Made by a program: the position numbers and the translations under genes
In this document: piece by piece, positions 1 to 64,000 of the stretch
Numbering within the stretch: the stretch's first letter is position 1
Layout of the letters: each line of letters starts with the position of its first letter
From: Paenibacillus larvae subsp. larvae
GTDB lineage: Bacteria > Bacillota > Bacilli > Paenibacillales > NBRC-103111
Reading direction: 5' to 3'
Length of the DNA: 64,000 bases
Assembly: GCF_002003265.1 (NCBI RefSeq)
Contig: NZ_CP019687.1
Location: forward strand, 1,612,001-1,676,000
The notes under the pieces: generated by a model
Told to the model about the DNA's origin: nothing
Seen by the model: the letters and a program-made list of their open reading frames with translations, nothing else
The model's database searches: none

Positions 1-513
1 AACGTTTCCGTTGATGACATTATTGCCGCTACGGGTACTTCGAAAGGGACGTTTTATCATTACTTCAGCAGTAAAGAAGAAATCATCGGAGAAATCACCC
101 GGGCCGAAATCTCCCTCATCCAGGTATGGAGAGAGGAAGACAGAAATCATGAGGTCTCTTTGCAAGGGCATATCAACCGGGTTTTCGTAACCATCGCCCT
201 GTATCTGGAACCCAGGAAAAACCTGGTAAGAAGTTTGGTAGCTTTGGGTTTGCAGGAAGGAATTATCCGGGATTTGGAACTTAAGAAGAGACGACATCTC
301 ATCAGCAGTATAAGTGAAAAACTCGGAAACCGGGAACAGGCGGAAACGCTGGCGGACAGTTTTGCAGGAACTGTCCTGGAATGGTGCAGGGGTCCGGACC
401 AGCCGCTTTTGCCTAGGGTAAAGAGACAGCTTGCTTATACGTGGCCCGGGCTATGCACTGAGGATGTTTGGTCAACTTTTCAACTTGAACCCGTTTCTAA
501 GGAGGAAGCAAAC
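1..513 (+). CDS. TetR/AcrR family regulator, 5' end outside the window
   Basis: The reading frame is open from the first base. It begins inside a TetR helix-turn-helix: residues 4-30 read VDDIIAATGTSKGTFYHYF, the recognition helix and the usual YxYF ending. The rest is the all-helical ligand-binding domain, with the typical LADSFAGTVLEW segment near residue 120. There is no stop codon before the next gene: the frame runs straight into the FAD oxidoreductase that starts at 514, so it may make a fusion or may have lost its stop. A regulator directly before an enzyme suggests local control, but the ligand is unknown. Family call is secure; the N-terminus is missing. Confidence 0.8.
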
Positions 514-1836
514 ATGAAGGTAGCGATTATTGGCGGCGGACTTGCAGGACTTACGGCTGCTGCCTATTTATCCGAACATAAAGGGATTGAAGGTGTTTTA
601 TTTGAACGGAGCCCTCAGCTCGGGGGTCGCGCATTCACTTATGAAAAAGCCGGATTTACGTTGAACTATGGAGCTCATGCCATTTATGGCATCGATCGCC
701 ATACTATTACCCCTCTGGAGAAAGAACTGAATCTGGCCATTCCGTCCAAGCAGGTGGATAAGCGCAAGGTCATGTATGCCAAACATGGACAGCTTACTCC
801 CGCCCCCTTGGATTTTATAAATATCATGAAAACGGATTTGCTGAAAACGATGCAAAAAGTCAAATTCGTCGGAGAGGTTGCCGCCATTATCGCGCACATC
901 CATCAATTGAAAAACTATGCGACTCTGGGCGATTATCTGGCTGAGTCAGAAGCTGATGAGGACGTAAAAGAACTGTGGGAACACCTCGTATGCTCCAATT
1001 TCTTTATCACCCCGGAAGAAGCCCGTAAGGTACCCGGGGCCGTGATTAGCGAATATTATCATAACCTTTTCCTGTCTTCCAAACCGGTAAACTATATTTT
1101 GGGGAGTTGGGCTATTATTACTAACCAGCTTCAGGAAAAAATCACTCAATCCGGCAGATGGAACATCCGTCTTAAGGAAGGTATCGATGAAATCCGCTAC
1201 GAGCAAAGACAATATATATTAAAAACGAAAAAAGGGGAACAAACTTTCGATAAAATTGTGTTTGCCATGCCTGTCCAACAGGTTGTCAAACTGCTTAAAG
1301 GAACCGCCTGGGAACCATTTCTGGCCCCCTATGAAACCAATACGGCTACTGAAGTTATGGTGTATGATCTCGGTTTCAAACACGTCGTAAATCGTCCGTT
1401 CCACTATATAAGCGACATGGACAATAAAATGTTTATTACGGATGTGTCTGCTACGGACCATACGCTGGTTCCGGAAGGAGGACAACTGCTTCAAGGGATT
1501 GCTTACCTTAACGATCACTTTGACAGCGAGGAAGAACGAAAGGCATACCTGGAGCGGAAAACCCGCCAGATGGAACATCTCTTCGATACGTACTACCCCG
1601 GCTGGCGGGAAGCCACGGAAGTCAAAAGGGTATCCAAAAAGGCGATGGTCACCAGTGTAAAGAATATTGATAGCAATGAACTTCTTCCAAATCGGATTGA
1701 AAACGTGCCATTTTATTTCTGTGGAGACGGCTGCTCCGGGAAAGGCGAGCTTGCAGAGCGTGCCTTCTCCAGCGCCCGTCAGGTGGCAAAATTCATTCTG
1801 AACGAAGTGAAGGAGCTTCATGCCGTTCATGTCTGA
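514..1836 (+). CDS. FAD-dependent oxidoreductase (phytoene desaturase / amine oxidase-like)
   Basis: The 440-residue protein opens with a Rossmann FAD-binding motif, KVAIIGGGLAGLTAAAYL, followed by the ER...GGR motif (FERSPQLGGRAFTYE) common to flavin amine oxidases and carotenoid desaturases. The C-terminal FAD segment, FYFCGDGCSGKGELAERAF, is also present. The ATG at 514 is chosen because AAGGAGG lies about 8 bases before it, although the upstream TetR frame continues into it without a stop. The substrate cannot be told from sequence; carotenoid-like or amine substrates are possible. A strong hairpin terminator follows. Confidence 0.85.
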   Translation: MKVAIIGGGLAGLTAAAYLSEHKGIEGVLFERSPQLGGRAFTYEKAGFTLNYGAHAIYGIDRHTITPLEKELNLAIPSKQVDKRKVMYAKHGQLTPAPLDFINIMKTDLLKTMQKVKFVGEVAAIIAHIHQLKNYATLGDYLAESEADEDVKELWEHLVCSNFFITPEEARKVPGAVISEYYHNLFLSSKPVNYILGSWAIITNQLQEKITQSGRWNIRLKEGIDEIRYEQRQYILKTKKGEQTFDKIVFAMPVQQVVKLLKGTAWEPFLAPYETNTATEVMVYDLGFKHVVNRPFHYISDMDNKMFITDVSATDHTLVPEGGQLLQGIAYLNDHFDSEEERKAYLERKTRQMEHLFDTYYPGWREATEVKRVSKKAMVTSVKNIDSNELLPNRIENVPFYFCGDGCSGKGELAERAFSSARQVAKFILNEVKELHAVHV

Positions 1837-1878
1837 AAAAACGTTTATTACATTTTGCTGAATAAAGAACAACATCAC

Positions 1879-1913
1879 AAAAAAGCACGGACCGGAGGTC
1901 ACCGTGCTTTTTT
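1879..1913. terminator. Bidirectional hairpin terminator
   Basis: Stem AAAAAAGCACGG (1879-1890) pairs with CCGTGCTTTTTT (1902-1913). It lies between two convergent genes, and its A/T-rich ends can serve both strands. Confidence 0.9.
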
Positions 1914-1923
1914 GTTGTCCAAG

Positions 1924-3345
1924 TTATTCAGGCGAAACTAGAGGGAACCGGATAGTTATGGTTGTCCCCTCCCCAAATACACTCTCTATTGTCATTTTAC
2001 CGCCCTGCAGTTCGGTGAGCTCTTTGCAGATGGATAATCCAAGACCGTTCCCCTGCCGGGATGTTCCTTTAAAGAACTTCTCCGTAACATGCTTCAGAAT
2101 CTCGGGAGGTATCCCTTCTCCCGTATCCTGTACGGTTATCAAAGCCTCTTTTCCTTCCTGTTTGAGGCTAACCGTTATCACTCCGCCCTGTGGTGTAAAC
2201 TTCATGGCATTATCAATGGAGTTGATAAGGATCTGCTTAATCCGGTTTCCGTCACCCATGATATGGATTGGCTCCTCTTCCGCCTGCACTTCAAGACGGA
2301 TTTGTTTGCGAGCACAACTGGCCCCAAATTGGGCGCCTATCTCTTTTACCAGAGGGTTCAGTTTCAGCTTGATCATCGATATTTTCAAGTTGCCGGATTG
2401 CAGCTTGGAGAAATCCAGCAAATCCTCAACAAGCCCGATTAACCTGTCTGTTTCCTTGGAAATGATATTGATTCCAAGCCGGGTTTCTTCGGGATCCTGA
2501 AATTCCCCTGAAACGAGTGTTTCCGACCAGCCTTTAATGGAGGTCAAAGGGGTTCGGAGTTCATGGGAAATCGAAGAAATAAATTCATTTTTCAGCTTAT
2601 CGTTCTTCTGAATCTCATCAGCCATAAAGTTCAGTGTATCTGCAAGGTGCCCGACTTCATCCTCATGATGCTTCTCAGCCTTCGTATCAAAATTCCCAAG
2701 GGCCATTTCTTTAGCTGCATGAGTCACCTCCTGAAGAGGCCTGACTATACGCTTAGCCAGCAAATAACTGACCGCTAAGGATACAAAAACAACCAGAACC
2801 ACAATGAAAATGGCAACGATGGTAATGTTACGTACCGTTTTGTCAATATTGTCCACTGAAGTAGAGTAGCGGATAACACCGACGATTTTGTCACCCTCTT
2901 TAAGCGGATTGGACAAAGACAAAATGCGCTCCCCGGTTTCCGGATTTTTGCCGATCGAGCTTTCTGCTTCTCCTTTCAGGGCTTTTTTCACATCAGGGGA
3001 ATCTATGATTTTACTTGAAATAAGCCCGTAAGAATCCAGAATCAACTTACCTGATGTATCCAGAAATTCAATCTTGGTGAAATCATCACGGGAAATGAAT
3101 TCCAGCAGGGAATGCACCTTGTCCTGCAAAGTGGATTTGGACAAATTGGATTTGGACAAATTGGATTTGGACAAATACTTATTATAGTAGGAAACTGCCA
3201 TGTTAGACCGCTCACTTAAAATTTGCGTGACAGAACCGTAGTAATACTGGGTTATCGTCAATATAAAAAACCCTCCGAGCGTCATCACCACAAAGAGGAT
3301 GGTAATCATAAAATACCAGAGAATCCTGCTTTTAATGGAGTTCAA
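1924..3345 (-). CDS. Two-component sensor histidine kinase with HAMP domain
   Basis: This membrane kinase probably phosphorylates the response regulator encoded just upstream. From the chosen start: TM1 at about 7-30, an extracellular sensor region, TM2 at about 174-197, a HAMP linker, the H-box SSISHELRTPL with His near 261, then the N-box (INSIDNAMKFTP) and G-boxes (DTGEGIPPE, GNGLGLSICKEL) of an ATPase domain. I prefer the TTG at 3345, which gives MNSIKSRIL, has GAGGGATAAGG before it and overlaps the regulator by 14 bases; an ATG at 3393 is also possible. The sensor region carries a threefold 5-residue repeat (LSKSN). The stimulus is unknown. Confidence 0.9.
   Translation of the reverse strand: MNSIKSRILWYFMITILFVVMTLGGFFILTITQYYYGSVTQILSERSNMAVSYYNKYLSKSNLSKSNLSKSTLQDKVHSLLEFISRDDFTKIEFLDTSGKLILDSYGLISSKIIDSPDVKKALKGEAESSIGKNPETGERILSLSNPLKEGDKIVGVIRYSTSVDNIDKTVRNITIVAIFIVVLVVFVSLAVSYLLAKRIVRPLQEVTHAAKEMALGNFDTKAEKHHEDEVGHLADTLNFMADEIQKNDKLKNEFISSISHELRTPLTSIKGWSETLVSGEFQDPEETRLGINIISKETDRLIGLVEDLLDFSKLQSGNLKISMIKLKLNPLVKEIGAQFGASCARKQIRLEVQAEEEPIHIMGDGNRIKQILINSIDNAMKFTPQGGVITVSLKQEGKEALITVQDTGEGIPPEILKHVTEKFFKGTSRQGNGLGLSICKELTELQGGKMTIESVFGEGTTITIRFPLVSPE
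3131..3175 (-). repeat. 15-bp in-frame tandem repeat in the kinase sensor domain
   Basis: Three copies of TTGGATTTGGACAAA (the first differs by one base) lie head to tail. They encode LSKSN, LSKSN, LSKST just outside TM1. Because the unit is a multiple of three, copy-number change keeps the frame. Confidence 0.95.
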
Positions 3346-4042
3346 GCGCCTTATCCCTCTTCCATAAATATCCATTTCCCCATACAGTTTCAATATAAAC
3401 CGGTTTGGACGGGTTCTTTTCGATCTTTTGCCGGATACGGCGGATATTTACATCAACGATTTTAAAATCTCCTATAAAATGACGGCCCCATACTTCATCC
3501 AGAATTTCATCCCGGCTAATGCTTTTGTTCGGATTCTCCAGGAACATCCTCACAATTGCAAATTCAGTCGGCGTGAGGTCTATTTCCTTACCGTTCTTTG
3601 TTAATTTGCGCTCATCGAGGTGAATGATAAACGGTCCTGCCTCCAGGATGTTCTTCTCATCCGCCTCCGCTACGGGCTGAAGCCGCCTGTTCAAGGCATT
3701 GATTCTGGCAACCAGTTCAACCGGGCTGAAAGGTTTGGATATATAATCATCCGCCCCAAGTTCAAGTCCCAAAACCTTATCTGTATCCTGGGATTTGGCG
3801 GTCAGCATGATTATCCCCATCCTGGGATATTTAACACGCAGTTGCTCACATACATCAAACCCGCCCATTTCTGTAGGGAGCATGACGTCCAAAATAGCAA
3901 TCTGAATATCTGAATCCTTCTCTATCAGGGCAATGGCCTCCTCCCCGGTTTCCGCTTCCACAACCTCTATGCCTTTTCTTTTCAGATTAATGCGGACAAA
4001 TCCGCGGATAGCTTCTTCATCTTCCAGTATGAGTACTTTCAT
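3332..4042 (-). CDS. OmpR/PhoB-family response regulator
   Basis: An N-terminal receiver domain starts MKVLILEDEEA; the phosphoacceptor Asp lies in AILDVMLP and the conserved Lys in ISKPFSP. A C-terminal winged helix follows (LTPTEFAIVRMFLENP ... RDEILDEVWG ... VWGNGYLW). The ATG at 4042 is preferred over a GTG 15 bases upstream because GAGGGA sits about 8 bases before it and this is the standard start of the receiver fold. The gene lies 28 bases after the lipoprotein gene and overlaps the kinase start, so the three are likely co-transcribed. Confidence 0.95.
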   Translation of the reverse strand: MKVLILEDEEAIRGFVRINLKRKGIEVVEAETGEEAIALIEKDSDIQIAILDVMLPTEMGGFDVCEQLRVKYPRMGIIMLTAKSQDTDKVLGLELGADDYISKPFSPVELVARINALNRRLQPVAEADEKNILEAGPFIIHLDERKLTKNGKEIDLTPTEFAIVRMFLENPNKSISRDEILDEVWGRHFIGDFKIVDVNIRRIRQKIEKNPSKPVYIETVWGNGYLWKRDKALELH

Positions 4043-4070
4043 GCCGTTTTCCCTCACGATCTCTCTGAAT

Positions 4071-5441
4071 TCATTTGATTTGTCTAAGTTTTATCTTTTC
4101 TTGCAAATCTTTCGTGGTTACTTTCAACTTGTTGTATTGCTGCAGAGACTGGCCTTTCAAAGGAGGAGTTTTTTCCGGAACGGAGGCCGTAATAACCATG
4201 CCGTTATTTCTTCCAATAATCACATAGCTGATGCCCTTATCCTCCAGCTTCTCCGACTCCTGCTGCCAATCCTCTGTCTTGTAATACCGGAAATTAACCA
4301 GTTCAATCCGTTCTTCCATCCCCGGAACGTAATACAAGACGGAGAATCCTTCCGTATCCTTATTCTTCAGCCGGTCCAGCGCAATTTTATCGAGCCATTC
4401 ATCCGGAAAATCAAAACGGTAGCCAATCTGGGAATCAGAATAATTTTGAAAAACAAGCTTCAAATTTTCTTTTCCTTCCCACTGATACCATTTATTCAGA
4501 TACTTGTTTGTGGATGCAGTCTTGGCAAAGGGAGAAGGCTCGGGAATCGGAATTTTGATAATCCCGTCTCCGTTCACGTCTTCACTGAATGCCCGATAAT
4601 CTTTACAGGTGTGCTTGCCCCGGCCCGTCATATCGCTAAATACTGTCTGTATTTTTTTATTTTCCAGATATAATATTTCGGTGTAGTAAAAAGAGTTATT
4701 GAACTTATATTCAATAAACATCGTGTTCTTCTTGGGCAGGCCCTGGCCGATTACCGTTTTTTCGATGCTGGTGATGCCTTTTGCCACGATTTTCTTGTCC
4801 AGCAGTACAGGAGCTCCCCCCCTGAAACCGTAAACTGCGGCGGTTGCTTCTCCGGAATCAGCATCCGCATTCAGGACTACCAGTTGAGGGGATGAATCTT
4901 CCCCCAAATTGCCGATAGCAATACTGTTATAGGAAAGCTTGCTAATTTGATTGAGCTTTTCATTATTGAGAGAGTAAATGTACATTTCCTTGTTCAGCTT
5001 TTCACCCCCGCTCCAGCCAACAAACATTTGCTGGGTTCCGTCCCCTTTTACATCTACAAATTTGACGAAATCAATATCCATACCGGCGTCTTGTATTCCG
5101 TCAATTTTTGTCCATAAGCCGTCCTTTTGCTTTAATATTAAAATGCCTAGCTGCTGAACGGAATTCTTTTCCAGTTTATAGAAAGCAGCGGCCTCTTTAT
5201 TGCCGTCGTGATCCATATCCATCTCCATAATCGAACTCTGCTGATCCCCATTCTCAAAGGGAACAACGGTCAACTTGGCCCCAACAGGCAAATAGAATTG
5301 TACAGCCTCTTTCAAATCTTTCCGGTCGGAGCTGACAGAAGGAGCCTTCAACAGATCCACCGGCGAGACCATTAGTCCGCATCCCGTTGTCAAGCCGAGA
5401 AGGAGAAATAAACTAACTGCAAGTTTTACTCGTTGCCACAT
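4071..5441 (-). CDS. Lipoprotein of unknown function with FG-GAP/VCBS-like repeats
   Basis: The 456-residue protein has a lipoprotein signal ending in the lipobox LTTGC, so it should be anchored to the outer face of the membrane. Calcium-loop-like motifs of the FG-GAP/VCBS type appear (DMDHDGNKE near residue 75, DVNGDGIIK near 290), suggesting a beta-propeller-like body. It is the first gene of an operon with the response regulator and histidine kinase, so it may feed a signal to that system. AAAGGAG precedes the ATG. I do not recognise a specific function. Confidence 0.8.
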   Translation of the reverse strand: MWQRVKLAVSLFLLLGLTTGCGLMVSPVDLLKAPSVSSDRKDLKEAVQFYLPVGAKLTVVPFENGDQQSSIMEMDMDHDGNKEAAAFYKLEKNSVQQLGILILKQKDGLWTKIDGIQDAGMDIDFVKFVDVKGDGTQQMFVGWSGGEKLNKEMYIYSLNNEKLNQISKLSYNSIAIGNLGEDSSPQLVVLNADADSGEATAAVYGFRGGAPVLLDKKIVAKGITSIEKTVIGQGLPKKNTMFIEYKFNNSFYYTEILYLENKKIQTVFSDMTGRGKHTCKDYRAFSEDVNGDGIIKIPIPEPSPFAKTASTNKYLNKWYQWEGKENLKLVFQNYSDSQIGYRFDFPDEWLDKIALDRLKNKDTEGFSVLYYVPGMEERIELVNFRYYKTEDWQQESEKLEDKGISYVIIGRNNGMVITASVPEKTPPLKGQSLQQYNKLKVTTKDLQEKIKLRQIK

Positions 5442-5636
5442 AAGATTCTCCTTTTCTATAGACTGTTTCCAAGTTAATATAAACTAAGTTTATCGGATTC
5501 TCCTCATAAATAAAAGAAATGGCTTTACCTCCACCGTAGGTAATCATTTCCGGAAAAAGACAATAAAAGATTAAGATCCTGTTTTGAGGAAAAGCCCGCC
5601 CTAACCGGCTTGCGGTATAGAGAAGGCTTTTACAGT

Positions 5637-6596
5637 TTACTCTTTGGCACTGAGCAGTTGGTCTACCGTTACAAGCTCATAACCGTTTTGCTGCAAATAG
5701 GTGATCATTTCCGGAAGAGCCGCTATCGTATTAGGAACATATTTGTTTCCAAAACTGTGCATCAGAATAATTCCGCCCGGGACGGTATGGGTTTTCACGT
5801 TCTGAATCATATTCTGCGGCGGAGTTCCGGCCCAATCCCGTGTATCGACAGACCAGTTCACAACGCTTTGCCTCCGTTGATTAAGCATCGCTTCCAAAGT
5901 CTTGTTGGTGGCTCCATATGGCGGACGGAAGGTTGTAGCCGGTGTTCCTATGGCTGCTGCAATGGCATCGTCGGTTTTTTGAATCTGGCTCAGCATATCA
6001 GGCTCCTTCAGCTTGGGCATTTGCGGATGGCTCCAGGAATGATTACCGATTCCGTGACCTTTATCCTTAATCCGTTTGATGACATCAGGGAATTTTTCCG
6101 CTTGTGTGCCTACCATATAGAAAGTACCTTTGACATTGTACTGTTTTAAAATATCTAAAATCTTCGGGGTATACTTCCCGTCGGGTCCATCATCAAACGT
6201 AAGGGCCACCAGTTTTTGGCTTGTTTTAACCTGGTTTACAACTCCGCTTGCAACCGCAGTTCCCGGTACAGGTGACGGTTCAGGAGTTTGTGTTGATCCC
6301 GCGTTTGGTGTTGATGTTGGTGTCACGCTTGGTGTTGGTGCTGCTGCCGCACTTGGTGATGCCGCTAGTGATGGAGAAGGCTCCGGAGCTATTTCCTGAT
6401 TGTTCTTCCCTGCGGCAGGACTTTGGGTGGGCTCAGCCGAAGGAGTACCCGCAGCTTCTGTAGCGGCCGGCTTCGGGTCAGAAGTCGCCTTGGACTGATT
6501 ATTCGATGTCATGAAAATGGCCGTTCCGCCCAAATATCCAATAAGTATAAGAAAGACCAATACCACCAGGTAACGAAACTGCATGAATTTTTTCAC
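5637..6596 (-). CDS. Polysaccharide deacetylase (NodB domain), membrane-anchored
   Basis: The protein has an N-terminal membrane helix (about residues 8-28), a long Pro/Thr/Ala/Ser-rich linker (about 35-120) and a C-terminal NodB domain. Metal and catalytic motifs are visible: TFDDGPDG, HSWSHP and RPPYG, with a final LMHS near the usual second His motif. Such enzymes remove acetyl groups from peptidoglycan or chitin-like sugars outside the cell. The listed start is a GTG; an ATG four codons further in is an alternative. It appears to be a single-gene unit. Confidence 0.9.
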   Translation of the reverse strand: MKKFMQFRYLVVLVFLILIGYLGGTAIFMTSNNQSKATSDPKPAATEAAGTPSAEPTQSPAAGKNNQEIAPEPSPSLAASPSAAAAPTPSVTPTSTPNAGSTQTPEPSPVPGTAVASGVVNQVKTSQKLVALTFDDGPDGKYTPKILDILKQYNVKGTFYMVGTQAEKFPDVIKRIKDKGHGIGNHSWSHPQMPKLKEPDMLSQIQKTDDAIAAAIGTPATTFRPPYGATNKTLEAMLNQRRQSVVNWSVDTRDWAGTPPQNMIQNVKTHTVPGGIILMHSFGNKYVPNTIAALPEMITYLQQNGYELVTVDQLLSAKE

Positions 6597-6787
6597 AGTA
6601 ATCTCTTCTTTCCATTCTTTTGTCGGAATGAAGTTACGCGCGAGTGAATCTAAGTTTGGTTAACTGACCATTCCTTCTTATTATTTCTACTATTCGACAA
6701 GCAAATTTAGATCTCCTTTATACTAATGGACGCCGCACTTTAAGTCGTTACAAAGTGATTACAGGAAAGTGTACCCTGGCCATAACG

Positions 6788-6823
6788 AAAGCCGCGGAGT
6801 CGGTAAGATTCCACGGCTTTTTT
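6788..6823. terminator. Hairpin terminator after pflA
   Basis: AAAGCCGCGGA (6788-6798) pairs with TCCACGGCTTT (6810-6820) with one mismatch. The T-run is on the + strand side; on the minus strand the tail is weaker, but the position fits the end of the pfl unit. Confidence 0.65.
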
Positions 6824-6843
6824 ATCAAGGCCCAAGATATGTT

Positions 6844-7587
6844 TTAAACTTGAAGCGTTCCGGTCACGGATTCACGGGCTTCATTAACGATGGCATAGGC
6901 CCTTTGAACTTCTTCCTCTGTAGGGGACTCGACTCCTTTTAGCGGATATTCGCGTCCAAGCATTTCCCACTTGTATACTCCCATTTGGTGATAGGGCAGA
7001 ATTTCAAACTTCTCAATTCCCTTTAATGTGCCCATGAATTCGCCCAGCTTGCGCAGATCTTCTTCTGCATCCGTAACACCGGGGATCAGTACATGACGGA
7101 TCCACATTTTTTTATCATGATCCGAAAGCCATTTCGCCGTTTTTAAAATACGGTCATTCGGCTGGCTTGTCAACCGGATATGTTTCTCTCGATCTATGAT
7201 TTTTAAATCAAGCAGAACCAGATCAGTAACATCCATCAGATCCTGCACATTGTCAATTTCACAAAAACCGGAAGAGTCCAGGGTAGTATGAAGTTGAAAA
7301 CGGGATTTACAGGCTTTGAATAATTCAGCCACAAAATGAGCCTGAAGAGTTGGTTCCCCTCCTGTTACGGTAATTCCGCCATTCGAGCTTCTGTAATAAG
7401 GCAAGTAAGATTCAATCTCTGCTAGAATTTCCTCAACCTCCATTACCTTGCCGCCCCCGGTATCCCAAGTATCGGCATTGTGACAAAATTGGCACTGCAG
7501 TGCACAACCCTGTAAAAAAAGCACAAATCGGATACCCGGCCCGTCAACGGTACCGAACGTTTCAATTGAATGAATTCTACCTTTCAT
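6844..7587 (-). CDS. pflA: Pyruvate formate-lyase activating enzyme (radical SAM)
   Basis: This iron-sulfur enzyme installs the glycyl radical on PflB using S-adenosylmethionine. The start MKGRIHSIETFGTVDGPG is the classic PflA N-terminus. The radical-SAM cluster motif is CALQCQFCHNAD (CxxxCxxC), and TVTGGEPTLQ is the SAM-binding GGE motif. The ATG at 7587 is preferred over a longer frame because AAAGGG precedes it. It lies just downstream of pflB, its substrate. No defect is seen; length (247 residues) is normal. Confidence 0.96.
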   Translation of the reverse strand: MKGRIHSIETFGTVDGPGIRFVLFLQGCALQCQFCHNADTWDTGGGKVMEVEEILAEIESYLPYYRSSNGGITVTGGEPTLQAHFVAELFKACKSRFQLHTTLDSSGFCEIDNVQDLMDVTDLVLLDLKIIDREKHIRLTSQPNDRILKTAKWLSDHDKKMWIRHVLIPGVTDAEEDLRKLGEFMGTLKGIEKFEILPYHQMGVYKWEMLGREYPLKGVESPTEEEVQRAYAIVNEARESVTGTLQV

Positions 7588-7755
7588 GCTGTTCACGCCC
7601 TTTCTGCGGCAGCCTGCCAACCTCACATAGCATGCCAGCTCGGACAGCCTTTTGATTCTGTTCCAAACATGACTGAAGCCCGCTGCCCTTGCCTGGCAGC
7701 GGGCAGCAGGGCTTCAGCTGTTTGTCATGCTGCTATATTTGCCTGGTTTTCAAAG

Positions 7756-10020
7756 TTACATCGAACCATGGAAAGTACGGTTAATGACATCAAGTTGCTG
7801 TTCTTTGGTCAGTTTGATGAAGTTGACGGCATATCCGGATACGCGAATGGTTAACTGAGGGTAGTTTTCCGGATGTTCCATAGCATCAATCAGCTGTTCA
7901 CGGTCAAAGACGTTCACGTTCAAATGGTGAGCACCGCTGCCAAAATATCCGTCCATCATCGATACCAGATTGGATCTGCGGTCATTCAATTCTTTACCCA
8001 GTGCTTTTGGTACAATGGAGAACGTATTGGAGATACCGTCCAGACTGTAGTCGTAAGGAAGTTTAGCTACTGAGCTGAGAGAAGCCAGTGCCCCTTTCTT
8101 GTCGCGTCCATGCATCGGGTTAGCCCCGGGTGCAAACGGTTCTCCTGCTTTACGTCCATCTGGAGTAGTCCCCGTTTTCTTGCCGTACACTACGTTCGAA
8201 GTAATAGTCAAAATCGATTGTGTTGGCAGCGAGTTGCGGTACGTATGATGTTTGCGGATCATGTTCATGAAAGTTTCGACGATTTCAACCGCAATGCTGT
8301 CTACACGGTCATCATTATTGCCGTACATCGGGAATTCGCCTTCTATCTCAAAATCAACCGCGATTCCCTGCTCGTTGCGGATCGGGCGGACTTTAGCATA
8401 TTTGATCGCACTGAGAGAATCAGCCACTACGGACAATCCTGCCACCCCGCAGGCCATAGTACGCAGAATTTCGCGGTCATGCAGGGCCATCTCAATTCGC
8501 TCATAGCAGTATTTATCGTGCATGTAGTGAATAATATTCAATGTATTCACATAGAGCTTAGCCAGCCATTCCATCATTTGATGATACTTCCCGATCACTT
8601 CTTCGTAATCCAGTACTTCTGAAGTAATTGGTATGAATTGAGGCGCCACTTGCACGCCGGATTTCTCATCCTTACCTCCATTAATCGCGTACAGCAAGCA
8701 TTTCGCCAAATTGGCTCTTGCTCCGAAGAACTGCATTTGCTTACCAATGCGCATGGCGGATACGCAGCAGGCAATACCATAATCATCACCATAATGCGGA
8801 CGCATCAGATCATCGTTTTCGTATTGGATGGAGCTTGTTTCAATAGATACTTTCGTACAATATTTCTTGAAAGCTTCTGGAAGCTTAGTGGACCAAAGGA
8901 CAGTCAAGTTTGGCTCCGGTGCCGGACCAAGGTTGTACAGGGTATGCAAGAACCGGAAAGAGTTGCGGGTTACGCGGGTCTCTCCGCTCAAAGACATACC
9001 ACCGATGGATTCCGTTACCCAGGTAGGATCACCGCTGAACAATTCATTATAATCCGGTGTACGCAGGAATTTCACGATACGGAGTTTCATAACGAAATGA
9101 TCCACCAGCTCTTGGGCCTGCTCTTCCGTCAGTAAGCCTTCTTTCAGGTCACGCTCCACATAGATGTCCAGGAAAGAAGATACACGGCCAAGACTCATGG
9201 CTGCCCCGTTCTGCTCTTTAATAGCTGCCAGGTAAGCAAAGTACAGCCATTGGAAAGCTTCCTGGGCATTGTTTGCCGGTTTGGAAATGTCGAAACCGTA
9301 CGAAGCAGCCATTTGCTTCAGTTCGCCAAGGGCACGGATTTGTTCAGAAATTTCTTCCCGGTCGCGGATAACATCAGCCGTCATCATATCCACTTCAAGT
9401 TGAGCCAAGTCCTCTTTTTTGAATTGAATCAACTGATCTAGCCCGTATAAAGCTACGCGACGATAGTCACCAATAATCCGCCCACGGCCATAGGCATCGG
9501 GAAGTCCAGTAATGATACCGGATCTGCGCGCTGCTCTCATTTCAGGGGTATAGGCATCAAAGACACCCTGATTATGGGTTTTGCGGATTTCCGTAAACAA
9601 GTGGATGATTTCTTCCGGAAGTTTAAATCCATAGGCATCACAGGCATCCTTCATCATTTTGATGCCGCCGAATGGCTGGATGGAGCGTTTGAAAGGCTCA
9701 TCGGTTTGAACCCCTACCACTTTTTCCAGCTCTTTGTCCAAAAAGCCCGGTGCATGGGAAGTAATGGTGGAAGGAGTGTTGACATCAACATCCAGAACCC
9801 CGCCGTTTTCACGTTCTTTTTTGGTTAACTCGGAAACGATTTTCCAAAGTTTTGCCGTATTCTCTGTGGCGCCGGCAAGGAAATCTTCATTGCCATGGTA
9901 AGGTGTGATGTTTTCTTCGATGAAGTTATTCACATCGATTTCTTTCATCCAGGTACCTTTTTTAAACGAACGCCAAGCATCCTGAGAAACTTGTTTTACT
10001 TCTTTTTCTTCAATAGCCAT
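7756..10020 (-). CDS. pflB: Formate C-acetyltransferase (pyruvate formate-lyase)
   Basis: It converts pyruvate and CoA to acetyl-CoA and formate during anaerobic growth in the cytoplasm. The 754-residue protein is full length. The active-site cysteine pair is in [11 protein letters not shown], and the glycyl-radical motif RVSGYAVNF is close to the C-terminus. TAGGAGG lies at good spacing before the ATG. The gene follows adhE on the same strand, separated by about 125 bases with a GC-rich hairpin. Both genes intact here (pflB, pflA) contrast with the broken adhE upstream. Confidence 0.98.
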
Positions 10021-10145
10021 TTGGATGACCTCCTAATTTGTTTGGGAAATGCCTGCAATAGGAGCCAGCTATAGATGGGAGGACAGGGGCACCGACTGTG
10101 AGCCCCCGCCCTCTCTTTGTTATCTTAGAATTGCTTTATCTCTAT

Positions 10146-12757
10146 TTATTCGAATAGGCCATAGAAAGCATTGCGGTATACTTCAACAAGCTCGGATACA
10201 AGCGGCATTTTGGGGTTTGCCGTTGTACATTGATCTTCAAAAGCACGGTCGGCCAAATATTCCACACGGGATTCAAAATCTTTCGGATCGATGTTAGGCT
10301 CCTGCTGTTGGAAAGATTCCGGAATAGCGAGGGTTTTGTTAAGTTTGCGGATAGCTTGAATCAGGCTGTTTACCCCTTCTTCAGTAGTGCCAGCCGGAAG
10401 GCCAAGCACACGGGCAATTTCCGCATATCGCTCATCTGCTTTAAAGTGATCGTATTTCGGGAACGAAGAGAATTTCGCCGGTTTCTTCGCATTGTAACGG
10501 ATCACGTGCGGCATCAGGATTGCATTGGTACGTCCATGTGCGGTATGGTACTGTCCGCCCCATTTGTGAGCCAAGCTGTGGTTGATGCCCAAGAACGCAT
10601 TAGCGAATGCCATCCCTGCAATTGTCGAAGCATTATGCATTTTTTCACGGGCAACCTTGTCTCCTGTCAGCTCTGATTTTTCCAGGTTTTCAAATACCAG
10701 TTGAATGGCTTTGATAGCAAGTCCGTCTGTATAATCATTGGCCATAACGGAGACGTACGCTTCGATAGCGTGAGTCAGCACATCCATTCCCGTATCAGCA
10801 ACTGCTGTTTTCGGAAGTGAATAAACATACTCGGGATCGACAATTGCTACATCAGGTGTAAGCTCATAGTCTGCTAACGGATATTTCGTATTTCCATTCT
10901 TTTTATCTGTGATAACAGCAAACGAAGTGACTTCGGAACCTGTTCCTGAAGTGGTTGGAATCGCTACGAATTTAGCTTTTTGGCCAAGTTTCGGATATTT
11001 AAAAGTACGTTTGCGGATATCCAAGAATTTTTGTTTCAAACTATGGAAGGTTACATCCGGGTATTCATAGAACAACCACATTCCTTTAGCAGCATCCATG
11101 GAAGAACCGCCGCCAAGTGCAATGATGCAGTCAGGCTGGAAGCTGTTCATCATTTGTGTGCCGCGTTCTACAGTCTCAACGGACGGATTCGGTTCAACAT
11201 CGTAGAGTACTTCGATAGCTACCGGATTACGGCGCTGACGAAGATAGTGCTCCACTCGATCAACATAGCCAAGCTTTACCATCATAGGATCTGTAACAAT
11301 AACCACACGGCTGATATCCGGCATTTTGGCCAAATACTGCATTTTTTTCAAAGTAAATTTTGTTAGGAACTTTAAACCACTGCATATTCACAGTTCGTCG
11401 CGCCACCCTTTTCACATTGATGAGGTTAACAGCCGTTACATTGGAAGACGTGGAATTTCTGCCGTAAGATCCGCAGCCCAGAGTCAGTGACGGAATATTG
11501 GAATTGTAAATATCCCCGATGGCTCCATGAGTGGAAGGTGCATTTACCATGATCCGGCATGTTTTCAGCTTGTTTGCAAACTGGCTGATAATCTCCTCGT
11601 TATTCGAATGAATGACCGACGAGTGTCCGAGTCCTCCGAAGTTAACCACTTCAGCTGCCCGTTCGATACCTTGGGCCGCGTTCTTCACTTTATAACATGC
11701 GAGGACCGGGCTCAATTTCTCGGCGGAAAGCGGATATTTAGGTCCTACCCCTTGCAGCTCCGCAACCAGAATTTTGGTTCCTTCCGGAACTTGAATACCG
11801 GCAAGCTGAGCAATTTTAACGGCTGGCTGGCCGACAATATCCGGGTTCACAGCACATTTTTCCGTATTCATAGCATGGCGGGTTAATTTCTCTGTCTCCT
11901 CTTTTGACAAGAAGTAACAGCCCTGAGCAGTCATCATTTGCTTCACTTGGGCAAAGATGGGCTCCTCAATAATTACCGCTTGTTCGGAAGCGCAGATCAT
12001 ACCATTATCAAAAGTTTTGGACAGGATCAAATCGTTAACCGCCTGATTCAGATCCGCCGATTTTTCGATAAAGCAAGGCACATTACCCGGACCGACGCCA
12101 AGAGCAGGTTTACCCGTGCTGTATGCGGATTTCACCATTCCCGCACCACCGGTAGCCAGAACTAATGCTACACCCGGATGATTCATCAAGGCCCCGGTTG
12201 CCTCCATGGACGGATTTTCGATCCATTGAATACAGTGTTCCGGAGCACCGAACTTGACAGCCGCGTCAGCCAATATCTTAGCCGCTTGCGCACTGCATTT
12301 TTGAGCAGAAGGATGAAAAGCGAAAATAATGGGATTGCGGGTTTTAATTGCGATCAAAGCTTTAAATATTGTGGTGGATGTCGGATTCGTTACGGGTGTG
12401 ACACCTGCAATAATCCCGACAGGTTCCGCAATACTTTGGTAGCTGTCGAACTCATTGTCTTCGATCACGCCGACGGTTTTGTTATACTTGATGTAATTGT
12501 GAATGTACTCAGTTGCAAAAATGTTTTTTTGTAATTTTGTCTTCATATACACCGCGCCCGGTTTCTTCAACAGCCATTTTGGCCAAGACCATATGCTGGT
12601 CCAAACCGGCAAGCGCCATTTCCTGAACAATGGTATCAATCTGTTGCTGATCATACGCCATGAACGCTTCATGGGCTTTTTGCGCGTTTTCTACCAGTCG
12701 GTTTACTTGCTCCTGTGCAGTTAGTTCTTTTTTATTTGTTTTGGTTTGAACTGCCAT
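10146..12757 (-). pseudogene. adhE: Bifunctional acetaldehyde-CoA/alcohol dehydrogenase, two frameshifts
   Basis: AdhE reduces acetyl-CoA to ethanol, recycling NADH in fermentation. All parts are recognisable but in three frames. Segment 1 (12757 to about 12520) is the N-terminus. Segment 2 holds the aldehyde dehydrogenase domain, with the catalytic Cys in NGMICASEQ. Segment 3 (from about 11350) is the iron-type alcohol dehydrogenase, with GGGSSMD and the metal-binding histidines in GINHSLAHKWGG and TAHGRTNA. The first break is a run of 7 T on the + strand at 12524-12530, where 6 would restore the frame. The second is at about 11335-11348. The start at 12757 has GGAGG before it. A Rex/FNR-type site lies upstream. 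As written the product would stop after about 80 residues. Confidence 0.93.
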
Positions 12758-12823
12758 TCGCTCCGCCTCCATTTATCCGATTTTTTCTGACACCCTTAGT
12801 CTAAAACTTTGTGTATTTTTTCA

Positions 12824-12841
12824 CTATGACATTTATCATAG
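12824..12841. promoter_or_regulatory. Perfect 6-6-6 inverted repeat upstream of adhE
   Basis: CTATGA-N6-TCATAG lies between the adhE start and the FNR-type box. Its geometry equals that of Crp/Fnr or Rex half-site spacing, but the half-site differs. It would overlap the adhE leader or promoter. The binder is unknown. Confidence 0.4.
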
Positions 12842-12895
12842 ACTCAAAAACTTCATTTAAGGTATTTTAAGGCAGGGTAATTTTTTCTTATAAAT

Positions 12896-12911
12896 TGTGA
12901 TTGTTTTCACA
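12896..12911. promoter_or_regulatory. FNR box (also close to a Rex site)
   Basis: TGTGATTGTTTTCACA matches the TGTGA-N6-TCACA consensus of Bacillus FNR in all ten fixed bases. With the flanking T it also nearly fits the Rex operator TTGTGA-N6-TCACAA. It lies between divergent adhE and the hemerythrin-like gene, about 140 bases from each start, so it could act on both. Confidence 0.75.
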
Positions 12912-13042
12912 TACTTAAGCCTGTTCTCTATGCTATTTCTTAAATTTTGCTGCCTTTTAATATGGAGCCCTCTAAATGTTTATCAGAAAAACAGGCCGGG
13001 TATGATGGCCGACATAATAGAAAACGACTGGAGGATAGAATT

Positions 13043-13572
13043 ATGAACCAAGCTTTGTGCGGGAACCCTGAATTGCAGGTCATGGATCCTTACGTTCATC
13101 TTTCTGAATCTTTAGAGGAAATGAAGCAGGAACATCATGAACTCTTGCTTAAGCTTCAGGAACTGCATGCTGTGGCAAGAAGCATCGGGTATGATGAACA
13201 GGTGCCGGATTGGTCCGTAAAACTGGAAGGTCTGAAAGATTTGGTGGAACAATTCCGTTTCCGATTTATGCGTCATAACAAAAAGGAAGAGGCCACTTTA
13301 TACCCGGTTGTTGATTTGTACACGGGAGATAAAATGGGCCAACCTCCGTTATGCGGCAGGAATATAGAATGGCGATGGACAATTTTCAGCATTTTATTGA
13401 TATAGTAGCGGAACTTCCTGATGAATCTGTGAAGGAATGTACAGCCAAGAAAGCAGTATCACACGTCCAGCAGACTTACTTCATTTTGACGGAGTTTATC
13501 CGGAAAGAAAAAGAATGGGTTTTTCCGTTGTCTGAACAAATGCTGACTGATATAGAACATTTTTACTCCTGA
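13043..13572 (+). pseudogene. Hemerythrin-like domain protein, one frameshift
   Basis: The N-terminal part (13043 to about 13347) carries helix motifs of a hemerythrin fold: MKQEHHELL and FMRHNKKEEATLYPVV, supplying His and Glu iron ligands. The second part, in another frame from about 13351 (MRQEYRMAMDNFQHF ... RKEKEWVFPL), completes the four-helix bundle. One missing base near 13349 (CCGTT before ATGCGG) separates them. The ATG at 13043 is preferred because GGAGG precedes it. Its position beside FNR targets suggests a role in oxygen or nitric-oxide handling. Family call is good; specific function is unknown. Confidence 0.75.
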
Positions 13573-13592
13573 CAGGTATGTACGTACAATGA

Positions 13593-13641
13593 AAAAAGCG
13601 AAGAATGGTTCTTCGCGGGAGGCAGGATTTCTTCGCTTTTT
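13593..13641 (+). terminator. Terminator with a competing inner hairpin
   Basis: AAAAAGCGAAGAA (13593-13605) can pair with TTCTTCGCTTTTT (13629-13641), giving a terminator with T-run. The same left arm can pair perfectly with TTCTTCGC at 13609-13616 instead. It lies between the convergent hemerythrin-like gene and mobA. Confidence 0.8.
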
Positions 13642-13714
13642 CTTACCTTTATAACATAACTAATAAACTAATCTTTAAGAGAGCAAGCTAAAGTTTGAAC
13701 CATGTAACGATGCA

Positions 13715-14326
13715 TCAATGGGGTACACTTTGCAGCATGTCGGTGATGCGGATATAATCTTCCTTTGTATTTATGGACTCGACAAAACTGTTATCTACTC
13801 CTTCAGCAAGAAAGGAGCTCTCATCGATACTTCTAATATGAAGCAATCGGAGAAGCTGTTCACAATCGTACTCCTCCTGTTCTATGCAGGAAGAGATACT
13901 TCTAAGTACCTGCTTGCGATATATACCATGAAGCATATGATACTTATTATGGATAAAAGGAATAATGGCATCCCATAGATTGGTCCTATGCTTCTCCAGC
14001 ATTACCTGAACAGCTTTTGGAGAGATGAAAGGCATATCACAGCCGACAACCCACAAGAGGTCATTTTTGCATAAAGAGAAAGCTGCATGCATACCGCAAA
14101 GAGGACCATTACCCGATATGTAATCGGTAATAATACGGACAGAACTGCCCAAGACAGGCAAATATTTGCGCGGTGAATTCGTAACCAGAATAATTTCGGA
14201 ACAAACCTCTTTCATCAAACGAATTTGCCGCTGAACCAGATTTTCCTGATTAATGGGCAGTAATCCCTTCTCGACACTCTGCATCCTGCGGCTTGGCCCT
14301 CCGGCCAAGATAACACCACTCAGCAT
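13715..14326 (-). CDS. mobA: Molybdenum cofactor guanylyltransferase
   Basis: MobA joins GMP to molybdopterin to form the guanine dinucleotide cofactor used by enzymes such as nitrate reductase. The N-terminus has the nucleotide-binding motif VILAGGPSRRM with the conserved Lys in EKGLLPI. The Asp that holds the metal is in VVGCDMPFISP. At 203 residues it is about the normal length. It is divergent from fnr and shares an intergenic region with an imperfect FNR box, so it may be induced without oxygen. No nitrate reductase genes are in the window. Confidence 0.9.
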   Translation of the reverse strand: MLSGVILAGGPSRRMQSVEKGLLPINQENLVQRQIRLMKEVCSEIILVTNSPRKYLPVLGSSVRIITDYISGNGPLCGMHAAFSLCKNDLLWVVGCDMPFISPKAVQVMLEKHRTNLWDAIIPFIHNKYHMLHGIYRKQVLRSISSCIEQEEYDCEQLLRLLHIRSIDESSFLAEGVDNSFVESINTKEDYIRITDMLQSVPH

Positions 14327-14399
14327 TGTGCTGCCCTCCCTTCCGAGGCATAATTACTAAAATTTACACCCAGTATAGCCAAACAGAGCTGCACAATTC

Positions 14400-14415
14400 T
14401 GTAAAATATATCACA
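14400..14415. promoter_or_regulatory. Imperfect FNR box between mobA and fnr
   Basis: TGTAA-N6-TCACA differs from the FNR consensus by one base. It lies 74 bases upstream of the mobA start and exactly 50 bases (centre to centre) from the perfect box of fnr. Confidence 0.45.
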
Positions 14416-14449
14416 ATTTCTTGTCAACTGCCTGTACAGGGATTAAAAA

Positions 14450-14465
14450 TGTGATCAATGTCACA
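14450..14465 (+). promoter_or_regulatory. FNR box of the fnr promoter
   Basis: TGTGATCAATGTCACA matches the consensus at all ten fixed bases. Its centre lies 32 bases before the centre of the -10 box TATAAT at 14487-14492, which places it at about -41.5 for a start near 14499. This is the class II activator position. Confidence 0.85.
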
Positions 14466-14486
14466 ATTGAGGTATGATCTATGCTA

Positions 14487-14492
14487 TATAAT
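14487..14492 (+). promoter_or_regulatory. -10 box of the fnr promoter
   Basis: A consensus TATAAT lies 55 bases before the fnr start codon, with no clear -35 box; the FNR box takes its place. Confidence 0.75.
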
Positions 14493-14546
14493 AAAGGTAA
14501 TAATATCGGTGAAACTTACAGATTATGTTAAAGGAGGGTATATCGG

Positions 14547-15269
14547 ATGGAAGAGAGACAAACCTGTACATGCGAGTATATACCTAGAAATACTAACTGT
14601 TTCACGGAATCAAACTTATCCAAAATCCAAGAGATTATGTATGAACAGAAAATTCAGCCTGGTGCCTACCTCTTCTGGGAAGGGGATGTCGCCGATAAGC
14701 TTTACTATATAAAAAGCGGCCGTGTGAAAGTCACCAAGTCCACTGATGAAGGAAAAGAACTTCTCCTGTACATGTTCCAGGACGGCGATATGCTGGGGCA
14801 GATCGATCCATACGAACAGTCCCGCCATGCTTTCACAGCAGAAGCCATAGAAGAATGTGTCGTAGGAGTTGTCCAGCAGCAGGATCTTGAAGTGCTGATT
14901 TGGCAGCATGGGGAACTTGCGATTGAATTTATGAAATGGATGGGTCTTATGCATCGGCTAACCCAGACCAAATTCCGCGATATGATGATGTACGGGAAAC
15001 CGGGTGCTCTCTGTTCCACACTGATCCGCCTTTCAAATTCGTTCGGCAAAAAAGAGGGGGATGCGATCAAAATCACGAAAAAGCTTACCCATTCTGAATT
15101 GTCCGATATGATTGGGGCTACCCGGGAAAGTGTAAACCGCATGTTCGGTGATCTGAAAAAGAAAGACGCTCTTGAAATGAAGGGAGGCTACATTCTCATT
15201 AAGGACATCGAACAGCTTAAGCAAATTTGTCATTGTGAAAATTGTCCCTTGGACGTTTGCCGGATTTGA
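14547..15269 (+). CDS. fnr: Crp/Fnr-family anaerobic regulator FNR (Bacillus type)
   Basis: The 240-residue protein has a cyclic-nucleotide-like beta barrel (SGRVKVTKSTDEGKELLL), a dimer helix and a C-terminal helix-turn-helix (THSELSDMIGATRESVNRM). Its extreme C-terminus holds CENCPLDVC. The C-x2-C-x4-C spacing is that of the [4Fe-4S] cluster ligands of B. subtilis FNR, so it should sense oxygen. AAGGAGG precedes the ATG. A perfect FNR box at about -41.5 indicates autoactivation. It lies among likely targets (adhE/hemerythrin, mobA, nirBD). Confidence 0.95.
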   Translation: MEERQTCTCEYIPRNTNCFTESNLSKIQEIMYEQKIQPGAYLFWEGDVADKLYYIKSGRVKVTKSTDEGKELLLYMFQDGDMLGQIDPYEQSRHAFTAEAIEECVVGVVQQQDLEVLIWQHGELAIEFMKWMGLMHRLTQTKFRDMMMYGKPGALCSTLIRLSNSFGKKEGDAIKITKKLTHSELSDMIGATRESVNRMFGDLKKKDALEMKGGYILIKDIEQLKQICHCENCPLDVCRI

Positions 15270-15280
15270 TGTCCGCTCAC

Positions 15281-15316
15281 AAAAACGGTATCCTTCTTTT
15301 CAGGATACCGTTTTTT
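15281..15316 (+). terminator. Terminator of fnr
   Basis: AAAAACGGTATCC pairs with GGATACCGTTTTTT, giving a stem of about 12 bp ending in a T-run. Confidence 0.92.
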
Positions 15317-15357
15317 AATGGGCTTACGGAAGTCCAAGCCTCCTTCTAATATACGAA

Positions 15358-15418
15358 AAAAAGCCGCCTGAAACCGGGCCTCCCCTTTTTTAGGTTTGAC
15401 CCGATTTAAGCAGCTTTG
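15358..15418 (-). terminator. Likely terminator of nirBD
   Basis: On the minus strand, AAAGCTGC and an inner AAATCGGG pair imperfectly with CCCGGTTT and GCGGCTTTTTTT. It lies just after the restored nirD stop. Confidence 0.6.
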
Positions 15419-15435
15419 TCCTTAATCCGCAAACT

Positions 15436-15773
15436 TCAGGTTTCTGCCGGGAACCCAATCCTCACTTTATTATCTTCTACCAGAACCGGGTAAGTCCGCA
15501 CCTGTCCAGAATCGGGGGCTTGTACGAGTCCGGTTGTTAAATCAATTTTCCAGTCGTAAAGAGGGTCAAATAAATAATGTCCTGAAATCATTCCTTCACA
15601 AAGAGGCCCCCTTTTTTATGAGGGCTTTGATTATTCAGGGCAAACACCCGATCATCACTTAAACGGAATACGGCAATCTCCTTTTGTCCAATATGAACGA
15701 TTTTTTCCAGACGGGGCATATAGTCTTGCAAAGTTCCTGCTTCTACAAAAGAATAGGAAGTATGCGTCGTCAT
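15436..15773 (-). pseudogene. nirD: Nitrite reductase small subunit, one frameshift
   Basis: NirD is the Rieske-like small subunit that works with NirB to reduce nitrite to ammonium with NADH. The N-terminal part (to about 15610) reads through VFALNNQSPHKKGG and then shifts into a stop at 15588. Adding one base in the GGGGGCC run near 15606-15612 restores a normal ending: PLCEGMISGHYLFDPLYDW and a final VRIGFPAET, with a stop at 15436-15438. The start at 15773 has AAAGGAG before it. It lies directly after nirB on the same strand. The family's usual Rieske cysteines are absent, as in other NirD proteins. Confidence 0.85.
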
Positions 15774-15797
15774 ATCCTCGACTCCTTTCAATCTTGA

Positions 15798-18234
15798 TCA
15801 GAACTGCGGAAATACGGCATGCTCATATAAATCCTTACGGGTTTTTCCGGAATCAATGACTTCTTTCCATGGATCCTTTACCTGACTTAAGGCAAGTTCC
15901 ATACGTGCAACCAGCTTCAATCTCTGCTCACGGTTGTCAACGACTTCCTTTATGATCTTAGACAATCCGATCCGCTCTACAAATTCCGAGGTCCGTTCCA
16001 GATAGTTCGCTTGTTCCCTGTAATATTGTATAAAGCCCTGAGTTACTTCCACTACTTCTTCATCCGTTTTAACTTTCGCCATCAGGTCAGCTAATCGAGG
16101 TTTAATTCCCCCGTTGCCTCCGACGTAAATTTCCCATCCTCCATCGTTTCCAACTATACCAACGTCTTTCGTGCAGGATTCCGCACAATTGCGCGGACAG
16201 CCATTGACAGCGAGCTTCACTTTCGCCGGCATATCCAGCCGTTCCATTTTTCGCTCCAGCCTGGCTCCCATTCCCATGGAATCTACTGTGCCGAACCGGC
16301 AGTAAGCAGCTCCCACACAGGTTTTGACCGTCCGAAGAGATTTGGCATAGGCATAGCCGGATGGCATATCGATTTCTTCCCATACTTTCGGCAAATCTTC
16401 TTTCTTAACCCCTATCAGATCAAGCCTCTGCCCGCCTGTCATCTTGACACAAGGAACTTCATACTTTTTTGCCACTTCCGCAATGCGGAGCAGTTCATCC
16501 GGTGAAGTTACGCCGCCATACATGCGGGGAACAACCGTATAGGTACCGTCTTTATTAATATTTGCGTGCATCCTCTCATTGACAAAGCGGGATACCTTCT
16601 CATCCTGATATTCTGCGGGCCAAAGCATGGTCAAATAATAATTGAGTGCAGGGCGGCATTTGGAACAACCCTCTTCCTCTTTCCAGTCCAAAGTCTGCAT
16701 CACATCCTGGATTGTTTTTAGTTCTTTTTCCCGGATGGCTGCTACAATCTCGTCCCGGCTCTTATCTGTACAGCTGCAAATCCCGTTTGCTGAAGCTGCT
16801 GTATCATACTGGTCACCAAGTGTATGCTGTAATATTTGTTCAACCACCGGCTTACAGCCTCCGCACGAGCGGCATGCTCCGGTACAGGATTTAATCTCAT
16901 CGACCGATGTCAGCCCATTATCCCTGATCGCCGCCACAATAGCACCTTTGGTTACCCCATTGCAGCCGCAAACGATTTCTTCATCCGGCATCCCGGCTAC
17001 CCCACTGCCCGGGTCGGCTTCCAAAGCCATCCCCATAACAGAAGCATAGATAGCGTCTGTCATTTCAGCGCCGGTACGAATCCACTGCTGAAGGCGTGGC
17101 GCTTCCGAATTGTCACCAAATAAAACTCCTCCGACAATCTTGTTATCCCGCAGTAATATTTTCTTATAAATTCGGCGCCAATCATCCTGCATTTTGACTA
17201 CCGTCATGCCCGGCTTATCCATAAATTCACCCGCGGAAAATACGTCCACGCCGGATATTTTCAATTTGGTGGAAAGAACAGTTCCAGCATAGCCCGGTGT
17301 TTCTATGCCACACAGATGTTTAGCCAGTACCTGACCCTGCTCAAATAAAGGGGCGACCAGGCCGTAACATACCCCCCCGGTGCTCATTGCATTCTCCTAC
17401 GGCATATATGGCAGGGTCTGAAGTTTGCATCACATCATTCACAATAATGCCCCTGTTTACTTCCAGCCCGCTTGCCTTGGCCAGTGCAGTATTCGGCCGG
17501 ATACCGACAGCCATCACCACGAAATCGGCAGCAAGTTCTGTACCGTCCGTAAAACGAATGCCCTGTACCCGGTCTGTTCCGGTTAAAGCCTCCGTCTGCT
17601 TCCCTGTGGCAAAACGAAGCCCCTGTTCCTCCAGTTCCGCTTTTAACAGAGTGGACGCAACCGGGTCCAACTGACGCTCCATCAGTTCATCAAAAAGATG
17701 GACAACCGTTACCTCCATTCCGAGCTTGCTTAGCCCTTTTGCCGCTTCAAGGCCAAGCAGTCCGCCTCCAATCACGGCCGCTTTCCGGTAGGTTTTTGCG
17801 GCTTCCATCATGCGGTTGCAGTCGGAAATATCCCTGAAGCCGACCACCCCTTCAAGATCTGTTCCGGGAACAGGCAAAATAAACGGGTTAGACCCTGTCG
17901 CCAGCAGTAAGATATCATAAGGATAGGCAGTTCCCAGGTTATCCCGCACCAGCTTTTTTTCGCGGTCGATGTGTTCGGCTGTTCTTCCCGTGTGCAGATC
18001 AATATTGTTGTTTTTATACCAGTCATAATCGTTAAGTACGATATCCTCAACCGTTTTGCTCCCTTCCAACACATAAGAAAGTTGAATCCGGTTATAATTT
18101 GGGTATGGTTCGCTTCCTATTACCGTGATGTCATACAGGTCCGGGGCCAGTTTTATTACCTGTTCTACTGTATTCATTCCGGCCATTCCGTTTCCGATGA
18201 CAAGCCATTTTTTACGCTTTTGTTTATTCGGCAT
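15798..18234 (-). pseudogene. nirB: Nitrite reductase [NAD(P)H] large subunit, one frameshift
   Basis: NirB is a flavoprotein with a siroheme and [4Fe-4S] centre that reduces nitrite to ammonium. The N-terminal part (18234 to about 17378) is the FAD/NADH module (VIGNGMAGMN, AAVIGGGLLGLEAAKGL). The second frame carries a BFD-like [2Fe-2S] domain (VCGCNGVTKG ... CTGACRSCGGC), a second such domain, and the siroheme motif TCVGAAYC ... NGCPRNCAESC. The break is a run of 7 C (+ strand, 17372-17378); 6 would give the expected EHRGVCYGLVAPLFE. All catalytic residues seen are intact apart from the shift. Confidence 0.92.
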
Positions 18235-18382
18235 GTTGAACTATCCTACCTTTCTCTTGGTTTTCCAAGTGAACAGTTTCACAACTGAATTTGGACACTT
18301 TTTCATAGTCGAATTTTTCTACCCTAAGTATAGAAGTCTCTTCCATCACCCAGAAGCAACAAATGTCACACCCTTGGAAAAA

Positions 18383-18398
18383 TGTGATTCTACGCACA
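18383..18398 (-). promoter_or_regulatory. Near-consensus FNR box upstream of nirB
   Basis: TGTGA-TTCTAC-GCACA has one mismatch to TGTGA-N6-TCACA and lies about 150 bases before the nirB start. I could not find a convincing -10 box at the class II distance, so its role is less sure than at fnr. Confidence 0.5.
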
Positions 18399-18401
18399 TG
18401 A

Positions 18402-18435
18402 AAAATGGCAGTCTGATGAATAATATCAGACTGCC
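18402..18435 (-). terminator. Terminator of the 74-residue protein gene
   Basis: GGCAGTCTGAT (18407-18417) and ATCAGACTGCC (18425-18435) form a perfect 11-bp stem. On the minus strand it is followed by ATTTTT. It separates the small gene from nirB. Confidence 0.85.
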
Positions 18436-18476
18436 TGGAAAGATAGGTGGATGTGAATGGATTATAATCACAATAA

Positions 18477-18701
18477 TCAGCTATGGACCTGAAACACAAA
18501 TTCACAGCGCAAATAATATTCGGAGCACTGCTTTTGGGGATATCTTACTTTTACCATGTCCGGAGTAATCTTTTCCACGAATCCGTCTTTATCGAGCAAA
18601 GTCAGACAGCGCCCGTTTTGTTTGGCCCAAACACTCACCTTATGTTGAAGAAGCGCCGCTGCAAACAATTCCATATCCGTCGTTATAGTTATAGTTCCCA
18701 C
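18477..18701 (-). CDS. Small protein of unknown function
   Basis: A 74-residue protein from the GTG at 18701, with AAGAGGTG about 7 bases before it; a GTG three codons further upstream (18710) is also possible. It begins MGTITITTDMELFAAALL and ends in an aromatic and hydrophobic stretch (YYLRCEFVFQV). No signal peptide or known domain is recognised. The good ribosome-binding site and a perfect terminator right after the stop support it as a real gene. It stands alone between sbcC and nirB. Confidence 0.55.
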   Translation of the reverse strand: MGTITITTDMELFAAALLQHKVSVWAKQNGRCLTLLDKDGFVEKITPDMVKVRYPQKQCSEYYLRCEFVFQVHS

Positions 18702-18805
18702 TAGTTTCACCTCTTAAGTCTGTCCTCAGTTGTCATCATGCTCCTATCATAAACGAAAATAGCGGTGAAAAAAGTGGCGGATTTTTAACATCTGGTGCCA
18801 AGCTG

Positions 18806-21800
18806 TTACAGGACTTCCAGTTCGATCCGACTGCCCCTTCCCAAGGGTTCGGCAGGATGAATTACGAGCTTTCTCGCAAGTCTGGCTCTTAGTTCAGGCA
18901 CGTGGCTGATCACTCCTACAGACAACTTGTCCGTATGCAGTTTTTCCAAAGCCGTAACCACCATATCAAGGAGTTCCGGGTCCAGCGTACCGAACCCTTC
19001 ATCCAGGAAAAAGAACTCGAGCGGATATTGCCCTTTGAGCTGAATTTGCGCTGATAAAGCCAGGGCTAAAGCGAGTGAAGTCAGGAACGTTTCGCCTCCT
19101 GAGAGGGTGCTGACAGGACGCCGTACTCCGCCAGCCCCATCATCCCTCATAATAAATCCCCCTCCTGAATCAACTTCAATCGCATAGCGCTGCCGCGTCA
19201 GTTGACCCAGCCGGTCGGAAGCCGCCCTGCTTACCTGCACAAGCTGCTCCTCTGCCAAAAATTCGACGAAAGCATTACCTTTACATACCGATTGCAGCTT
19301 GCTGAGTCGTTTGTACTTAACCGCGGTATCCGCCCGATGCTGCTCCAGCTTTACCCATTGTTCATGCCTCGTGCGCAGATCCTGAACGGTGTACTCAGCT
19401 TTGGCTAGATCGGTTAACGCAACCTCATACCGTTCCCTGATTTCACGCATCTGCCGCTCGGCCGCCGCCCATTGCTCCGAACTCATCGTTCGTCCCAGAA
19501 GCTTCCCGTCCAACTCGCGCAACTGGAGCCGAAGTTCACGCTCATGTTCACGGTACCTCTCTATCAGTTCCTGCCATTCAAGCTGCTGCTCCTTGGCTAG
19601 AACCGCAGCTTTCACAGACTTCTCTTCTGCGAACCCCAACTCGGCCAATACCTCCGCGAAGGCTTGCTGCGCTTCCTTGAGCTGCTGTTCAGCCGCGGCA
19701 AGCCCCCGTTCGGCCGCACTGTGCTCGCGGGCAGCCTGCTGTAGCCCTTCAAGCGCAGCTTCCTGAGATTGCTTTGCCTGCTGCTCTTGCTCACGCAAAG
19801 TGCTCAACTGCTCCTCAGCTTGCCGGATAAGCGATGGCGCATCCGCTTCGCCAACGCGGGAACGAAGCTCGACCGCCTTGGCCTCAGCGAGCTGCTGCTG
19901 GCCTTCCAGACGTGTTTGCAGCTGGAGCACTGTTTTGTCAAGTTCAGCCGCACGGGATCGCCATTCTTCAATATCCCGCTCCAACTGCTCCAGGAACGGA
20001 ACACTCTTATCCAGCCGGCTCCTAAGTTCAGCCGCCTTCTCTTCTTTGTCCGAGAGCAATTTCATCTGTTCAGCGATCTCGCCCATTGAAAGGCCGGGAT
20101 AGCTTTCGTTCCATAAGATGACGAGTTGATTCAGCCGCTCCTTCCGTTCTCTAAGCCTGGATTCTTCACTCTCGGCCCGTTCAACAGCCAGTTTATATCT
20201 GGATGATATCTCCCCGGCTTGCTGCTGAAATAGGGATAGATCCTTTTTGAATAAAGCAGTCTGCTGTTCCTTTTCCTGCCGGGAATGGACCATTTGCAGA
20301 AGCTCCTCTTGAAGCGATGAAGTAATCAGGCCGATTTGTTCTATTTGCCCATCCGGTTCAAGACTGTCTTTCAGCATCTCCCCTACAAGATTCCCCTCTA
20401 TTGCCGTTGCCGTTTCCTGCCAATAAGAGGCCGCCGTTTCCGGAAGCAGTTCCAGCCATTGCCGGGACAGCCCGGACCAGAATGCTTCCTGTTGCCCGAA
20501 CGCCTGGTTCAGCCCGCGTAAACTTTCACGTAGTTCCTCCACTTTGACTATCTTTGCTTCCCATTCCTTGATCCCGTTCAAAGTGGATTCATAATGGGCA
20601 GGGGACGGATGGGACATTGATCCGCAAACCGGACAAGCACAACCTTCACGTAGTTCCTCTGCGAGAACAGCTGCCAAAGACTGCCGCTCCTCTTGTTTCA
20701 GTTTCTGTTTATAAGATTCGAGCAGGTTGCCGGCCTGTTCCAGCAGATGCCCCGACTTCTTGACGGAAAGGGAACTTCCGTGCAGTTGCCTTGCTACTTC
20801 GGGCAAAGCTTTCAGCAGGTCCTGGCCAATTGCTTGAAATTTTTCCTCGGCCATTTTCCATGTCTGTTCAGCCTGGTCGGCAAACTTTCGATGCTTCCGT
20901 GCCTCTTCTTCCTGCTCAAGGACCAGGCGTTCCTCCTCTTTTACATGGATACTTTCGCTGTAAGCCGACTGAATACGCCTGCTTTCTTCAAAGGGTACTT
21001 CGGTCTGTCTGAGTTCTTCTTTAAGTGCGGCCTGCTTCTCCAGTCCCTTCTGCCTCCGGCCTATTCCGGTTTGCAGTTCAGAGGCGGTTTTAGAAGCTTC
21101 ATCCCTGGCCAAGGCCTCCTGCGCTTTAAGAGTATCCATTTGTTTCTTTAATTCATCCAGTTCCTTCTCTAATTGAAGGGCTTCCTGCAGTTTCTCCAGC
21201 TTCTTCAGAAGAGGGTATTCCCGTTCTTGCAGTTCGGCCTGGCACTGTTCCATGAAACGTCTGGCTGCCTTCTCCCGTGCTGTCGAATATTCCAATCGTT
21301 CGCATGATGCCTGAAGCTGCGTGCGCTGATCCGTTACCAGTCGGGCTGATTTTTCCTGGCGTGTCAAATAGGGGAGAAGCCTATCCGCTTCTCCTGCGAG
21401 ACGGACCTTTACTTCTTTCTCCCGGATTTTATCTTCATTTTCCGCCAATTTATCCCGCTCTTCCAAAACCCGTTCCCTATCCTTCACCCACTGCCATACC
21501 TGCTTTTGTTCCTCGTACTCCTGTTCACCCTGTCCAAGTTCCCTCTTCAGCCTGCCGCCCTCACATTGGGCGAGGACCAGTTCTTTTTCGGCTTTCTTCA
21601 GCGCTTCCTCTGAAGCATCTCCTAACCCCTGCTGTTCTGCCGATAACTCTTTCAGCCGTTGTTCGGCTTCTTTCATTCTTAGACTGATTTTTACGGTAAG
21701 CTGATCCCCGTACAGTTCCAAGTGGAACAGCCGCTGCAGCATTTGTCTCCGGTCTTTGCCGGTCAGTGACAGAAATTCTGCAAACTTTCCCTGCGGCAAT

Positions 21801-22258
21801 ACCACGGCTCTGGTAAAGTCCTGCATGGAAAGCCCCAGAATATCCTGTACCTGCTGGGTAACTTCTGTTGCTTTGTCCGCCAGAACAGTGCTGTTCTCTG
21901 GATTATGGGGATCTTCCAGAATAAGGCGGCTGACTACCCCGGTCGCCGAAACCCCCGACCCCCGCTTGAATTGCCGTTCTACCCGGTATCTTGTCGAACC
22001 TCCTGCATGAGACAGTTCAAAAATGAAGGAAACTGCAAGGGAATTTTCCGCCTGATTCATGATGCCTTGAGTACCGGAAGATGCCCGCTCCACTTTTCCG
22101 TACAGAGCAAGTGTTATCGCATCGAGAAGGGTCGATTTTCCGCTGCCTGTTGGACCGAAAATCCCGAACACCCCCGCATCGCAAAGCCGTGTAAAGTCCA
22201 CTTCCTGCTTTTCCCGGTAACTTTGCAGCCCCGATAAAGTTAATGTAATGGGACGCAT
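18806..22258 (-). CDS. sbcC: Exonuclease SbcC (Rad50-like ATPase)
   Basis: SbcC and SbcD form a complex that cleaves hairpins and processes DNA ends. The 1150-residue protein has an N-terminal Walker A (FGPTGSGKSTLLDAI), long coiled coils rich in Glu/Gln/Leu, and a central zinc hook CPVC at about residue 545. It ends with the ABC signature STLSGGETFLTSLALAL and Walker B FFFLDEGFGTLD. Length is normal. It follows sbcD by 13 bases, so the two are surely co-transcribed and probably also with addAB. Confidence 0.96.
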   Translation of the reverse strand: MRPITLTLSGLQSYREKQEVDFTRLCDAGVFGIFGPTGSGKSTLLDAITLALYGKVERASSGTQGIMNQAENSLAVSFIFELSHAGGSTRYRVERQFKRGSGVSATGVVSRLILEDPHNPENSTVLADKATEVTQQVQDILGLSMQDFTRAVVLPQGKFAEFLSLTGKDRRQMLQRLFHLELYGDQLTVKISLRMKEAEQRLKELSAEQQGLGDASEEALKKAEKELVLAQCEGGRLKRELGQGEQEYEEQKQVWQWVKDRERVLEERDKLAENEDKIREKEVKVRLAGEADRLLPYLTRQEKSARLVTDQRTQLQASCERLEYSTAREKAARRFMEQCQAELQEREYPLLKKLEKLQEALQLEKELDELKKQMDTLKAQEALARDEASKTASELQTGIGRRQKGLEKQAALKEELRQTEVPFEESRRIQSAYSESIHVKEEERLVLEQEEEARKHRKFADQAEQTWKMAEEKFQAIGQDLLKALPEVARQLHGSSLSVKKSGHLLEQAGNLLESYKQKLKQEERQSLAAVLAEELREGCACPVCGSMSHPSPAHYESTLNGIKEWEAKIVKVEELRESLRGLNQAFGQQEAFWSGLSRQWLELLPETAASYWQETATAIEGNLVGEMLKDSLEPDGQIEQIGLITSSLQEELLQMVHSRQEKEQQTALFKKDLSLFQQQAGEISSRYKLAVERAESEESRLRERKERLNQLVILWNESYPGLSMGEIAEQMKLLSDKEEKAAELRSRLDKSVPFLEQLERDIEEWRSRAAELDKTVLQLQTRLEGQQQLAEAKAVELRSRVGEADAPSLIRQAEEQLSTLREQEQQAKQSQEAALEGLQQAAREHSAAERGLAAAEQQLKEAQQAFAEVLAELGFAEEKSVKAAVLAKEQQLEWQELIERYREHERELRLQLRELDGKLLGRTMSSEQWAAAERQMREIRERYEVALTDLAKAEYTVQDLRTRHEQWVKLEQHRADTAVKYKRLSKLQSVCKGNAFVEFLAEEQLVQVSRAASDRLGQLTRQRYAIEVDSGGGFIMRDDGAGGVRRPVSTLSGGETFLTSLALALALSAQIQLKGQYPLEFFFLDEGFGTLDPELLDMVVTALEKLHTDKLSVGVISHVPELRARLARKLVIHPAEPLGRGSRIELEVL

Positions 22259-22271
22259 TTGTCCTGCCTCC

Positions 22272-23444
22272 TTACTCTTCCGCTATTTCCGCAGATTCGT
22301 TCAATAGCTCCATAAATAGGTGAATCAGCTCCGGTTCCGGTACGGCTCCGCCTGTCTGCCTCGCGTAGAACCTGCGAAACATTTCATCTATGGGCAAAGA
22401 TTCCGGCTTCTTCAAGATATCCGGCTGACTCTCTGTGGTATAAAAGGGCCGGATATGAATCAGCCCTTCCCGAGCTTTACGCAGCTTTTGAATATCCTCC
22501 ATGGACATGGCGGATGTCAAATGGATCTCCAGATCAATCCACGCCCGTTCATCCTTGCCCTCTTCCAGCCAGCGGTAAACTTCGGCAACTCCCTCCCTGG
22601 CCTTCCATTTCACCAGCGGTTTTCCGCTGCTTAGAAAAATTTCTTCCGGCTGGACAGGCTGGCCCGGGATAGCTTCAAAAACGGTTACCGATTTCGCCTG
22701 ACCCGCTTCAGAAAAGCTGTAAGCAAGAGGTGAGCCGCAGTAACGGATTGGGGAATTAGCCTTAACATTCTGTGACCGGTGAAGATGTCCGAGCGCTGTA
22801 TAATGGGCTCCCACATCCAAAGCGGATGTGTCCACCGTGTAGGCTCCTCCTACCTGAATAGGTCGTTCCGAATCTGACTCCAATCCTCCAAGCACATAAA
22901 TATGGCTCATCAGAAGGTTTACTGTATCAGGCCGAAAAGCCTCTGCCTGGCGACGGATCAGATTGGCCACCCTGTCCGAATAAGCACTTCGGAGAACTTC
23001 CTCTTCCAAATTGTCCGAGAGTACTTCCTGGAGCCTGGATTCGGAAGGATAAGGCAGCGAGTACAGGATCGCCTCTTCCCCTGTTCGCGGGATAACAAAG
23101 GTTTCGGTATCGTGGACAGGTAATCCGAGCAGCCGGATATTTTGCTTGGATACAAGCGGAGCTGATGCAGCCAACCGTTCGGGATGATCATGATTACCCG
23201 CTATGACACGGATGTATCTTTCTCCCCCATCCGCCAGCCGGGATAGGCCTTCATAAAACAATCTTTCAGCGGCCGCCGGAGGATTGACCGAATCGTACAC
23301 ATCTCCGGCCAGTAAAATCAGATCAATCTGTTGGTCCTTCACAATATCCACCAGTTCGTCCATAAACTGTTCCTGTTCCGCAAACCGGCTTCGTCCTTCC
23401 AAAGTACGGCCGAAATGCCAGTCTCCGGTATGTAAAATCCGCAT
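22272..23444 (-). CDS. sbcD: Exonuclease SbcD (Mre11-like nuclease)
   Basis: The calcineurin-like phosphoesterase half of SbcCD. Metal-binding motifs occur in the usual order: ILHTGDWHFG, LLAGDVYD, VIAGNHDHPERL, and later SHIYVLGG and ALGHLHRSQ. At about 390 residues it matches the family. It starts 16 bases after the addA stop. Two adjacent ATG codons are possible; the second (MRILHTGDW) is preferred. Confidence 0.96.
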   Translation of the reverse strand: MRILHTGDWHFGRTLEGRSRFAEQEQFMDELVDIVKDQQIDLILLAGDVYDSVNPPAAAERLFYEGLSRLADGGERYIRVIAGNHDHPERLAASAPLVSKQNIRLLGLPVHDTETFVIPRTGEEAILYSLPYPSESRLQEVLSDNLEEEVLRSAYSDRVANLIRRQAEAFRPDTVNLLMSHIYVLGGLESDSERPIQVGGAYTVDTSALDVGAHYTALGHLHRSQNVKANSPIRYCGSPLAYSFSEAGQAKSVTVFEAIPGQPVQPEEIFLSSGKPLVKWKAREGVAEVYRWLEEGKDERAWIDLEIHLTSAMSMEDIQKLRKAREGLIHIRPFYTTESQPDILKKPESLPIDEMFRRFYARQTGGAVPEPELIHLFMELLNESAEIAEE

Positions 23445-23460
23445 CATTTATTCCCCCATC

Positions 23461-26400
23461 TTACTCCAATTCAACGATATGGGCCCCGTCAAAGAAATAT
23501 AAATATTTCTGCCTGGGCGCCCGTTTCCATATTTCTTCCACCGCTCTTGCGTATAATTGCAGCTGGAGCCGGTATCGGTCCTTCAGTTTTTCAAGATCAT
23601 TCTGCCATACCGCATCCGTCTTGTAATCCAGCATCACGAGTCCCTCTTCATCCTCAAACAGGCAGTCAATGATACCTTGTATCAGTACTATATCCCTGGC
23701 GCCATTATAGCCGATGTCCGGATATACTTCCGGGGCAGGGAGCCCAAGACTGAACGGGACTTCTCTTTTGACCCAGTCTGCTTTCACCATCCGTTTTCCT
23801 ACCGATGTCTGGAAAAATTGCAATATCTCCTCTTCCGGTACCGTTTCACATTGAGCAGTTGTCAGAAGCTCTAGTCTTAGCATTTTATCCAGTGTTTGGC
23901 GGACGGAAGATAAGGTCGGCGTTTCATGTAGAGGCATGTTTTGCATCACCGCGTGCACTACCGACCCTCTTTCTGCAGGGGTCGGTTTCTTTTCTTCCAT
24001 AAACCGCGGTCTTTTTTTCAACGATGTTTGGATAGTCCCAGGTACAGCTTGAGGTGACATTTTCCTGTCCTTCCTTACCTGTGGCCGCATACCCAACGGC
24101 AGCAAAATGCCGCTGCCTGTTTGTACAATATCCCAATCTATGGCCGGAACTGCCCCTTCTCTGCTGTTAAGGCCATGTTCATTCCTCTGTTTCATTTCCG
24201 AAACAGAGGTTTTGGCAAACACATGGGCAGCGGCCTCGAACGGATACTTCCAGTAAAGCCGCTCGTCCAGTGTCTTTCTCCATTGCTCGGCAAGTAGCTG
24301 AACTTCACGGCCGCTCCGGAGAGATTCAAGCCGATCCTGCTGCAGGTCCGCCTTGAGTTCTTCGGCCAAATTTTGCGAGAGCAGGGATGGGGAAAGTATT
24401 GTGAACGACCAGACAGAGGGTCACCCGCCAGGGAAGGCGAAAGCTTCGCTCCCTCCAGGCCGATCCGTTTACGCCATCCTTCTGCATCCCGGTGCCGGAT
24501 TAGAGAAGGCCCGATCCAATCCAAATAACTGCGGGCCCTGGCCACTTCATCGTCCGGGAGAGACCATGTCCCCAGCCCTAAATACCGGCTCCATGAGGAT
24601 AACAGCTTGTCTGCCGATTTCACCGTTCCCAGCAAAAACAGTTTTTCGCGGGCCCGGGTAAGAGCCACATATAGTACACGCATTTCTTCCGCCAAAAGCT
24701 CCAGCTTCATCCGTCTCCGTATAGCCAGCATGGGCAGAGTAGGATAACTTACCCGAAGATCGGGATCCAAATATTTGGGACCGAATCCAAGCTCTTTATG
24801 AATGAGGAAGGAACCGGAAGTATCCCTCTGGTTGAATATTTTGGCAAGCCCGGCTACAAAAACTACCGGAAATTCAAGTCCTTTGCTTTTGTGAATGGAC
24901 ATAATCCGGACGACATCCTCCTGTTCGCCCAGCGAACGCGCTGTTCCTAAATCTCCCCCGGTTTCCTTCATTCTTTCCACAAATCTAAGAAAGCGGAATA
25001 GCCCCCGCAGAGAAGTACTCTCGTACTGTCTGGCACGATCGTATAGCGCCCTGAGGTTGGCCTGGCGCTGAAGTCCCCCCGGCATGCCCCCCACATAGTC
25101 ATAAAATCCGGTTTCCCTGTAAATATTCCATATCAAATCGGCGAGGGCACCTTGCCGGGCTTCCGAACGCCAGGATTCAAGCCGGTCCAGGAACAAAAGA
25201 AGCTTTTGCTGCACTTCAGGCTTGAAGGACCAGGAAACAGCGGGCTGGATCGCCTGGGACAAAGCCCCTTCCGCTGTCTGGCCATTAGCATACAAATAAG
25301 CGGCGTCATAAAAGGAAAGTCCCGGGCCGGCAATCCGGATCTGTGCCAAGTCATCGGCATTCAACTGCACGACGGGAGAGCGGAGTACAGCCGCAAAAGG
25401 GATATCCTGGGCCGGGTTATCAATCGTTTTTAATAATGAAAGCATAATTTCCACTTCTGTTGCCGAAAAATAGCCGGTATTCAGGTCGGCATATGCAGGG
25501 ATTCCCTGCTGTTTCAACTCCTCCATCAGAACAGGGGCCCATTGCTGGGTTGCCCGGAGCAGAATCACAATATCCCGGAAGGTAGCTGGTCTAAGCTCCC
25601 CAGTCCGTTTGTCAAATACCTGAAACGGCCGAACTCCCTCCTCCGTCCCAAGAAGCCGTCTGATCTTGAGGGCAATCGCCCTTGCTTCTAGCTGTGCGGT
25701 CTCCAACTCGGCTGCCTCGAATTCCAGACTGGCCGCAGGCTCGGAGGCCATTTCCGGTTCCGCCTCATCTTCCCCAAAGCCTTTTGCGGTAAATTCATCC
25801 TGTTCCTCCGCAGAACGGTCAACCAGCATCATTTCCACGGATAAGTCCTGACCAGTCTCAGGATAATTAGCTCCAGTGACCAGTTCAGCCCGGATATCAT
25901 AAGCAATTTCCCCGACCGATTCCTGCATGATTTGCCTAAACAGAAAGTTGACAGCATCCACAACCTGGCGCCGGCTGCGGAAATTTCGTGCCAAATCGAC
26001 ACGCTTTCCTTCGCCTTCTCCGGATGTGGTATAAGATTTATACTTGCTGAGAAAAAGACCCGGCTCGGCAAGGCGGAAACGGTAAATACTTTGTTTGACA
26101 TCCCCGACCATAAACCGGTTGCCCGGAGCTTCTTTGCTTATCAGGGATACAATAGACTCCTGCACACGGTTTGTGTCCTGATATTCATCCAGAAGCACCT
26201 CAGCAAATTGTTCCTGGTAATCAAGCGCGGCAGAAGAGGGTATCATCCGTTCCGGGGTAGACTCCTCCGAACGTAAGATAGCCAGACAATAGTGCTCCAG
26301 ATCAGCAAAATCTACCAGGCCCTTATCCTCTTTTGACTGTTGATAGCGTTCTGCAAAGTCAATCACAAGCCTGACCAGATGATGGAGAACGGGTGCTGTC

Positions 26401-27634
26401 CGTTTCAACTCATCCTTATATTCTTCCTGTGTTCTTGTGAAAATCTCTTCCTTGATCCGAAAGACGGCATCCTTGACTTCATTCCGGGCCTGTTTGACTG
26501 CTTCCTGCAGCTCTTTATCCAGATCGTCCCCCTGCATGGTTTTAATTTGCCGAATACAGCTGTTTGAAAAGCCCGGTAAGCGGCTTCCCAACTGTTTTCA
26601 GCCGCTTCCAGCAAGGTATTAATCAATTCCAGGTCGCTGTCCAATGTCGCAAGGTATGGTAAAGGGCCTCCAGGAGCCTCTGTCCAAAGTTTAGCCTGCT
26701 GTAACAGATTTTTTGCTCCTTTGAGTTCCAGCAGTACATCGTGCAGAATGCTCTGCTGCCACAAACTGAGGTCGGGCCCCTCCCGGCGGGTTTCAGTTTC
26801 CGGTTTTTCTTTTGCTTGTGTCTCACGGTTTTCAGTTACCCTGACCGGGTAAAGCCCGGCCTTTTCGACAGCCGCTGCAGCTTCATCCATTCCCAGGCGG
26901 ATTTCGGAAAGAGCCATATGGTCCGGTTCCTGATCAGATTCAGGGTAAACCGGGGAAGGAGGTCCGAATAAGTCGGCCATTTCCTTCAACCAGTAATCTG
27001 GCCAGGGATGGCTTCGGGATTCATCGTAAAGTTTTTGCACAAGTCTCACGAGCCCCGAATCACTGTGTTCGCCCCCAAAGCTGTCGACCAGTTTCCAGAA
27101 AGGACTGTCTTCAGCGCTGTTTTCATAATATTCCTCCATCAATTCTTCCAGGACATCCTGCCTCATCAGTTCAGTTTCCGTCTCGCCCGAAATCCTAAAA
27201 ACCGGGTCAAGATGAATGGATGCAAAATGACGACGGATTACATCCAGACAGAACGAGTGCAGGGTCGTTATATTGGCACGCCCCATTAAGGCAAGCTGCC
27301 TGCGCAGATGAGGTGATTGAGGTCTTTTGAGAAGTTCCTTCTCCAGTGCTTCACGAATCCGTTCTTTCATTTCAGATGCAGCCGCTTTGGTAAAGGTGGC
27401 AACAAGCAGCCGGTCCACATCTACAGGTTCACGTTCATCCGATATCCGCCGAATGATCCGTTCCACAAGTACAGCGGTTTTCCCTGAACCGGCTGCGGCA
27501 GCAATTAGCATGTTCTTTCCTTTTCCTGTTATAGCGTTCCACTGGTCATCGGTCCAGGTGCTTCCCGGCGGTTTGGGAACAGGAGCAACGGAAAAAACTG
27601 TTGGTGACTGATCAGAACCCGTCCGGTTTTCCAT
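23461..27634 (-). pseudogene. addA: Helicase-nuclease subunit AddA, two frameshifts
   Basis: AddA is the UvrD-like helicase and nuclease of the AddAB complex that resects breaks and loads RecA at Chi. Segment 1 has the Walker A AAAAGSGKTAVLVER and TFTKAAASEMKERI. Segment 2 has VLLDEYQDTNRVQ, VGDVKQSIYRFR and IMSIHKSKGLEFPVVF. Segment 3 is the RecB-family nuclease (GIIDCLFEDEEGLVMLDYKTD). The first break, near 26560, needs one more A to read GKIKTMQGDD. The second, near 24430, needs one base to read DPSVWSFTIL. The start overlaps the end of addB. Losing AddA would leave AddB without a partner. Confidence 0.94.
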
Positions 27635-30600
27635 GATTTCCCTCACCCTCCATTTCTATAATCCTCCATATTTTTTCCTTTGAAGCAGGCTTCAGCACGT
27701 GATATTCATTTCCTTCAAAAAGCGGATCAAACTGACAGACCGATTTGTAAGGGCAAAATTGGCAGGCATGCTGTGTACCCATGCGGTAAGGAGCTATGTC
27801 CACAGCGCCTTCCGTGATGCCTGTTCCGATTTGATCCACTTTTCCCCTGACAAATTCACGGAGAGTAGACCATTGGTTCTCTGTTGCCACTGCTGATGAT
27901 TTATAAAAACTTCCGTCCGCCTTCATCGCAACAGGAAGAAGTTCGGAATGCCCGTTCTTTTCCTTCAGTACATGATCCATTTTCCCGATTATTTGCGGAT
28001 CGGCCATTAATAACCCTCTCATTTTAAACCGCTTCATCAGCTCTTTTTGTGCATCCTGAGAAGTAATCCGGTTTTTCTGCTGTAAAATCGGGTTATGGAC
28101 ATGAAAATAGAGGACACCAGCCGGGGTTGCCGGAATTCCAAGCCAGGTTTTGGCGTGGGTAATAATCACATCCAAATAAGTAAGCATCTGCAGCGATAAA
28201 CCATAATACACTTCAGCCAGGTTCAACGATGCAGCACTGGATTTATAGTCAATAACACGCAGCAGAAGTCCCTCGCTTCCCTCTGCCTGATCTACCCGGT
28301 CAATACGCCCGATAATTTCCATGGTGCACCCATTATCCAATTGAAAAACAAGAGGCGGAAGATCCTTTCCGGGCCCAAAATCAATTTCCATCCCTAATGG
28401 TTTAAACTCTCCCCGCTTGGCATGCTCTCCCAGGACTACGGCAGCTTTGGTTACCACTTGTTTCAGTTTGCTGGCTATATAGTGATAACGCTTAGAGCTG
28501 AGCAAAATTTCCCCCTGAAGCCTGGGAGCAAGCTGATCCATAACCAGGGAAGAACGCCGCCCGCACTCTTCGGGTGTAAGTCCGGCCCACTCTACCTGTT
28601 CGGTACGGAGCTGGTTGGCAAACTGGCTTAGTGCCGCATGAAATAATTGGCCAATATCCGGTGCCTCCAGACGATAAATTTTTCTTTCCTGAAGACGGAG
28701 CCCGTACGACGCAAAATGGGAAAAGGGACAAGCCGCATAACGCTCCATTCTGGAAACACTCGCCCTGAGCTTCTGGCCATAAAGAAGACGGCTTGTAGAT
28801 TCCGGAAGCTTCTGTTCTTTATTAGTAAATAACAGGGAATCATCCATGACCGAGAGTCTCCTTCTCCACTCCGGCTGCCGGGCAAACCAGTTGTATACTT
28901 CCCACCATATGCTGGCAATTGCCGTTCCCCGCATCCATTGTTTCAGCTGTACAGCCAAATAAGATAGCACTCTCTCCGGATGTGCAAGGAAAGGCAGATG
29001 TTCGGCACTATCCATAAGCACTCCCGGTTCAGTAAGTACTAGCTCTTCCTTGACATCCGGAAATAAATTCCGCAGCTGTTTAACCAGTTCGGAAGGGAGC
29101 AGGGATTTTCCCTCCTCATCTGCAAGAGCATAGCTGAGTATGAGCTTTTCGCTTGGAACCGAGAGGGCAGAGTAGATGATGAACTGCTCATCCAAGAGCT
29201 TGCGCCGTCCGCCGTCCGCCATAGGAACACCTGAATCCAGCAAAAGTTCACGTTCCGGTTCCGTCAGTACACCGTCTTCAGGAACAGCAGCGGGTATCAC
29301 TCCCTCATTGACACCTAAAACAACCGCATACTTGATACGGGTTGAACGGGTACGGTCCATACTTCCGACCAGAACCTGATCAAGAGAAGGCGGTACCAGC
29401 CCCATCTGGATGCTTTCAAGCCCTGTATCCACCAGTTTCGCGAATAAATCAAGGGATAATACTTCCTCACCCATCATTTCAACCATCTGATCCAGCATTT
29501 GAATAACGCTGTCCCAAAGCTGAGCATGTTCTCTTGCTTTCTCGGGTTTTCCCTCCAGCACGCAATTCATGCTCCAAGATTCCAACCGTTCCGGAACGTG
29601 AGTATCCAGCAGCAAACGGTATAAGGCTTCACATCTTTGCTTTACTGTTTTGGCCCGGGCCATTCGCTTTTGCAGAGCAAGAAGCGGTTCGGCAATTTGA
29701 TTCCGGGTACGGTTCAGCTGTTCCAGTTCCCTGGATTCCCTCTGCTTCACCACCTCACTGTCTTCATCTTCCAGTGAAACCTTGAACAGCTTGTCCCAAG
29801 GTTTTGTTTCCGTCCAGTCCCGGCCTTGGATACCAAAAGCAAGCGCATAATTTTCCAGCCGGTCAAGCAGTCTGCGTTGTTCCCTGATGGCCTCCCGTTC
29901 TTTTAGCAACTTTTCTCCCTCACTATCCGGTTCAACCGGCAGGGGCCATGGAAGCAAGAAGTCTGTTTTCACACATCGGAAAACAGCTTCATATCTCCAG
30001 TTACGGGATATCACTTCTAAAGCGGAACGGAGATATTCTGAAAGAGGATGATGGAACACACTGCGTTTTTGATCAAAAAAGTGCGGGATTCCGTAATCAC
30101 TGAATGTGGTGGCGATAAGCTCACGGTATTCTTCCATATTACGCACCAGTACAGCTACATCTCGCCAACGTGCCCCTTGTTCCCGGACAAGGTGAAGAAT
30201 TTCTCTCGCTGTTCCTTCCACTTCAGCCCGGCGGTTAACGGCAGCCCTTATTTGCAGCGGACTTTCTTTGTCTTCATCAGATGAATACGTACATACACCA
30301 ATTCCAATACGTTTGTCGTAATGTTGTTCCAGATAAGCCAGCATGGTTGTATGTTCATATCTTGGAGCTTTCTTCGGCTGCAGGTGAATCAATTCCGCAG
30401 GACCTATATTGGCTTGATCTAAAAGCTCTTGAAGACTGCTCATTGTTTTACCGGTCGGATAAAACAGATCCAGTTCGTCCGGGCGTTCTCCCGCATAATA
30501 AGGGCGATCCAATGTCAGCGTAACAGTTACGCCCCGGCTGGTCTTCATCAAAGCTTCCACAACCCTGAGTTCCTGAGGGGTGAAACCGTGAAAACCATCC

Positions 30601-31214
30601 ATCCAGAACGTCGCCGACCGGATAAAGGAGGATTGCGGAATTTGCTCAGCAAGCAGGGAAAGAGTGTCTTCGCCATCCAGATATTCACCTGAAAGTCTGG
30701 ACTCAAAAGCTCCGTACAAATGATGAAGGTCCTGCAGTTTTTGCTGTAGGACTAATGAAGAATTTTGGCCGTCAAGCCGGCCGATATATTCACCTAATTC
30801 TTCAGGAGTGACACAGTATCTCTTCCACTCCGTAAACAAGCGGTTCAAATGGTCTACAAAGCCCAATTGTTCATATGTAGATTGGAAATAAACTAATTGT
30901 TTTTCCTGCTCGTGCAGCAATTTATGAAGCAGCAGTTTCTTTCCGGTCTCATCAACAGGCAGTCTGGCAATTCCGCCCTCTTCCTGCATGACCCTCCAGG
31001 CCAACCTGTGAAAACTGAGCACCTGTGCCCGGATCATTCCGGACAGGTTATCTGAGGAAACCAATTCCAGCTCTGCCTGGAAAGTAGCCTGATCCGGAAC
31101 AAGATAAATCAGCGGATCGCCTTCCGGTTTTTGCTTTAGACTATTCCGTATCTCATCCAGACAATACCGGGTCTTACCGTGTCCCGCACGGCCTATAACG
31201 AATCGAATGGACAT
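27612..31214 (-). CDS. addB: Helicase-nuclease subunit AddB
   Basis: AddB (1200 residues) pairs with AddA. The Walker-A-like motif is IGRAGHGKTRYCLDEI at the N-terminus. The C-terminal nuclease has VIDYKSS and the iron-sulfur cysteines: one in YAACPFSHFASYG and three in CQFCPYKSVCQFD, matching the known cluster pattern. Its stop lies inside the addA start region, suggesting translational coupling. Full length and intact, unlike addA. Confidence 0.96.
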   Translation of the reverse strand: MSIRFVIGRAGHGKTRYCLDEIRNSLKQKPEGDPLIYLVPDQATFQAELELVSSDNLSGMIRAQVLSFHRLAWRVMQEEGGIARLPVDETGKKLLLHKLLHEQEKQLVYFQSTYEQLGFVDHLNRLFTEWKRYCVTPEELGEYIGRLDGQNSSLVLQQKLQDLHHLYGAFESRLSGEYLDGEDTLSLLAEQIPQSSFIRSATFWMDGFHGFTPQELRVVEALMKTSRGVTVTLTLDRPYYAGERPDELDLFYPTGKTMSSLQELLDQANIGPAELIHLQPKKAPRYEHTTMLAYLEQHYDKRIGIGVCTYSSDEDKESPLQIRAAVNRRAEVEGTAREILHLVREQGARWRDVAVLVRNMEEYRELIATTFSDYGIPHFFDQKRSVFHHPLSEYLRSALEVISRNWRYEAVFRCVKTDFLLPWPLPVEPDSEGEKLLKEREAIREQRRLLDRLENYALAFGIQGRDWTETKPWDKLFKVSLEDEDSEVVKQRESRELEQLNRTRNQIAEPLLALQKRMARAKTVKQRCEALYRLLLDTHVPERLESWSMNCVLEGKPEKAREHAQLWDSVIQMLDQMVEMMGEEVLSLDLFAKLVDTGLESIQMGLVPPSLDQVLVGSMDRTRSTRIKYAVVLGVNEGVIPAAVPEDGVLTEPERELLLDSGVPMADGGRRKLLDEQFIIYSALSVPSEKLILSYALADEEGKSLLPSELVKQLRNLFPDVKEELVLTEPGVLMDSAEHLPFLAHPERVLSYLAVQLKQWMRGTAIASIWWEVYNWFARQPEWRRRLSVMDDSLLFTNKEQKLPESTSRLLYGQKLRASVSRMERYAACPFSHFASYGLRLQERKIYRLEAPDIGQLFHAALSQFANQLRTEQVEWAGLTPEECGRRSSLVMDQLAPRLQGEILLSSKRYHYIASKLKQVVTKAAVVLGEHAKRGEFKPLGMEIDFGPGKDLPPLVFQLDNGCTMEIIGRIDRVDQAEGSEGLLLRVIDYKSSAASLNLAEVYYGLSLQMLTYLDVIITHAKTWLGIPATPAGVLYFHVHNPILQQKNRITSQDAQKELMKRFKMRGLLMADPQIIGKMDHVLKEKNGHSELLPVAMKADGSFYKSSAVATENQWSTLREFVRGKVDQIGTGITEGAVDIAPYRMGTQHACQFCPYKSVCQFDPLFEGNEYHVLKPASKEKIWRIIEMEGEGNHGKPDGF

Positions 31215-31234
31215 AATAAACGACTCCGTTTCTT

Positions 31235-31318
31235 TTACTGTCTTATACTAAACCATCTGGGAATGAATGTGTCCATACTGAAAAATGTACCAAATTCTTT
31301 TTCAAAAGAGGAAAGCAT
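31235..31318 (-). CDS. Possible 27-residue leader peptide before addB
   Basis: On the minus strand an ATG at 31318 follows AGGAGG with ideal spacing. It opens a 27-codon frame (MLSSFEKEFGTFF ... RWFSIRQ) ending at 31235, about 20 bases before addB. The peptide is hydrophobic/aromatic with no known domain. A strong ribosome-binding site without any other gene to serve supports translation; conservation cannot be judged here. Confidence 0.45.
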   Translation of the reverse strand: MLSSFEKEFGTFFSMDTFIPRWFSIRQ

Positions 31319-31802
31319 GTTCGCTATCCTCCTGTTTTCTATTCTAACACAGTATAGGGCTAAAAGAAGAACAACATTGTTTCAATGTGTCCGGGACTTG
31401 AGCATTCTATTTCTTATCCAGCCTAGGGTCTATAGACGGTATCTTACCAAATCCTCTAGTTCCACTCTCCCCTACTGTCAGGAGAAGAGTGCCCATACCT
31501 GTAATCCGAGAATATTCTGGCATTCATCATGAGGAGTACCCCCACCGTGCAGGAACGCAACGCTCGCCGGGAAAGCAGGCGTTTGGAATCTTGACGGAAC
31601 ATTCACGAAAGGAAGCCGTCTAAAAATCAGAAAAACAAGGAATCTATCTTACTAGAAAAGGAATCTACTGAACAAAGGGGATAATGAAGCTAAGGGCAAA
31701 TAGAAGGATTGCCTTCCAAAACAGATATGGCCTTTTCACCGGCGGCCCCGTTTTATGCTTCAATAAGAATAGGGATGGAAAAGCTATACTTTGTTATCTT
31801 GC
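31319..31802. other. Gene-poor stretch between addB and the DinB-like gene
   Basis: About 480 bases without a supported gene. Short open frames lack ribosome-binding sites and known domains. I see no repeat or mobile-element signature. The addB/leader promoter probably lies at its left end. Confidence 0.5.
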
Positions 31803-31840
31803 AAAAAAAGAACCGCCTAAGGTTAGGCGATCCGTTCTTT
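31803..31840 (-). terminator. Terminator of the DinB-like gene
   Basis: The minus strand has AAAGAACGGATCGCCTAA pairing with TTAGGCGGTTCTTT, then a T-run. The stem overlaps the stop codon. Confidence 0.8.
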
Positions 31841-32390
31841 AAACGGCAAGAAGTCCGTTTACTTTGGCAATGCATTTGATCTGGTTCACATGGGCCCACT
31901 CATGAACAGCTGTGAAATGAATCCACTGGCACACATTCAAATCTACCCCAAGGGGATGCCGGTCTATGATAAAATTCGTCTGCCTGTCAGCCAGTTCTGG
32001 AAAAAAGGCCAATAAGTCATTCAAGCTCTCTGTTAACCGGTGCAACCCTTCCTCATAGTTCACCTGCCCTGTCGGGATTGTATTCGAAGGGGCCGTGATC
32101 TTACTGCCGATGATGCCGTTCTCCTTAAATAAAGGCATCACATCTATCAGCTTCTGATCTTCCTCTTCTGGGGGATACAGAGGGGCGTTTTTCAGCATAT
32201 CTGCCACTTTATTGACTACGTAATTGTCGATGATGCCGATGTGTTCCACAATTTGTACCGGATTCCAGCCTTCCTTCTTTTCTGTGAGTGTTCTTTGATC
32301 CGGCGAAAATAAAGAAAGAGCATCCATTAATTTCTCCCGGTTAAATGACAGGAACGTCCCAAGTTGAGATAGCGTGATTATCGGGGTCAT
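31839..32390 (-). CDS. DinB-superfamily protein
   Basis: A 183-residue four-helix-bundle protein. Metal-binding histidines typical of DinB/YfiT-like proteins are seen in VQIVEHIGIIDNYV (about residue 51) and HEWAHVNQI near the C-terminus. Such proteins often act as metal-dependent thiol transferases or hydrolases, but the substrate is unknown here. It stands alone with its own terminator, at the edge of an AT-rich accessory patch. Confidence 0.8.
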   Translation of the reverse strand: MTPIITLSQLGTFLSFNREKLMDALSLFSPDQRTLTEKKEGWNPVQIVEHIGIIDNYVVNKVADMLKNAPLYPPEEEDQKLIDVMPLFKENGIIGSKITAPSNTIPTGQVNYEEGLHRLTESLNDLLAFFPELADRQTNFIIDRHPLGVDLNVCQWIHFTAVHEWAHVNQIKCIAKVNGLLAV

Positions 32391-32436
32391 GGTTTCTCCT
32401 CCAATAAGTTGTCACAAAAAAGCTGTATGAAATAAC

Positions 32437-33165
32437 TTAAGGATTAGTTAAACAACCTACAATAATACCGCCGTCTACCGCCAAATAAGCTCCATAACAA
32501 GATAAACACCCAGCACCTATTGTTCCAATACAAACTAAGCCGCAAGCTGCAGAAACTATAGCCAATAAACCTCTAGAAACACCAAATCTAGCTAAGCAAT
32601 TGTTTACATCGTTAATATAGCCTGCATAAGCTATGTTAACTCCAAATATATTAGACACACTCTTTTCTGCTTCCTGTATTTCTTCAATTTTAGCTACATC
32701 AGTTGTATCTACTTTATCTCCATTTACATAACTTTCTAAATGGTAGCTATTATCCTTTTCTGTTACTATTAAATCATATCCTTTGTCTATGTTGAAATTA
32801 AAATCGATTGAAACAGTTAACGACGTAAATACCGCATATCCGGCATCAGACTTTGTCGGTATTTGAATAAAATACTGAGAACCATTGTATTCTTTCGCAT
32901 TTGATTTTGAAAAATCTAAATAACCTAATGGAAAAATTGTCTTTAATGTACCATTATCAATATTAGTTTTAACTGTTTGCATCAGCTTAAGTTTGGTTTC
33001 ATCATCCAATTCTTTAGATTTGAGTTGATATTCACTTACTTTTTGTTGAAATGCTTCTATATCCTTCAATTCATCTGCACTTACTTGATTGTTGTTCTCA
33101 GCAGACCATCCTGTTAAAACCAGTAATGTAATCAGCGAAAAAATAATGACTATCTTTCTGCACAT
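32437..33165 (-). CDS. Secreted protein with Cys-rich hydrophobic C-terminus, halocin C8-like bacteriocin candidate
   Basis: The 242-residue protein has a signal peptide (MCRKIVIIFSLITLLVLTG, probable cleavage after WSA). A polar middle region of about 150 residues follows, then a C-terminal module of about 60 residues after NIFGVNIAYAGY. The module is hydrophobic and Gly-rich, with six Cys (including AACGLVC, GAGCLSCYG and VGCLTNP). This plan, a long pro-region with a small Cys-rich end, resembles halocin C8-type precursors. The ATG at 33165 has GGAGG before it. A sigma-A promoter lies at 33217-33245. Low GC suggests acquisition. The family name is inference. Confidence 0.55.
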   Translation of the reverse strand: MCRKIVIIFSLITLLVLTGWSAENNNQVSADELKDIEAFQQKVSEYQLKSKELDDETKLKLMQTVKTNIDNGTLKTIFPLGYLDFSKSNAKEYNGSQYFIQIPTKSDAGYAVFTSLTVSIDFNFNIDKGYDLIVTEKDNSYHLESYVNGDKVDTTDVAKIEEIQEAEKSVSNIFGVNIAYAGYINDVNNCLARFGVSRGLLAIVSAACGLVCIGTIGAGCLSCYGAYLAVDGGIIVGCLTNP

Positions 33166-33216
33166 GCTAAATACCTCCAATGTTATTTTTCTGGTTAAAT
33201 AAACCATATAAGTAAC

Positions 33217-33245
33217 TATATAACATTTAACTTGGAAATGGTCAA
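33217..33245 (-). promoter_or_regulatory. Sigma-A-type promoter of the Cys-rich protein gene
   Basis: On the minus strand TTGACC (33245-33240), a 17-base spacer and TATATA (33222-33217) lie about 50 bases before the ATG. Confidence 0.7.
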
Positions 33246-33291
33246 TATATCAATTCATTCTAAAGGCAGGTCTATTTATCTACATCTTCTC

Positions 33292-33328
33292 AATTAAACG
33301 CTTACCTGTTGTTTTATGAAATGGAATC
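33292..33328 (-). repeat. 37-bp element, copy A
   Basis: This segment matches 61669-61705 at 33 of 37 bases in the same orientation. It lies about 47 bases upstream of the -35 box of the Cys-rich protein gene. It could be an activator site or a relic of a shared gene end. Confidence 0.75.
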
Positions 33329-33438
33329 AGTGAGTACAAAAATTGAATTTCAGATGTACAGGTCTAATAATATATTGGCACCTTGAAAAAAAAACCTTTT
33401 ATTGGTACAATTTTAATAAAAAGTAAGGAGGAAAATAA

Positions 33439-33705
33439 ATGATCGCCCTAGTTTTATTTCTCATTGTCTTTTCTCTTCTTTATCCGGTTATGAAATGCAC
33501 AAAATATCCCTCCACTAATGAAAAGCTGAATAATGCTGTAGCTATATTACCAACTTTAGCGGGTGCCGCCATTTTTTTTATTCCTTTGCATTACTTCGAA
33601 CATTCAGATGCATGGCTGTTGTTTAAACAAATAGTCCCTTATTTTATGATCGCTTCTTCTCTTGCCCTGCTTCTGATTAATAAAAAGAGAATGGAAAACC
33701 ATTAA
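33439..33705 (+). CDS. Small membrane protein, possible immunity protein
   Basis: The 88-residue protein has three predicted membrane helices (about 2-18, 32-50, 63-80) and a basic tail (NKKRMENH). AAGGAGG lies before the ATG. It is divergent from the Cys-rich secreted protein, and small multi-helix proteins beside bacteriocin genes often give immunity; here that is only inference from position. No specific family is recognised. Confidence 0.6.
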   Translation: MIALVLFLIVFSLLYPVMKCTKYPSTNEKLNNAVAILPTLAGAAIFFIPLHYFEHSDAWLLFKQIVPYFMIASSLALLLINKKRMENH

Positions 33706-33716
33706 CGGGAAACATA

Positions 33717-33755
33717 TAAAAACTACCCGGTAGAAATCCCCCGGGTAGTTTTTAT
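33717..33755. terminator. Bidirectional terminator
   Basis: AAAAACTACCCGG pairs with CCGGGTAGTTTTT between the convergent small membrane protein gene and the GNAT gene. Confidence 0.92.
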
Positions 33756-33758
33756 ATG

Positions 33759-34295
33759 TTAATTCTTCACATGAAAAATTTGAATAGGGCCATCCCAGCC
33801 TGGCGAATTCACTTCTTTATAATTTCCTTGGGCGAACCCGTGAATCACCTTGCGCCAGAACGTATGGGCAGGATTGTTATCCCCTTCTGCCCTGATTTCC
33901 CATGTTCCCTTGAACCTGCGGAAAAGCTGGCAGGCTGCCTCACGGCCGATTCCTTGTTTTCTCCATTTTTTCAATACAAAAAATTCGGCAATTGTATAGG
34001 TATCCTCACCCTGTTCCAAATAAACGGTATGATTGTTAATTAAGATAAAACCTGCCAGATTCCCGTTTACTTTCAGAAGCAGGGGCAGTCTTCTCTCTTC
34101 CATTTGGCCTTCTTCCGTCCAATAATGATCCAGATACGGGTAATCAAAATAACCATGTTGATCCGGATCGTCCCCTGAATAGTCAGTAGATTCATACTGA
34201 TAGAGCTGCATCAGATTCCGGATAACGGATTTATCCGAGCTGCCAGCCTGTATAATTTCGATTTTGTTACCATTGATTTGTGTTTGGATATGCAT
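33759..34295 (-). CDS. GNAT-family N-acetyltransferase
   Basis: A 178-residue acetyltransferase. The acetyl-CoA-binding motif A is FFVLKKWRKQGIGREAACQLF (Q/RxxGxG/A type), and motif B-like HTFWRKVI follows. The substrate is unknown. It is a single-gene unit downstream of rlmI with a terminator after its stop. Confidence 0.88.
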   Translation of the reverse strand: MHIQTQINGNKIEIIQAGSSDKSVIRNLMQLYQYESTDYSGDDPDQHGYFDYPYLDHYWTEEGQMEERRLPLLLKVNGNLAGFILINNHTVYLEQGEDTYTIAEFFVLKKWRKQGIGREAACQLFRRFKGTWEIRAEGDNNPAHTFWRKVIHGFAQGNYKEVNSPGWDGPIQIFHVKN

Positions 34296-34386
34296 TAGTT
34301 TGAACCTCCATAAAATGGCGCCGCATCAAGGTTGCATTATTTTGATCAAAAAACAAAAGGTATCTTCTGATTTCCTTTTTTTGTGA

Positions 34387-35754
34387 TTATGTCCTGCTCC
34401 TCACTTCAAAAATGGCAAATTTCAGATAGTTACCTTCATCTACGCCAAGAATCCGCGGATGATCACTTCCGGCCGCACGGAATTCAACCAGGCGCAAAAT
34501 TTTCCTGGCATCCGCAGCTGCAGCGTGAATTGTTTCCAGAAACAACTCCGGCTTCATATGGTAGGAACAACTGGCCGTTACCAGGTAGCCGCCTTCATTG
34601 ACAAGCTTCATCCCATGCAGATTGATATCTTTGTATCCACGGCAGGCACTCTCTACGGCCCCCTTTGTTTTGGCAAAGGCCGGCGGATCCAGAATTACCA
34701 CATCCCAGGTTCGCCCTCCGGAAAGAGGTACAGAAGTATCCACTTTCCGTTCAGAAGCTTCCGCACGTGCCTTACGCTGGTCCAGCCCGTGTACCTGTTC
34801 ACGCAAATACTGGAACGCATCCGCCACGACGAACTCAACACGGTCTTCAAACCCGTTCAGGCCCACATTGGTTCTGGCACTTTGAATAGCGTGTTCGGAA
34901 ATATCCAGACAAGTTACTTTCTTAGCCCCGTATTTGCAAGCGTTTAAGGTAAAACTTCCTGTATGGGAGAAGCATTCAAGTACGGTGGCACCGTCCCAAT
35001 ACGGGAACTGGACGATCTTCCCGTTCTTATTTACGGGCACTTCTTGCTCTTTCCCGTCCACCTCCATTTTACATAGCGCAATTCCGCTCCGGCCTCCCCA
35101 TCCTTTCATGAGTGGCGCTATCGAGGCCCGGTTGTCCCGCTGATCAAAGAAGTAACCCGTTTTCTGTCCTTCCCAAATGTCTACTTCCAAATGTAGCCCG
35201 TTTTCAAGAATGCGTACGTGCCTAGGGCATTCACCGTATAAAACCCCTTTGCTCTGCTCCAGTTCCTCCAGTTCCCTGACAGGTACATCACTGCGTTCAT
35301 AAATGCCGGACGGCCCTACAACCTGTACAAGAGCGTCCACGACGGATTTTTTGCGGATATCCATTCCCAGTGTCAAAAACTGCACGACAAGCACATCGGC
35401 AAACTTGTCAACAATTAATCCCGGAAGAAAATCCGCTTCCCCGTAAATGAGCCGATAAGAATCCGTACCGGGCAGAAACCTCCGGCGGTGTTCCATACAC
35501 TGTCTGATCCGTTCGGTAAAGAAGGTGGTATCCATCTGTTCCAAAGGTTTATAGGAAACCACCCTTACTGTAATCCGTGAGGCCGGGTTGTAGTATCCGG
35601 ACGCCAAGTACTGGCCTGAGTGAGAATGGATGGAAACAATATCTCCCGGAGCGGGCTCACCTTCTATCCGTTCAATCTCGCCGCTGAAAATCCAGGGATG
35701 CCCCTGCTCCAGGCGCTTTTTTCTTTTTTTATGTAAATAAACGGTTGCCACCAA
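34387..35754 (-). CDS. Class I SAM-dependent rRNA methyltransferase (RlmI-like)
   Basis: It resembles RlmI, which methylates 23S rRNA cytosine. A PUA domain sits at the N-terminus (VYLHKKRKKRLEQGHPWIFSGEI). The Rossmann methyltransferase motif I is ATVLECFSHTGSFTLNACKYG, and the catalytic motifs are VVILDPPAFAKTKG and VTASCSYHM (the TCS-like Cys). At 455 residues it is longer than E. coli RlmI because of an insertion after FFDQRDNRASIAPLM. Function as an rRNA m5C enzyme is family-based. Confidence 0.9.
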   Translation of the reverse strand: MVATVYLHKKRKKRLEQGHPWIFSGEIERIEGEPAPGDIVSIHSHSGQYLASGYYNPASRITVRVVSYKPLEQMDTTFFTERIRQCMEHRRRFLPGTDSYRLIYGEADFLPGLIVDKFADVLVVQFLTLGMDIRKKSVVDALVQVVGPSGIYERSDVPVRELEELEQSKGVLYGECPRHVRILENGLHLEVDIWEGQKTGYFFDQRDNRASIAPLMKGWGGRSGIALCKMEVDGKEQEVPVNKNGKIVQFPYWDGATVLECFSHTGSFTLNACKYGAKKVTCLDISEHAIQSARTNVGLNGFEDRVEFVVADAFQYLREQVHGLDQRKARAEASERKVDTSVPLSGGRTWDVVILDPPAFAKTKGAVESACRGYKDINLHGMKLVNEGGYLVTASCSYHMKPELFLETIHAAAADARKILRLVEFRAAGSDHPRILGVDEGNYLKFAIFEVRSRT

Positions 35755-35880
35755 TTTTCCTCCTTAGCTATCTCTTCCACAATCTTATCTTAGCCTTCCG
35801 GCTTGTCATGCCTGTCTTCTTTATTTCATATATTTTAAAAACAGACCCATTGAACAAAAAGGAAAGGAGCCCTGCCAGCT

Positions 35881-36939
35881 TTGCTCACGACGATTATCCT
35901 TCCCATTCTTGCCGGCGTGTGCATATTTATGATAGGCATGAAGACAATGGAGCTCGCCCTGCAGCAATGGGCGGGTCCTTCCTTGTCACGCGTATTGCAA
36001 ACCTTTACTAAAACCCCGGTATACGGACTTATTACCGGTATGGTTATGACTGCCCTGCTGCAAAGCAGCGGAGCGGTGACCGTACTTACGATCAGTATGG
36101 TCAATGCAGGTGTTATGAGCTTCGGCAGCACGCTCGGTATTATCCTTGGCACGAACATCGGAACCTGTCTGACTACCGAACTGCTCGGGCTGAACATCAG
36201 CAGCTACGGTGTACCGCTGCTGCTCGTTTCCAGTGCCGTCTGGATGGCAAGCTGGCTGGCCGGCCCTGTTCCCCGAACCACGGAGGCACCGGGCGGAAAC
36301 CGCAAGCCTGCCTTAGCATGGCCCGATTCCGGGCTGCCGGTCCCCCGCCAGGCGGATCACTCCGGCAGCCGGAGCTGGATACGAAGCGTTCGCTTCGGGT
36401 CGCTTGCAGCTGCCGGATTTGCGATGGTGCTGATGGGTATCCGCATCATGCAAAACGTCGGTCCTGCCCTGCAGAACCAGGGGATGTTCACCTGGTTTAT
36501 GGAGCATGCCGAGCAAAGCCTGATTTGGGGAGTTATGGCCGGAACGGTCATAACCGCCCTTATCCACAGCAGCACTGCCGTGATTGCCCTGGCCATGGGC
36601 CTGGCTGCCACAAGTACCGTTTCTCCGGAGCTCGGTATGGCGGTAATGCTCGGTGCCAATATAGGCACCTGTTCCACCGCATGGCTCGCAAGTCTTGGCG
36701 GTACCCGGGCAGGCTCTTTTGTAGCCTGGGCACATATAACGCTGAATCTGGGCGGGGCTTTACTGTTCTATCCTTTCCTTCGGGAACTTTATCAGTTCAT
36801 TTCCTGGATGACGGACGACCCCTCCGCCCAGCTTGCCCGCTCCCAGACAGTCTTTAATATCGTCTGTTCCGTTCTTGCCCTACCGCTATGTTACTCCAAA
36901 CGGCTCAAGACCCTCGGAGGGCCTGATTCGCACAAGTAG
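35881..36939 (+). CDS. Na+/phosphate cotransporter family protein
   Basis: A membrane protein of about 352 residues with two inverted PNaS repeats, each with the signature (TALLQSSGAVTVLTI near 59 and TALIHSSTAVIALAMG near 222) and matching GTNIGTC / GANIGTC motifs. It lacks the C-terminal PhoU-like domain of longer relatives. The start is a TTG at 35881 preceded by AAAGGAG. It is divergent from rlmI. Confidence 0.9.
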   Translation: MLTTIILPILAGVCIFMIGMKTMELALQQWAGPSLSRVLQTFTKTPVYGLITGMVMTALLQSSGAVTVLTISMVNAGVMSFGSTLGIILGTNIGTCLTTELLGLNISSYGVPLLLVSSAVWMASWLAGPVPRTTEAPGGNRKPALAWPDSGLPVPRQADHSGSRSWIRSVRFGSLAAAGFAMVLMGIRIMQNVGPALQNQGMFTWFMEHAEQSLIWGVMAGTVITALIHSSTAVIALAMGLAATSTVSPELGMAVMLGANIGTCSTAWLASLGGTRAGSFVAWAHITLNLGGALLFYPFLRELYQFISWMTDDPSAQLARSQTVFNIVCSVLALPLCYSKRLKTLGGPDSHK

Positions 36940-36950
36940 GATTGGAGTCT

Positions 36951-37376
36951 TCATACTTCAATCCCCAGCTTGTTCAAGGCCAGCCTCATTACAGCGTCAT
37001 TATTGTCGTATCCTGCCTCCAGCTGCTTGCTCCAAGCTACCTGCGGCGTAAGCCATGATACACTTCCGATCTCTTCAATCTGGGCTTTCAGTATCCCTTT
37101 TTCCGCTTCTGCCAGGAAATAATGGACCTCTTTGTTTACAGTTATCTTGGAAGGCAGGACATATTCGTACGTAACCACCTGCAGTGGTTCCACCAGCCTC
37201 ACCTGAATGCCGGTCTCTTCCCGTATTTCCCGGACGGCGGTCTGCCTGATGGTTTCTCCCGCTTCCCTCTTTCCCTTAGCAAGCGTCATCTTCCCAAAGC
37301 GGTCCTGGATCATCTGGATCCGAAGACCGTCCCCAGTATGAGTAAAGACAACGCCTCCTGCGGAAATTTCCTTCAT
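36951..37376 (-). CDS. NUDIX hydrolase
   Basis: The Nudix box (GX5EX7REXXEEXG) is visible as GKREAGETIRQTAVREIREE followed by TG, in a protein of about 141 residues. It hydrolyses a nucleoside-diphosphate-linked substrate, not identifiable here. The ATG at 37376 is preferred because AGGAGG precedes it. The stop converges on the Na/Pi cotransporter gene. Confidence 0.9.
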   Translation of the reverse strand: MKEISAGGVVFTHTGDGLRIQMIQDRFGKMTLAKGKREAGETIRQTAVREIREETGIQVRLVEPLQVVTYEYVLPSKITVNKEVHYFLAEAEKGILKAQIEEIGSVSWLTPQVAWSKQLEAGYDNNDAVMRLALNKLGIEV

Positions 37377-37469
37377 CGTATTCTCCTCCTGATCAAACGG
37401 AATTTTTTCCTCATCCTGTTTGGGACGAAAGAAAAGAAACCATGCAACTCTCATGCATTACTTTTAAAC

Positions 37470-37510
37470 AAAGGATTCCATTTCCTTCCCAAGGAAATGA
37501 AATCCTTTTT
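37470..37510. terminator. Terminator of mtaB
   Basis: AAAGGATT-CATTTCCTT pairs with AAGGAAATG-AAATCCTTTTT around a three-base loop. Confidence 0.85.
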
Positions 37511-37523
37511 CTCCTTACATTTA

Positions 37524-38873
37524 TTACAGGTTAACAGCCTTGGACGGTGACATCTCTTTCAATACTCTGACCAGCTGTCCGCGGCTTTCATTTATACCCG
37601 GTTCGGTCAATTTGACCCGGCATATCTGACCGATCAGTTGCTCGGAACCTTCAAATACAAGCTGAATGTAGTTGTCCGAATACCCCATTACAAGGCCGCT
37701 TCCTTCAGCCCCCTTATATTCGCGCTCGGGTATTACTTCCAGTGCCTGCCCTTCATGCTGTCTGGCGTAATCCAGCTGCATCCGTTCAGAGAGATCAATC
37801 AGCCTGTGAACACGGGCATTCTTGATTTCCTCATCAATCTGGTCTTCCATCCGTGCTGCCGGTGTACCGGTCCGCTTCGAATAAGGGAAGACATGCATTT
37901 CGGAATATTTCATTTGCTCCATAAAGCGGTAGCTATTCTCAAACATTTCTTCGGTTTCTCCCGGGAAACCGACAATCACATCGGTGGTGATGGCTACCCC
38001 CGGCATTGCCTTGTGAATCAGTTCTATTTTGCGCCCGTATTCTTCCGTTGTATACTTTCTGCGCATCCGCTTAAGTACACGGTCATCCCCTGCCTGAAGA
38101 GGGATGTGAAGATGGCGGCACATTTTGTCCGAGGCATTCAGCACTTCCAATACTTCGTCCGTTATTTGACTCGCCTCGATCGAACTGATGCGGATCCGTT
38201 CCAGCCCGTCCACCTTGTCCAAATCCCAGAGCAGCTTAGCCAGGCTGTAATCTTCCATATCCTCCCCGTAACCGCCAGTATGGATACCCGTCAGTACGAT
38301 TTCTTTATAACCGGCATCCACCAGCATATGGGCTTGCTGCACCACACTTTTGGGGTCCCTGCTTCTCATCAGACCGCGGGACCACGGAATAATACAAAAA
38401 GTGCAAAAATTGTTGCAGCCCTCTTGAATTTTCAGAAATGCCCGGGTCCTGTCGGCAAAATCAGGCACGTCCAGTTCCTCGAACTGCCGTGTTTTCATTA
38501 TGTTTCGTACCGCATTAATCGGCTGACGTTCTGATTCAATCTGCTTCACATAAGGAACGATCTTCTCCCGGTCCTGTGTACCGATTACTAGATCCACACC
38601 CGGAATCTCCATAATTTCGGCCGGAGAGGTCTGCGCGTAGCAGCCGGTCACGGCAATAATCGCATCCGGGTTGCGGCGTACCGCTCTGCGGATCATTTGC
38701 CGGCTCTTTTTATCGCCGGTATTGGTTACTGTGCATGTATTAATGACATATACATCCGCTGTTTTTTCAAAATCGGTTTGTTCATATCCTTCTGCTTTAA
38801 ACAGCTGCCAGATAGCTTCCGTATCATAGAAGTTCACTTTGCAGCCAAGTGTATGAAACGCCACTGTTGGCAT
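37524..38873 (-). CDS. mtaB: tRNA t6A37 methylthiotransferase MtaB
   Basis: This radical SAM enzyme adds a methylthio group to t6A37 in tRNA. The UPF0004 domain carries three cluster cysteines (LGCKVNFYDTEA, INTCTVTN, VTGCYAQ). The radical-SAM motif is CNNFCTFCIIPWSRG. A C-terminal TRAM domain follows. The length of 449 residues is normal. It follows rsmE closely, part of the dnaJ-prmA-rsmE-mtaB order known in Bacillales. Confidence 0.95.
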   Translation of the reverse strand: MPTVAFHTLGCKVNFYDTEAIWQLFKAEGYEQTDFEKTADVYVINTCTVTNTGDKKSRQMIRRAVRRNPDAIIAVTGCYAQTSPAEIMEIPGVDLVIGTQDREKIVPYVKQIESERQPINAVRNIMKTRQFEELDVPDFADRTRAFLKIQEGCNNFCTFCIIPWSRGLMRSRDPKSVVQQAHMLVDAGYKEIVLTGIHTGGYGEDMEDYSLAKLLWDLDKVDGLERIRISSIEASQITDEVLEVLNASDKMCRHLHIPLQAGDDRVLKRMRRKYTTEEYGRKIELIHKAMPGVAITTDVIVGFPGETEEMFENSYRFMEQMKYSEMHVFPYSKRTGTPAARMEDQIDEEIKNARVHRLIDLSERMQLDYARQHEGQALEVIPEREYKGAEGSGLVMGYSDNYIQLVFEGSEQLIGQICRVKLTEPGINESRGQLVRVLKEMSPSKAVNL

Positions 38874-38875
38874 CT

Positions 38876-39643
38876 TTATTTTCCTCCTATCTCACCTGTC
38901 TCGTATAAAATGCAAGTTAGCCCTACCATGGCTGCCGTTTCTGTACGGAGAATCCGTGTGCCAAGCCCAATGGACCGGCATCCTGACTCTTCCGCCTGCT
39001 CTATTTCTTTTTCCGTGAATCCGCCCTCCGGCCCAACTATCAGCATGATCCGAACCGGTTTATCGTCGTTCCTCTTAAGAGCATCCGCCTGAAAAAGCGC
39101 GTCCCTGATTTGAAGGCTATCCTCTTTCTCGTAACAGATCCAGGCTGCGTCCATACGGGCCGCTTGTTCCAGAATCTGTTTCCATGAATGTACCCCTTCA
39201 ACTACCGGAATCCGGTTGCGGTGAGCCTGTTCGGCCGCCTCTTTGGCGATCTTTTGCCAGCGCTGGGTGCGTTTCGTTTCCTTCTTGGCATCATATTGGA
39301 CCACGGTACGCTCTGAAACAAAAGGAAGAAACCGGGCTGCCCCGATTTCCGTTCCTTTTTGGATGACAGTTTCCATCTTATCCGCTTTTGGCAGGCTCTG
39401 TGCAACCCATACTTGTATTCGCGGTTCAGCCGTCATCGGCCTCTCTTCTATAATAGCTGCGGTAACAACAGCTTTGTCCACTTCGGTAATTTGGGCAAGT
39501 GCTTCACGGCTTAGTCCATCGCTGACGATGATCTTGTTCCCAGCCTGCGCTCTCATTACCCGGACTAAATGATGTGCATCGTCGCCTTCAATACGGACAG
39601 ACGTGCTCCCAAACTGCTCTTTAGGTATAAAGTAACGCTGCAT
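38876..39643 (-). CDS. rsmE: 16S rRNA m3U1498 methyltransferase
   Basis: A SPOUT-class methyltransferase of about 255 residues. N-terminal PUA-like part MQRYFIPKEQF; C-terminal knot with the SAM loop LIVGPEGGFTEKEIEQA and LGTRILRTETA, both hallmarks of RsmE. Its stop is 3 bases from the mtaB start. MHMQRYF allows two start codons; the second is preferred. Confidence 0.95.
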   Translation of the reverse strand: MQRYFIPKEQFGSTSVRIEGDDAHHLVRVMRAQAGNKIIVSDGLSREALAQITEVDKAVVTAAIIEERPMTAEPRIQVWVAQSLPKADKMETVIQKGTEIGAARFLPFVSERTVVQYDAKKETKRTQRWQKIAKEAAEQAHRNRIPVVEGVHSWKQILEQAARMDAAWICYEKEDSLQIRDALFQADALKRNDDKPVRIMLIVGPEGGFTEKEIEQAEESGCRSIGLGTRILRTETAAMVGLTCILYETGEIGGK

Positions 39644-39810
39644 GTGCACCTCTACTTTCTACTGTTTCGGGTGAAAATCATGCACCTTTCATCATACAGT
39701 GTTTAAAATTGAAAATCTACACACATTCCATTATTTTACAAAAAAGCGGGCAGAAACAACTTCTTCGTCCTGTTCCGAATGATATTGCTTCACACCCTAA
39801 CAATCATTTC

Positions 39811-40488
39811 TCAGAAAAACAGCTTATTGGCTATGATGACGAACTGCTGAATAATGGGCGTAGACAGACCGAGAATTGGCCCGATTGTGATCTTATATAA
39901 TGGGGGGATAAAAACAAGAACCAAAATAATATAAAATCCCCAATGCTCTACCTTTTGCAGCTCCATCCTGGCGCGGAGCGGGAGCAGATCCTCCAAAATC
40001 CGGTATCCGTCAAGCGGAGGAAGCGGAATCAGGTTTAACACAAACAAGAGAACGTTCATCATGATGAAATACTGCAGGAATACGTGTAAAGCTGTTGCAG
40101 CCCCGCTGGACCATCCGTCCGTCCAGCCGTATTTAATGGAAGCCGCATAAATCACAGCGCCGAGAAACCCCAAAACAAAATTGCTGAACGGGCCCACAAA
40201 ACTTACAATGATCCCCATCAGCCTGGGCTGCTTAAAATTGCTCCGGTTAATCATGACCGGTCTGGCCCAACCGATTCCGGCAATCACAAACAACAGCATT
40301 CCCAGCAAACTGATATGGGAAACGGGATTCAGTGTGACCCTTCCCATTTCCTTAGGCGTAGAATCACCGAATTTGTATGCAAAAAACGCATGTGAAAATT
40401 CATGCACAGTCAGTGCAATAATCAGGACCAGCACAATAAAAGGAAGCTGATCAATCGGAAATCTGAATATACTTTCTAAAGAGGACAT
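39811..40488 (-). CDS. Site-2 protease family (M50) membrane metalloprotease
   Basis: The first membrane helix carries the zinc motif ALTVHEFSHAFFA (HExxH), and the second metal motif is LNLIPLPPLDGYRI (NPxPPLDG type). Several further membrane helices follow. At about 226 residues it is a short, PDZ-less M50 member. The ATG at 40488 lies 8 bases after the prmA stop with AGGTGA upstream. The substrate is unknown. Confidence 0.9.
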   Translation of the reverse strand: MSSLESIFRFPIDQLPFIVLVLIIALTVHEFSHAFFAYKFGDSTPKEMGRVTLNPVSHISLLGMLLFVIAGIGWARPVMINRSNFKQPRLMGIIVSFVGPFSNFVLGFLGAVIYAASIKYGWTDGWSSGAATALHVFLQYFIMMNVLLFVLNLIPLPPLDGYRILEDLLPLRARMELQKVEHWGFYIILVLVFIPPLYKITIGPILGLSTPIIQQFVIIANKLFF

Positions 40489-40496
40489 GTATTCAC

Positions 40497-41465
40497 CTAC
40501 ATCTTTCTGGCAACGAGAGCTACCCAATCTTCTTCTGTATGTATTTCTACGATTTCAAAGCCTGCCCGTTTCAAAGCATCTTCCACCACGGCTTGTTTGG
40601 CTCTGATCACACCGGAGACAATATACAGCCCCCCTGGTTCGAGTACCTGATAAACATCTTCCACAAAAAGCAGAATAATCTCTGCCAAAATGTTCGCTAC
40701 TACAATTTGTACGGGCATTTTTACATTCAGCTCATCCCGCTTCTCCGAATGTTCAAGTATCCCCAGCAAATCGCTTTGTCTGACCATGATACGGGACTGC
40801 ATACCATTTAATTTACTATTCTCCCCCGCACTTTTTACGGCCACCGGGTCGAGATCGATCGCGAGAACATGTTCTGCGCCGAGTTTGGCTGCGGCTATTG
40901 ACAAAATGCCTGATCCGGTTCCCACATCTATGACATCCTCTCCGCCCCGGACCACTTGTTCCAATATTTTCAGGCATAAAGATGTGGTTGCGTGCGTACC
41001 TGTACCAAATGCCATCCCCGGGTCCAATTCCAGAATGATCTCATCCGTAGACGGCTCATATTCTTCCCAGGTTGGCTTAATCGTTAAACGTTTTGTTACA
41101 CGTATCGGCTTGAAATATTTTTTCCACTCGTTTGCCCAGCTCTCGTCATCTACTTGTCGGATAGAAAAAATGGGATTTCCCGTATCGATGCCAAAAGTAC
41201 TGAGCCGCTCTACCGATTGCTTGAGTTCATCCATGATCCTATTGAAATCATGCCCCTCTGCAAAATACCCCTTTACTTCCGCACGGCCTTCCGGGATATC
41301 ATTGAACGGTTTGTCGTACAGTACCCCGTACGTCGTATCCCGTTTTTTGTCCAGTGTGCCGGACTCCTCGATGGAAACTCCGCCGGCTCCAAGTTCGTGA
41401 AAAAAAGAAGAAATCATCTCCGTGGCTTCTTCTGTTGTATAAATGGTAATTTCATGCCAAAGCAA
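40497..41465 (-). CDS. prmA: Ribosomal protein L11 methyltransferase
   Basis: PrmA methylates ribosomal protein L11. The N-terminus MLWHEITIYTTEEA is family-typical. The SAM motif is VIDVGTGSGILSIAAAKLGA, and VVANILAEIIL is the NxxA/motif IV region. I choose a TTG at 41465, which follows AAGGAGG at 8 bases and yields this N-terminus, over a longer ATG start at 41498. It lies in the dnaJ-prmA-rsmE block. Confidence 0.94.
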   Translation of the reverse strand: MLWHEITIYTTEEATEMISSFFHELGAGGVSIEESGTLDKKRDTTYGVLYDKPFNDIPEGRAEVKGYFAEGHDFNRIMDELKQSVERLSTFGIDTGNPIFSIRQVDDESWANEWKKYFKPIRVTKRLTIKPTWEEYEPSTDEIILELDPGMAFGTGTHATTSLCLKILEQVVRGGEDVIDVGTGSGILSIAAAKLGAEHVLAIDLDPVAVKSAGENSKLNGMQSRIMVRQSDLLGILEHSEKRDELNVKMPVQIVVANILAEIILLFVEDVYQVLEPGGLYIVSGVIRAKQAVVEDALKRAGFEIVEIHTEEDWVALVARKM

Positions 41466-41627
41466 CGTCCTGTCCTCCTTCAATTCTAAGGCATACATCC
41501 CTTTGAAAAGGAGGATACCTCAAAAAACATTCACTCCATATTCTACTATACTTTTTTGCTGCGTTACAACAGTTCTGCAGCAAGCGATGGCGGATAAAAC
41601 CATCCCCCGCTCTATTATCTATAGAAA

Positions 41628-41659
41628 AAAGCTCTTATCCCTTTAGGGAAAAGAGCTTT
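41628..41659 (-). terminator. Terminator of the YflT-like gene
   Basis: AAAGCTCTT-TTCCC pairs with GGGA-TAAGAGCTTT and is followed on the minus strand by a T-run. Confidence 0.88.
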
Positions 41660-41680
41660 CAGAAATAAACAAGCTTAATC

Positions 41681-42053
41681 TTATACTATTCCGCCGGAAT
41701 CCCGGATGATTTGCAAGGCTTGTTCATGGATAGATTCATCCACAACGGCTGTGAGTAAAATGTCTTTCCCGTTGGGTCCGCCTTGTCCCCCATCACTCAT
41801 CCCGCTTGCACTCGTATCCGCAGCAGCCATAATGGCAGAGCTGCGATTAGCGAAGTTGGCTCCCAGGGTCAGATTACCCAAGCTGCTGAAATTTCCCGTT
41901 ATAGGGTTCATCACATCATCCACACCTACACCGGGATAGCGCCCGAACCGGTCAATTTGTACATCCTCTGCCCTTAAAGCATTTAACTTCGATGCTACTT
42001 CTTTAGCTTGCTCGGGGTATTGAAATAGGCCAGAATATTTTTCTCTGCCATCA
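41681..42053 (-). pseudogene. YflT/general-stress-like small protein, one frameshift
   Basis: The ATG at 42053 starts MAEKNILAYF. One base is then missing near 42022 (TTCAATACCCC), sending the frame to an early stop. In the restored frame it continues YPEQAKEVASKLNALR and VQIDRFGRYPGVGVDD, then MNPITGNFSSLGNLT, and ends DESIHEQALQIIRDSGGIV, about 124 residues. The pattern of an N-terminal segment about element-shuffling of helix and strand with a Gly-rich middle resembles YflT-like stress proteins, which is a weak assignment. It has its own terminator. Confidence 0.6.
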
Positions 42054-42067
42054 CTTTTTGTCCTCCT

Positions 42068-42208
42068 TTATTCTTGCCTATGGTCTGCCGCTTCCGCCCT
42101 TCTGACTGCAACAAGATCATCACGGTCCGCAAGCTCGGTGTTAAATTCCACATCCTCGTTTTTGGCAATAGGCAATTTATCGGACTGGTGCTGCTGTTCC
42201 TCAGTCAT
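42068..42208 (-). CDS. YfhD-like small protein
   Basis: A 46-residue hydrophilic protein from the ATG at 42208 (GGAGG upstream): MTEEQQHQSDKLPIAKNEDV, then FNTELADRDDLVAVRRAEAADHRQE. The ELADRDDLxAxxRxEAAD end is typical of the Bacillales YfhD family, whose function is unknown. It is in tandem with the YflT-like gene. Confidence 0.65.
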   Translation of the reverse strand: MTEEQQHQSDKLPIAKNEDVEFNTELADRDDLVAVRRAEAADHRQE

Positions 42209-42282
42209 TATCTGATTCCTCCTATTTGGAAAATGTTGATAGATCATAGTGTGGCTTATCGTTTCAAAAAGTATGCGACCAC

Positions 42283-42338
42283 AAAGAAACAAGGCTGCCT
42301 GAACATCCGTTGGATAGTTCAAGCAGCCTTGTTTCTTA
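42283..42338 (-). terminator. Terminator of dnaJ
   Basis: AAAGAAACAAGGCTGC and GTTCA-AGCAGCCTTGTTTCTT form a long stem around a 12-base loop, just after the dnaJ stop. Confidence 0.92.
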
Positions 42339-42358
42339 GCATATTGTGTTAAGCATTG

Positions 42359-43480
42359 CTAGTCACCCAGAAACGCTTTCTTCATTCTTTCGAAAATGGT
42401 TTTCTGCTGCTCATGGGTATGTTCCCCATTCAATTTCCCAAATTCGCGAAGCAGCTCCTTTTGCTCTTCTTTCAGATTGGTCGGGGTAACAACCACCACT
42501 TTAACATGTTGGTCACCCTGACCATATCCGCGCAAGCGAGGAACTCCTTTTCCTTTTAAGCGGAAGTAGGTATCGGTTTGTGTGCCTGCCGGAATTTTGA
42601 GTTTTACCTTTTCAGTCAAGGTAGGAATCTCAATCTCATCCCCAAGGGCAGCCTGTGTGAAAGTCAACGGCACTTCACAATAAATGTCATCCCCTTCCCG
42701 CTCAAAGAAATCGTGCGGGTTTACCCGGATAACAACGTATAGATCACCAGGCGGTCCTCCGCGAAGACCTCCTTCTCCTTCGCCGGAAACCCTTAACTGG
42801 GCACCATCATCGACCCCGGCAGGAATTTTGATATGAATTTTACGCTTTTTGCGTACCTTTCCTGTTCCGGAACAAGTCGGGCACTTATCTTTGATAATCT
42901 GCCCCTGCCCATTACATGCCGAACAAGCTCTGCGGTTCACAATTCGCCCAAAAGGTGTATTCTGAACAACCTCCTGCTGACCGCTTCCATGACAGACGGA
43001 ACACGTTTCCGGATGAGTACCGGGTTTAGCTCCCGTTCCGTGGCAGGTATCGCAGGATTCTGTGCGAGGAATTTGAATATCCGTTTCTTTGCCGAATACC
43101 GCTTCCTTAAACTCAATGGTCATAGTGTACTGCAAATCGCTTCCTCGCTGCGGGCCGTTAGGATTTCTTCGGGAAGAACCTCCACCGCCAAAAAACATAT
43201 CAAAGATATCGCCGAAGCCACCAAAATCAGCTCCGCCGCCAAAACCGCCCATGCCCTGATTCGGATCTACATGTCCAAACTGGTCATACGTAGCCCTTTT
43301 CTGGTTATCACTAAGTACATCATAGGCTTCCTTCGCCTCTTTAAACTTCTCCTCAGCATCGGCAGCTTTGTTAACGTCGGGATGATACTGTTGGGCCAGC
43401 TTCCGATAGGCTTTTTTAATTTCCTCCTGGGAAGCATTCTTGCTGACACCCAGTACTTCATAATAATCTTTCTTGCTCAA
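42359..43480 (-). CDS. dnaJ: Chaperone DnaJ
   Basis: The Hsp40 partner of DnaK. J-domain with YHPDVNKA (HPD motif) in residues 1-70, a Gly/Phe-rich linker ([16 protein letters not shown]), four CxxCxGxG zinc motifs ([36 protein letters not shown]), and a C-terminal substrate domain. Its 373 residues are normal. It is separated from dnaK by a terminator-like hairpin. Confidence 0.98.
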
Positions 43481-43560
43481 ATTTCCACCCCCATATTTCC
43501 GAATGAGTGCTAATCTGTAAAAAACAACGGCCTATATTTGCTTTCTATTTGAACAAAGGG

Positions 43561-43607
43561 AAAGTCAAAGCCGGAGTATGCTCTAAATCCCCACGGCTTT
43601 GACTTTT
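43561..43607. terminator. Hairpin between dnaK and dnaJ
   Basis: AAAGTCAAAGCCG pairs with CGGCTTTGACTTT. It may lower dnaJ expression relative to dnaK or end the dnaK message. Confidence 0.85.
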
Positions 43608-43635
43608 GCGAATCAGCAAGTGTAATCGGCTTATC

Positions 43636-45489
43636 TTACTTTTTGTCTTTATCTTCGTCAACTACTTCGTAGTCGGCATCCACCACGTTGTCCGCTTTAG
43701 CTTTGCCTGCATCAGCATCGCCTTCCGCGCCTGCTTGTGTACCCTGCTGAGCTTGAGCCGCCTGCTCATATAATTTTACGGAAAGCTGTTGAACGACTTC
43801 AGTCAATTCCTCCGTAGCTTTTTTGATGTTATCAAGGTTATCGCTTTCCAGCGCTTGTTTTACTTTCTCCTTGGCAGCATTAGCCTTGTCGATCTCAGCC
43901 TGATCTACTTTGTCACCAAGATCCTTAATCGTTTTATCTACTGTATATACCAGTTGGTCCGCCTGGTTACGAACTTCTACCAGTTCTTTACGTTTACGGT
44001 CCTCTTCGGCATGGGATTCCGCATCTTTCATCATTTTATCAATTTCCTCGTCAGTTAAGCCGCTTGAGGAAGTGATGGTGATTTTCTGGCTCTTGCCGGT
44101 CCCTTTATCCAAAGCAGATACATTCACAATACCGTTGGCATCGATATCGAAGGTAACCTCGATTTGCGGAACTCCACGAGGAGCTGGCGGGATATCCCCT
44201 AACATAAAGCGGCCGAGCGTTTTATTATCTTTCGCCATAGCCCGCTCACCTTGTAGAACGTGAATTTCTACACTTGTTTGATTATCCGCATAAGTAGAGA
44301 AGATTTGAGATTTGCTTGTAGGGATCGTCGTATTGCGTTCGATCATTTTCGTGAATACGCCGCCTGCAGTTTCAATACCAAGAGAAAGCGGTGTTACGTC
44401 CAGAAGGACAACGTCTTTCACGTCTCCTGTCAGAACACCGGCCTGGACAGCTGCACCCAAGGCTACTACTTCATCAGGGTTTACCCCTTTATGCGGCTCT
44501 TTGCCCGTCAGCTTTTTGATAGCTTCCACAACCGCAGGAATACGGGTAGAACCGCCAACCAGAACGATTTTATCAATTTCATTAGCCGAAAGACCGGAAT
44601 CGCTCAGCGCTTGACAGGTTGGCCCCAGCGTTCTTTCAACAAGACCTGCGGAAAGCTCCTCAAATTTGGCACGGGTAAGGTTGACCTCCAAGTGTTGAGG
44701 AACGCCATCCACAACCGTAATAAACGGCAGAGAGATTGCTGTAGTCAGCACACCGGAAAGTTCTTTCTTAGCTTTCTCGGCTGCATCTTTCAAACGCTGT
44801 ACAGCTGCTTTATCTTTGCTCAGATCGATGCCCTGTTCTTTTTTGAACTCGGCAACCAGGTAGTCCATGATCACTTGGTCAAAGTCATCACCGCCGAGGT
44901 TATTATCCCCGCTTGTAGCTTTCACTTCGAAGAAGCCGTCTCCCAGTTCCAGGATAGATACGTCGAATGTACCGCCTCCAAGGTCATACACGAGAATGGT
45001 CTGGTCTTCAGCTTTCTCAAGTCCATAGGCAAGTGCCGCAGCCGTTGGCTCATTCACAATACGAAGCACTTCCAGACCAGCAATCTTTCCCGCATCTTTT
45101 GTTGCTTGACGCTGGCTATCATTGAAGTAAGCCGGTACCGTGATAACTGCCTGGGTAACAGTTGTACCCAGATAAGCTTCAGCATCGGCTTTCAGTTTTT
45201 GAAGGATCATTGCAGAAATTTCTTGTGGAGAATATTCTTTGCCATCAATCACTTCTTTATGGTTTGTTCCCATATGACGTTTTACAGAAATGACGGTACG
45301 TTCCGGATTGGTGATCGCTTGACGTTTTGCAGTTTCACCTACAACGCGCTCCCCGTCTTTTTTAAATCCTACAACGGATGGGGTTGTACGGTTCCCTTCC
45401 GCATTCGGAATAACAACTGCTTCGCCGCCTTCCATCACGGCAACGCAAGAGTTTGTTGTTCCTAAGTCAATACCAATTACTTTGCTCAT
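43636..45489 (-). CDS. dnaK: Chaperone DnaK (Hsp70)
   Basis: ATPase domain with [32 protein letters not shown] and [12 protein letters not shown], then the substrate domain ([13 protein letters not shown]) and a C-terminal lid. At 617 residues it is full length. It lies downstream of hrcA and grpE in the CIRCE-controlled heat-shock unit. A 401-residue open frame on the opposite strand is a codon-bias shadow. Confidence 0.99.
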
Positions 45490-45545
45490 AGTAGTTAGGA
45501 TGCCTCCTTGTAGTTAAAATTTCTTATTTCGTAATAGAGTCAGAC

Positions 45546-46145
45546 TTAGCCGCTCACTTTGACCATGGAAGGACGGATGACTTTGTCCTTGAGCATGTAG
45601 CCCTTTTGGACTTCCTCAACAATAATGCCTTCTTCATGGTCCTCGGATTCAACCTGCATGATCGCCTGATGGAATTCAGGATTAAACAGTTCCCCGACAG
45701 CTTCAATAGGCGACAGGCCCTCCTGGGTAAGTACCTGATCCAATTGGCGGTAGACCATCTCGATTCCTTTGGCTAAAGCATCAAAATCCTTGGTATCTTT
45801 GCTGGACTGCAGTGCTCTATCAAAATTATCAATCACCGGCAGAAGAGATTCGATCAGTTTTATAGAAGCATACTTCGCAAAATCTTCTTTCTCCAGTCTG
45901 GACCGGCGGCGGAAATTGTCAAAGTCAGCCTGCACACGCAGATATCTCTCTTGGTGTTCCTTTACTTGTTCACGCAGTTCTTCTAACTCTTTAACGCATG
46001 CATTTTCTTCAGAATCTGGGCTTTCAGAAACGGACTCTGCAGCATCATTTTTAGGTTCTTCTACCTGTGTGTCTGTAGTCTGTTCCTGCTTCTCATATAC
46101 AGGTTCTTGTGCGGATTCATTATCTTTTTGATGTCCGTTAGTCAA
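45546..46145 (-). CDS. grpE: Nucleotide exchange factor GrpE
   Basis: GrpE releases ADP from DnaK. An acidic N-terminal tail (rich in Glu/Gln, about 60 residues) precedes a coiled coil (LEELREQVKEHQERYLRVQ) and the GrpE signature region (LLPVIDNFDRALQ; MLKDKVIRPSMVKV). The start is a TTG with AAGGAGG upstream. Length of 199 residues is normal. Confidence 0.97.
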   Translation of the reverse strand: MTNGHQKDNESAQEPVYEKQEQTTDTQVEEPKNDAAESVSESPDSEENACVKELEELREQVKEHQERYLRVQADFDNFRRRSRLEKEDFAKYASIKLIESLLPVIDNFDRALQSSKDTKDFDALAKGIEMVYRQLDQVLTQEGLSPIEAVGELFNPEFHQAIMQVESEDHEEGIIVEEVQKGYMLKDKVIRPSMVKVSG

Positions 46146-46267
46146 CTGCTATTCACCTCCTTGATATACTTTCCTGCCGTGCAGGAATAAGAGACGCCGT
46201 ATCATCACGAATAATGGCGTCTCCCTGGCTCTTGCCAGCTTATTATCATTTAACCTGCATCATGCAG

Positions 46268-47299
46268 TCATAAATGTTCATACCATTTGGTAAGCTCTAA
46301 AGCCATATTTTTGGAAATATGATCAAGGAGCCGGATAACTTTGGCATATTCCATTCGGGTAGGCCCCAAAATACCGATAGTTCCCAGCATCTGGTCGCCA
46401 ATCGAATATGAAGCTGTGATCAGACTGCAGTCATTCATGGCTTCTACACTGTTTTCGGCTCCGATTTTGATCTGGATGCCGCTTTGAGAAGGGGCCACCA
46501 CCTGAAGTAAAATCCGTGTCTCTTCAAATAAATCCAGAATAGTCTTGACCTTATCCACATCTTTAAATTCAGGCTGCATCAGCATATTCGTGGCACCACT
46601 GACATAGATGCGGTTTGTTTCATCATTTTGCAAAACCCCTTCTATCATAGAAAGCCATTCTGTATACCCGGCGGTTACTTTGGCAAGCTCAGAAGAGACT
46701 TCGCTGTAAAGCTTTGACTTAAACTCAATCAAAGGTACATTTTTGAGTTTGTCGTTCAGCACATTGACAACTTTCTCAATATCACTAAAAGACATGCCTT
46801 CCGGAATAGTAACGGTTTTGTTTTCTACATGTCCGGTATTGGTTATCATAATAGCAACAGCAGTATGAATATTGATAGGAATAATTTGCAGGTGTTTCAG
46901 TGTACTGCTAAACACTTCCGGTCCCAATACAATAGAGGTGTAATTAGTTAATCCTGACAAAACGCCTGCCACATGCTGGATAACCGATTCCATCTCCTGG
47001 ACTTTCCCTGCAAAAAACATTTTAACGACATCCAGTTCATGAGAACTTAAATTACCCTCGCGAACCAGATGGTCCACATAATATCTATATCCTTTATGAG
47101 AGGGAATGCGGCCCGCAGAAGTATGCGGCTGTTCCAGATATCCCATCTCTTCAAGGTCTGACATTTCATTTCGGATTGTTGCGGGACTATATGATACGTC
47201 GTCCCTTTTGGAAATGCTGCGGGATCCAATCGGTTCCGCGGAACGGATATAATCCTCAACAATAGCGCTCAAGATCATACGCTGACGTTCCGACAACAT
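46268..47299 (-). CDS. hrcA: Heat-inducible transcription repressor HrcA
   Basis: HrcA binds CIRCE elements and represses chaperone genes. An N-terminal winged helix (MLSERQRMILSAIVEDYI; SPATIRNEMSDLEEMGYL) precedes the GAF-like domain; 343 residues from the ATG at 47299, where AAAGGAGG lies upstream. It follows a GNAT gene, both behind the CIRCE at 47810. Confidence 0.97.
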   Translation of the reverse strand: MLSERQRMILSAIVEDYIRSAEPIGSRSISKRDDVSYSPATIRNEMSDLEEMGYLEQPHTSAGRIPSHKGYRYYVDHLVREGNLSSHELDVVKMFFAGKVQEMESVIQHVAGVLSGLTNYTSIVLGPEVFSSTLKHLQIIPINIHTAVAIMITNTGHVENKTVTIPEGMSFSDIEKVVNVLNDKLKNVPLIEFKSKLYSEVSSELAKVTAGYTEWLSMIEGVLQNDETNRIYVSGATNMLMQPEFKDVDKVKTILDLFEETRILLQVVAPSQSGIQIKIGAENSVEAMNDCSLITASYSIGDQMLGTIGILGPTRMEYAKVIRLLDHISKNMALELTKWYEHL

Positions 47300-47342
47300 T
47301 CGAAAGTCCCCTCCTTTATCATGGTTGCTGTGTAGGGACAAG

Positions 47343-47783
47343 CTAATTTTGCCCTAGTTTCAGCCTAAAAAACACTTCTCCAATGCCGCCTTCATTCACA
47401 CCGGCAATCAGCCCGCATTCTTCAAACCCTACCTTGCGGTGCCAAGCCTGTGGCTCCTCTTCGTTCACCTGCGATGAACTGTACAGATAAGAATGCCCCT
47501 GTTTAATCAACTGGCCGCAGGCAAACCGGACCAGTTCTGAGCCGATTCCACGGTTTCTGAAAACAGGGCTGATTTGAATCAGTCCCATATAAGGTACATT
47601 GGACCAGAGATGTTCCAGCCGCATATATCCCACAAGATTGCCGTTCCGTTCAGCCAGAATAATGTCCTTATTAGCGAGCTTATATTCCAGAAGCGATAAA
47701 GCCAGACCATCGTCCCATTCTGAACATACAGACAAGTCTCCAGGTCCTGCATAACGAATCAACGCCTGCTGTTTCTCTGTCAA
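47343..47783 (-). CDS. GNAT N-acetyltransferase, first gene of the CIRCE-controlled operon
   Basis: A 146-residue acetyltransferase. Motif A is LIQISPVFRNRGIGSELVRF. The C-terminus has the GFEE segment after an EPQAWHRKV loop. It lies between the CIRCE element and hrcA, only 43 bases before the hrcA start, so it should share the heat-shock promoter. The substrate is unknown. In most Bacillales hrcA itself is the first gene after CIRCE. Confidence 0.88.
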   Translation of the reverse strand: MTEKQQALIRYAGPGDLSVCSEWDDGLALSLLEYKLANKDIILAERNGNLVGYMRLEHLWSNVPYMGLIQISPVFRNRGIGSELVRFACGQLIKQGHSYLYSSSQVNEEEPQAWHRKVGFEECGLIAGVNEGGIGEVFFRLKLGQN

Positions 47784-47809
47784 GGAAATAACCCCTTACG
47801 TTGTTTTCG

Positions 47810-47836
47810 TTAGCACTCAACTTTAGTGAGTGCTAA
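47810..47836 (-). promoter_or_regulatory. CIRCE operator
   Basis: TTAGCACTC-N9-GAGTGCTAA is a perfect match to the HrcA operator. It lies 27 bases before the GNAT start, in front of GNAT-hrcA-grpE-dnaK. Confidence 0.97.
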
Positions 47837-47847
47837 ACCATATAACA

Positions 47848-47877
47848 AAAATAACAGACCCTAAGGTCTGTTGTCAA
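47848..47877 (-). promoter_or_regulatory. Sigma-A-type promoter of the heat-shock operon
   Basis: TTGACA (47877-47872) and TATTTT (47853-47848) are 18 bases apart on the minus strand, just upstream of CIRCE. The -35 overlaps the end of the preceding GNAT gene's terminator hairpin. Confidence 0.6.
47854..47871 (-). terminator. Terminator of the upstream GNAT gene
   Basis: ACAGACC and GGTCTGT form a perfect 7-bp stem with a four-base loop, followed by TATTTTTG on the minus strand. It lies within the spacer of the heat-shock promoter. Confidence 0.75.
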
Positions 47878-47878
47878 G

Positions 47879-48337
47879 TCAATCCAGCTGCTTTAATACA
47901 GCTATTTCGTCACAGCAATGCTGTTTTTTGCAATGAATACAGTCAGTCCACACCTTCTCCGGAAAGATCTCCTTCGAAGCAATATAGAACCCGCTGCGCA
48001 AAAAGAAAGGTACTTCATAAGTAAGGGCCATAACTTTGGGGATTCGCTGCCTGGATGCTTCCTCCAGAAGGGATTCTACCAACCGGCGCCCAATTCCCCT
48101 GCCCTTCTTGTCATCGGCTACCCCCAAAGAGCGGATTTCCACAAGATCATCACCAAGCCGCATTAATGAGCCACAACCGATTACTTTATCCTCCTCCACA
48201 GCAACCACAAAGGTATCAAGCTGCTGAAGAAGGATTTTCCGGGATCTTGACAGCATGATACCTTTGTCTGCATAACTTTCTATCAATTCAAACATGGAAT
48301 CTATATCTTTCTTTTCCGCTTTTCTGCAAGTAATCAC
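47879..48337 (-). CDS. GNAT N-acetyltransferase (ArgA-like)
   Basis: A 152-residue acetyltransferase resembling the catalytic domain of N-acetylglutamate synthase: motif A is LGVADDKKGRGIGRRLVESL, followed by EVPFFLRSGF and a C-terminal CIHCKKQHCCDE cysteine cluster of unclear role. A role in arginine synthesis is possible; no other arginine genes are in the window. It ends in a terminator before the CIRCE promoter. Confidence 0.8.
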   Translation of the reverse strand: MITCRKAEKKDIDSMFELIESYADKGIMLSRSRKILLQQLDTFVVAVEEDKVIGCGSLMRLGDDLVEIRSLGVADDKKGRGIGRRLVESLLEEASRQRIPKVMALTYEVPFFLRSGFYIASKEIFPEKVWTDCIHCKKQHCCDEIAVLKQLD

Positions 48338-48437
48338 GCTTTATCCCACCATTCGTCCGCATTCACTTTATTTCGTATAAATATACAACATTATGAATAA
48401 ACGTACAAGATGGTTTTTCAACATGGCTGAATCATCT

Positions 48438-49589
48438 TTATATCCGGATAAAAGCGGCAAACACTTCATTTCCAAGAAAAAGCCCCTGTTTCGATAACCG
48501 ATACCCTTTCTCGCTTTGTTCCAGGAGCCCTTTTTGCTCCAACTGCCGGATGGTCTGCCCAAAGCGCCCTTCCAGGTCAGTTCCGAACTGATTGTAAAAA
48601 TCATCCCTGGACACGCCTTCCAGAAGTCTAAGTCCAACCATCATGAAATCTTCCATTGCTTCCTGTTCCGGGACAATCTCCTGAGATAGAATGGGACGGC
48701 CGCTTCGCGTCGCGTCAATATAAGGCTGAACACCTTTGATATTGATATGCCGCATTCTGTTCACATAGCCGTGGGCACCAGCCCCGATTCCATAATAGCT
48801 TTGATTGTGCCAATACATCTTATTGTGTCTGCTCTCATAGCCCGACTTGGCAAAATTGGAAATTTCGTAGTGAATAAATCCTTCTTCCGTTAATTTATCC
48901 ATGATAAGCTGGAACATGGCCAGTTCCTCATTTTCACTTGGCAGAGGAAGCTGATCTTTATGATACAGGGTATGAAAAAGGGTATTTTCTTCCACTTTCA
49001 AGCTGTATATCGAATAATGGTGCAAATGCAGCTCCAATGCTTTTTTCAGAGTGTCTTCCATCATTTCTACTGTTTGATCCGGCAATCCGAACATAAGATC
49101 AATAGAGATATTAGCAAATCCCGCCTTATGGGCGTTTTCGATACTTCGGTATACATCATCCGTATTATGAATCCGGCCAATTTTCGTAAGCAGCCCGTTG
49201 TTAAAAGATTGCACACCGAAACTAAGCCGGTTAACTCCGCCACTATGCATCACTTGAAGCTTTTCCAGGTCAGTGGTTCCCGGATTAGCTTCCATGGAAA
49301 ACTCGGTTTGCTCATCAATAGGAAAATAGGTATGAACCATTTCCAAGAATCGTTCCATCTGGTCCGGAAGCAATACGGTAGGCGTACCTCCACCGACAAA
49401 AACCGTTTCTATAGTACCAGGAGGATATTCAAGTACTGTCCGCTCCATTTCCCGCTCCATGGCATCCAGATAATCATGTACAGGTTGTCCTTTTAGGACA
49501 AAAGAATTGAAATCACAGTAATAGCATTTGTTTGTACAAAACGGAATGTGTATATAAACAGCTTTTGGTGCCGGATGCGTCTGGGCCAT
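48438..49589 (-). CDS. hemW: Radical SAM heme chaperone HemW
   Basis: The radical-SAM motif is YIHIPFCTNKCYYCDFNSF (CxxxCxxC). It lacks the fourth cysteine typical of true HemN, which argues for the heme chaperone HemW rather than coproporphyrinogen dehydrogenase. TVFVGGGTPTVL is the SAM-binding GGxTP motif. Length of 383 residues fits. It follows lepA, as in B. subtilis (formerly hemN). Confidence 0.93.
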   Translation of the reverse strand: MAQTHPAPKAVYIHIPFCTNKCYYCDFNSFVLKGQPVHDYLDAMEREMERTVLEYPPGTIETVFVGGGTPTVLLPDQMERFLEMVHTYFPIDEQTEFSMEANPGTTDLEKLQVMHSGGVNRLSFGVQSFNNGLLTKIGRIHNTDDVYRSIENAHKAGFANISIDLMFGLPDQTVEMMEDTLKKALELHLHHYSIYSLKVEENTLFHTLYHKDQLPLPSENEELAMFQLIMDKLTEEGFIHYEISNFAKSGYESRHNKMYWHNQSYYGIGAGAHGYVNRMRHINIKGVQPYIDATRSGRPILSQEIVPEQEAMEDFMMVGLRLLEGVSRDDFYNQFGTDLEGRFGQTIRQLEQKGLLEQSEKGYRLSKQGLFLGNEVFAAFIRI

Positions 49590-49617
49590 GGATGTTACGT
49601 CCTTTCTTTTCTTTTAA

Positions 49618-49647
49618 CAAAAACAGGAGCTTATGTCGCTCCTGTTT
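49618..49647 (-). terminator. Terminator of lepA
   Basis: AAACAGGAGC and GCTCCTGTTT form a 10-bp stem around a 7-base loop, with a T-rich tail on the minus strand. hemW starts only 29 bases later, so it may have its own promoter or read through. Confidence 0.85.
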
Positions 49648-49669
49648 AGCTGCTGATTGTTCTTCTTTA

Positions 49670-51484
49670 TCAATCGTCTATTTTCAGAACCGCCATAAAG
49701 GCTTCCTGAGGTACCTCGACACTACCGACCTGCTTCATGCGCTTCTTCCCTTCTTTCTGCTTCTCAAGCAATTTCCTTTTCCGGGAAATATCACCGCCGT
49801 AGCACTTGGCAAGCACGTTTTTGCGCATCGCTTTTACGGTTTCGCGGGCCACTATTTTTTGACCGATTGCCGCCTGCACAGGAACCTCGAACATCTGGCG
49901 CGGAATAAGTTCTTTAAGCTTTTCGCACAGGATTTTCCCCCGGTGGTAAGCCCGGTCGCGATGGACAATGAAAGATAATGCATCCACTTGCTCCCCGTTC
50001 AGCAGAATATCCATCTTTACCAGATTGGATTTTTTATAGCCGGAAAGGTCGTAATCGAAGGAAGCATATCCTTTGGTACTTGATTTTAGCTGATCAAAGA
50101 AGTCATACACAATTTCGGAAAGCGGAATGTCATAGGTAAGCGTAACACGGTTAGTATCCAAATATTCCATATTTAAAAACTCCCCGCGTTTGCCTTGGCA
50201 CAATTCCATAATAGCTCCGACAAAATCGTTCGGTACAATAATGGAAGCTTTCACATAAGGTTCTTCAATATATTCGATTTTTTGAGGGTCTGGCATATTC
50301 GAAGGATTATCGATTTCCAGTACCTCTCCGCTGGTCATAGTAACTTTGAAAACAACACTTGGAGCCGTTGTAATCAGCGGGATATTAAATTCCCGTTCGA
50401 TTCTTTCCTGAATGATCTCCATATGGAGCAGCCCCAAAAATCCGCAGCGGAATCCAAACCCCAGAGCAGAGGATGTCTCAGGTTCATAACTAAGGGAAGC
50501 ATCATTCAATTCCAGTTTTTGCAGGGCTTCCCGCAGATCATTGTAATCAGAGGTCTCAATCGGATATAAACCACAGAATACCATCGGGTTGATTTTGCGG
50601 TACCCCGGCAGCGGCTCAGGTGCAGGGTTTTTAGCTTCCGTAACGGTATCCCCCACACGGGTGTCTCCCACATTCTTGATACCCGCCACAATAAATCCTA
50701 CATCTCCGACATTCAATTGGTCGATAATGGTCATTCTCGGCATAAAAGCGCCAACTTCGATGACTTCGAACGTTTTATCCGTTGCCATAAATTTTATTTT
50801 GGTACCGGCCTTGATCGCTCCATCCATTACCCGGACATAAACAATAACTCCTTTATACGGGTCATAGTGAGAGTCAAAGATCAACGCTTTTAAAGGTTTG
50901 TCCGGATCACCTTCGGGGGCCGGAACTTTTGTGCAAACCTGCTCCAAGATTTCTTTAATCCCGATACCGGCCTTTGCGGAAGCAAGAACCGCATCGCTTG
51001 CATCAAGACCGATAACATCTTCAATTTCCTGCTTGACCCGTTCAGGATCTGCACTCGGCAAGTCGATTTTATTAATCACAGGCAGTATCTCAAGATCATT
51101 ATCCAGTGCCAGATAAACGTTAGCAAGCGTCTGTGCCTCAATTCCCTGGGCAGCATCTACAACAAGGAGAGCCCCTTCACAGGCAGCCAAGCTTCGGGAT
51201 ACTTCATACGTGAAATCGACATGTCCCGGCGTATCAATCAGATTCAGAATATATTCCTGGCCGTCATCGGCCTTGTAATTCAGGCGCACTGCCTGAAGCT
51301 TGATCGTAATTCCTCTTTCCCGCTCCAGATCCATCTGGTCCAGAACTTGCTGCTGCATTTCCCTAGAGGAAAGTGCTCCGGTATATTCCAGAATCCGGTC
51401 AGCGAGTGTGGACTTGCCATGGTCGATATGAGCGATAATGGAAAAGTTGCGAATTTGTTGTTGTCTTTCATGAATGTCCGTCAT
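49670..51484 (-). CDS. lepA: Elongation factor 4 (LepA)
   Basis: A ribosome-bound GTPase that back-translocates stalled ribosomes. GTPase motifs: G1 [16 protein letters not shown]2 region RGITIKL, G3 DTPGHVDF, G4 INKIDLPSA. The C-terminal LepA-specific domain ends [18 protein letters not shown]. The length of 604 residues is normal. Conserved position between the sporulation genes and hemW. Confidence 0.98.
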
Positions 51485-51560
51485 GCCTTACCCCCACTAA
51501 ACATACAATACCATTTATTATATCAACAGGAAGGGATGTCATCAATTATTTTATCCGTTC

Positions 51561-52004
51561 TTATCGAAAGATCGAATCAAACAGGGATACAACGGAGCTT
51601 ATTCCTTTCTGTGCCACATTTGTGAGCATATCGCCGATATGGTTTCCTACCTGGTTCATACCGCCTGTCTTTTTACCTTCCAGAGGGGGTGAAGCTTTAG
51701 AACCGGCCGGGGTTTCCTTATCTTTTCCGGCTTCCTTACGGGGTGTTCCTTTTTGGTCAAACTGACCATCCAGCAGGGCCCGAAGCACTTTTTTTCGTTC
51801 ATCCTCCCTGATTTCTTCCTCAGTCATCCTGGGTTTTCCCTCTACCTCCGGCGGGGCGGACTTCACTGTATTGTCGGTACGCTTATCAGCTCTCACCGAT
51901 GGTCCCTGAATTTCATTCATCCCCTTCGTAGCCAGTTCAATACCAAGAAAAATGCAGAAACATAATATCAGGCTGAAAATCAGTAAACGGTTATAGTGAA
52001 TCAT
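51561..52004 (-). CDS. yqxA: YqxA/DUF3679-like membrane protein
   Basis: A 147-residue protein with one N-terminal membrane helix (about residues 8-25: LLIFSLILCFCIFLGIEL), a charged Lys/Glu/Pro-rich middle and a C-terminal amphipathic helix (ISSVVSLFDSIF). Position between spoIIP and lepA matches B. subtilis yqxA. Function is unknown; the family name rests mainly on position and layout. Confidence 0.7.
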   Translation of the reverse strand: MIHYNRLLIFSLILCFCIFLGIELATKGMNEIQGPSVRADKRTDNTVKSAPPEVEGKPRMTEEEIREDERKKVLRALLDGQFDQKGTPRKEAGKDKETPAGSKASPPLEGKKTGGMNQVGNHIGDMLTNVAQKGISSVVSLFDSIFR

Positions 52005-52040
52005 GCCTGCCCCTCCTTAATAGCATTGATCCGTCTTTCC

Positions 52041-53237
52041 TTACGAACCGCCGCTTACTTTTTCCGCATTCAAAATTACCTGTGAGATGGCTTCACTTAA
52101 ATACGATGCTGTCCTGTAGGATTCTTCCAGTGTATTGTAGGGTCCGCCTATCTCGATAAGAATGCTGTTGGGAGAAAAGTTTTGATTATAAATACCATTA
52201 GAATTTGTCTCCGTTTTGGCATGGATACCTTTGGAGATGCCCGGGTACTTTTTATCCAGAGCCTGGTGAATCTGAGAGGCAAACTGTTCATTCGCCTTCC
52301 ATTTCGGATTTTTTCCTCCGATAATAAAATACACCTGTGCATAATCCTTACCGTCTATCGTTACCGTTGTTTTATCCCTGGGCTGGGAATCCCGGTGGAT
52401 GTCAAAATAATAAGTTAAATCAGGATGAGCTGTGGCTGCCTCTTCAAGAGTCTTCAGGGAATATTTATAGGAAAACGGATACTTGAATCCTTTGACAACA
52501 TTAGGATAAATTGTCTCGGAATGAATCGATCCTACCCCGTTTTTCTCAAGCTGTTCCGCAAGTTTTTTGCCTACCAGTGTAACGTTTATCTTGCTGTCAT
52601 AGGCCTTATCGGGATTATCTATCCCCTTTAGTTCAGGTAAATAAGACTCATTGCTGTGCGTCTGATATACAAATGCCACATTCCTGGTGATTTTAGGAGG
52701 CTCCTGATTGGCGGCCGGTTCAGGCGTCGGAGCAGGTGTCGGTTCCAGAGTAGGTACGGGTTGAGCGGATGAATCCGGTTCCCCTTGTACCACATCTGAA
52801 GAAGGCATCAAATCGACAGGCGGGCTATTATCGGCAGCTTGTCCCTGATGAAGTACAATGGATTGGTCACCCCCAAGGCCGGGAAGCTCCTGGGAAAGGA
52901 AACTTTTGGGGTCTGCCGGGTTGATATTCGTTATAAACCGGAAAGCAAATCCCATAACATGACGCGGTGAAAATGTGTATTGATCTTCCTGATTTAAATG
53001 GGGAACCTCTAGTCCCAGCATATCCAAAAAAAACTCATTAGAAACAGAAGCGGCGAGACCTTTCATCGAATCGAGAGGAGTTGTAGCTATCTTGCTCTGC
53101 ACCACACTGCCTGTCCCCAGAGCCAGGAACAGGCCCAAGGTAAAAAAGCTGAGGTATATACCGACTTTCGTAATCAGACTGGCTTCAAGCATCATTTTCC
53201 GTACTTTGCTCATGTTGATTACCGCAATTCTTTTCAT
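52041..53237 (-). CDS. spoIIP: Stage II sporulation protein P
   Basis: SpoIIP is a cell-wall amidase/endopeptidase of the engulfment machine. A membrane anchor (about residues 20-44) precedes a Pro/Thr-rich linker (PVPTLEPTPAPTPEP) and the C-terminal hydrolase domain with VYQTHSNESYLP, YYFDIHRDS and ILIEIGGPYNTLEES. ATG at 53237 chosen because AGGAGG precedes it; a 22-residue longer frame exists. Length about 398 residues. Confidence 0.95.
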   Translation of the reverse strand: MKRIAVINMSKVRKMMLEASLITKVGIYLSFFTLGLFLALGTGSVVQSKIATTPLDSMKGLAASVSNEFFLDMLGLEVPHLNQEDQYTFSPRHVMGFAFRFITNINPADPKSFLSQELPGLGGDQSIVLHQGQAADNSPPVDLMPSSDVVQGEPDSSAQPVPTLEPTPAPTPEPAANQEPPKITRNVAFVYQTHSNESYLPELKGIDNPDKAYDSKINVTLVGKKLAEQLEKNGVGSIHSETIYPNVVKGFKYPFSYKYSLKTLEEAATAHPDLTYYFDIHRDSQPRDKTTVTIDGKDYAQVYFIIGGKNPKWKANEQFASQIHQALDKKYPGISKGIHAKTETNSNGIYNQNFSPNSILIEIGGPYNTLEESYRTASYLSEAISQVILNAEKVSGGS

Positions 53238-53384
53238 CTCTTTTCCTCCTACAACGCTTGTGCCGTACAAGCAGGATGCAAAACATAACGCCCCGTCTTT
53301 CATCTATTACACTCTATGAAAAAGAAAGAGAAGCTAGAACTCCCGTTTTGCTAGAAAAATAGAATCCGGGCTTAAGGACAAAAA

Positions 53385-53412
53385 AGCCTCCCTTTAAAAG
53401 AGGGGGCTTCAG
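53385..53412 (-). terminator. Terminator of gpr
   Basis: On the minus strand AAGCCCCCTC and GGGAGGCTTTTTT form a stem with a T-run. Confidence 0.8.
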
Positions 53413-53438
53413 CCTAGGTGAACTTTCCTATTAACTTG

Positions 53439-54434
53439 TCAGTGCGTATAGGCAGCCACATTATTTGTATCAATTGCCTCATGGAGAGCAGCATTCAGTC
53501 CGCTGGCAATGACATTGGCAATATCCTCAATGAACTGGTCAATTTCCTTGGGGGTAACGAGCAGATCGTGTCCAAGCGGACTAAGTACCTCTTTCACAAG
53601 CATCAGCCGCTCATCGTCTGTCATTTGATCAAGCAGTCCCATGATTTGGCCCGCTTGCCGGGTCTGGGAATGAAAATGTTTTTGTATCATGTCGATGGCA
53701 CTGTTGACTACTGTTGAAGCATAGACAACCGTAGGAACACCGATAGCAATCACGGGAACCCCAAGGGTTTCTTCTGTCAGGCCCATGCGCTTGTTCCCGA
53801 TACCGGAACCGGGGTGAATTCCTGTATCGGCTATCTGAATAGTAGTATTGACCCTCTCAAGTGCCCGGGAGGCCAAAGCATCCACGGCAATGACCAGATC
53901 GGGCTTTGATTTATCCACAATCCCCTGCACAATCTCACCGCTTTCCATCCCGGTTATTCCGAGGACACCTGGGGCCATTGCACTGACCGGACGATAGCCC
54001 GGCTCCACCTGATCCGGCATAAGTTCGAAATAATGCCGCGTAATCATCACATTTTCCACAACAAGAGGCCCTAGGGCGTCGGGTGTAACATTCCAGTTTC
54101 CCAGCCCAATAATCAGTACCTTGGCATTTTTGGGAATTCCCCGCTTAGCAAGGAATTGTTCGAACAATTGGGCAAATTTCGTTGCTACCTTATCCTGAAC
54201 CTCTGTATCCTGCCTGCGAAGGCCGGGTACTTCCAGCGTAATATAATGTCCCGGGAGTTTTCCCATAGCCTGGGCACCTTCCTGGGAAGTAATTTCGATC
54301 ATGGTGATATTGATTCCATTCTCGTGATAGGAATCTGTAAGTACACCCGGCAGGTTGGAGCCCCTTGCTTTTGAAGCCATGTCTCTTGCCTCTAGAGCCA
54401 AATCCGTACGCACGGAATAAGCGCCTAAATCCAT
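53439..54434 (-). CDS. gpr: Germination protease (GPR endopeptidase)
   Basis: GPR degrades small acid-soluble spore proteins at germination. The N-terminus MDLGAYSVRTDLALEARDM includes the pro-region cleaved during sporulation. Conserved stretches are VLIIGLGNWNVTPDALGP, DLVIAVDALASR and DTGIHPGSGIGNKR. The length of 331 residues is normal. Divergent from rpsT, as in other Bacillales. Confidence 0.96.
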   Translation of the reverse strand: MDLGAYSVRTDLALEARDMASKARGSNLPGVLTDSYHENGINITMIEITSQEGAQAMGKLPGHYITLEVPGLRRQDTEVQDKVATKFAQLFEQFLAKRGIPKNAKVLIIGLGNWNVTPDALGPLVVENVMITRHYFELMPDQVEPGYRPVSAMAPGVLGITGMESGEIVQGIVDKSKPDLVIAVDALASRALERVNTTIQIADTGIHPGSGIGNKRMGLTEETLGVPVIAIGVPTVVYASTVVNSAIDMIQKHFHSQTRQAGQIMGLLDQMTDDERLMLVKEVLSPLGHDLLVTPKEIDQFIEDIANVIASGLNAALHEAIDTNNVAAYTH

Positions 54435-54530
54435 TTGTCTTTAAGCTCCTCTCAATCTCAGATACCTGATATTGTTTGAAAAATAGTGATTTCTTATGCA
54501 TAGGGGAACGCTCCAACCCCGGCCAACCTA

Positions 54531-54559
54531 TTGCTTTTTCTAATACTGCGTGGTAGAAT
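54531..54559 (+). promoter_or_regulatory. Sigma-A promoter of rpsT
   Basis: TTGCTT (54531-54536), a 17-base spacer and TAGAAT (54554-54559) precede rpsT. Confidence 0.8.
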
Positions 54560-54619
54560 ATCTAAAGTTGTCAACAAATGAAACGTTGAACGCCTTACTT
54601 GAAGTAGGAGGTGAATGTC

Positions 54620-54892
54620 ATGCCAAACATCAAATCCGCGATCAAAAGAGTAAAGGTGAGCGATAAGCGCCGTCTTCGCAACGCCTCTCAAAAATCCGAT
54701 CTTCGCACTGCGATAAAAGCTTTTGAAACCGTTGTTGCAAGCAATAACGTTGATTCTGCTAAAGAAGCTTTCGTCGTTGCTTCCAAAAAGTTGGATAAAG
54801 CAGCGTCTAAAGGATTAATCCATAAAAATGTTGCTAACCGCAAAAAATCTCGCCTGGCTAAAAAGCTCAACGAGTTGGTTGCACAAGCATAA
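54620..54892 (+). CDS. rpsT: Ribosomal protein S20 (bS20)
   Basis: A 90-residue basic helical protein of the 30S subunit: [18 protein letters not shown] at the N-terminus and [19 protein letters not shown] at the C-terminus. The ATG at 54620 is chosen because AGGAGGTGA precedes it; a GTG 9 bases upstream is less likely. Own promoter and terminator. Confidence 0.98.
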
Positions 54893-54915
54893 TTTTTCAA
54901 AACATAACCATGAGA

Positions 54916-54953
54916 GAACAGCTCCGCCGTTTTTAAAAACGGCGGAGCTGTTC
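54916..54953 (+). terminator. Terminator of rpsT
   Basis: GAACAGCTCCGCCG-TTTTT pairs perfectly with AAAAA-CGGCGGAGCTGTTC; the palindrome covers 38 bases. Confidence 0.88.
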
Positions 54954-54990
54954 CGTATATGAAGTTATAAAATCAGATTTTATGTCTCCT

Positions 54991-56016
54991 TTAAAACCCG
55001 GCGGCTTGCTTTAAGAGAAAGAAGTGAAGCCCCATCGTTTTGTCCACCTGCCCGGTTTTCATTTGGTAATCCAAATCCGCGAGGGCTGAAATAACCTGGC
55101 TGAGCTGTTCTTCCGAATACGTTTTGCCCTGCTGATCCGCAATTTTTACCGCATAGGGATGCAATCCAATCTGGGAGGCGGTTTGCTGATGGGAATACCC
55201 TTGTTTACTCAATGCTTTCACCTGCAGCATAATCCGGTATTGTCTGGCGATCAGCATGACCAGTTTAATTGGCTCTTCTTTTTGCCTGATCAAATCTTCC
55301 AGCAGATCAAATGCTTTGTTCATCCGCTTTTGAACCACATGCTCAACCAGCATGAAGACATTTTGTTCCGCCGTTCTTGGGACCATCTGATCAATCAATT
55401 CTCCCGTGACGGTCCCGCCTTTTCCCACATATAAAGAAAGCTTTGCTATTTCTTTGGAGATGGACTGAAGATGTCCGTCCGTATATACAATAAGCTGTTC
55501 GACCGCTTCAGGACTGAATGTAAATTTTGCTTCCGTCGCCTGCTTTTTTATCCATGCCTGAAGATGATCAACAGATAAAGGAGCGCAGGGTACGATCACT
55601 CCGTTTTGCTTGACCAGTTTAACAATTTTTTTCCGCTCATCCAGCTTTTCCGCATCCACGCGGAAAACCAGAACGGTGTAATCAACAGGAGCTTTCATGT
55701 ATGCGGTAAGTTTGTCCAGATCATGATCAAGCTTGTTATTTTCTTTGGCCGCCGTAAACAAAGCCGACCGCTGCACATATACCAGCTTACGCGGAGCCAT
55801 AAACGGCAGCGTTTCGGCATCAGCAATGATATCCTGAACGGGGGTTTCGGTTAAATCAAATTTACTGACGGCAAATTCCCGTTGATCAGGGTCTATCAGC
55901 GCCTCAGTGAGTTTACCTATAAATTGGTCAATTAAATAAGGTTCTGTCCCGTAGCAGAGATAAACCGGGGCGAAATCCCCTTTGCCGATTTGCTTCAATG
56001 CATCCTTATAGTCCAT
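54991..56016 (-). CDS. holA: DNA polymerase III subunit delta
   Basis: HolA opens the beta clamp during loading. N-terminal motif FAPVYLCYGTEPYLIDQF and the family pattern FDLTETPVQDIIADAETLP are typical. About 341 residues from the ATG at 56016 (AGAGGTGAAGG upstream). Conserved place next to rpsT. Confidence 0.94.
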   Translation of the reverse strand: MDYKDALKQIGKGDFAPVYLCYGTEPYLIDQFIGKLTEALIDPDQREFAVSKFDLTETPVQDIIADAETLPFMAPRKLVYVQRSALFTAAKENNKLDHDLDKLTAYMKAPVDYTVLVFRVDAEKLDERKKIVKLVKQNGVIVPCAPLSVDHLQAWIKKQATEAKFTFSPEAVEQLIVYTDGHLQSISKEIAKLSLYVGKGGTVTGELIDQMVPRTAEQNVFMLVEHVVQKRMNKAFDLLEDLIRQKEEPIKLVMLIARQYRIMLQVKALSKQGYSHQQTASQIGLHPYAVKIADQQGKTYSEEQLSQVISALADLDYQMKTGQVDKTMGLHFFLLKQAAGF

Positions 56017-56047
56017 ACCTTCACCTCTTTTTTTCATCTTACCAACA

Positions 56048-56094
56048 GCAAAGGGATTACGTCAAAACCTGTCGGCTTGACGCAATCCCTTTGC
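56048..56094 (-). terminator. Hairpin between the anti-sigma gene and holA
   Basis: GCAAAGGGATT-CGTCAA pairs with TTGACG-AATCCCTTTGC (17 of 18 bp). No strong T-run, so it may be an attenuator or terminate weakly. Confidence 0.65.
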
Positions 56095-56128
56095 CGGGGT
56101 AAAGGAAACACGGAAGAGTTTCCCGCTT

Positions 56129-56195
56129 ATAAGATAAGATACGCCCCTGTTTACAAGGAATCAGATTCAGGCAGGAATCAGCCATCTTATCTTAT
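56129..56195. repeat. 12-bp perfect inverted repeat
   Basis: ATAAGATAAGAT at 56129-56140 and ATCTTATCTTAT at 56184-56195, 43 bases apart, lie in a 250-base gap between holA and the anti-sigma gene. I see no gene in this gap. Confidence 0.8.
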
Positions 56196-56347
56196 GGAAA
56201 AACCTCGAGCTTTTGCCCGTACGAAGGCGGAACAGCATTTATTTGAACACCAGCGGCTTGGCTCTAGAAACCAAAACGCCGGTGAGTGTCCAACTCAGTT
56301 CCTTTCTTACCATACAGTATACGCAAAAACTCTGAAATGGTTCATCT

Positions 56348-57372
56348 TTATGAATTTACCGGTTGTTCTACTTTATCTTGGATTTGAATCACAAACTTTT
56401 GAGTTAGGTTACCGCTTGCCACTTCATAAGTGAAGCTGTTGTTGCCATTCCATCCGACCAGTAGCACTACATCATCTTGTTTCCATTGAAAGGAAGAAGA
56501 ATAAACAATCGTCTTGTCGGCATTGCGGATTATAACTTTTTGATTCTCGTTAGATGCAATCAGTTGACCGTCCCCGGTTTTCAACTGATTCTGGTTTATC
56601 TCCTGAAATTTGCCTACAATTTGCTTATTGACCTCGTCTTTGTCAGGTTGGGGCTGAACCGGAGGGGTCTCAGGCTCAGTTTTATCCGGTGCGGGGTCCT
56701 CTTTAGGCTTTGACGGTTTCGCAGCAGGTTGGGATGATGGTTTTTCCCGGTTTGGCTTGGAAACAGTTTCTTTGGGACTCTGTTGGACCTCCCCTTCACA
56801 TTAGGTCCATCATCCTTCTTCTCCGCTTTCACAGGCTCAACGTGAACAGGTTCCACTTTCTGCTGACTGGATGGTTTTTCTTCCATAAGCATGTTCTGCT
56901 CAGAAGGCGGTTGTACCGGTTCAGTTTCACTTTGCTCGGCTGTTATAAATATCTCTCCTGCATCCACAGCGCCCTCGGTCTGCAAGGAAGATACAGTAAA
57001 ACCAAGCGAAACCATACAAAAACCAAATACCGTTGCCACGATCCCCAGACCGTAACGACGGAATCTTCGCTTACAAAAACGGAATTGTCTGTCTAATTGT
57101 TTGGAGCTTTTTTGAAGGGGCCTAACAATAGCTGCTCTGGAACCTGTTGAATCAGGAAAAGGCAGTTTCGGAAGAACCCGATCAACCAGGCTGTAAGGCG
57201 GTTTGATTTGTGGCAAAGGTGCGATGTCCTTCTCAAGCAGTTTTAAACGCCAATATAACTCCATACAGGAAGAACACTGCTCGATATGCAGGAGGAGCTT
57301 TTCCCGCTGAACCGGGCTCAAATGATGATCCAAATCTTCCTGCATGAAAGATACAGCCTCATTACACCTCAT
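56348..57372 (-). pseudogene. Anti-sigma factor with zinc finger, one frameshift
   Basis: The N-terminal zinc-binding domain (MRCNEAVSFMQEDLDHHL; HIEQCSSC) is the usual binding site for an ECF sigma factor. A membrane helix follows (GIVATVFGFCMVSLGFTVS, about residue 112). After about residue 190 the frame shifts in a GGGG run near 56800; with one more G it continues GEVQQSPKETVSKPNREKPS through a Pro/Glu-rich region to a C-terminal domain ending FVIQIQDKVEQPVNS at 56348. Its ATG overlaps the sigma stop. Confidence 0.85.
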
Positions 57373-57936
57373 CCTGGATGCCTCCCCTCTGATAATCTTG
57401 CAGGAAAACCTGCAATTGTTGTCTGGAGCGGAAGAGATAGGATTTGACCGTATTTAAAGGCAATCCGAGACGATTTGCTATTTCATGATAGGAAAAACCG
57501 TTTAAATACCGCAGTACTACCACAGAACGATGATGATCCGGCAATTTATGTATAGCTTTCTTATGTCTTCTATAAGGTAAGCATTCATTACTTCATCTTC
57601 TACATTCCTGTCGCACATAAAATGAAGATCATGCTCTTCAATGGATACAGTAGGCTTGGCCTTTCTGAACTTATCAATACAAATATTCGTAACGATACGT
57701 TGAACCCACGTCTTAAACTGGGCTTTTTCCTCATAAGAACCGATTTTCGAATAAATACGGATGAGCACTTCTTGAGAAGCATCCAGTGCATCCTGTTCAT
57801 TGCCAAGCAAATAGTAGGCTGTACGATAAACATAGGTTTCAATCTCTCGCAGCAGGCTAACGAGTGCTTCCTGATTGCCGGATTGGGCTTCTCTTATGAC
57901 TTCAGGCGGTACCACGCTGCTCCCCCTCTCCTGCAC
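57362..57936 (-). pseudogene. ECF RNA polymerase sigma factor, one frameshift
   Basis: Region 2 is intact (YVYRTAYYLLGNEQDALDAS; VLIRIYSKI; FKTWVQRIVTNICIDKFR). A missing base near 57548 (ATAAATTG, where an extra A restores the frame) cuts off region 4, which is found in another frame (LPDHHRSVVVLRYLNGFSYH; EIANRLGLPLNTVKSYLFRS). As written the protein could bind core polymerase but not the -35 box. Its stop overlaps the anti-sigma start by translational coupling. Confidence 0.88.
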
Positions 57937-58340
57937 CTTTACAGACGCTTGTTAAGCATTGAAGGTTGCAACCATCTATTAATATGAAGAAAAAAAATCT
58001 TGGTTTTCCGACTTTGGATATACCCGGTAAAAAAGATAACTGTCAGGAAGTTAGGTAATTTGTCAAACAACTGGGCCGAAAGAGTTAACTTTCTTTCATG
58101 GATATATGAAAAATTCCCTATAGCGGAATCTATCATACCATAAATTTAGTATTTTTTTGTCGTATTTCTTCGGTTTTTGTCATCTTTTTTTAATTCAGGT
58201 TCTCTATTAATATCGGAAATTGTCGGCAAATGTTTAAAGACTTACACACCTACTAAAGACCCAAAGAAGTTAGACTCCATTTTTTTAATCTGACTTATTG
58301 CCGCAATCCTGACAGATTAATAGAGAGCTAAAACATAAAG
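57937..58340. other. Intergenic stretch upstream of the sigma operon
   Basis: About 400 AT-rich bases without a supported gene. It holds the sigma operon's promoter region and marks the left edge of the bacteriocin locus. Confidence 0.5.
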
Positions 58341-58383
58341 AACCCAAGGGAGGACACTTTTTCAAGTATCCATCTCTTGGGTT
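58341..58383 (-). terminator. Terminator of the bacteriocin transporter genes
   Basis: On the minus strand AACCCAAG pairs with CTTGGGTT, enclosing an inner stem GGATACTT / AAGTGTCC with a GAAA loop. A T-rich tail follows. Confidence 0.85.
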
Positions 58384-58439
58384 ACGGTTTTACGGGCGAG
58401 AATTATTCTACATATGTGAGAACGTTTAAAGAGAGCCGT

Positions 58440-59114
58440 TTATGGTTGTACAGTCTGAATGTTGCCGTCTTTCATGTTAAAACAGAGATCACATTGATCT
58501 GCCACTTCAGGATCATGTGTAGATAAGACAATCGTCATCCCCTCATTTTTTATTTCCGTTAATAAATGTATGACCGAGTCTCTGGTGGTACTGTCCAGAT
58601 TTCCTGTTGGTTCATCGCAGATTAATAATTGAGGTGAATGGATAAGTGCCCGTGCAACCGCTACCCTTTGTTGTTCTCCACCTGAAAGTTCCGAAGGCAG
58701 ATGGTGAATTCTATGGGATAATCCTACTTTATCCAACATTTCAGCTGCACGTTTTTCTTTAGAGAATGTTGTTTTTAGAGGAACCAACGGCAAACATACA
58801 TTGTGTAGTGCCGATAACTGTGGTAATAAATGCGGAGATTGAAAAGAAAAGCCTATATACTTTTGTCGTATGGTTTGCCTATTAGAATCCGATATTAGTT
58901 CCCCATCTATATAAATATCCCCTTCAGAAGGGCTGGTTTGAAGACCCATAATTGAAAGCAGTGTTGTTTTCCCCGATCCGGAAGGACCCATAATGGAAAC
59001 CATAGTATTTCGAGTTATCAATAACGAGATGTCTTTAAGCACCTCTACTTGTTGTTTAGCTAAAGAATATGATTTGAAAAGTTTATGCATGGAAACAATA
59101 TGTTCATTCGTCAT
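58440..59114 (-). CDS. ABC transporter ATPase, lactococcin 972 group
   Basis: A 224-residue ATPase with all motifs: Walker A MGPSGSGKTTLLS, Q-loop FSFQSPHLLPQL, signature LSGGEQQRVAVARAL, Walker B LLICDEPTGNLD and H-loop STHD. It resembles MacB/LolD-type ATPases that pair with FtsX-like permeases. It starts 11 bases after the large membrane protein gene. In lactococcin 972 operons an ATPase of this type is the third gene, so a role in export of or immunity to the peptide is inferred. Confidence 0.92.
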   Translation of the reverse strand: MTNEHIVSMHKLFKSYSLAKQQVEVLKDISLLITRNTMVSIMGPSGSGKTTLLSIMGLQTSPSEGDIYIDGELISDSNRQTIRQKYIGFSFQSPHLLPQLSALHNVCLPLVPLKTTFSKEKRAAEMLDKVGLSHRIHHLPSELSGGEQQRVAVARALIHSPQLLICDEPTGNLDSTTRDSVIHLLTEIKNEGMTIVLSTHDPEVADQCDLCFNMKDGNIQTVQP

Positions 59115-59125
59115 AACATCCTCCG

Positions 59126-61633
59126 CTATATATGTCTGTTCAGCTTATTGATTTTCAATAACAGATAATAAAATCCTATAAGAAGAAAAATGGACATGAA
59201 TATGGCCATGCAAAGGATTTGGGCGTAAATAGGAATAGGAAAATCAGTATAAAAAATACGGAAAACACCCAAACCCAAAAAAAGCGAAATGGAAAAGCCA
59301 AGGAAATAGGTAAGAGAAAACTCTATGAATAACAACTTTCTGATCGACCGGTTGGTCCAACCAACCCGATTCAAAATAACAATTTCATTTTTTCTTTTGC
59401 CAATTAAACCTGCTGCATGTTCAAATAAGTTGAATAAAATTAAAACAACTAAAGCGACCAGGATAAACAGATGAAAACCAAACATATTTAAGTTGACCGC
59501 TTCACCTAAAAAAGTCGTTTGAACATTTTTTCTTGTACCAAAAAGCATATTGAGTAAAAACAGAATCGTACCTAAAGAAGCAGCTAATGAAAGCACAATG
59601 TACCCCGTATACGCCAGTTGTGATTTAAAATTCCCCCATGCAAGCCCAAAAACGGAAGAAAGGGCAACGTGTTTCTTTTTCCATTCCTTCTCAACTCCAA
59701 CTTGTACATCTTGCTTGTTGATTTTAAATAGTTGGTACCAGATGGAAGCAAAAATCCATATAACGATAATGAATTGGATATATAGTACGCTTTCCCAAGC
59801 AATACTTACGGACTGATGCAAAAAAATCAGAACTAAAACAGATAAGCTTAAACCGCCGACCAGTTTTATCCCCCATTCTAGAGCCAGCATCTTCTTCAAA
59901 TCTCTCATTGTCCATCCAATTCCCAGCAATACAGAATATTCCTTTCTCCTTACCGTCAACAAGCTCCGTGTATGTACCACTGCAAAGACAGCCGTAAGCA
60001 AAAATAAGCTAAGCATAATAAATAAGGAGACATAATCCATCGACTTTGTTATGGAGGCCGCAACGCCTAAAGTAGTCCATATTTCTTTGACAATGCCTAC
60101 GTTTGGAAAGTCGCTCGTTTCCGGTATTTTTACATGCATCTGTTTTTTTGAGGCACCGGCCACAATATCTGTATGAAGTCCTGTAAGTTCATAAATGCTT
60201 TTGGCGACTTTTTTTATTTTTGCTTCTGTTTGAGAATCATATCCACCGATATCTTTTACCCGAACACGTATAGCGTCAATAGGTGTCTCGCCTTTTAATA
60301 GCTCTATATTTGATAAATTTGTTATCGCGCTTGCTTGGATGGGCAGGAAAGTATCCGGGGTCAGATCTTTTTTCAGTTCAATATTTTGTTTGTTGCCGTC
60401 TTGATCAAGTACAAGATAGACCGGGGAAAAGGAATATATCCCCAGCGGGCTCGGGTCCAGGTCGGAATTGCCTATACTCTTTCCGCTATACGTGCCTGTG
60501 ATTTGATAATCAAAACTTCTCTCTTCAGGCAAGCCACCCCGGACGGCCATCTCTTTTTTGATAAGAGGTCTGTATTTTCCATCCTTCGGTTTTAATAGGA
60601 AGTCGTAATTTTCACCTTTACCGGCTTCTTCATAGTTCAGACGGTCTGTTAAATAGTAAACCGATGTATCTAAAGAGGAATTGATGCCCCCGAAAGTTTT
60701 TTGCAAGTTGCCTTTTTGATCAAGGTCAAGGCGACTTATGCGAAAAGGCTGTAACTCTTTAGACAAATCAAACTTTTCTTTCAATATTGGCGGATTTTTT
60801 AAGTCATGCTCTAAAAACTTATTTACTTCAGACAGGTCTTTCATCTGCCTAAATTGTTGTTTCCACTCCTCCTCGGATTTAGTTGATTTTCTAACTTCGA
60901 ATAATGCCTGCATCGAAACATCACTATCTTCATTAATTAGAAGAGGGATAGACGGGGGAAGTTTAGTTGATTTTTCAGTTCCCAATCTATCTGTAATATT
61001 CATTTTTTGGGCGGTTAGCTTATCTTCTTGTTCAGGGTCTACTGCTACGAGTAGATTGTAGTTTGTTGGCAGGGTGAAATTAATGAACTTTTTTCCGTCC
61101 TCTTCCATAAAACCCATCGACCTGTTAGGCATGATTGGAGGATCACTTAAAGGAATATTCACTACATGTGTATCCAAAACCTGTTTATATGAATCCGGAA
61201 GTCCCGTTTCATTTGATATTTTTATGGAAGTAACCCAGGTGTTTTCTTTCACACTTGGCAGCTCAACCTTTATCCCTCCGGAATCGTTGGTAAAAAAGCC
61301 TAACACGGATACAGGTGCAGCCACTTCCACATCGGGAATATCAGTTATTTTTTTGTACTGGGCTAAACTAATTCCCCCTATTCCTCCTGTTAAATAATTT
61401 TCTTCTACTATCCCTTTTTTCTGTTCAATATCTGAACGTGCTTCCGGATGCCTGACCAGAATGTCATAGCTTCCGCGGCTATATTTATGAATAGACTCGC
61501 TTAGAGCAACTTTGCTGGAATGCAGACTATTATATGCAAACGGGATGGAGCCGAATAAACAGCCTAAAAGCAAAACAGATATGAAAAAATTCCATTTCCC
61601 TTTACGATGCAACAAGAACAGAAACTTGAACAT
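59126..61633 (-). CDS. Bacteriocin-associated integral membrane protein (lactococcin 972 type, FtsX-like)
   Basis: An 835-residue membrane protein. One helix near the N-terminus (FISVLLLGCLFGSIPFAYN), a large extracellular domain of about 500 residues, then about six helices (for example VSLFIMLSLFLLTAVFAVVH, VLIFLHQSVSIAW, FHLFILVALVVLILFNLF, LTYFLGFSISLFLGLGV). This 1 + large loop + multi-helix plan matches the immunity-related membrane protein of lactococcin 972 loci. It partners the ATPase downstream. Copy B of the 37-bp element lies 36 bases upstream of the start. AT-rich, likely acquired. Confidence 0.82.
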   Translation of the reverse strand: MFKFLFLLHRKGKWNFFISVLLLGCLFGSIPFAYNSLHSSKVALSESIHKYSRGSYDILVRHPEARSDIEQKKGIVEENYLTGGIGGISLAQYKKITDIPDVEVAAPVSVLGFFTNDSGGIKVELPSVKENTWVTSIKISNETGLPDSYKQVLDTHVVNIPLSDPPIMPNRSMGFMEEDGKKFINFTLPTNYNLLVAVDPEQEDKLTAQKMNITDRLGTEKSTKLPPSIPLLINEDSDVSMQALFEVRKSTKSEEEWKQQFRQMKDLSEVNKFLEHDLKNPPILKEKFDLSKELQPFRISRLDLDQKGNLQKTFGGINSSLDTSVYYLTDRLNYEEAGKGENYDFLLKPKDGKYRPLIKKEMAVRGGLPEERSFDYQITGTYSGKSIGNSDLDPSPLGIYSFSPVYLVLDQDGNKQNIELKKDLTPDTFLPIQASAITNLSNIELLKGETPIDAIRVRVKDIGGYDSQTEAKIKKVAKSIYELTGLHTDIVAGASKKQMHVKIPETSDFPNVGIVKEIWTTLGVAASITKSMDYVSLFIMLSLFLLTAVFAVVHTRSLLTVRRKEYSVLLGIGWTMRDLKKMLALEWGIKLVGGLSLSVLVLIFLHQSVSIAWESVLYIQFIIVIWIFASIWYQLFKINKQDVQVGVEKEWKKKHVALSSVFGLAWGNFKSQLAYTGYIVLSLAASLGTILFLLNMLFGTRKNVQTTFLGEAVNLNMFGFHLFILVALVVLILFNLFEHAAGLIGKRKNEIVILNRVGWTNRSIRKLLFIEFSLTYFLGFSISLFLGLGVFRIFYTDFPIPIYAQILCMAIFMSIFLLIGFYYLLLKINKLNRHI

Positions 61634-61668
61634 GAATATGCACTCCGATATGAAAATGTAATTAGAGA

Positions 61669-61705
61669 AATTAAACGCTCACCAGTTGGTTTATGAAATG
61701 GATTC
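61669..61705 (-). repeat. 37-bp element, copy B
   Basis: Matches 33292-33328 at 33 of 37 bases in the same orientation. It sits between the bacteriocin terminator and the start of the membrane protein gene, so it may be part of that gene's promoter or leader. Confidence 0.75.
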
Positions 61706-61716
61706 TGGAATATAAA

Positions 61717-61738
61717 ATAGGAGACCAACGTCTCCTAT
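61717..61738 (-). terminator. Terminator after the bacteriocin gene
   Basis: ATAGGAGAC and GTCTCCTAT form a perfect 9-bp stem with a four-base loop, then TTTTATATT on the minus strand. It separates the peptide gene from its transporter genes and would give more peptide message than transporter message. Confidence 0.85.
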
Positions 61739-61746
61739 CTTCGTTT

Positions 61747-62028
61747 CTATCTTACTGTTACTACTGCACCGGCAGTAGTTGAATAACCACCGGAACCAAC
61801 ATATAAAGCAGGGTATTTTGTTCCTGATGAGGAGTAAAAATGATACCATGTATGTGATTTATTAGACCCAATATAGTCATATTTAGTTATTCCTTCTCCT
61901 ACATTCAGAGTGGCAACGTAAAAGGGAGGGTAAACTCCGCCATACCAACTTCCACCAAATTTAGCATAATGTTGACTACATATTACTATAAAACCCATAT
62001 AAAGTGAATATAAATACTTATATTTCAT
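61747..62028 (-). CDS. Lactococcin 972-like bacteriocin precursor
   Basis: A 93-residue peptide. Its core begins GGSWYGGVYPPFYVA and has YDYIGSNKSHTWYHFYSSSG, then a Gly/Ser/Thr-rich end: aromatic and Gly/Ser-rich with GxW, Tyr-Tyr and Lys-x-His features as in lactococcin 972. The next two genes (large membrane protein, ABC ATPase) complete the known locus type. The leader (MKYKYLYSLYMGFIVIC) is a weak, atypical signal peptide, and GAGG lies only 2 bases before the ATG, so the 5' end may be damaged. It starts 13 bases from the comEC stop, which suggests a recombination joint. Confidence 0.6.
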   Translation of the reverse strand: MKYKYLYSLYMGFIVICSQHYAKFGGSWYGGVYPPFYVATLNVGEGITKYDYIGSNKSHTWYHFYSSSGTKYPALYVGSGGYSTTAGAVVTVR

Positions 62029-62040
62029 TTCCTCTTTCGC

Positions 62041-62550
62041 TTACATTTTGTTTCTATAGCTTATATTCCCATTCTTTACTTGCACCTCTACTTCCCCAAG
62101 CAGATCCGTGCGCAGAACCGGTATTTGTCTCTGTTCCAACCTTTCCAGAATATCCGGTGAAGGGTGTCCGTACCGGTTATTTACGCCTGCGGAAATCAAG
62201 GCAAGTTTGGGTTTCCAATAATCCAGCCATTCTGGTGAGGTCGAGGTTTTACTGCCATGATGGGCTACTTTGAGTACGTCCACCTCTTTCTCAGGGAGCA
62301 GCTCGGGCTGTTGCAGCAATTCCCTTTCCTCCTCTTTCCCCATGTCTCCGGTGAATAACCATTTCGTTCCCTCCAGATAGAGCAAAAAGACAACTGATTT
62401 TGCGTTTTGATCCTTTTCAAGCGGAATTTCTTCATCTTCAGCCGGCGGCTTATTTTCCCGGGCAGGAGGATACAGGATCTGAAGAAAAGTGTTCCGGTCT
62501 ATAGGAATCGATATCCCTTCCGTCCCCCCGATTAGGGTGAACCCGAGCCC
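62041..62550 (-). pseudogene. comEC: ComEC/Rec2 remnant (C-terminal metallo-beta-lactamase part)
   Basis: ComEC is the membrane channel for DNA uptake. Only about the last 165 residues remain, from GFTLIGGTEGISIPI to the stop at 62041. Seen: WLFTGDMGKEEE, LKVAHHGSKTSTSPEWLDYW and GVNNRYGHPSPDILERL, all typical of the ComEC C-terminal domain. Upstream of 62550 the frame meets a TAG stop and all similarity ends, with no sign of the membrane channel domain. The gene was cut by an insertion or rearrangement. Confidence 0.9.
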
Positions 62551-62573
62551 CTAATATAACTATCTACATCTTT

Positions 62574-62599
62574 AAAACCCTTGATTTATAAGGGTTTTT
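62574..62599. terminator. Hairpin at the comEC junction
   Basis: AAAACCCTT and AAGGGTTTTT form a stem with a 7-base loop about 20 bases beyond the comEC break. A terminator hairpin next to a joint is common at integrase ends; here it also stops reading into comEC. Confidence 0.75.
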
Positions 62600-62718
62600 C
62601 TTGTTCGCGTCTGTTCGTATCCGAGTGAATTATGGTGATTCCGAGTACATTTCGTCCCCAATTCGTCCCCAATTCGCCCTCAATGAGAGTCGAAACTATA
62701 TATCTCAAACATTAATAC
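62600..62718. other. Junction stretch with a repeated 12-base unit
   Basis: TTCGTCCCCAATTCGTCCCC holds two copies of CGTCCCCAATT at about 62657-62680 and a third, degenerate copy. On the minus strand the stretch is open for about 34 codons (GELGTNWGRN ...), which could be the end of an integrase gene, but this is not proven. Confidence 0.35.
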
Positions 62719-62719
62719 A

Positions 62720-62752
62720 ACGGAGCAACCTCATATAAGCGGGTTGCTCCGT
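62720..62752 (-). terminator. Terminator of the broken small gene
   Basis: ACGGAGCAACC and GGTTGCTCCGT form an 11-bp stem directly after the restored stop of the gene at 62759. Confidence 0.8.
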
Positions 62753-62758
62753 TTCAAT

Positions 62759-63083
62759 TTACTTGAGCGTTAAAATTTCATCCACTGCTGCTCTGTAAGC
62801 TAATTCAATCGCTTTAGACTTGACGTGAAACATCTCTTCAAGTTCAAAATAATTATCTATTTCATTGTCAGGGATATACTTCATAAGGTCTTTGAACCTT
62901 TTTTTCAAATCTTAGAACAGACTGGTTATTCTTTTCATATTCATCACGCAACTGATAAATGCGAGATTGAATTGACGGTTCTAAAATTTCCTTTACCATA
63001 GTTGGACAACTCCCCTTATTGGCATCTTTACCGATCTCTAAATACAATTTTGATAAGTCAACTTGCTTTTTAATCTGACTCAC
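62759..63083 (-). pseudogene. Small hypothetical protein, one frameshift
   Basis: From MSQIKKQVDLSKLYLEIG the protein is charged and helical. A run of 7 T (+ strand, 62898-62904) shifts the frame to a stop; with 6 it continues FEKRFKDLMKYIPDNEI, then NYFELEEMFHVKSKAIELAY, to end DEILTLK at 62759, about 107 residues. No known domain is recognised. The location next to the comEC break suggests a mobile-element gene. Confidence 0.6.
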
Positions 63084-63691
63084 CTCTTGTTTATTTTAGT
63101 TTCATGATATTGTGAACTCGCTCTAGGAAGTTCTGAACGGATAACCTTTAAATAAATCGTTTACAAAATACCTGCAATTGGTTCTAAGATAAGTAATGTC
63201 CCTCCCTATTGTTATATTTGTTGATGCCACGTTCATTACTTCCCCCACTTCTAGTTAAATTAATGGTTAGAACACCGCTTTCAAATCATTCACTCAAACT
63301 TATGTACTAGGTGAATAACTTCACAATCCATCATGCATCACTCCCTTTCTTTTCTATATATATCCATTATAAAAGTGGTTCAATTATTGATACAACAATC
63401 AATTTATACCAAAACGAGAACAAAACAGATAAATGTTGAAACTTCTAGTTTCTGCTTTTTCCAAATTATGTATAAAGCCGAAAGAAATCTTCAAGGTTAT
63501 CACCTTTTTATTCCATCTCCTTAAGGACATTTATCCATTTCATCTTAGCATTCAGTTTTAGGATATATTTTCCACTTGTAAAGTGGAATGGGGTTATGCT
63601 ATGTTTTTATTGGAATCGTTGGTTTTCCCACCAACTTCTGAGCATTTTTTCTCGATGGCTTCCGGTAAGTTGGGGCCCAATATCATCCATG
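63084..63691. other. AT-rich stretch without a supported gene
   Basis: About 600 bases with only short open frames lacking ribosome-binding sites. One small inverted repeat (TTCCACTT-GTA-AAGTGGAA, near 63570-63588) is seen. This may be the scar of rearranged DNA between the protease and the comEC remnant. Confidence 0.5.
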
Positions 63692-63735
63692 AAAAAGATC
63701 ACGTTGGCAAAATTACTCCATCGTGATCTTTTATT
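63692..63735 (-). terminator. Terminator of the M4 protease gene
   Basis: AAAAGATCACG and CGTGATCTTTTT form a stem of about 11 bp with an 18-base loop, just after the protease stop. Confidence 0.88.
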
Positions 63736-63752
63736 ATTAGAATTTTTCGCAA

Positions 63753-64000
<248 letters not shown>

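What the first reader, a model, noticed from the sequence alone, without database searches (positions are those of the whole stretch)
58440..62028. Lactococcin 972-type bacteriocin locus next to a broken comEC
Three same-strand genes form the arrangement known for lactococcin 972: a small Gly/Tyr/Ser-rich peptide (61747-62028), a very large FtsX-like membrane protein (59126-61633) and an ABC ATPase (58440-59114). A perfect terminator after the peptide gene and a second one after the ATPase fit high peptide and low transporter expression. The block is AT-rich and replaces the usual neighbours of comEC. The peptide's leader is unusual and may be damaged.
Basis: partly seen in the sequence, partly recalled or inferred. 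Interest (0 to 1): 0.75.

Follow-up and report, generated by a model that had tools for sequence, protein, structure and literature searches.

The report
Relic of an undescribed bacteriocin-like operon
Beside a competence gene of what appears to be the honeybee pathogen Paenibacillus larvae lie a small peptide gene and a two-gene membrane pump; they resemble a lactococcin 972 bacteriocin operon but seem to belong to a different family with no database model, and the peptide gene looks damaged.

Summary
The three ORFs, their order, the AT-rich composition and two hairpins are real. The lactococcin 972 (Lcn972) label fails: the peptide matches no Lcn972 model and scores inside its own shuffles against a profile of 10 Lcn972 peptides; the membrane protein does not match the Lcn972 permease family; the ATPase scores higher with LolD. 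A separate PF09683 (Lcn972) peptide gene lies elsewhere in the genome. In a 27-row FtsX tree the 835-aa protein and four others form one side of a branch with 100/100 support. Three of those four have a Gly/Tyr/Ser/Trp-rich peptide gene beside the FtsX/ATPase pair. The closest (L129) has the same order (peptide, hairpin, FtsX, ATPase), and its peptide is similar to this one (0 of 2000 shuffles as good). The block is most likely a copy of an undescribed bacteriocin-like operon: a Sec-exported peptide plus an immunity-type ABC/FtsX pump. The peptide lacks about 40 residues ahead of its core compared with L129, lacks the TTGACA box found upstream in all three relatives, and starts 12 nt after the comEC stop, so the pump may be what is left. 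Antibacterial activity is inferred. comEC is split by a prophage-like element of about 53 kb.

The parts
61747..62028 (-). Small Gly/Tyr/Ser-rich peptide ORF (93 aa, one Cys), probably an N-terminally shortened relative of the L129 peptide
   Evidence: the L129 peptide is the best of 1985 ORFs for it; 0 of 2000 shuffles as good, z 7.45; GSW at residue 26 here, residue 68 in L129
61717..61738 (.). Perfect inverted repeat between peptide and FtsX genes (terminator/attenuator-like); L129 has a hairpin at the same place
61669..61718 (.). Piece of a short repeat found at 16 other places in this genome, between the peptide gene and FtsX
59126..61633 (-). FtsX-type permease, 835 aa: by hydropathy one N-terminal TM, about 500-aa outer domain, then seven further TMs
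   Evidence: Pfam FtsX 39 bits against cut-off 25.5; hydropathy; tree with L129
58440..59114 (-). ABC ATPase of LolD/MacB type, open over its whole length
   Evidence: TIGR02211 LolD 214.7 bits (cut-off 307.75), L_ocin_972_ABC 185.7 bits (cut-off 254.85); 51% identical to the L129 ATPase; nearest solved chains 5xu1 and LolD
58341..58383 (-). Hairpin with T-rich tail after the ATPase gene (terminator-like; not listed by the pattern scan)
   Evidence: absent
62041..62540 (-). C-terminal part of comEC; its stop lies 12 nt ahead of the peptide start codon

Best explanation
The block is a copy of an undescribed bacteriocin-like operon. In the intact form (as in L129) a Sec signal peptide would export a Gly/Tyr/Ser/Trp-rich, Cys-free protein of about 100 residues that acts on other bacteria. 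A hairpin after the peptide gene would keep transcription of the next two genes low. The FtsX protein, with its large outer domain, and the LolD-like ATPase would work as a MacB/LolCDE-type pump that pulls the peptide off the producer's own envelope (immunity) or helps release it. In this genome the peptide gene appears to have lost its promoter and the first part of the mature domain and now starts just behind comEC, while the pump genes remain open. Shown: the ORFs, hairpins, relatives, gene order, tree position, and similarity to the L129 peptide. Inferred: secretion, antibacterial action, immunity role, and loss of function of the peptide gene.
For: In a tree of 27 FtsX proteins (cut to 900 aa) this one pairs with L129 (99/98), and both with L130, L134 and L132 lie on one side of a branch with 100/100 support. 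A small ORF with a hydrophobic leader lies beside the pump in L129, L130 and L134. FtsX is 36% identical to L129 over 845 columns, the ATPase 51% over 219. Gene order and hairpin are as in L129. Peptide against L129: score 83, shuffle mean 34, 0 of 2000; rank 1 of 1985 ORFs, and best of 174 window ORFs for the L129 peptide, 83 against a next best of 38. All three relatives have TTGACA within 80 nt upstream of the peptide; the window has none in 150 nt.
Against: A profile of L129+L130+L134 does not recognise the peptide (-1.1 bits, inside 5000 shuffles), and L129 is not clearly similar to L130/L134 (z 1.9 and 1.6): sequence homology is supported for one relative only. tblastn against 157 held records gives L129 only E 0.19, behind two chance-type hits, L037 (0.098) and L035 (0.16), that had been fetched because they matched. 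L036, fetched the same way, scores 71, and two Lcn972 peptides reach z 4.3 and 3.2, so composition adds to such scores. L132, in the same group, has no such peptide in the 15 kb read. The tree program warns of long branches meeting at the branch that sets L130/L134/L132 apart. Codon usage is weak. No activity data were found for any member.
Confidence: 0.6

Rival explanations
1. The ABC/FtsX pair is an ordinary envelope pump (LolCDE/MacB/YtrEF-like stress or detoxification) and the 93-aa ORF is a chance or dead frame unrelated to it.
For: Codon usage of the ORF is ambiguous; no Pfam, NCBIfam or PHROG match above threshold; tblastn with the four peptides found no further L129-type peptide in the held loci of other FtsX relatives.
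Against: Similarity to the L129 peptide in the same place, with the same order and hairpin; peptides beside 3 of the 4 other members of the group.
Confidence: 0.2
2. The secreted peptide is not a killer: it is a signal, adhesin or coat-type protein that the pump releases or senses.
For: No activity data were found; some FtsX/ABC pairs serve lipoprotein or envelope traffic (established knowledge of LolCDE).
Against: More distant FtsX relatives lie near small Cys-rich peptides and exporters in at least 3 of the 5 loci fetched (L055, L057, L058), a bacteriocin-type setting; the layout copies Lcn972 operons.
Confidence: 0.13
3. It is a true but very divergent lactococcin 972 locus.
For: Same order peptide-permease-ATPase as Lcn972 operons on Bacillus plasmids; pairwise scores above most shuffles for 2 of 10 Lcn972 peptides (L064 z 4.3, L063 z 3.2); ATPase scores 185.7 bits with L_ocin_972_ABC; weak matches between the wider FtsX group and single Lcn972 permeases (best 8.8 bits).
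Against: Profile from 10 Lcn972 peptides: -1.8 bits, place 1478 of 1980 scored rows, while 10 of 10 left-out members score 31-80 bits. Permease: -23.6 bits with a profile of 6 Lcn972 permeases; HHalign probability 6%, E 0.006, over 97 columns; no TIGR01654 match. Lcn972 permeases show two outer domains by hydropathy, this one shows one.
Confidence: 0.07

Closest known systems
Lactococcin 972 operons (PF09683/TIGR01653 peptide, TIGR01654/DUF1430 permease, TIGR03608 ATPase)
   Same: Three-gene layout in the same order; Gly/Tyr/Trp-rich peptide; FtsX-type permease and LolD-type ATPase
   Different: No family match of peptide or permease; by hydropathy a single outer domain of about 500 aa instead of two smaller ones
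Pneumococcal streptococcin B scbABC (PMC11796350, passages read)
   Same: Peptide plus two immunity/transport genes; that paper cites 157 of 571 genomes keeping only scbBC, like the suspected pump-only state here
   Different: Lcn972 family and competence-regulated; no such regulation shown here
LolCDE, MacB and YtrEF-type ABC/FtsX pumps
   Same: ATPase type and FtsX domain
   Different: Permease with a 500-aa outer domain and seven further TMs by hydropathy; no solved relative found by sequence at E up to 1
JUQZ-1/BLB8 family bacteriocin of Brevibacillus laterosporus (NF053514; PMC11747845, passages read)
   Same: The L129 peptide matches the model's first 55 positions weakly (14.9 bits, E 0.023)
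   Different: Below the cut-off of 40 bits, and the match includes the leader; the window peptide does not match. A lead only

Membership tests
Lactococcin 972 | Peptide matches PF09683/TIGR01653 | tested here: not met
   No such match at E up to 1 (Pfam) or up to 10 (NCBIfam); PF09683 search of the genome at E up to 10 finds only C1:2790625-2790807; own profile -1.8 bits
Lactococcin 972 | Permease matches TIGR01654 / DUF1430 group | tested here: not met
   No match; -23.6 bits with a profile of 6 Lcn972 permeases; HHalign probability 6%
Lactococcin 972 | ATPase over TIGR03608 cut-off | tested here: not met
   185.7 bits, cut-off 254.85; LolD model higher at 214.7, though below its own cut-off too
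Lactococcin 972 | Order peptide, permease, ATPase on one strand | tested here: met
   one search compared
Lactococcin 972 | Inhibits cell wall synthesis through lipid II | not testable with these tools
   needs a bench test
L129-type peptide/FtsX/ABC operon (no published name found in the searches made) | FtsX groups with L129/L130/L134 | tested here: met
   100/100 for the group, 99/98 with L129; long-branch warning by the program
L129-type peptide/FtsX/ABC operon (no published name found in the searches made) | Peptide similar to the group's peptides | tested here: inconclusive
   L129: 0 of 2000 shuffles; L134: 12 and L130: 23 of 2000; three-member profile does not recognise it
L129-type peptide/FtsX/ABC operon (no published name found in the searches made) | TTGACA box upstream of the peptide gene | tested here: not met
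   None in 150 nt upstream, against 3 of 3 relatives with one
L129-type peptide/FtsX/ABC operon (no published name found in the searches made) | Sec-type signal peptide | tested here: inconclusive
   Best 12-residue hydropathy 2.02 here, 2.15-2.59 in the three relatives; no signal-peptide predictor was available

The most novel reading that the evidence does not exclude
There is an undescribed family of Sec-exported, Cys-free, Gly/Tyr/Ser/Trp-rich antibacterial proteins with their own FtsX/ABC immunity pump, convergent in layout with lactococcin 972. This genome carries a copy that has decayed to a pump-only (immunity) state behind comEC.
Probability: 0.45. Interest if true: 0.65.

Novelty: new variant of a known kind. 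Interest (0 to 1): 0.42.

Why it matters
It corrects a plausible but wrong family label and points to a peptide/pump group for which Pfam and NCBIfam gave no peptide model above threshold. Intact-looking members such as L129 can be tested directly. If they kill bacteria, they add a second evolutionary solution to the Lcn972 layout, and the decayed copy would be a case of a strain keeping immunity after losing the weapon.

Tried and rejected
Lcn972 membership: tested by curated models, by a home-made profile with leave-one-out controls and by permease profiles; rejected.

Structure route: single-sequence AlphaFold models of the peptide (mean pLDDT 47.9) and of FtsX (39.7) were too poor, so no fold search was run.

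Weak matches to the peptide in the own genome (L036, L037) and in two other genomes (L034, L035): L034, L036 and L037 were read and taken as chance, since they lie among unrelated genes; L035 was not read. PDB match to VP24 (E 0.0039): two weak pieces on a composition-biased query, taken as chance. Sub-threshold Pfam PF22125 (E 0.19) and NCBIfam Ceg19 (E 1.1) matches of the peptide: taken as chance.

Scans that found no relative of the query: genome contigs with FtsX and with the peptide, viral contigs, phages, plasmids with the window, L134 and L129 peptides. Rfam: no match at gathering level in 57400-64000. PADLOC: matches for the ATPase only, of a generic kind. The TMcin bacteriocin paper (PMC12328743, passages) describes another gene set.

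Idea that the peptide is driven by competence through comEC: not supported; comEC is split here and no promoter element was shown.

The output (neighbours of 25 loci) was cut in the middle, so that reading is incomplete; the tblastn covers the 157 records held then.
Full report
Setting. The window lies at C1:1612001-1676000 of a one-contig, 4.29-Mb genome. The integrase stretch beside comEC matches 22 phage records at 80-90% identity (83.9% in the ten listed), all with P. larvae hosts. 72 phage records match parts of 57500-64000, and the hosts listed are P. larvae strains. I therefore take the host to be P. larvae; this is an inference.

Observation. Pfam finds FtsX (39 bits) in the large protein and ABC_tran in the ATPase, and only a sub-threshold match in the peptide. 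The block is AT-rich, 38.0% GC against 45.2% in 48000-57936. A perfect inverted repeat follows the peptide gene; it folds better than 200 of 200 shuffles, although the pattern scan lists it for the other strand only and terminator-like sites are not clearly in excess in this stretch. A hairpin follows the ATPase gene.

Not lactococcin 972. The peptide has no TIGR01653 or PF09683 match. A PF09683 search of the whole genome finds one place, C1:2790625-2790807 (41.1 bits, cut-off 22), far from the window. That 125-aa peptide lies near an ATPase whose best NCBIfam match is L_ocin_972_ABC, and scores 23 bits with TIGR01653 (cut-off 32.1); the permease near it appears broken into frames of 493 and 189 aa. 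A profile from 10 Lcn972 peptides (6 from genome searches, one of them this genome's own; 4 from plasmids) gives the window peptide -1.8 bits, place 1478 of 1980 scored rows among 2000 shuffles and two forms of the peptide. Left-out members, with their near copies also left out, score 31.2 to 80.2 bits in 10 of 10 cases. The permease scores -23.6 bits with a profile of 6 Lcn972 permeases. Profile-profile comparison of 10 proteins of its wider group with these 6 gives probability 6%, E 0.006, over 97 columns, and single cross-matches reach 8.8 bits, which I read as the common FtsX fold. Hydropathy shows one outer domain of about 500 residues here and two outer domains in the Lcn972 permeases. 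The ATPase scores 214.7 bits with LolD and 185.7 with L_ocin_972_ABC, below both cut-offs. Against this: pairwise scores of the peptide with two of the ten Lcn972 peptides exceed most shuffles (L064 z 4.3, 5 of 2000; L063 z 3.2, 15 of 2000); the other eight reach at most z 2.01. I read this as shared composition; remote kinship is not excluded.

What it is related to. FtsX relatives were found in 48 of 398 class-level genomes at E 1e-8 and in 8 of 392 order-level genomes at E 1e-10, own included in both. The best, L129, has FtsX 36% and ATPase 51% identical to the window's. Directly ahead of its FtsX gene lies a 134-aa ORF with a Sec-type leader (by eye and hydropathy) and a Gly/Tyr/Ser/Trp-rich body, followed by a hairpin: the same order and layout as here. 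L130 and L134 also have such an ORF, ahead of ATPase then FtsX; their two peptides are 67% identical. In a tree of 27 of the FtsX proteins held, cut to 900 residues, the window protein, L129, L130, L134 and L132 lie on one side of a branch with support 100/100, and the window protein pairs with L129 (99/98). The root is a midpoint, and the program warns that long branches meet where L130, L134 and L132 join. L132 has no such peptide in the 15 kb read. tblastn with the four peptides over the 157 records held found no further member.

Peptide homology. The window peptide aligns with the L129 peptide from residue 17 to 84: score 83, shuffle mean 34, 0 of 2000 as good. Among 1985 distinct ORFs of 60-160 aa in the held loci (copies of the window's own locus left out) the L129 peptide ranks first; L036, an own-genome ORF that had been fetched because it matched, ranks second; L134 and L130 rank third and fourth; two Lcn972 peptides (L029, L063) fifth and sixth. 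Among 174 window ORFs the peptide is the best match of the L129 peptide, 83 against 38. Limits: a profile of L129, L130 and L134 fails to recognise it; L129 is not clearly similar to L130/L134; tblastn gives L129 only E 0.19, behind L037 and L035, which had been fetched because they matched. The case rests on L129 plus gene context.

Damage. GSW starts at residue 26 here and 68 in L129, and LSW at 60 and 53 in L130 and L134. The start codon lies 12 nt after the comEC stop. All three relatives have TTGACA within 80 nt upstream of the peptide; the window has none in 150 nt. The comEC C-terminus is normal. The simplest reading is that a rearrangement brought a shortened peptide gene against comEC and removed its promoter. 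The leader is still moderately hydrophobic (2.02 against 2.15-2.59), so some secretion is possible. The pump genes are open. This resembles the pneumococcal scb locus, where 157 of 571 genomes keep only the two non-bacteriocin genes (PMC11796350, passages).

Mechanism. Shown: gene set, order, hairpin, family relations. Inferred: Sec export, antibacterial action, and an ABC/FtsX pump that removes the peptide from the producer's envelope. More distant FtsX relatives lie near 65-71 aa Cys-rich peptides and exporters of about 600 aa in at least 3 of 5 loci fetched (L055, L057, L058), which fits a role of the wider FtsX group beside secreted peptides.

In print. PMC6527061 (listing and passages) reports an Lcn972-family protein, W2EAN2, in the exoproteome of four P. 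larvae genotypes; since it was assigned to the Lcn972 InterPro family it should be the other locus, not this one (inference; its sequence was not seen). PMC9341999 (passages) lists ComEC/Rec2 and an FtsX-like permease among prophage genes of P. larvae; these may be the split comEC and this FtsX (inference). Searches for P. larvae with lactococcin 972, with bacteriocin/comEC, with W2EAN2 and with FtsX, and for bacteriocin with FtsX-like permease, signal peptide and immunity, listed no title or abstract that describes this locus. Five papers were opened, in passages only: PMC6527061, PMC9341999, PMC11796350, PMC12328743 and PMC11747845.

Noticed in passing
window 62540 to beyond 64000; L044:2-847; C1 about 1674540-1727520: comEC is split by an element of about 53 kb with a tyrosine integrase next to the comEC N-part; the integrase is 84% identical to those of P. 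larvae phages.
   Followed up: partly
L023:3364-7967 (C1:2786363-2790966): A separate PF09683 (Lcn972) locus: 125-aa peptide, ATPase, and a permease that appears broken into two frames.
   Followed up: partly
window 61669-61718: Part of a short repeat present at 16 other places in the genome, several copies with a hairpin-like core by eye, sitting between peptide and FtsX genes.
   Followed up: partly
window 57362-57936 and 56348-57372: The ECF sigma gene and the zinc-finger anti-sigma-like gene after it each appear, by eye, broken into two frames; only the first piece of each was scanned.
   Followed up: no
L055:2898-3104, L057:11194-11391, L058:9573-9788 and 10846-11055: Cys-rich 65-71 aa ORFs without a Pfam match, near ABC exporters, thioredoxin-like proteins (by eye; the one scanned matched only at E 0.069) and an FtsX; the L055 FtsX has a peptidase M1-like stretch near its C-terminus just under the cut-off. 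Possible unrecorded bacteriocin clusters.
   Followed up: partly
window 62536-62673: Sequence at the element's edge repeated in the genome; three other copies are 94-96% identical.
   Followed up: no
window 63753-64000, L025:1754-3316: M4 (thermolysin-type) peptidase gene inside the element, 98% identical over 242 bases to one in phage Callan.
   Followed up: no
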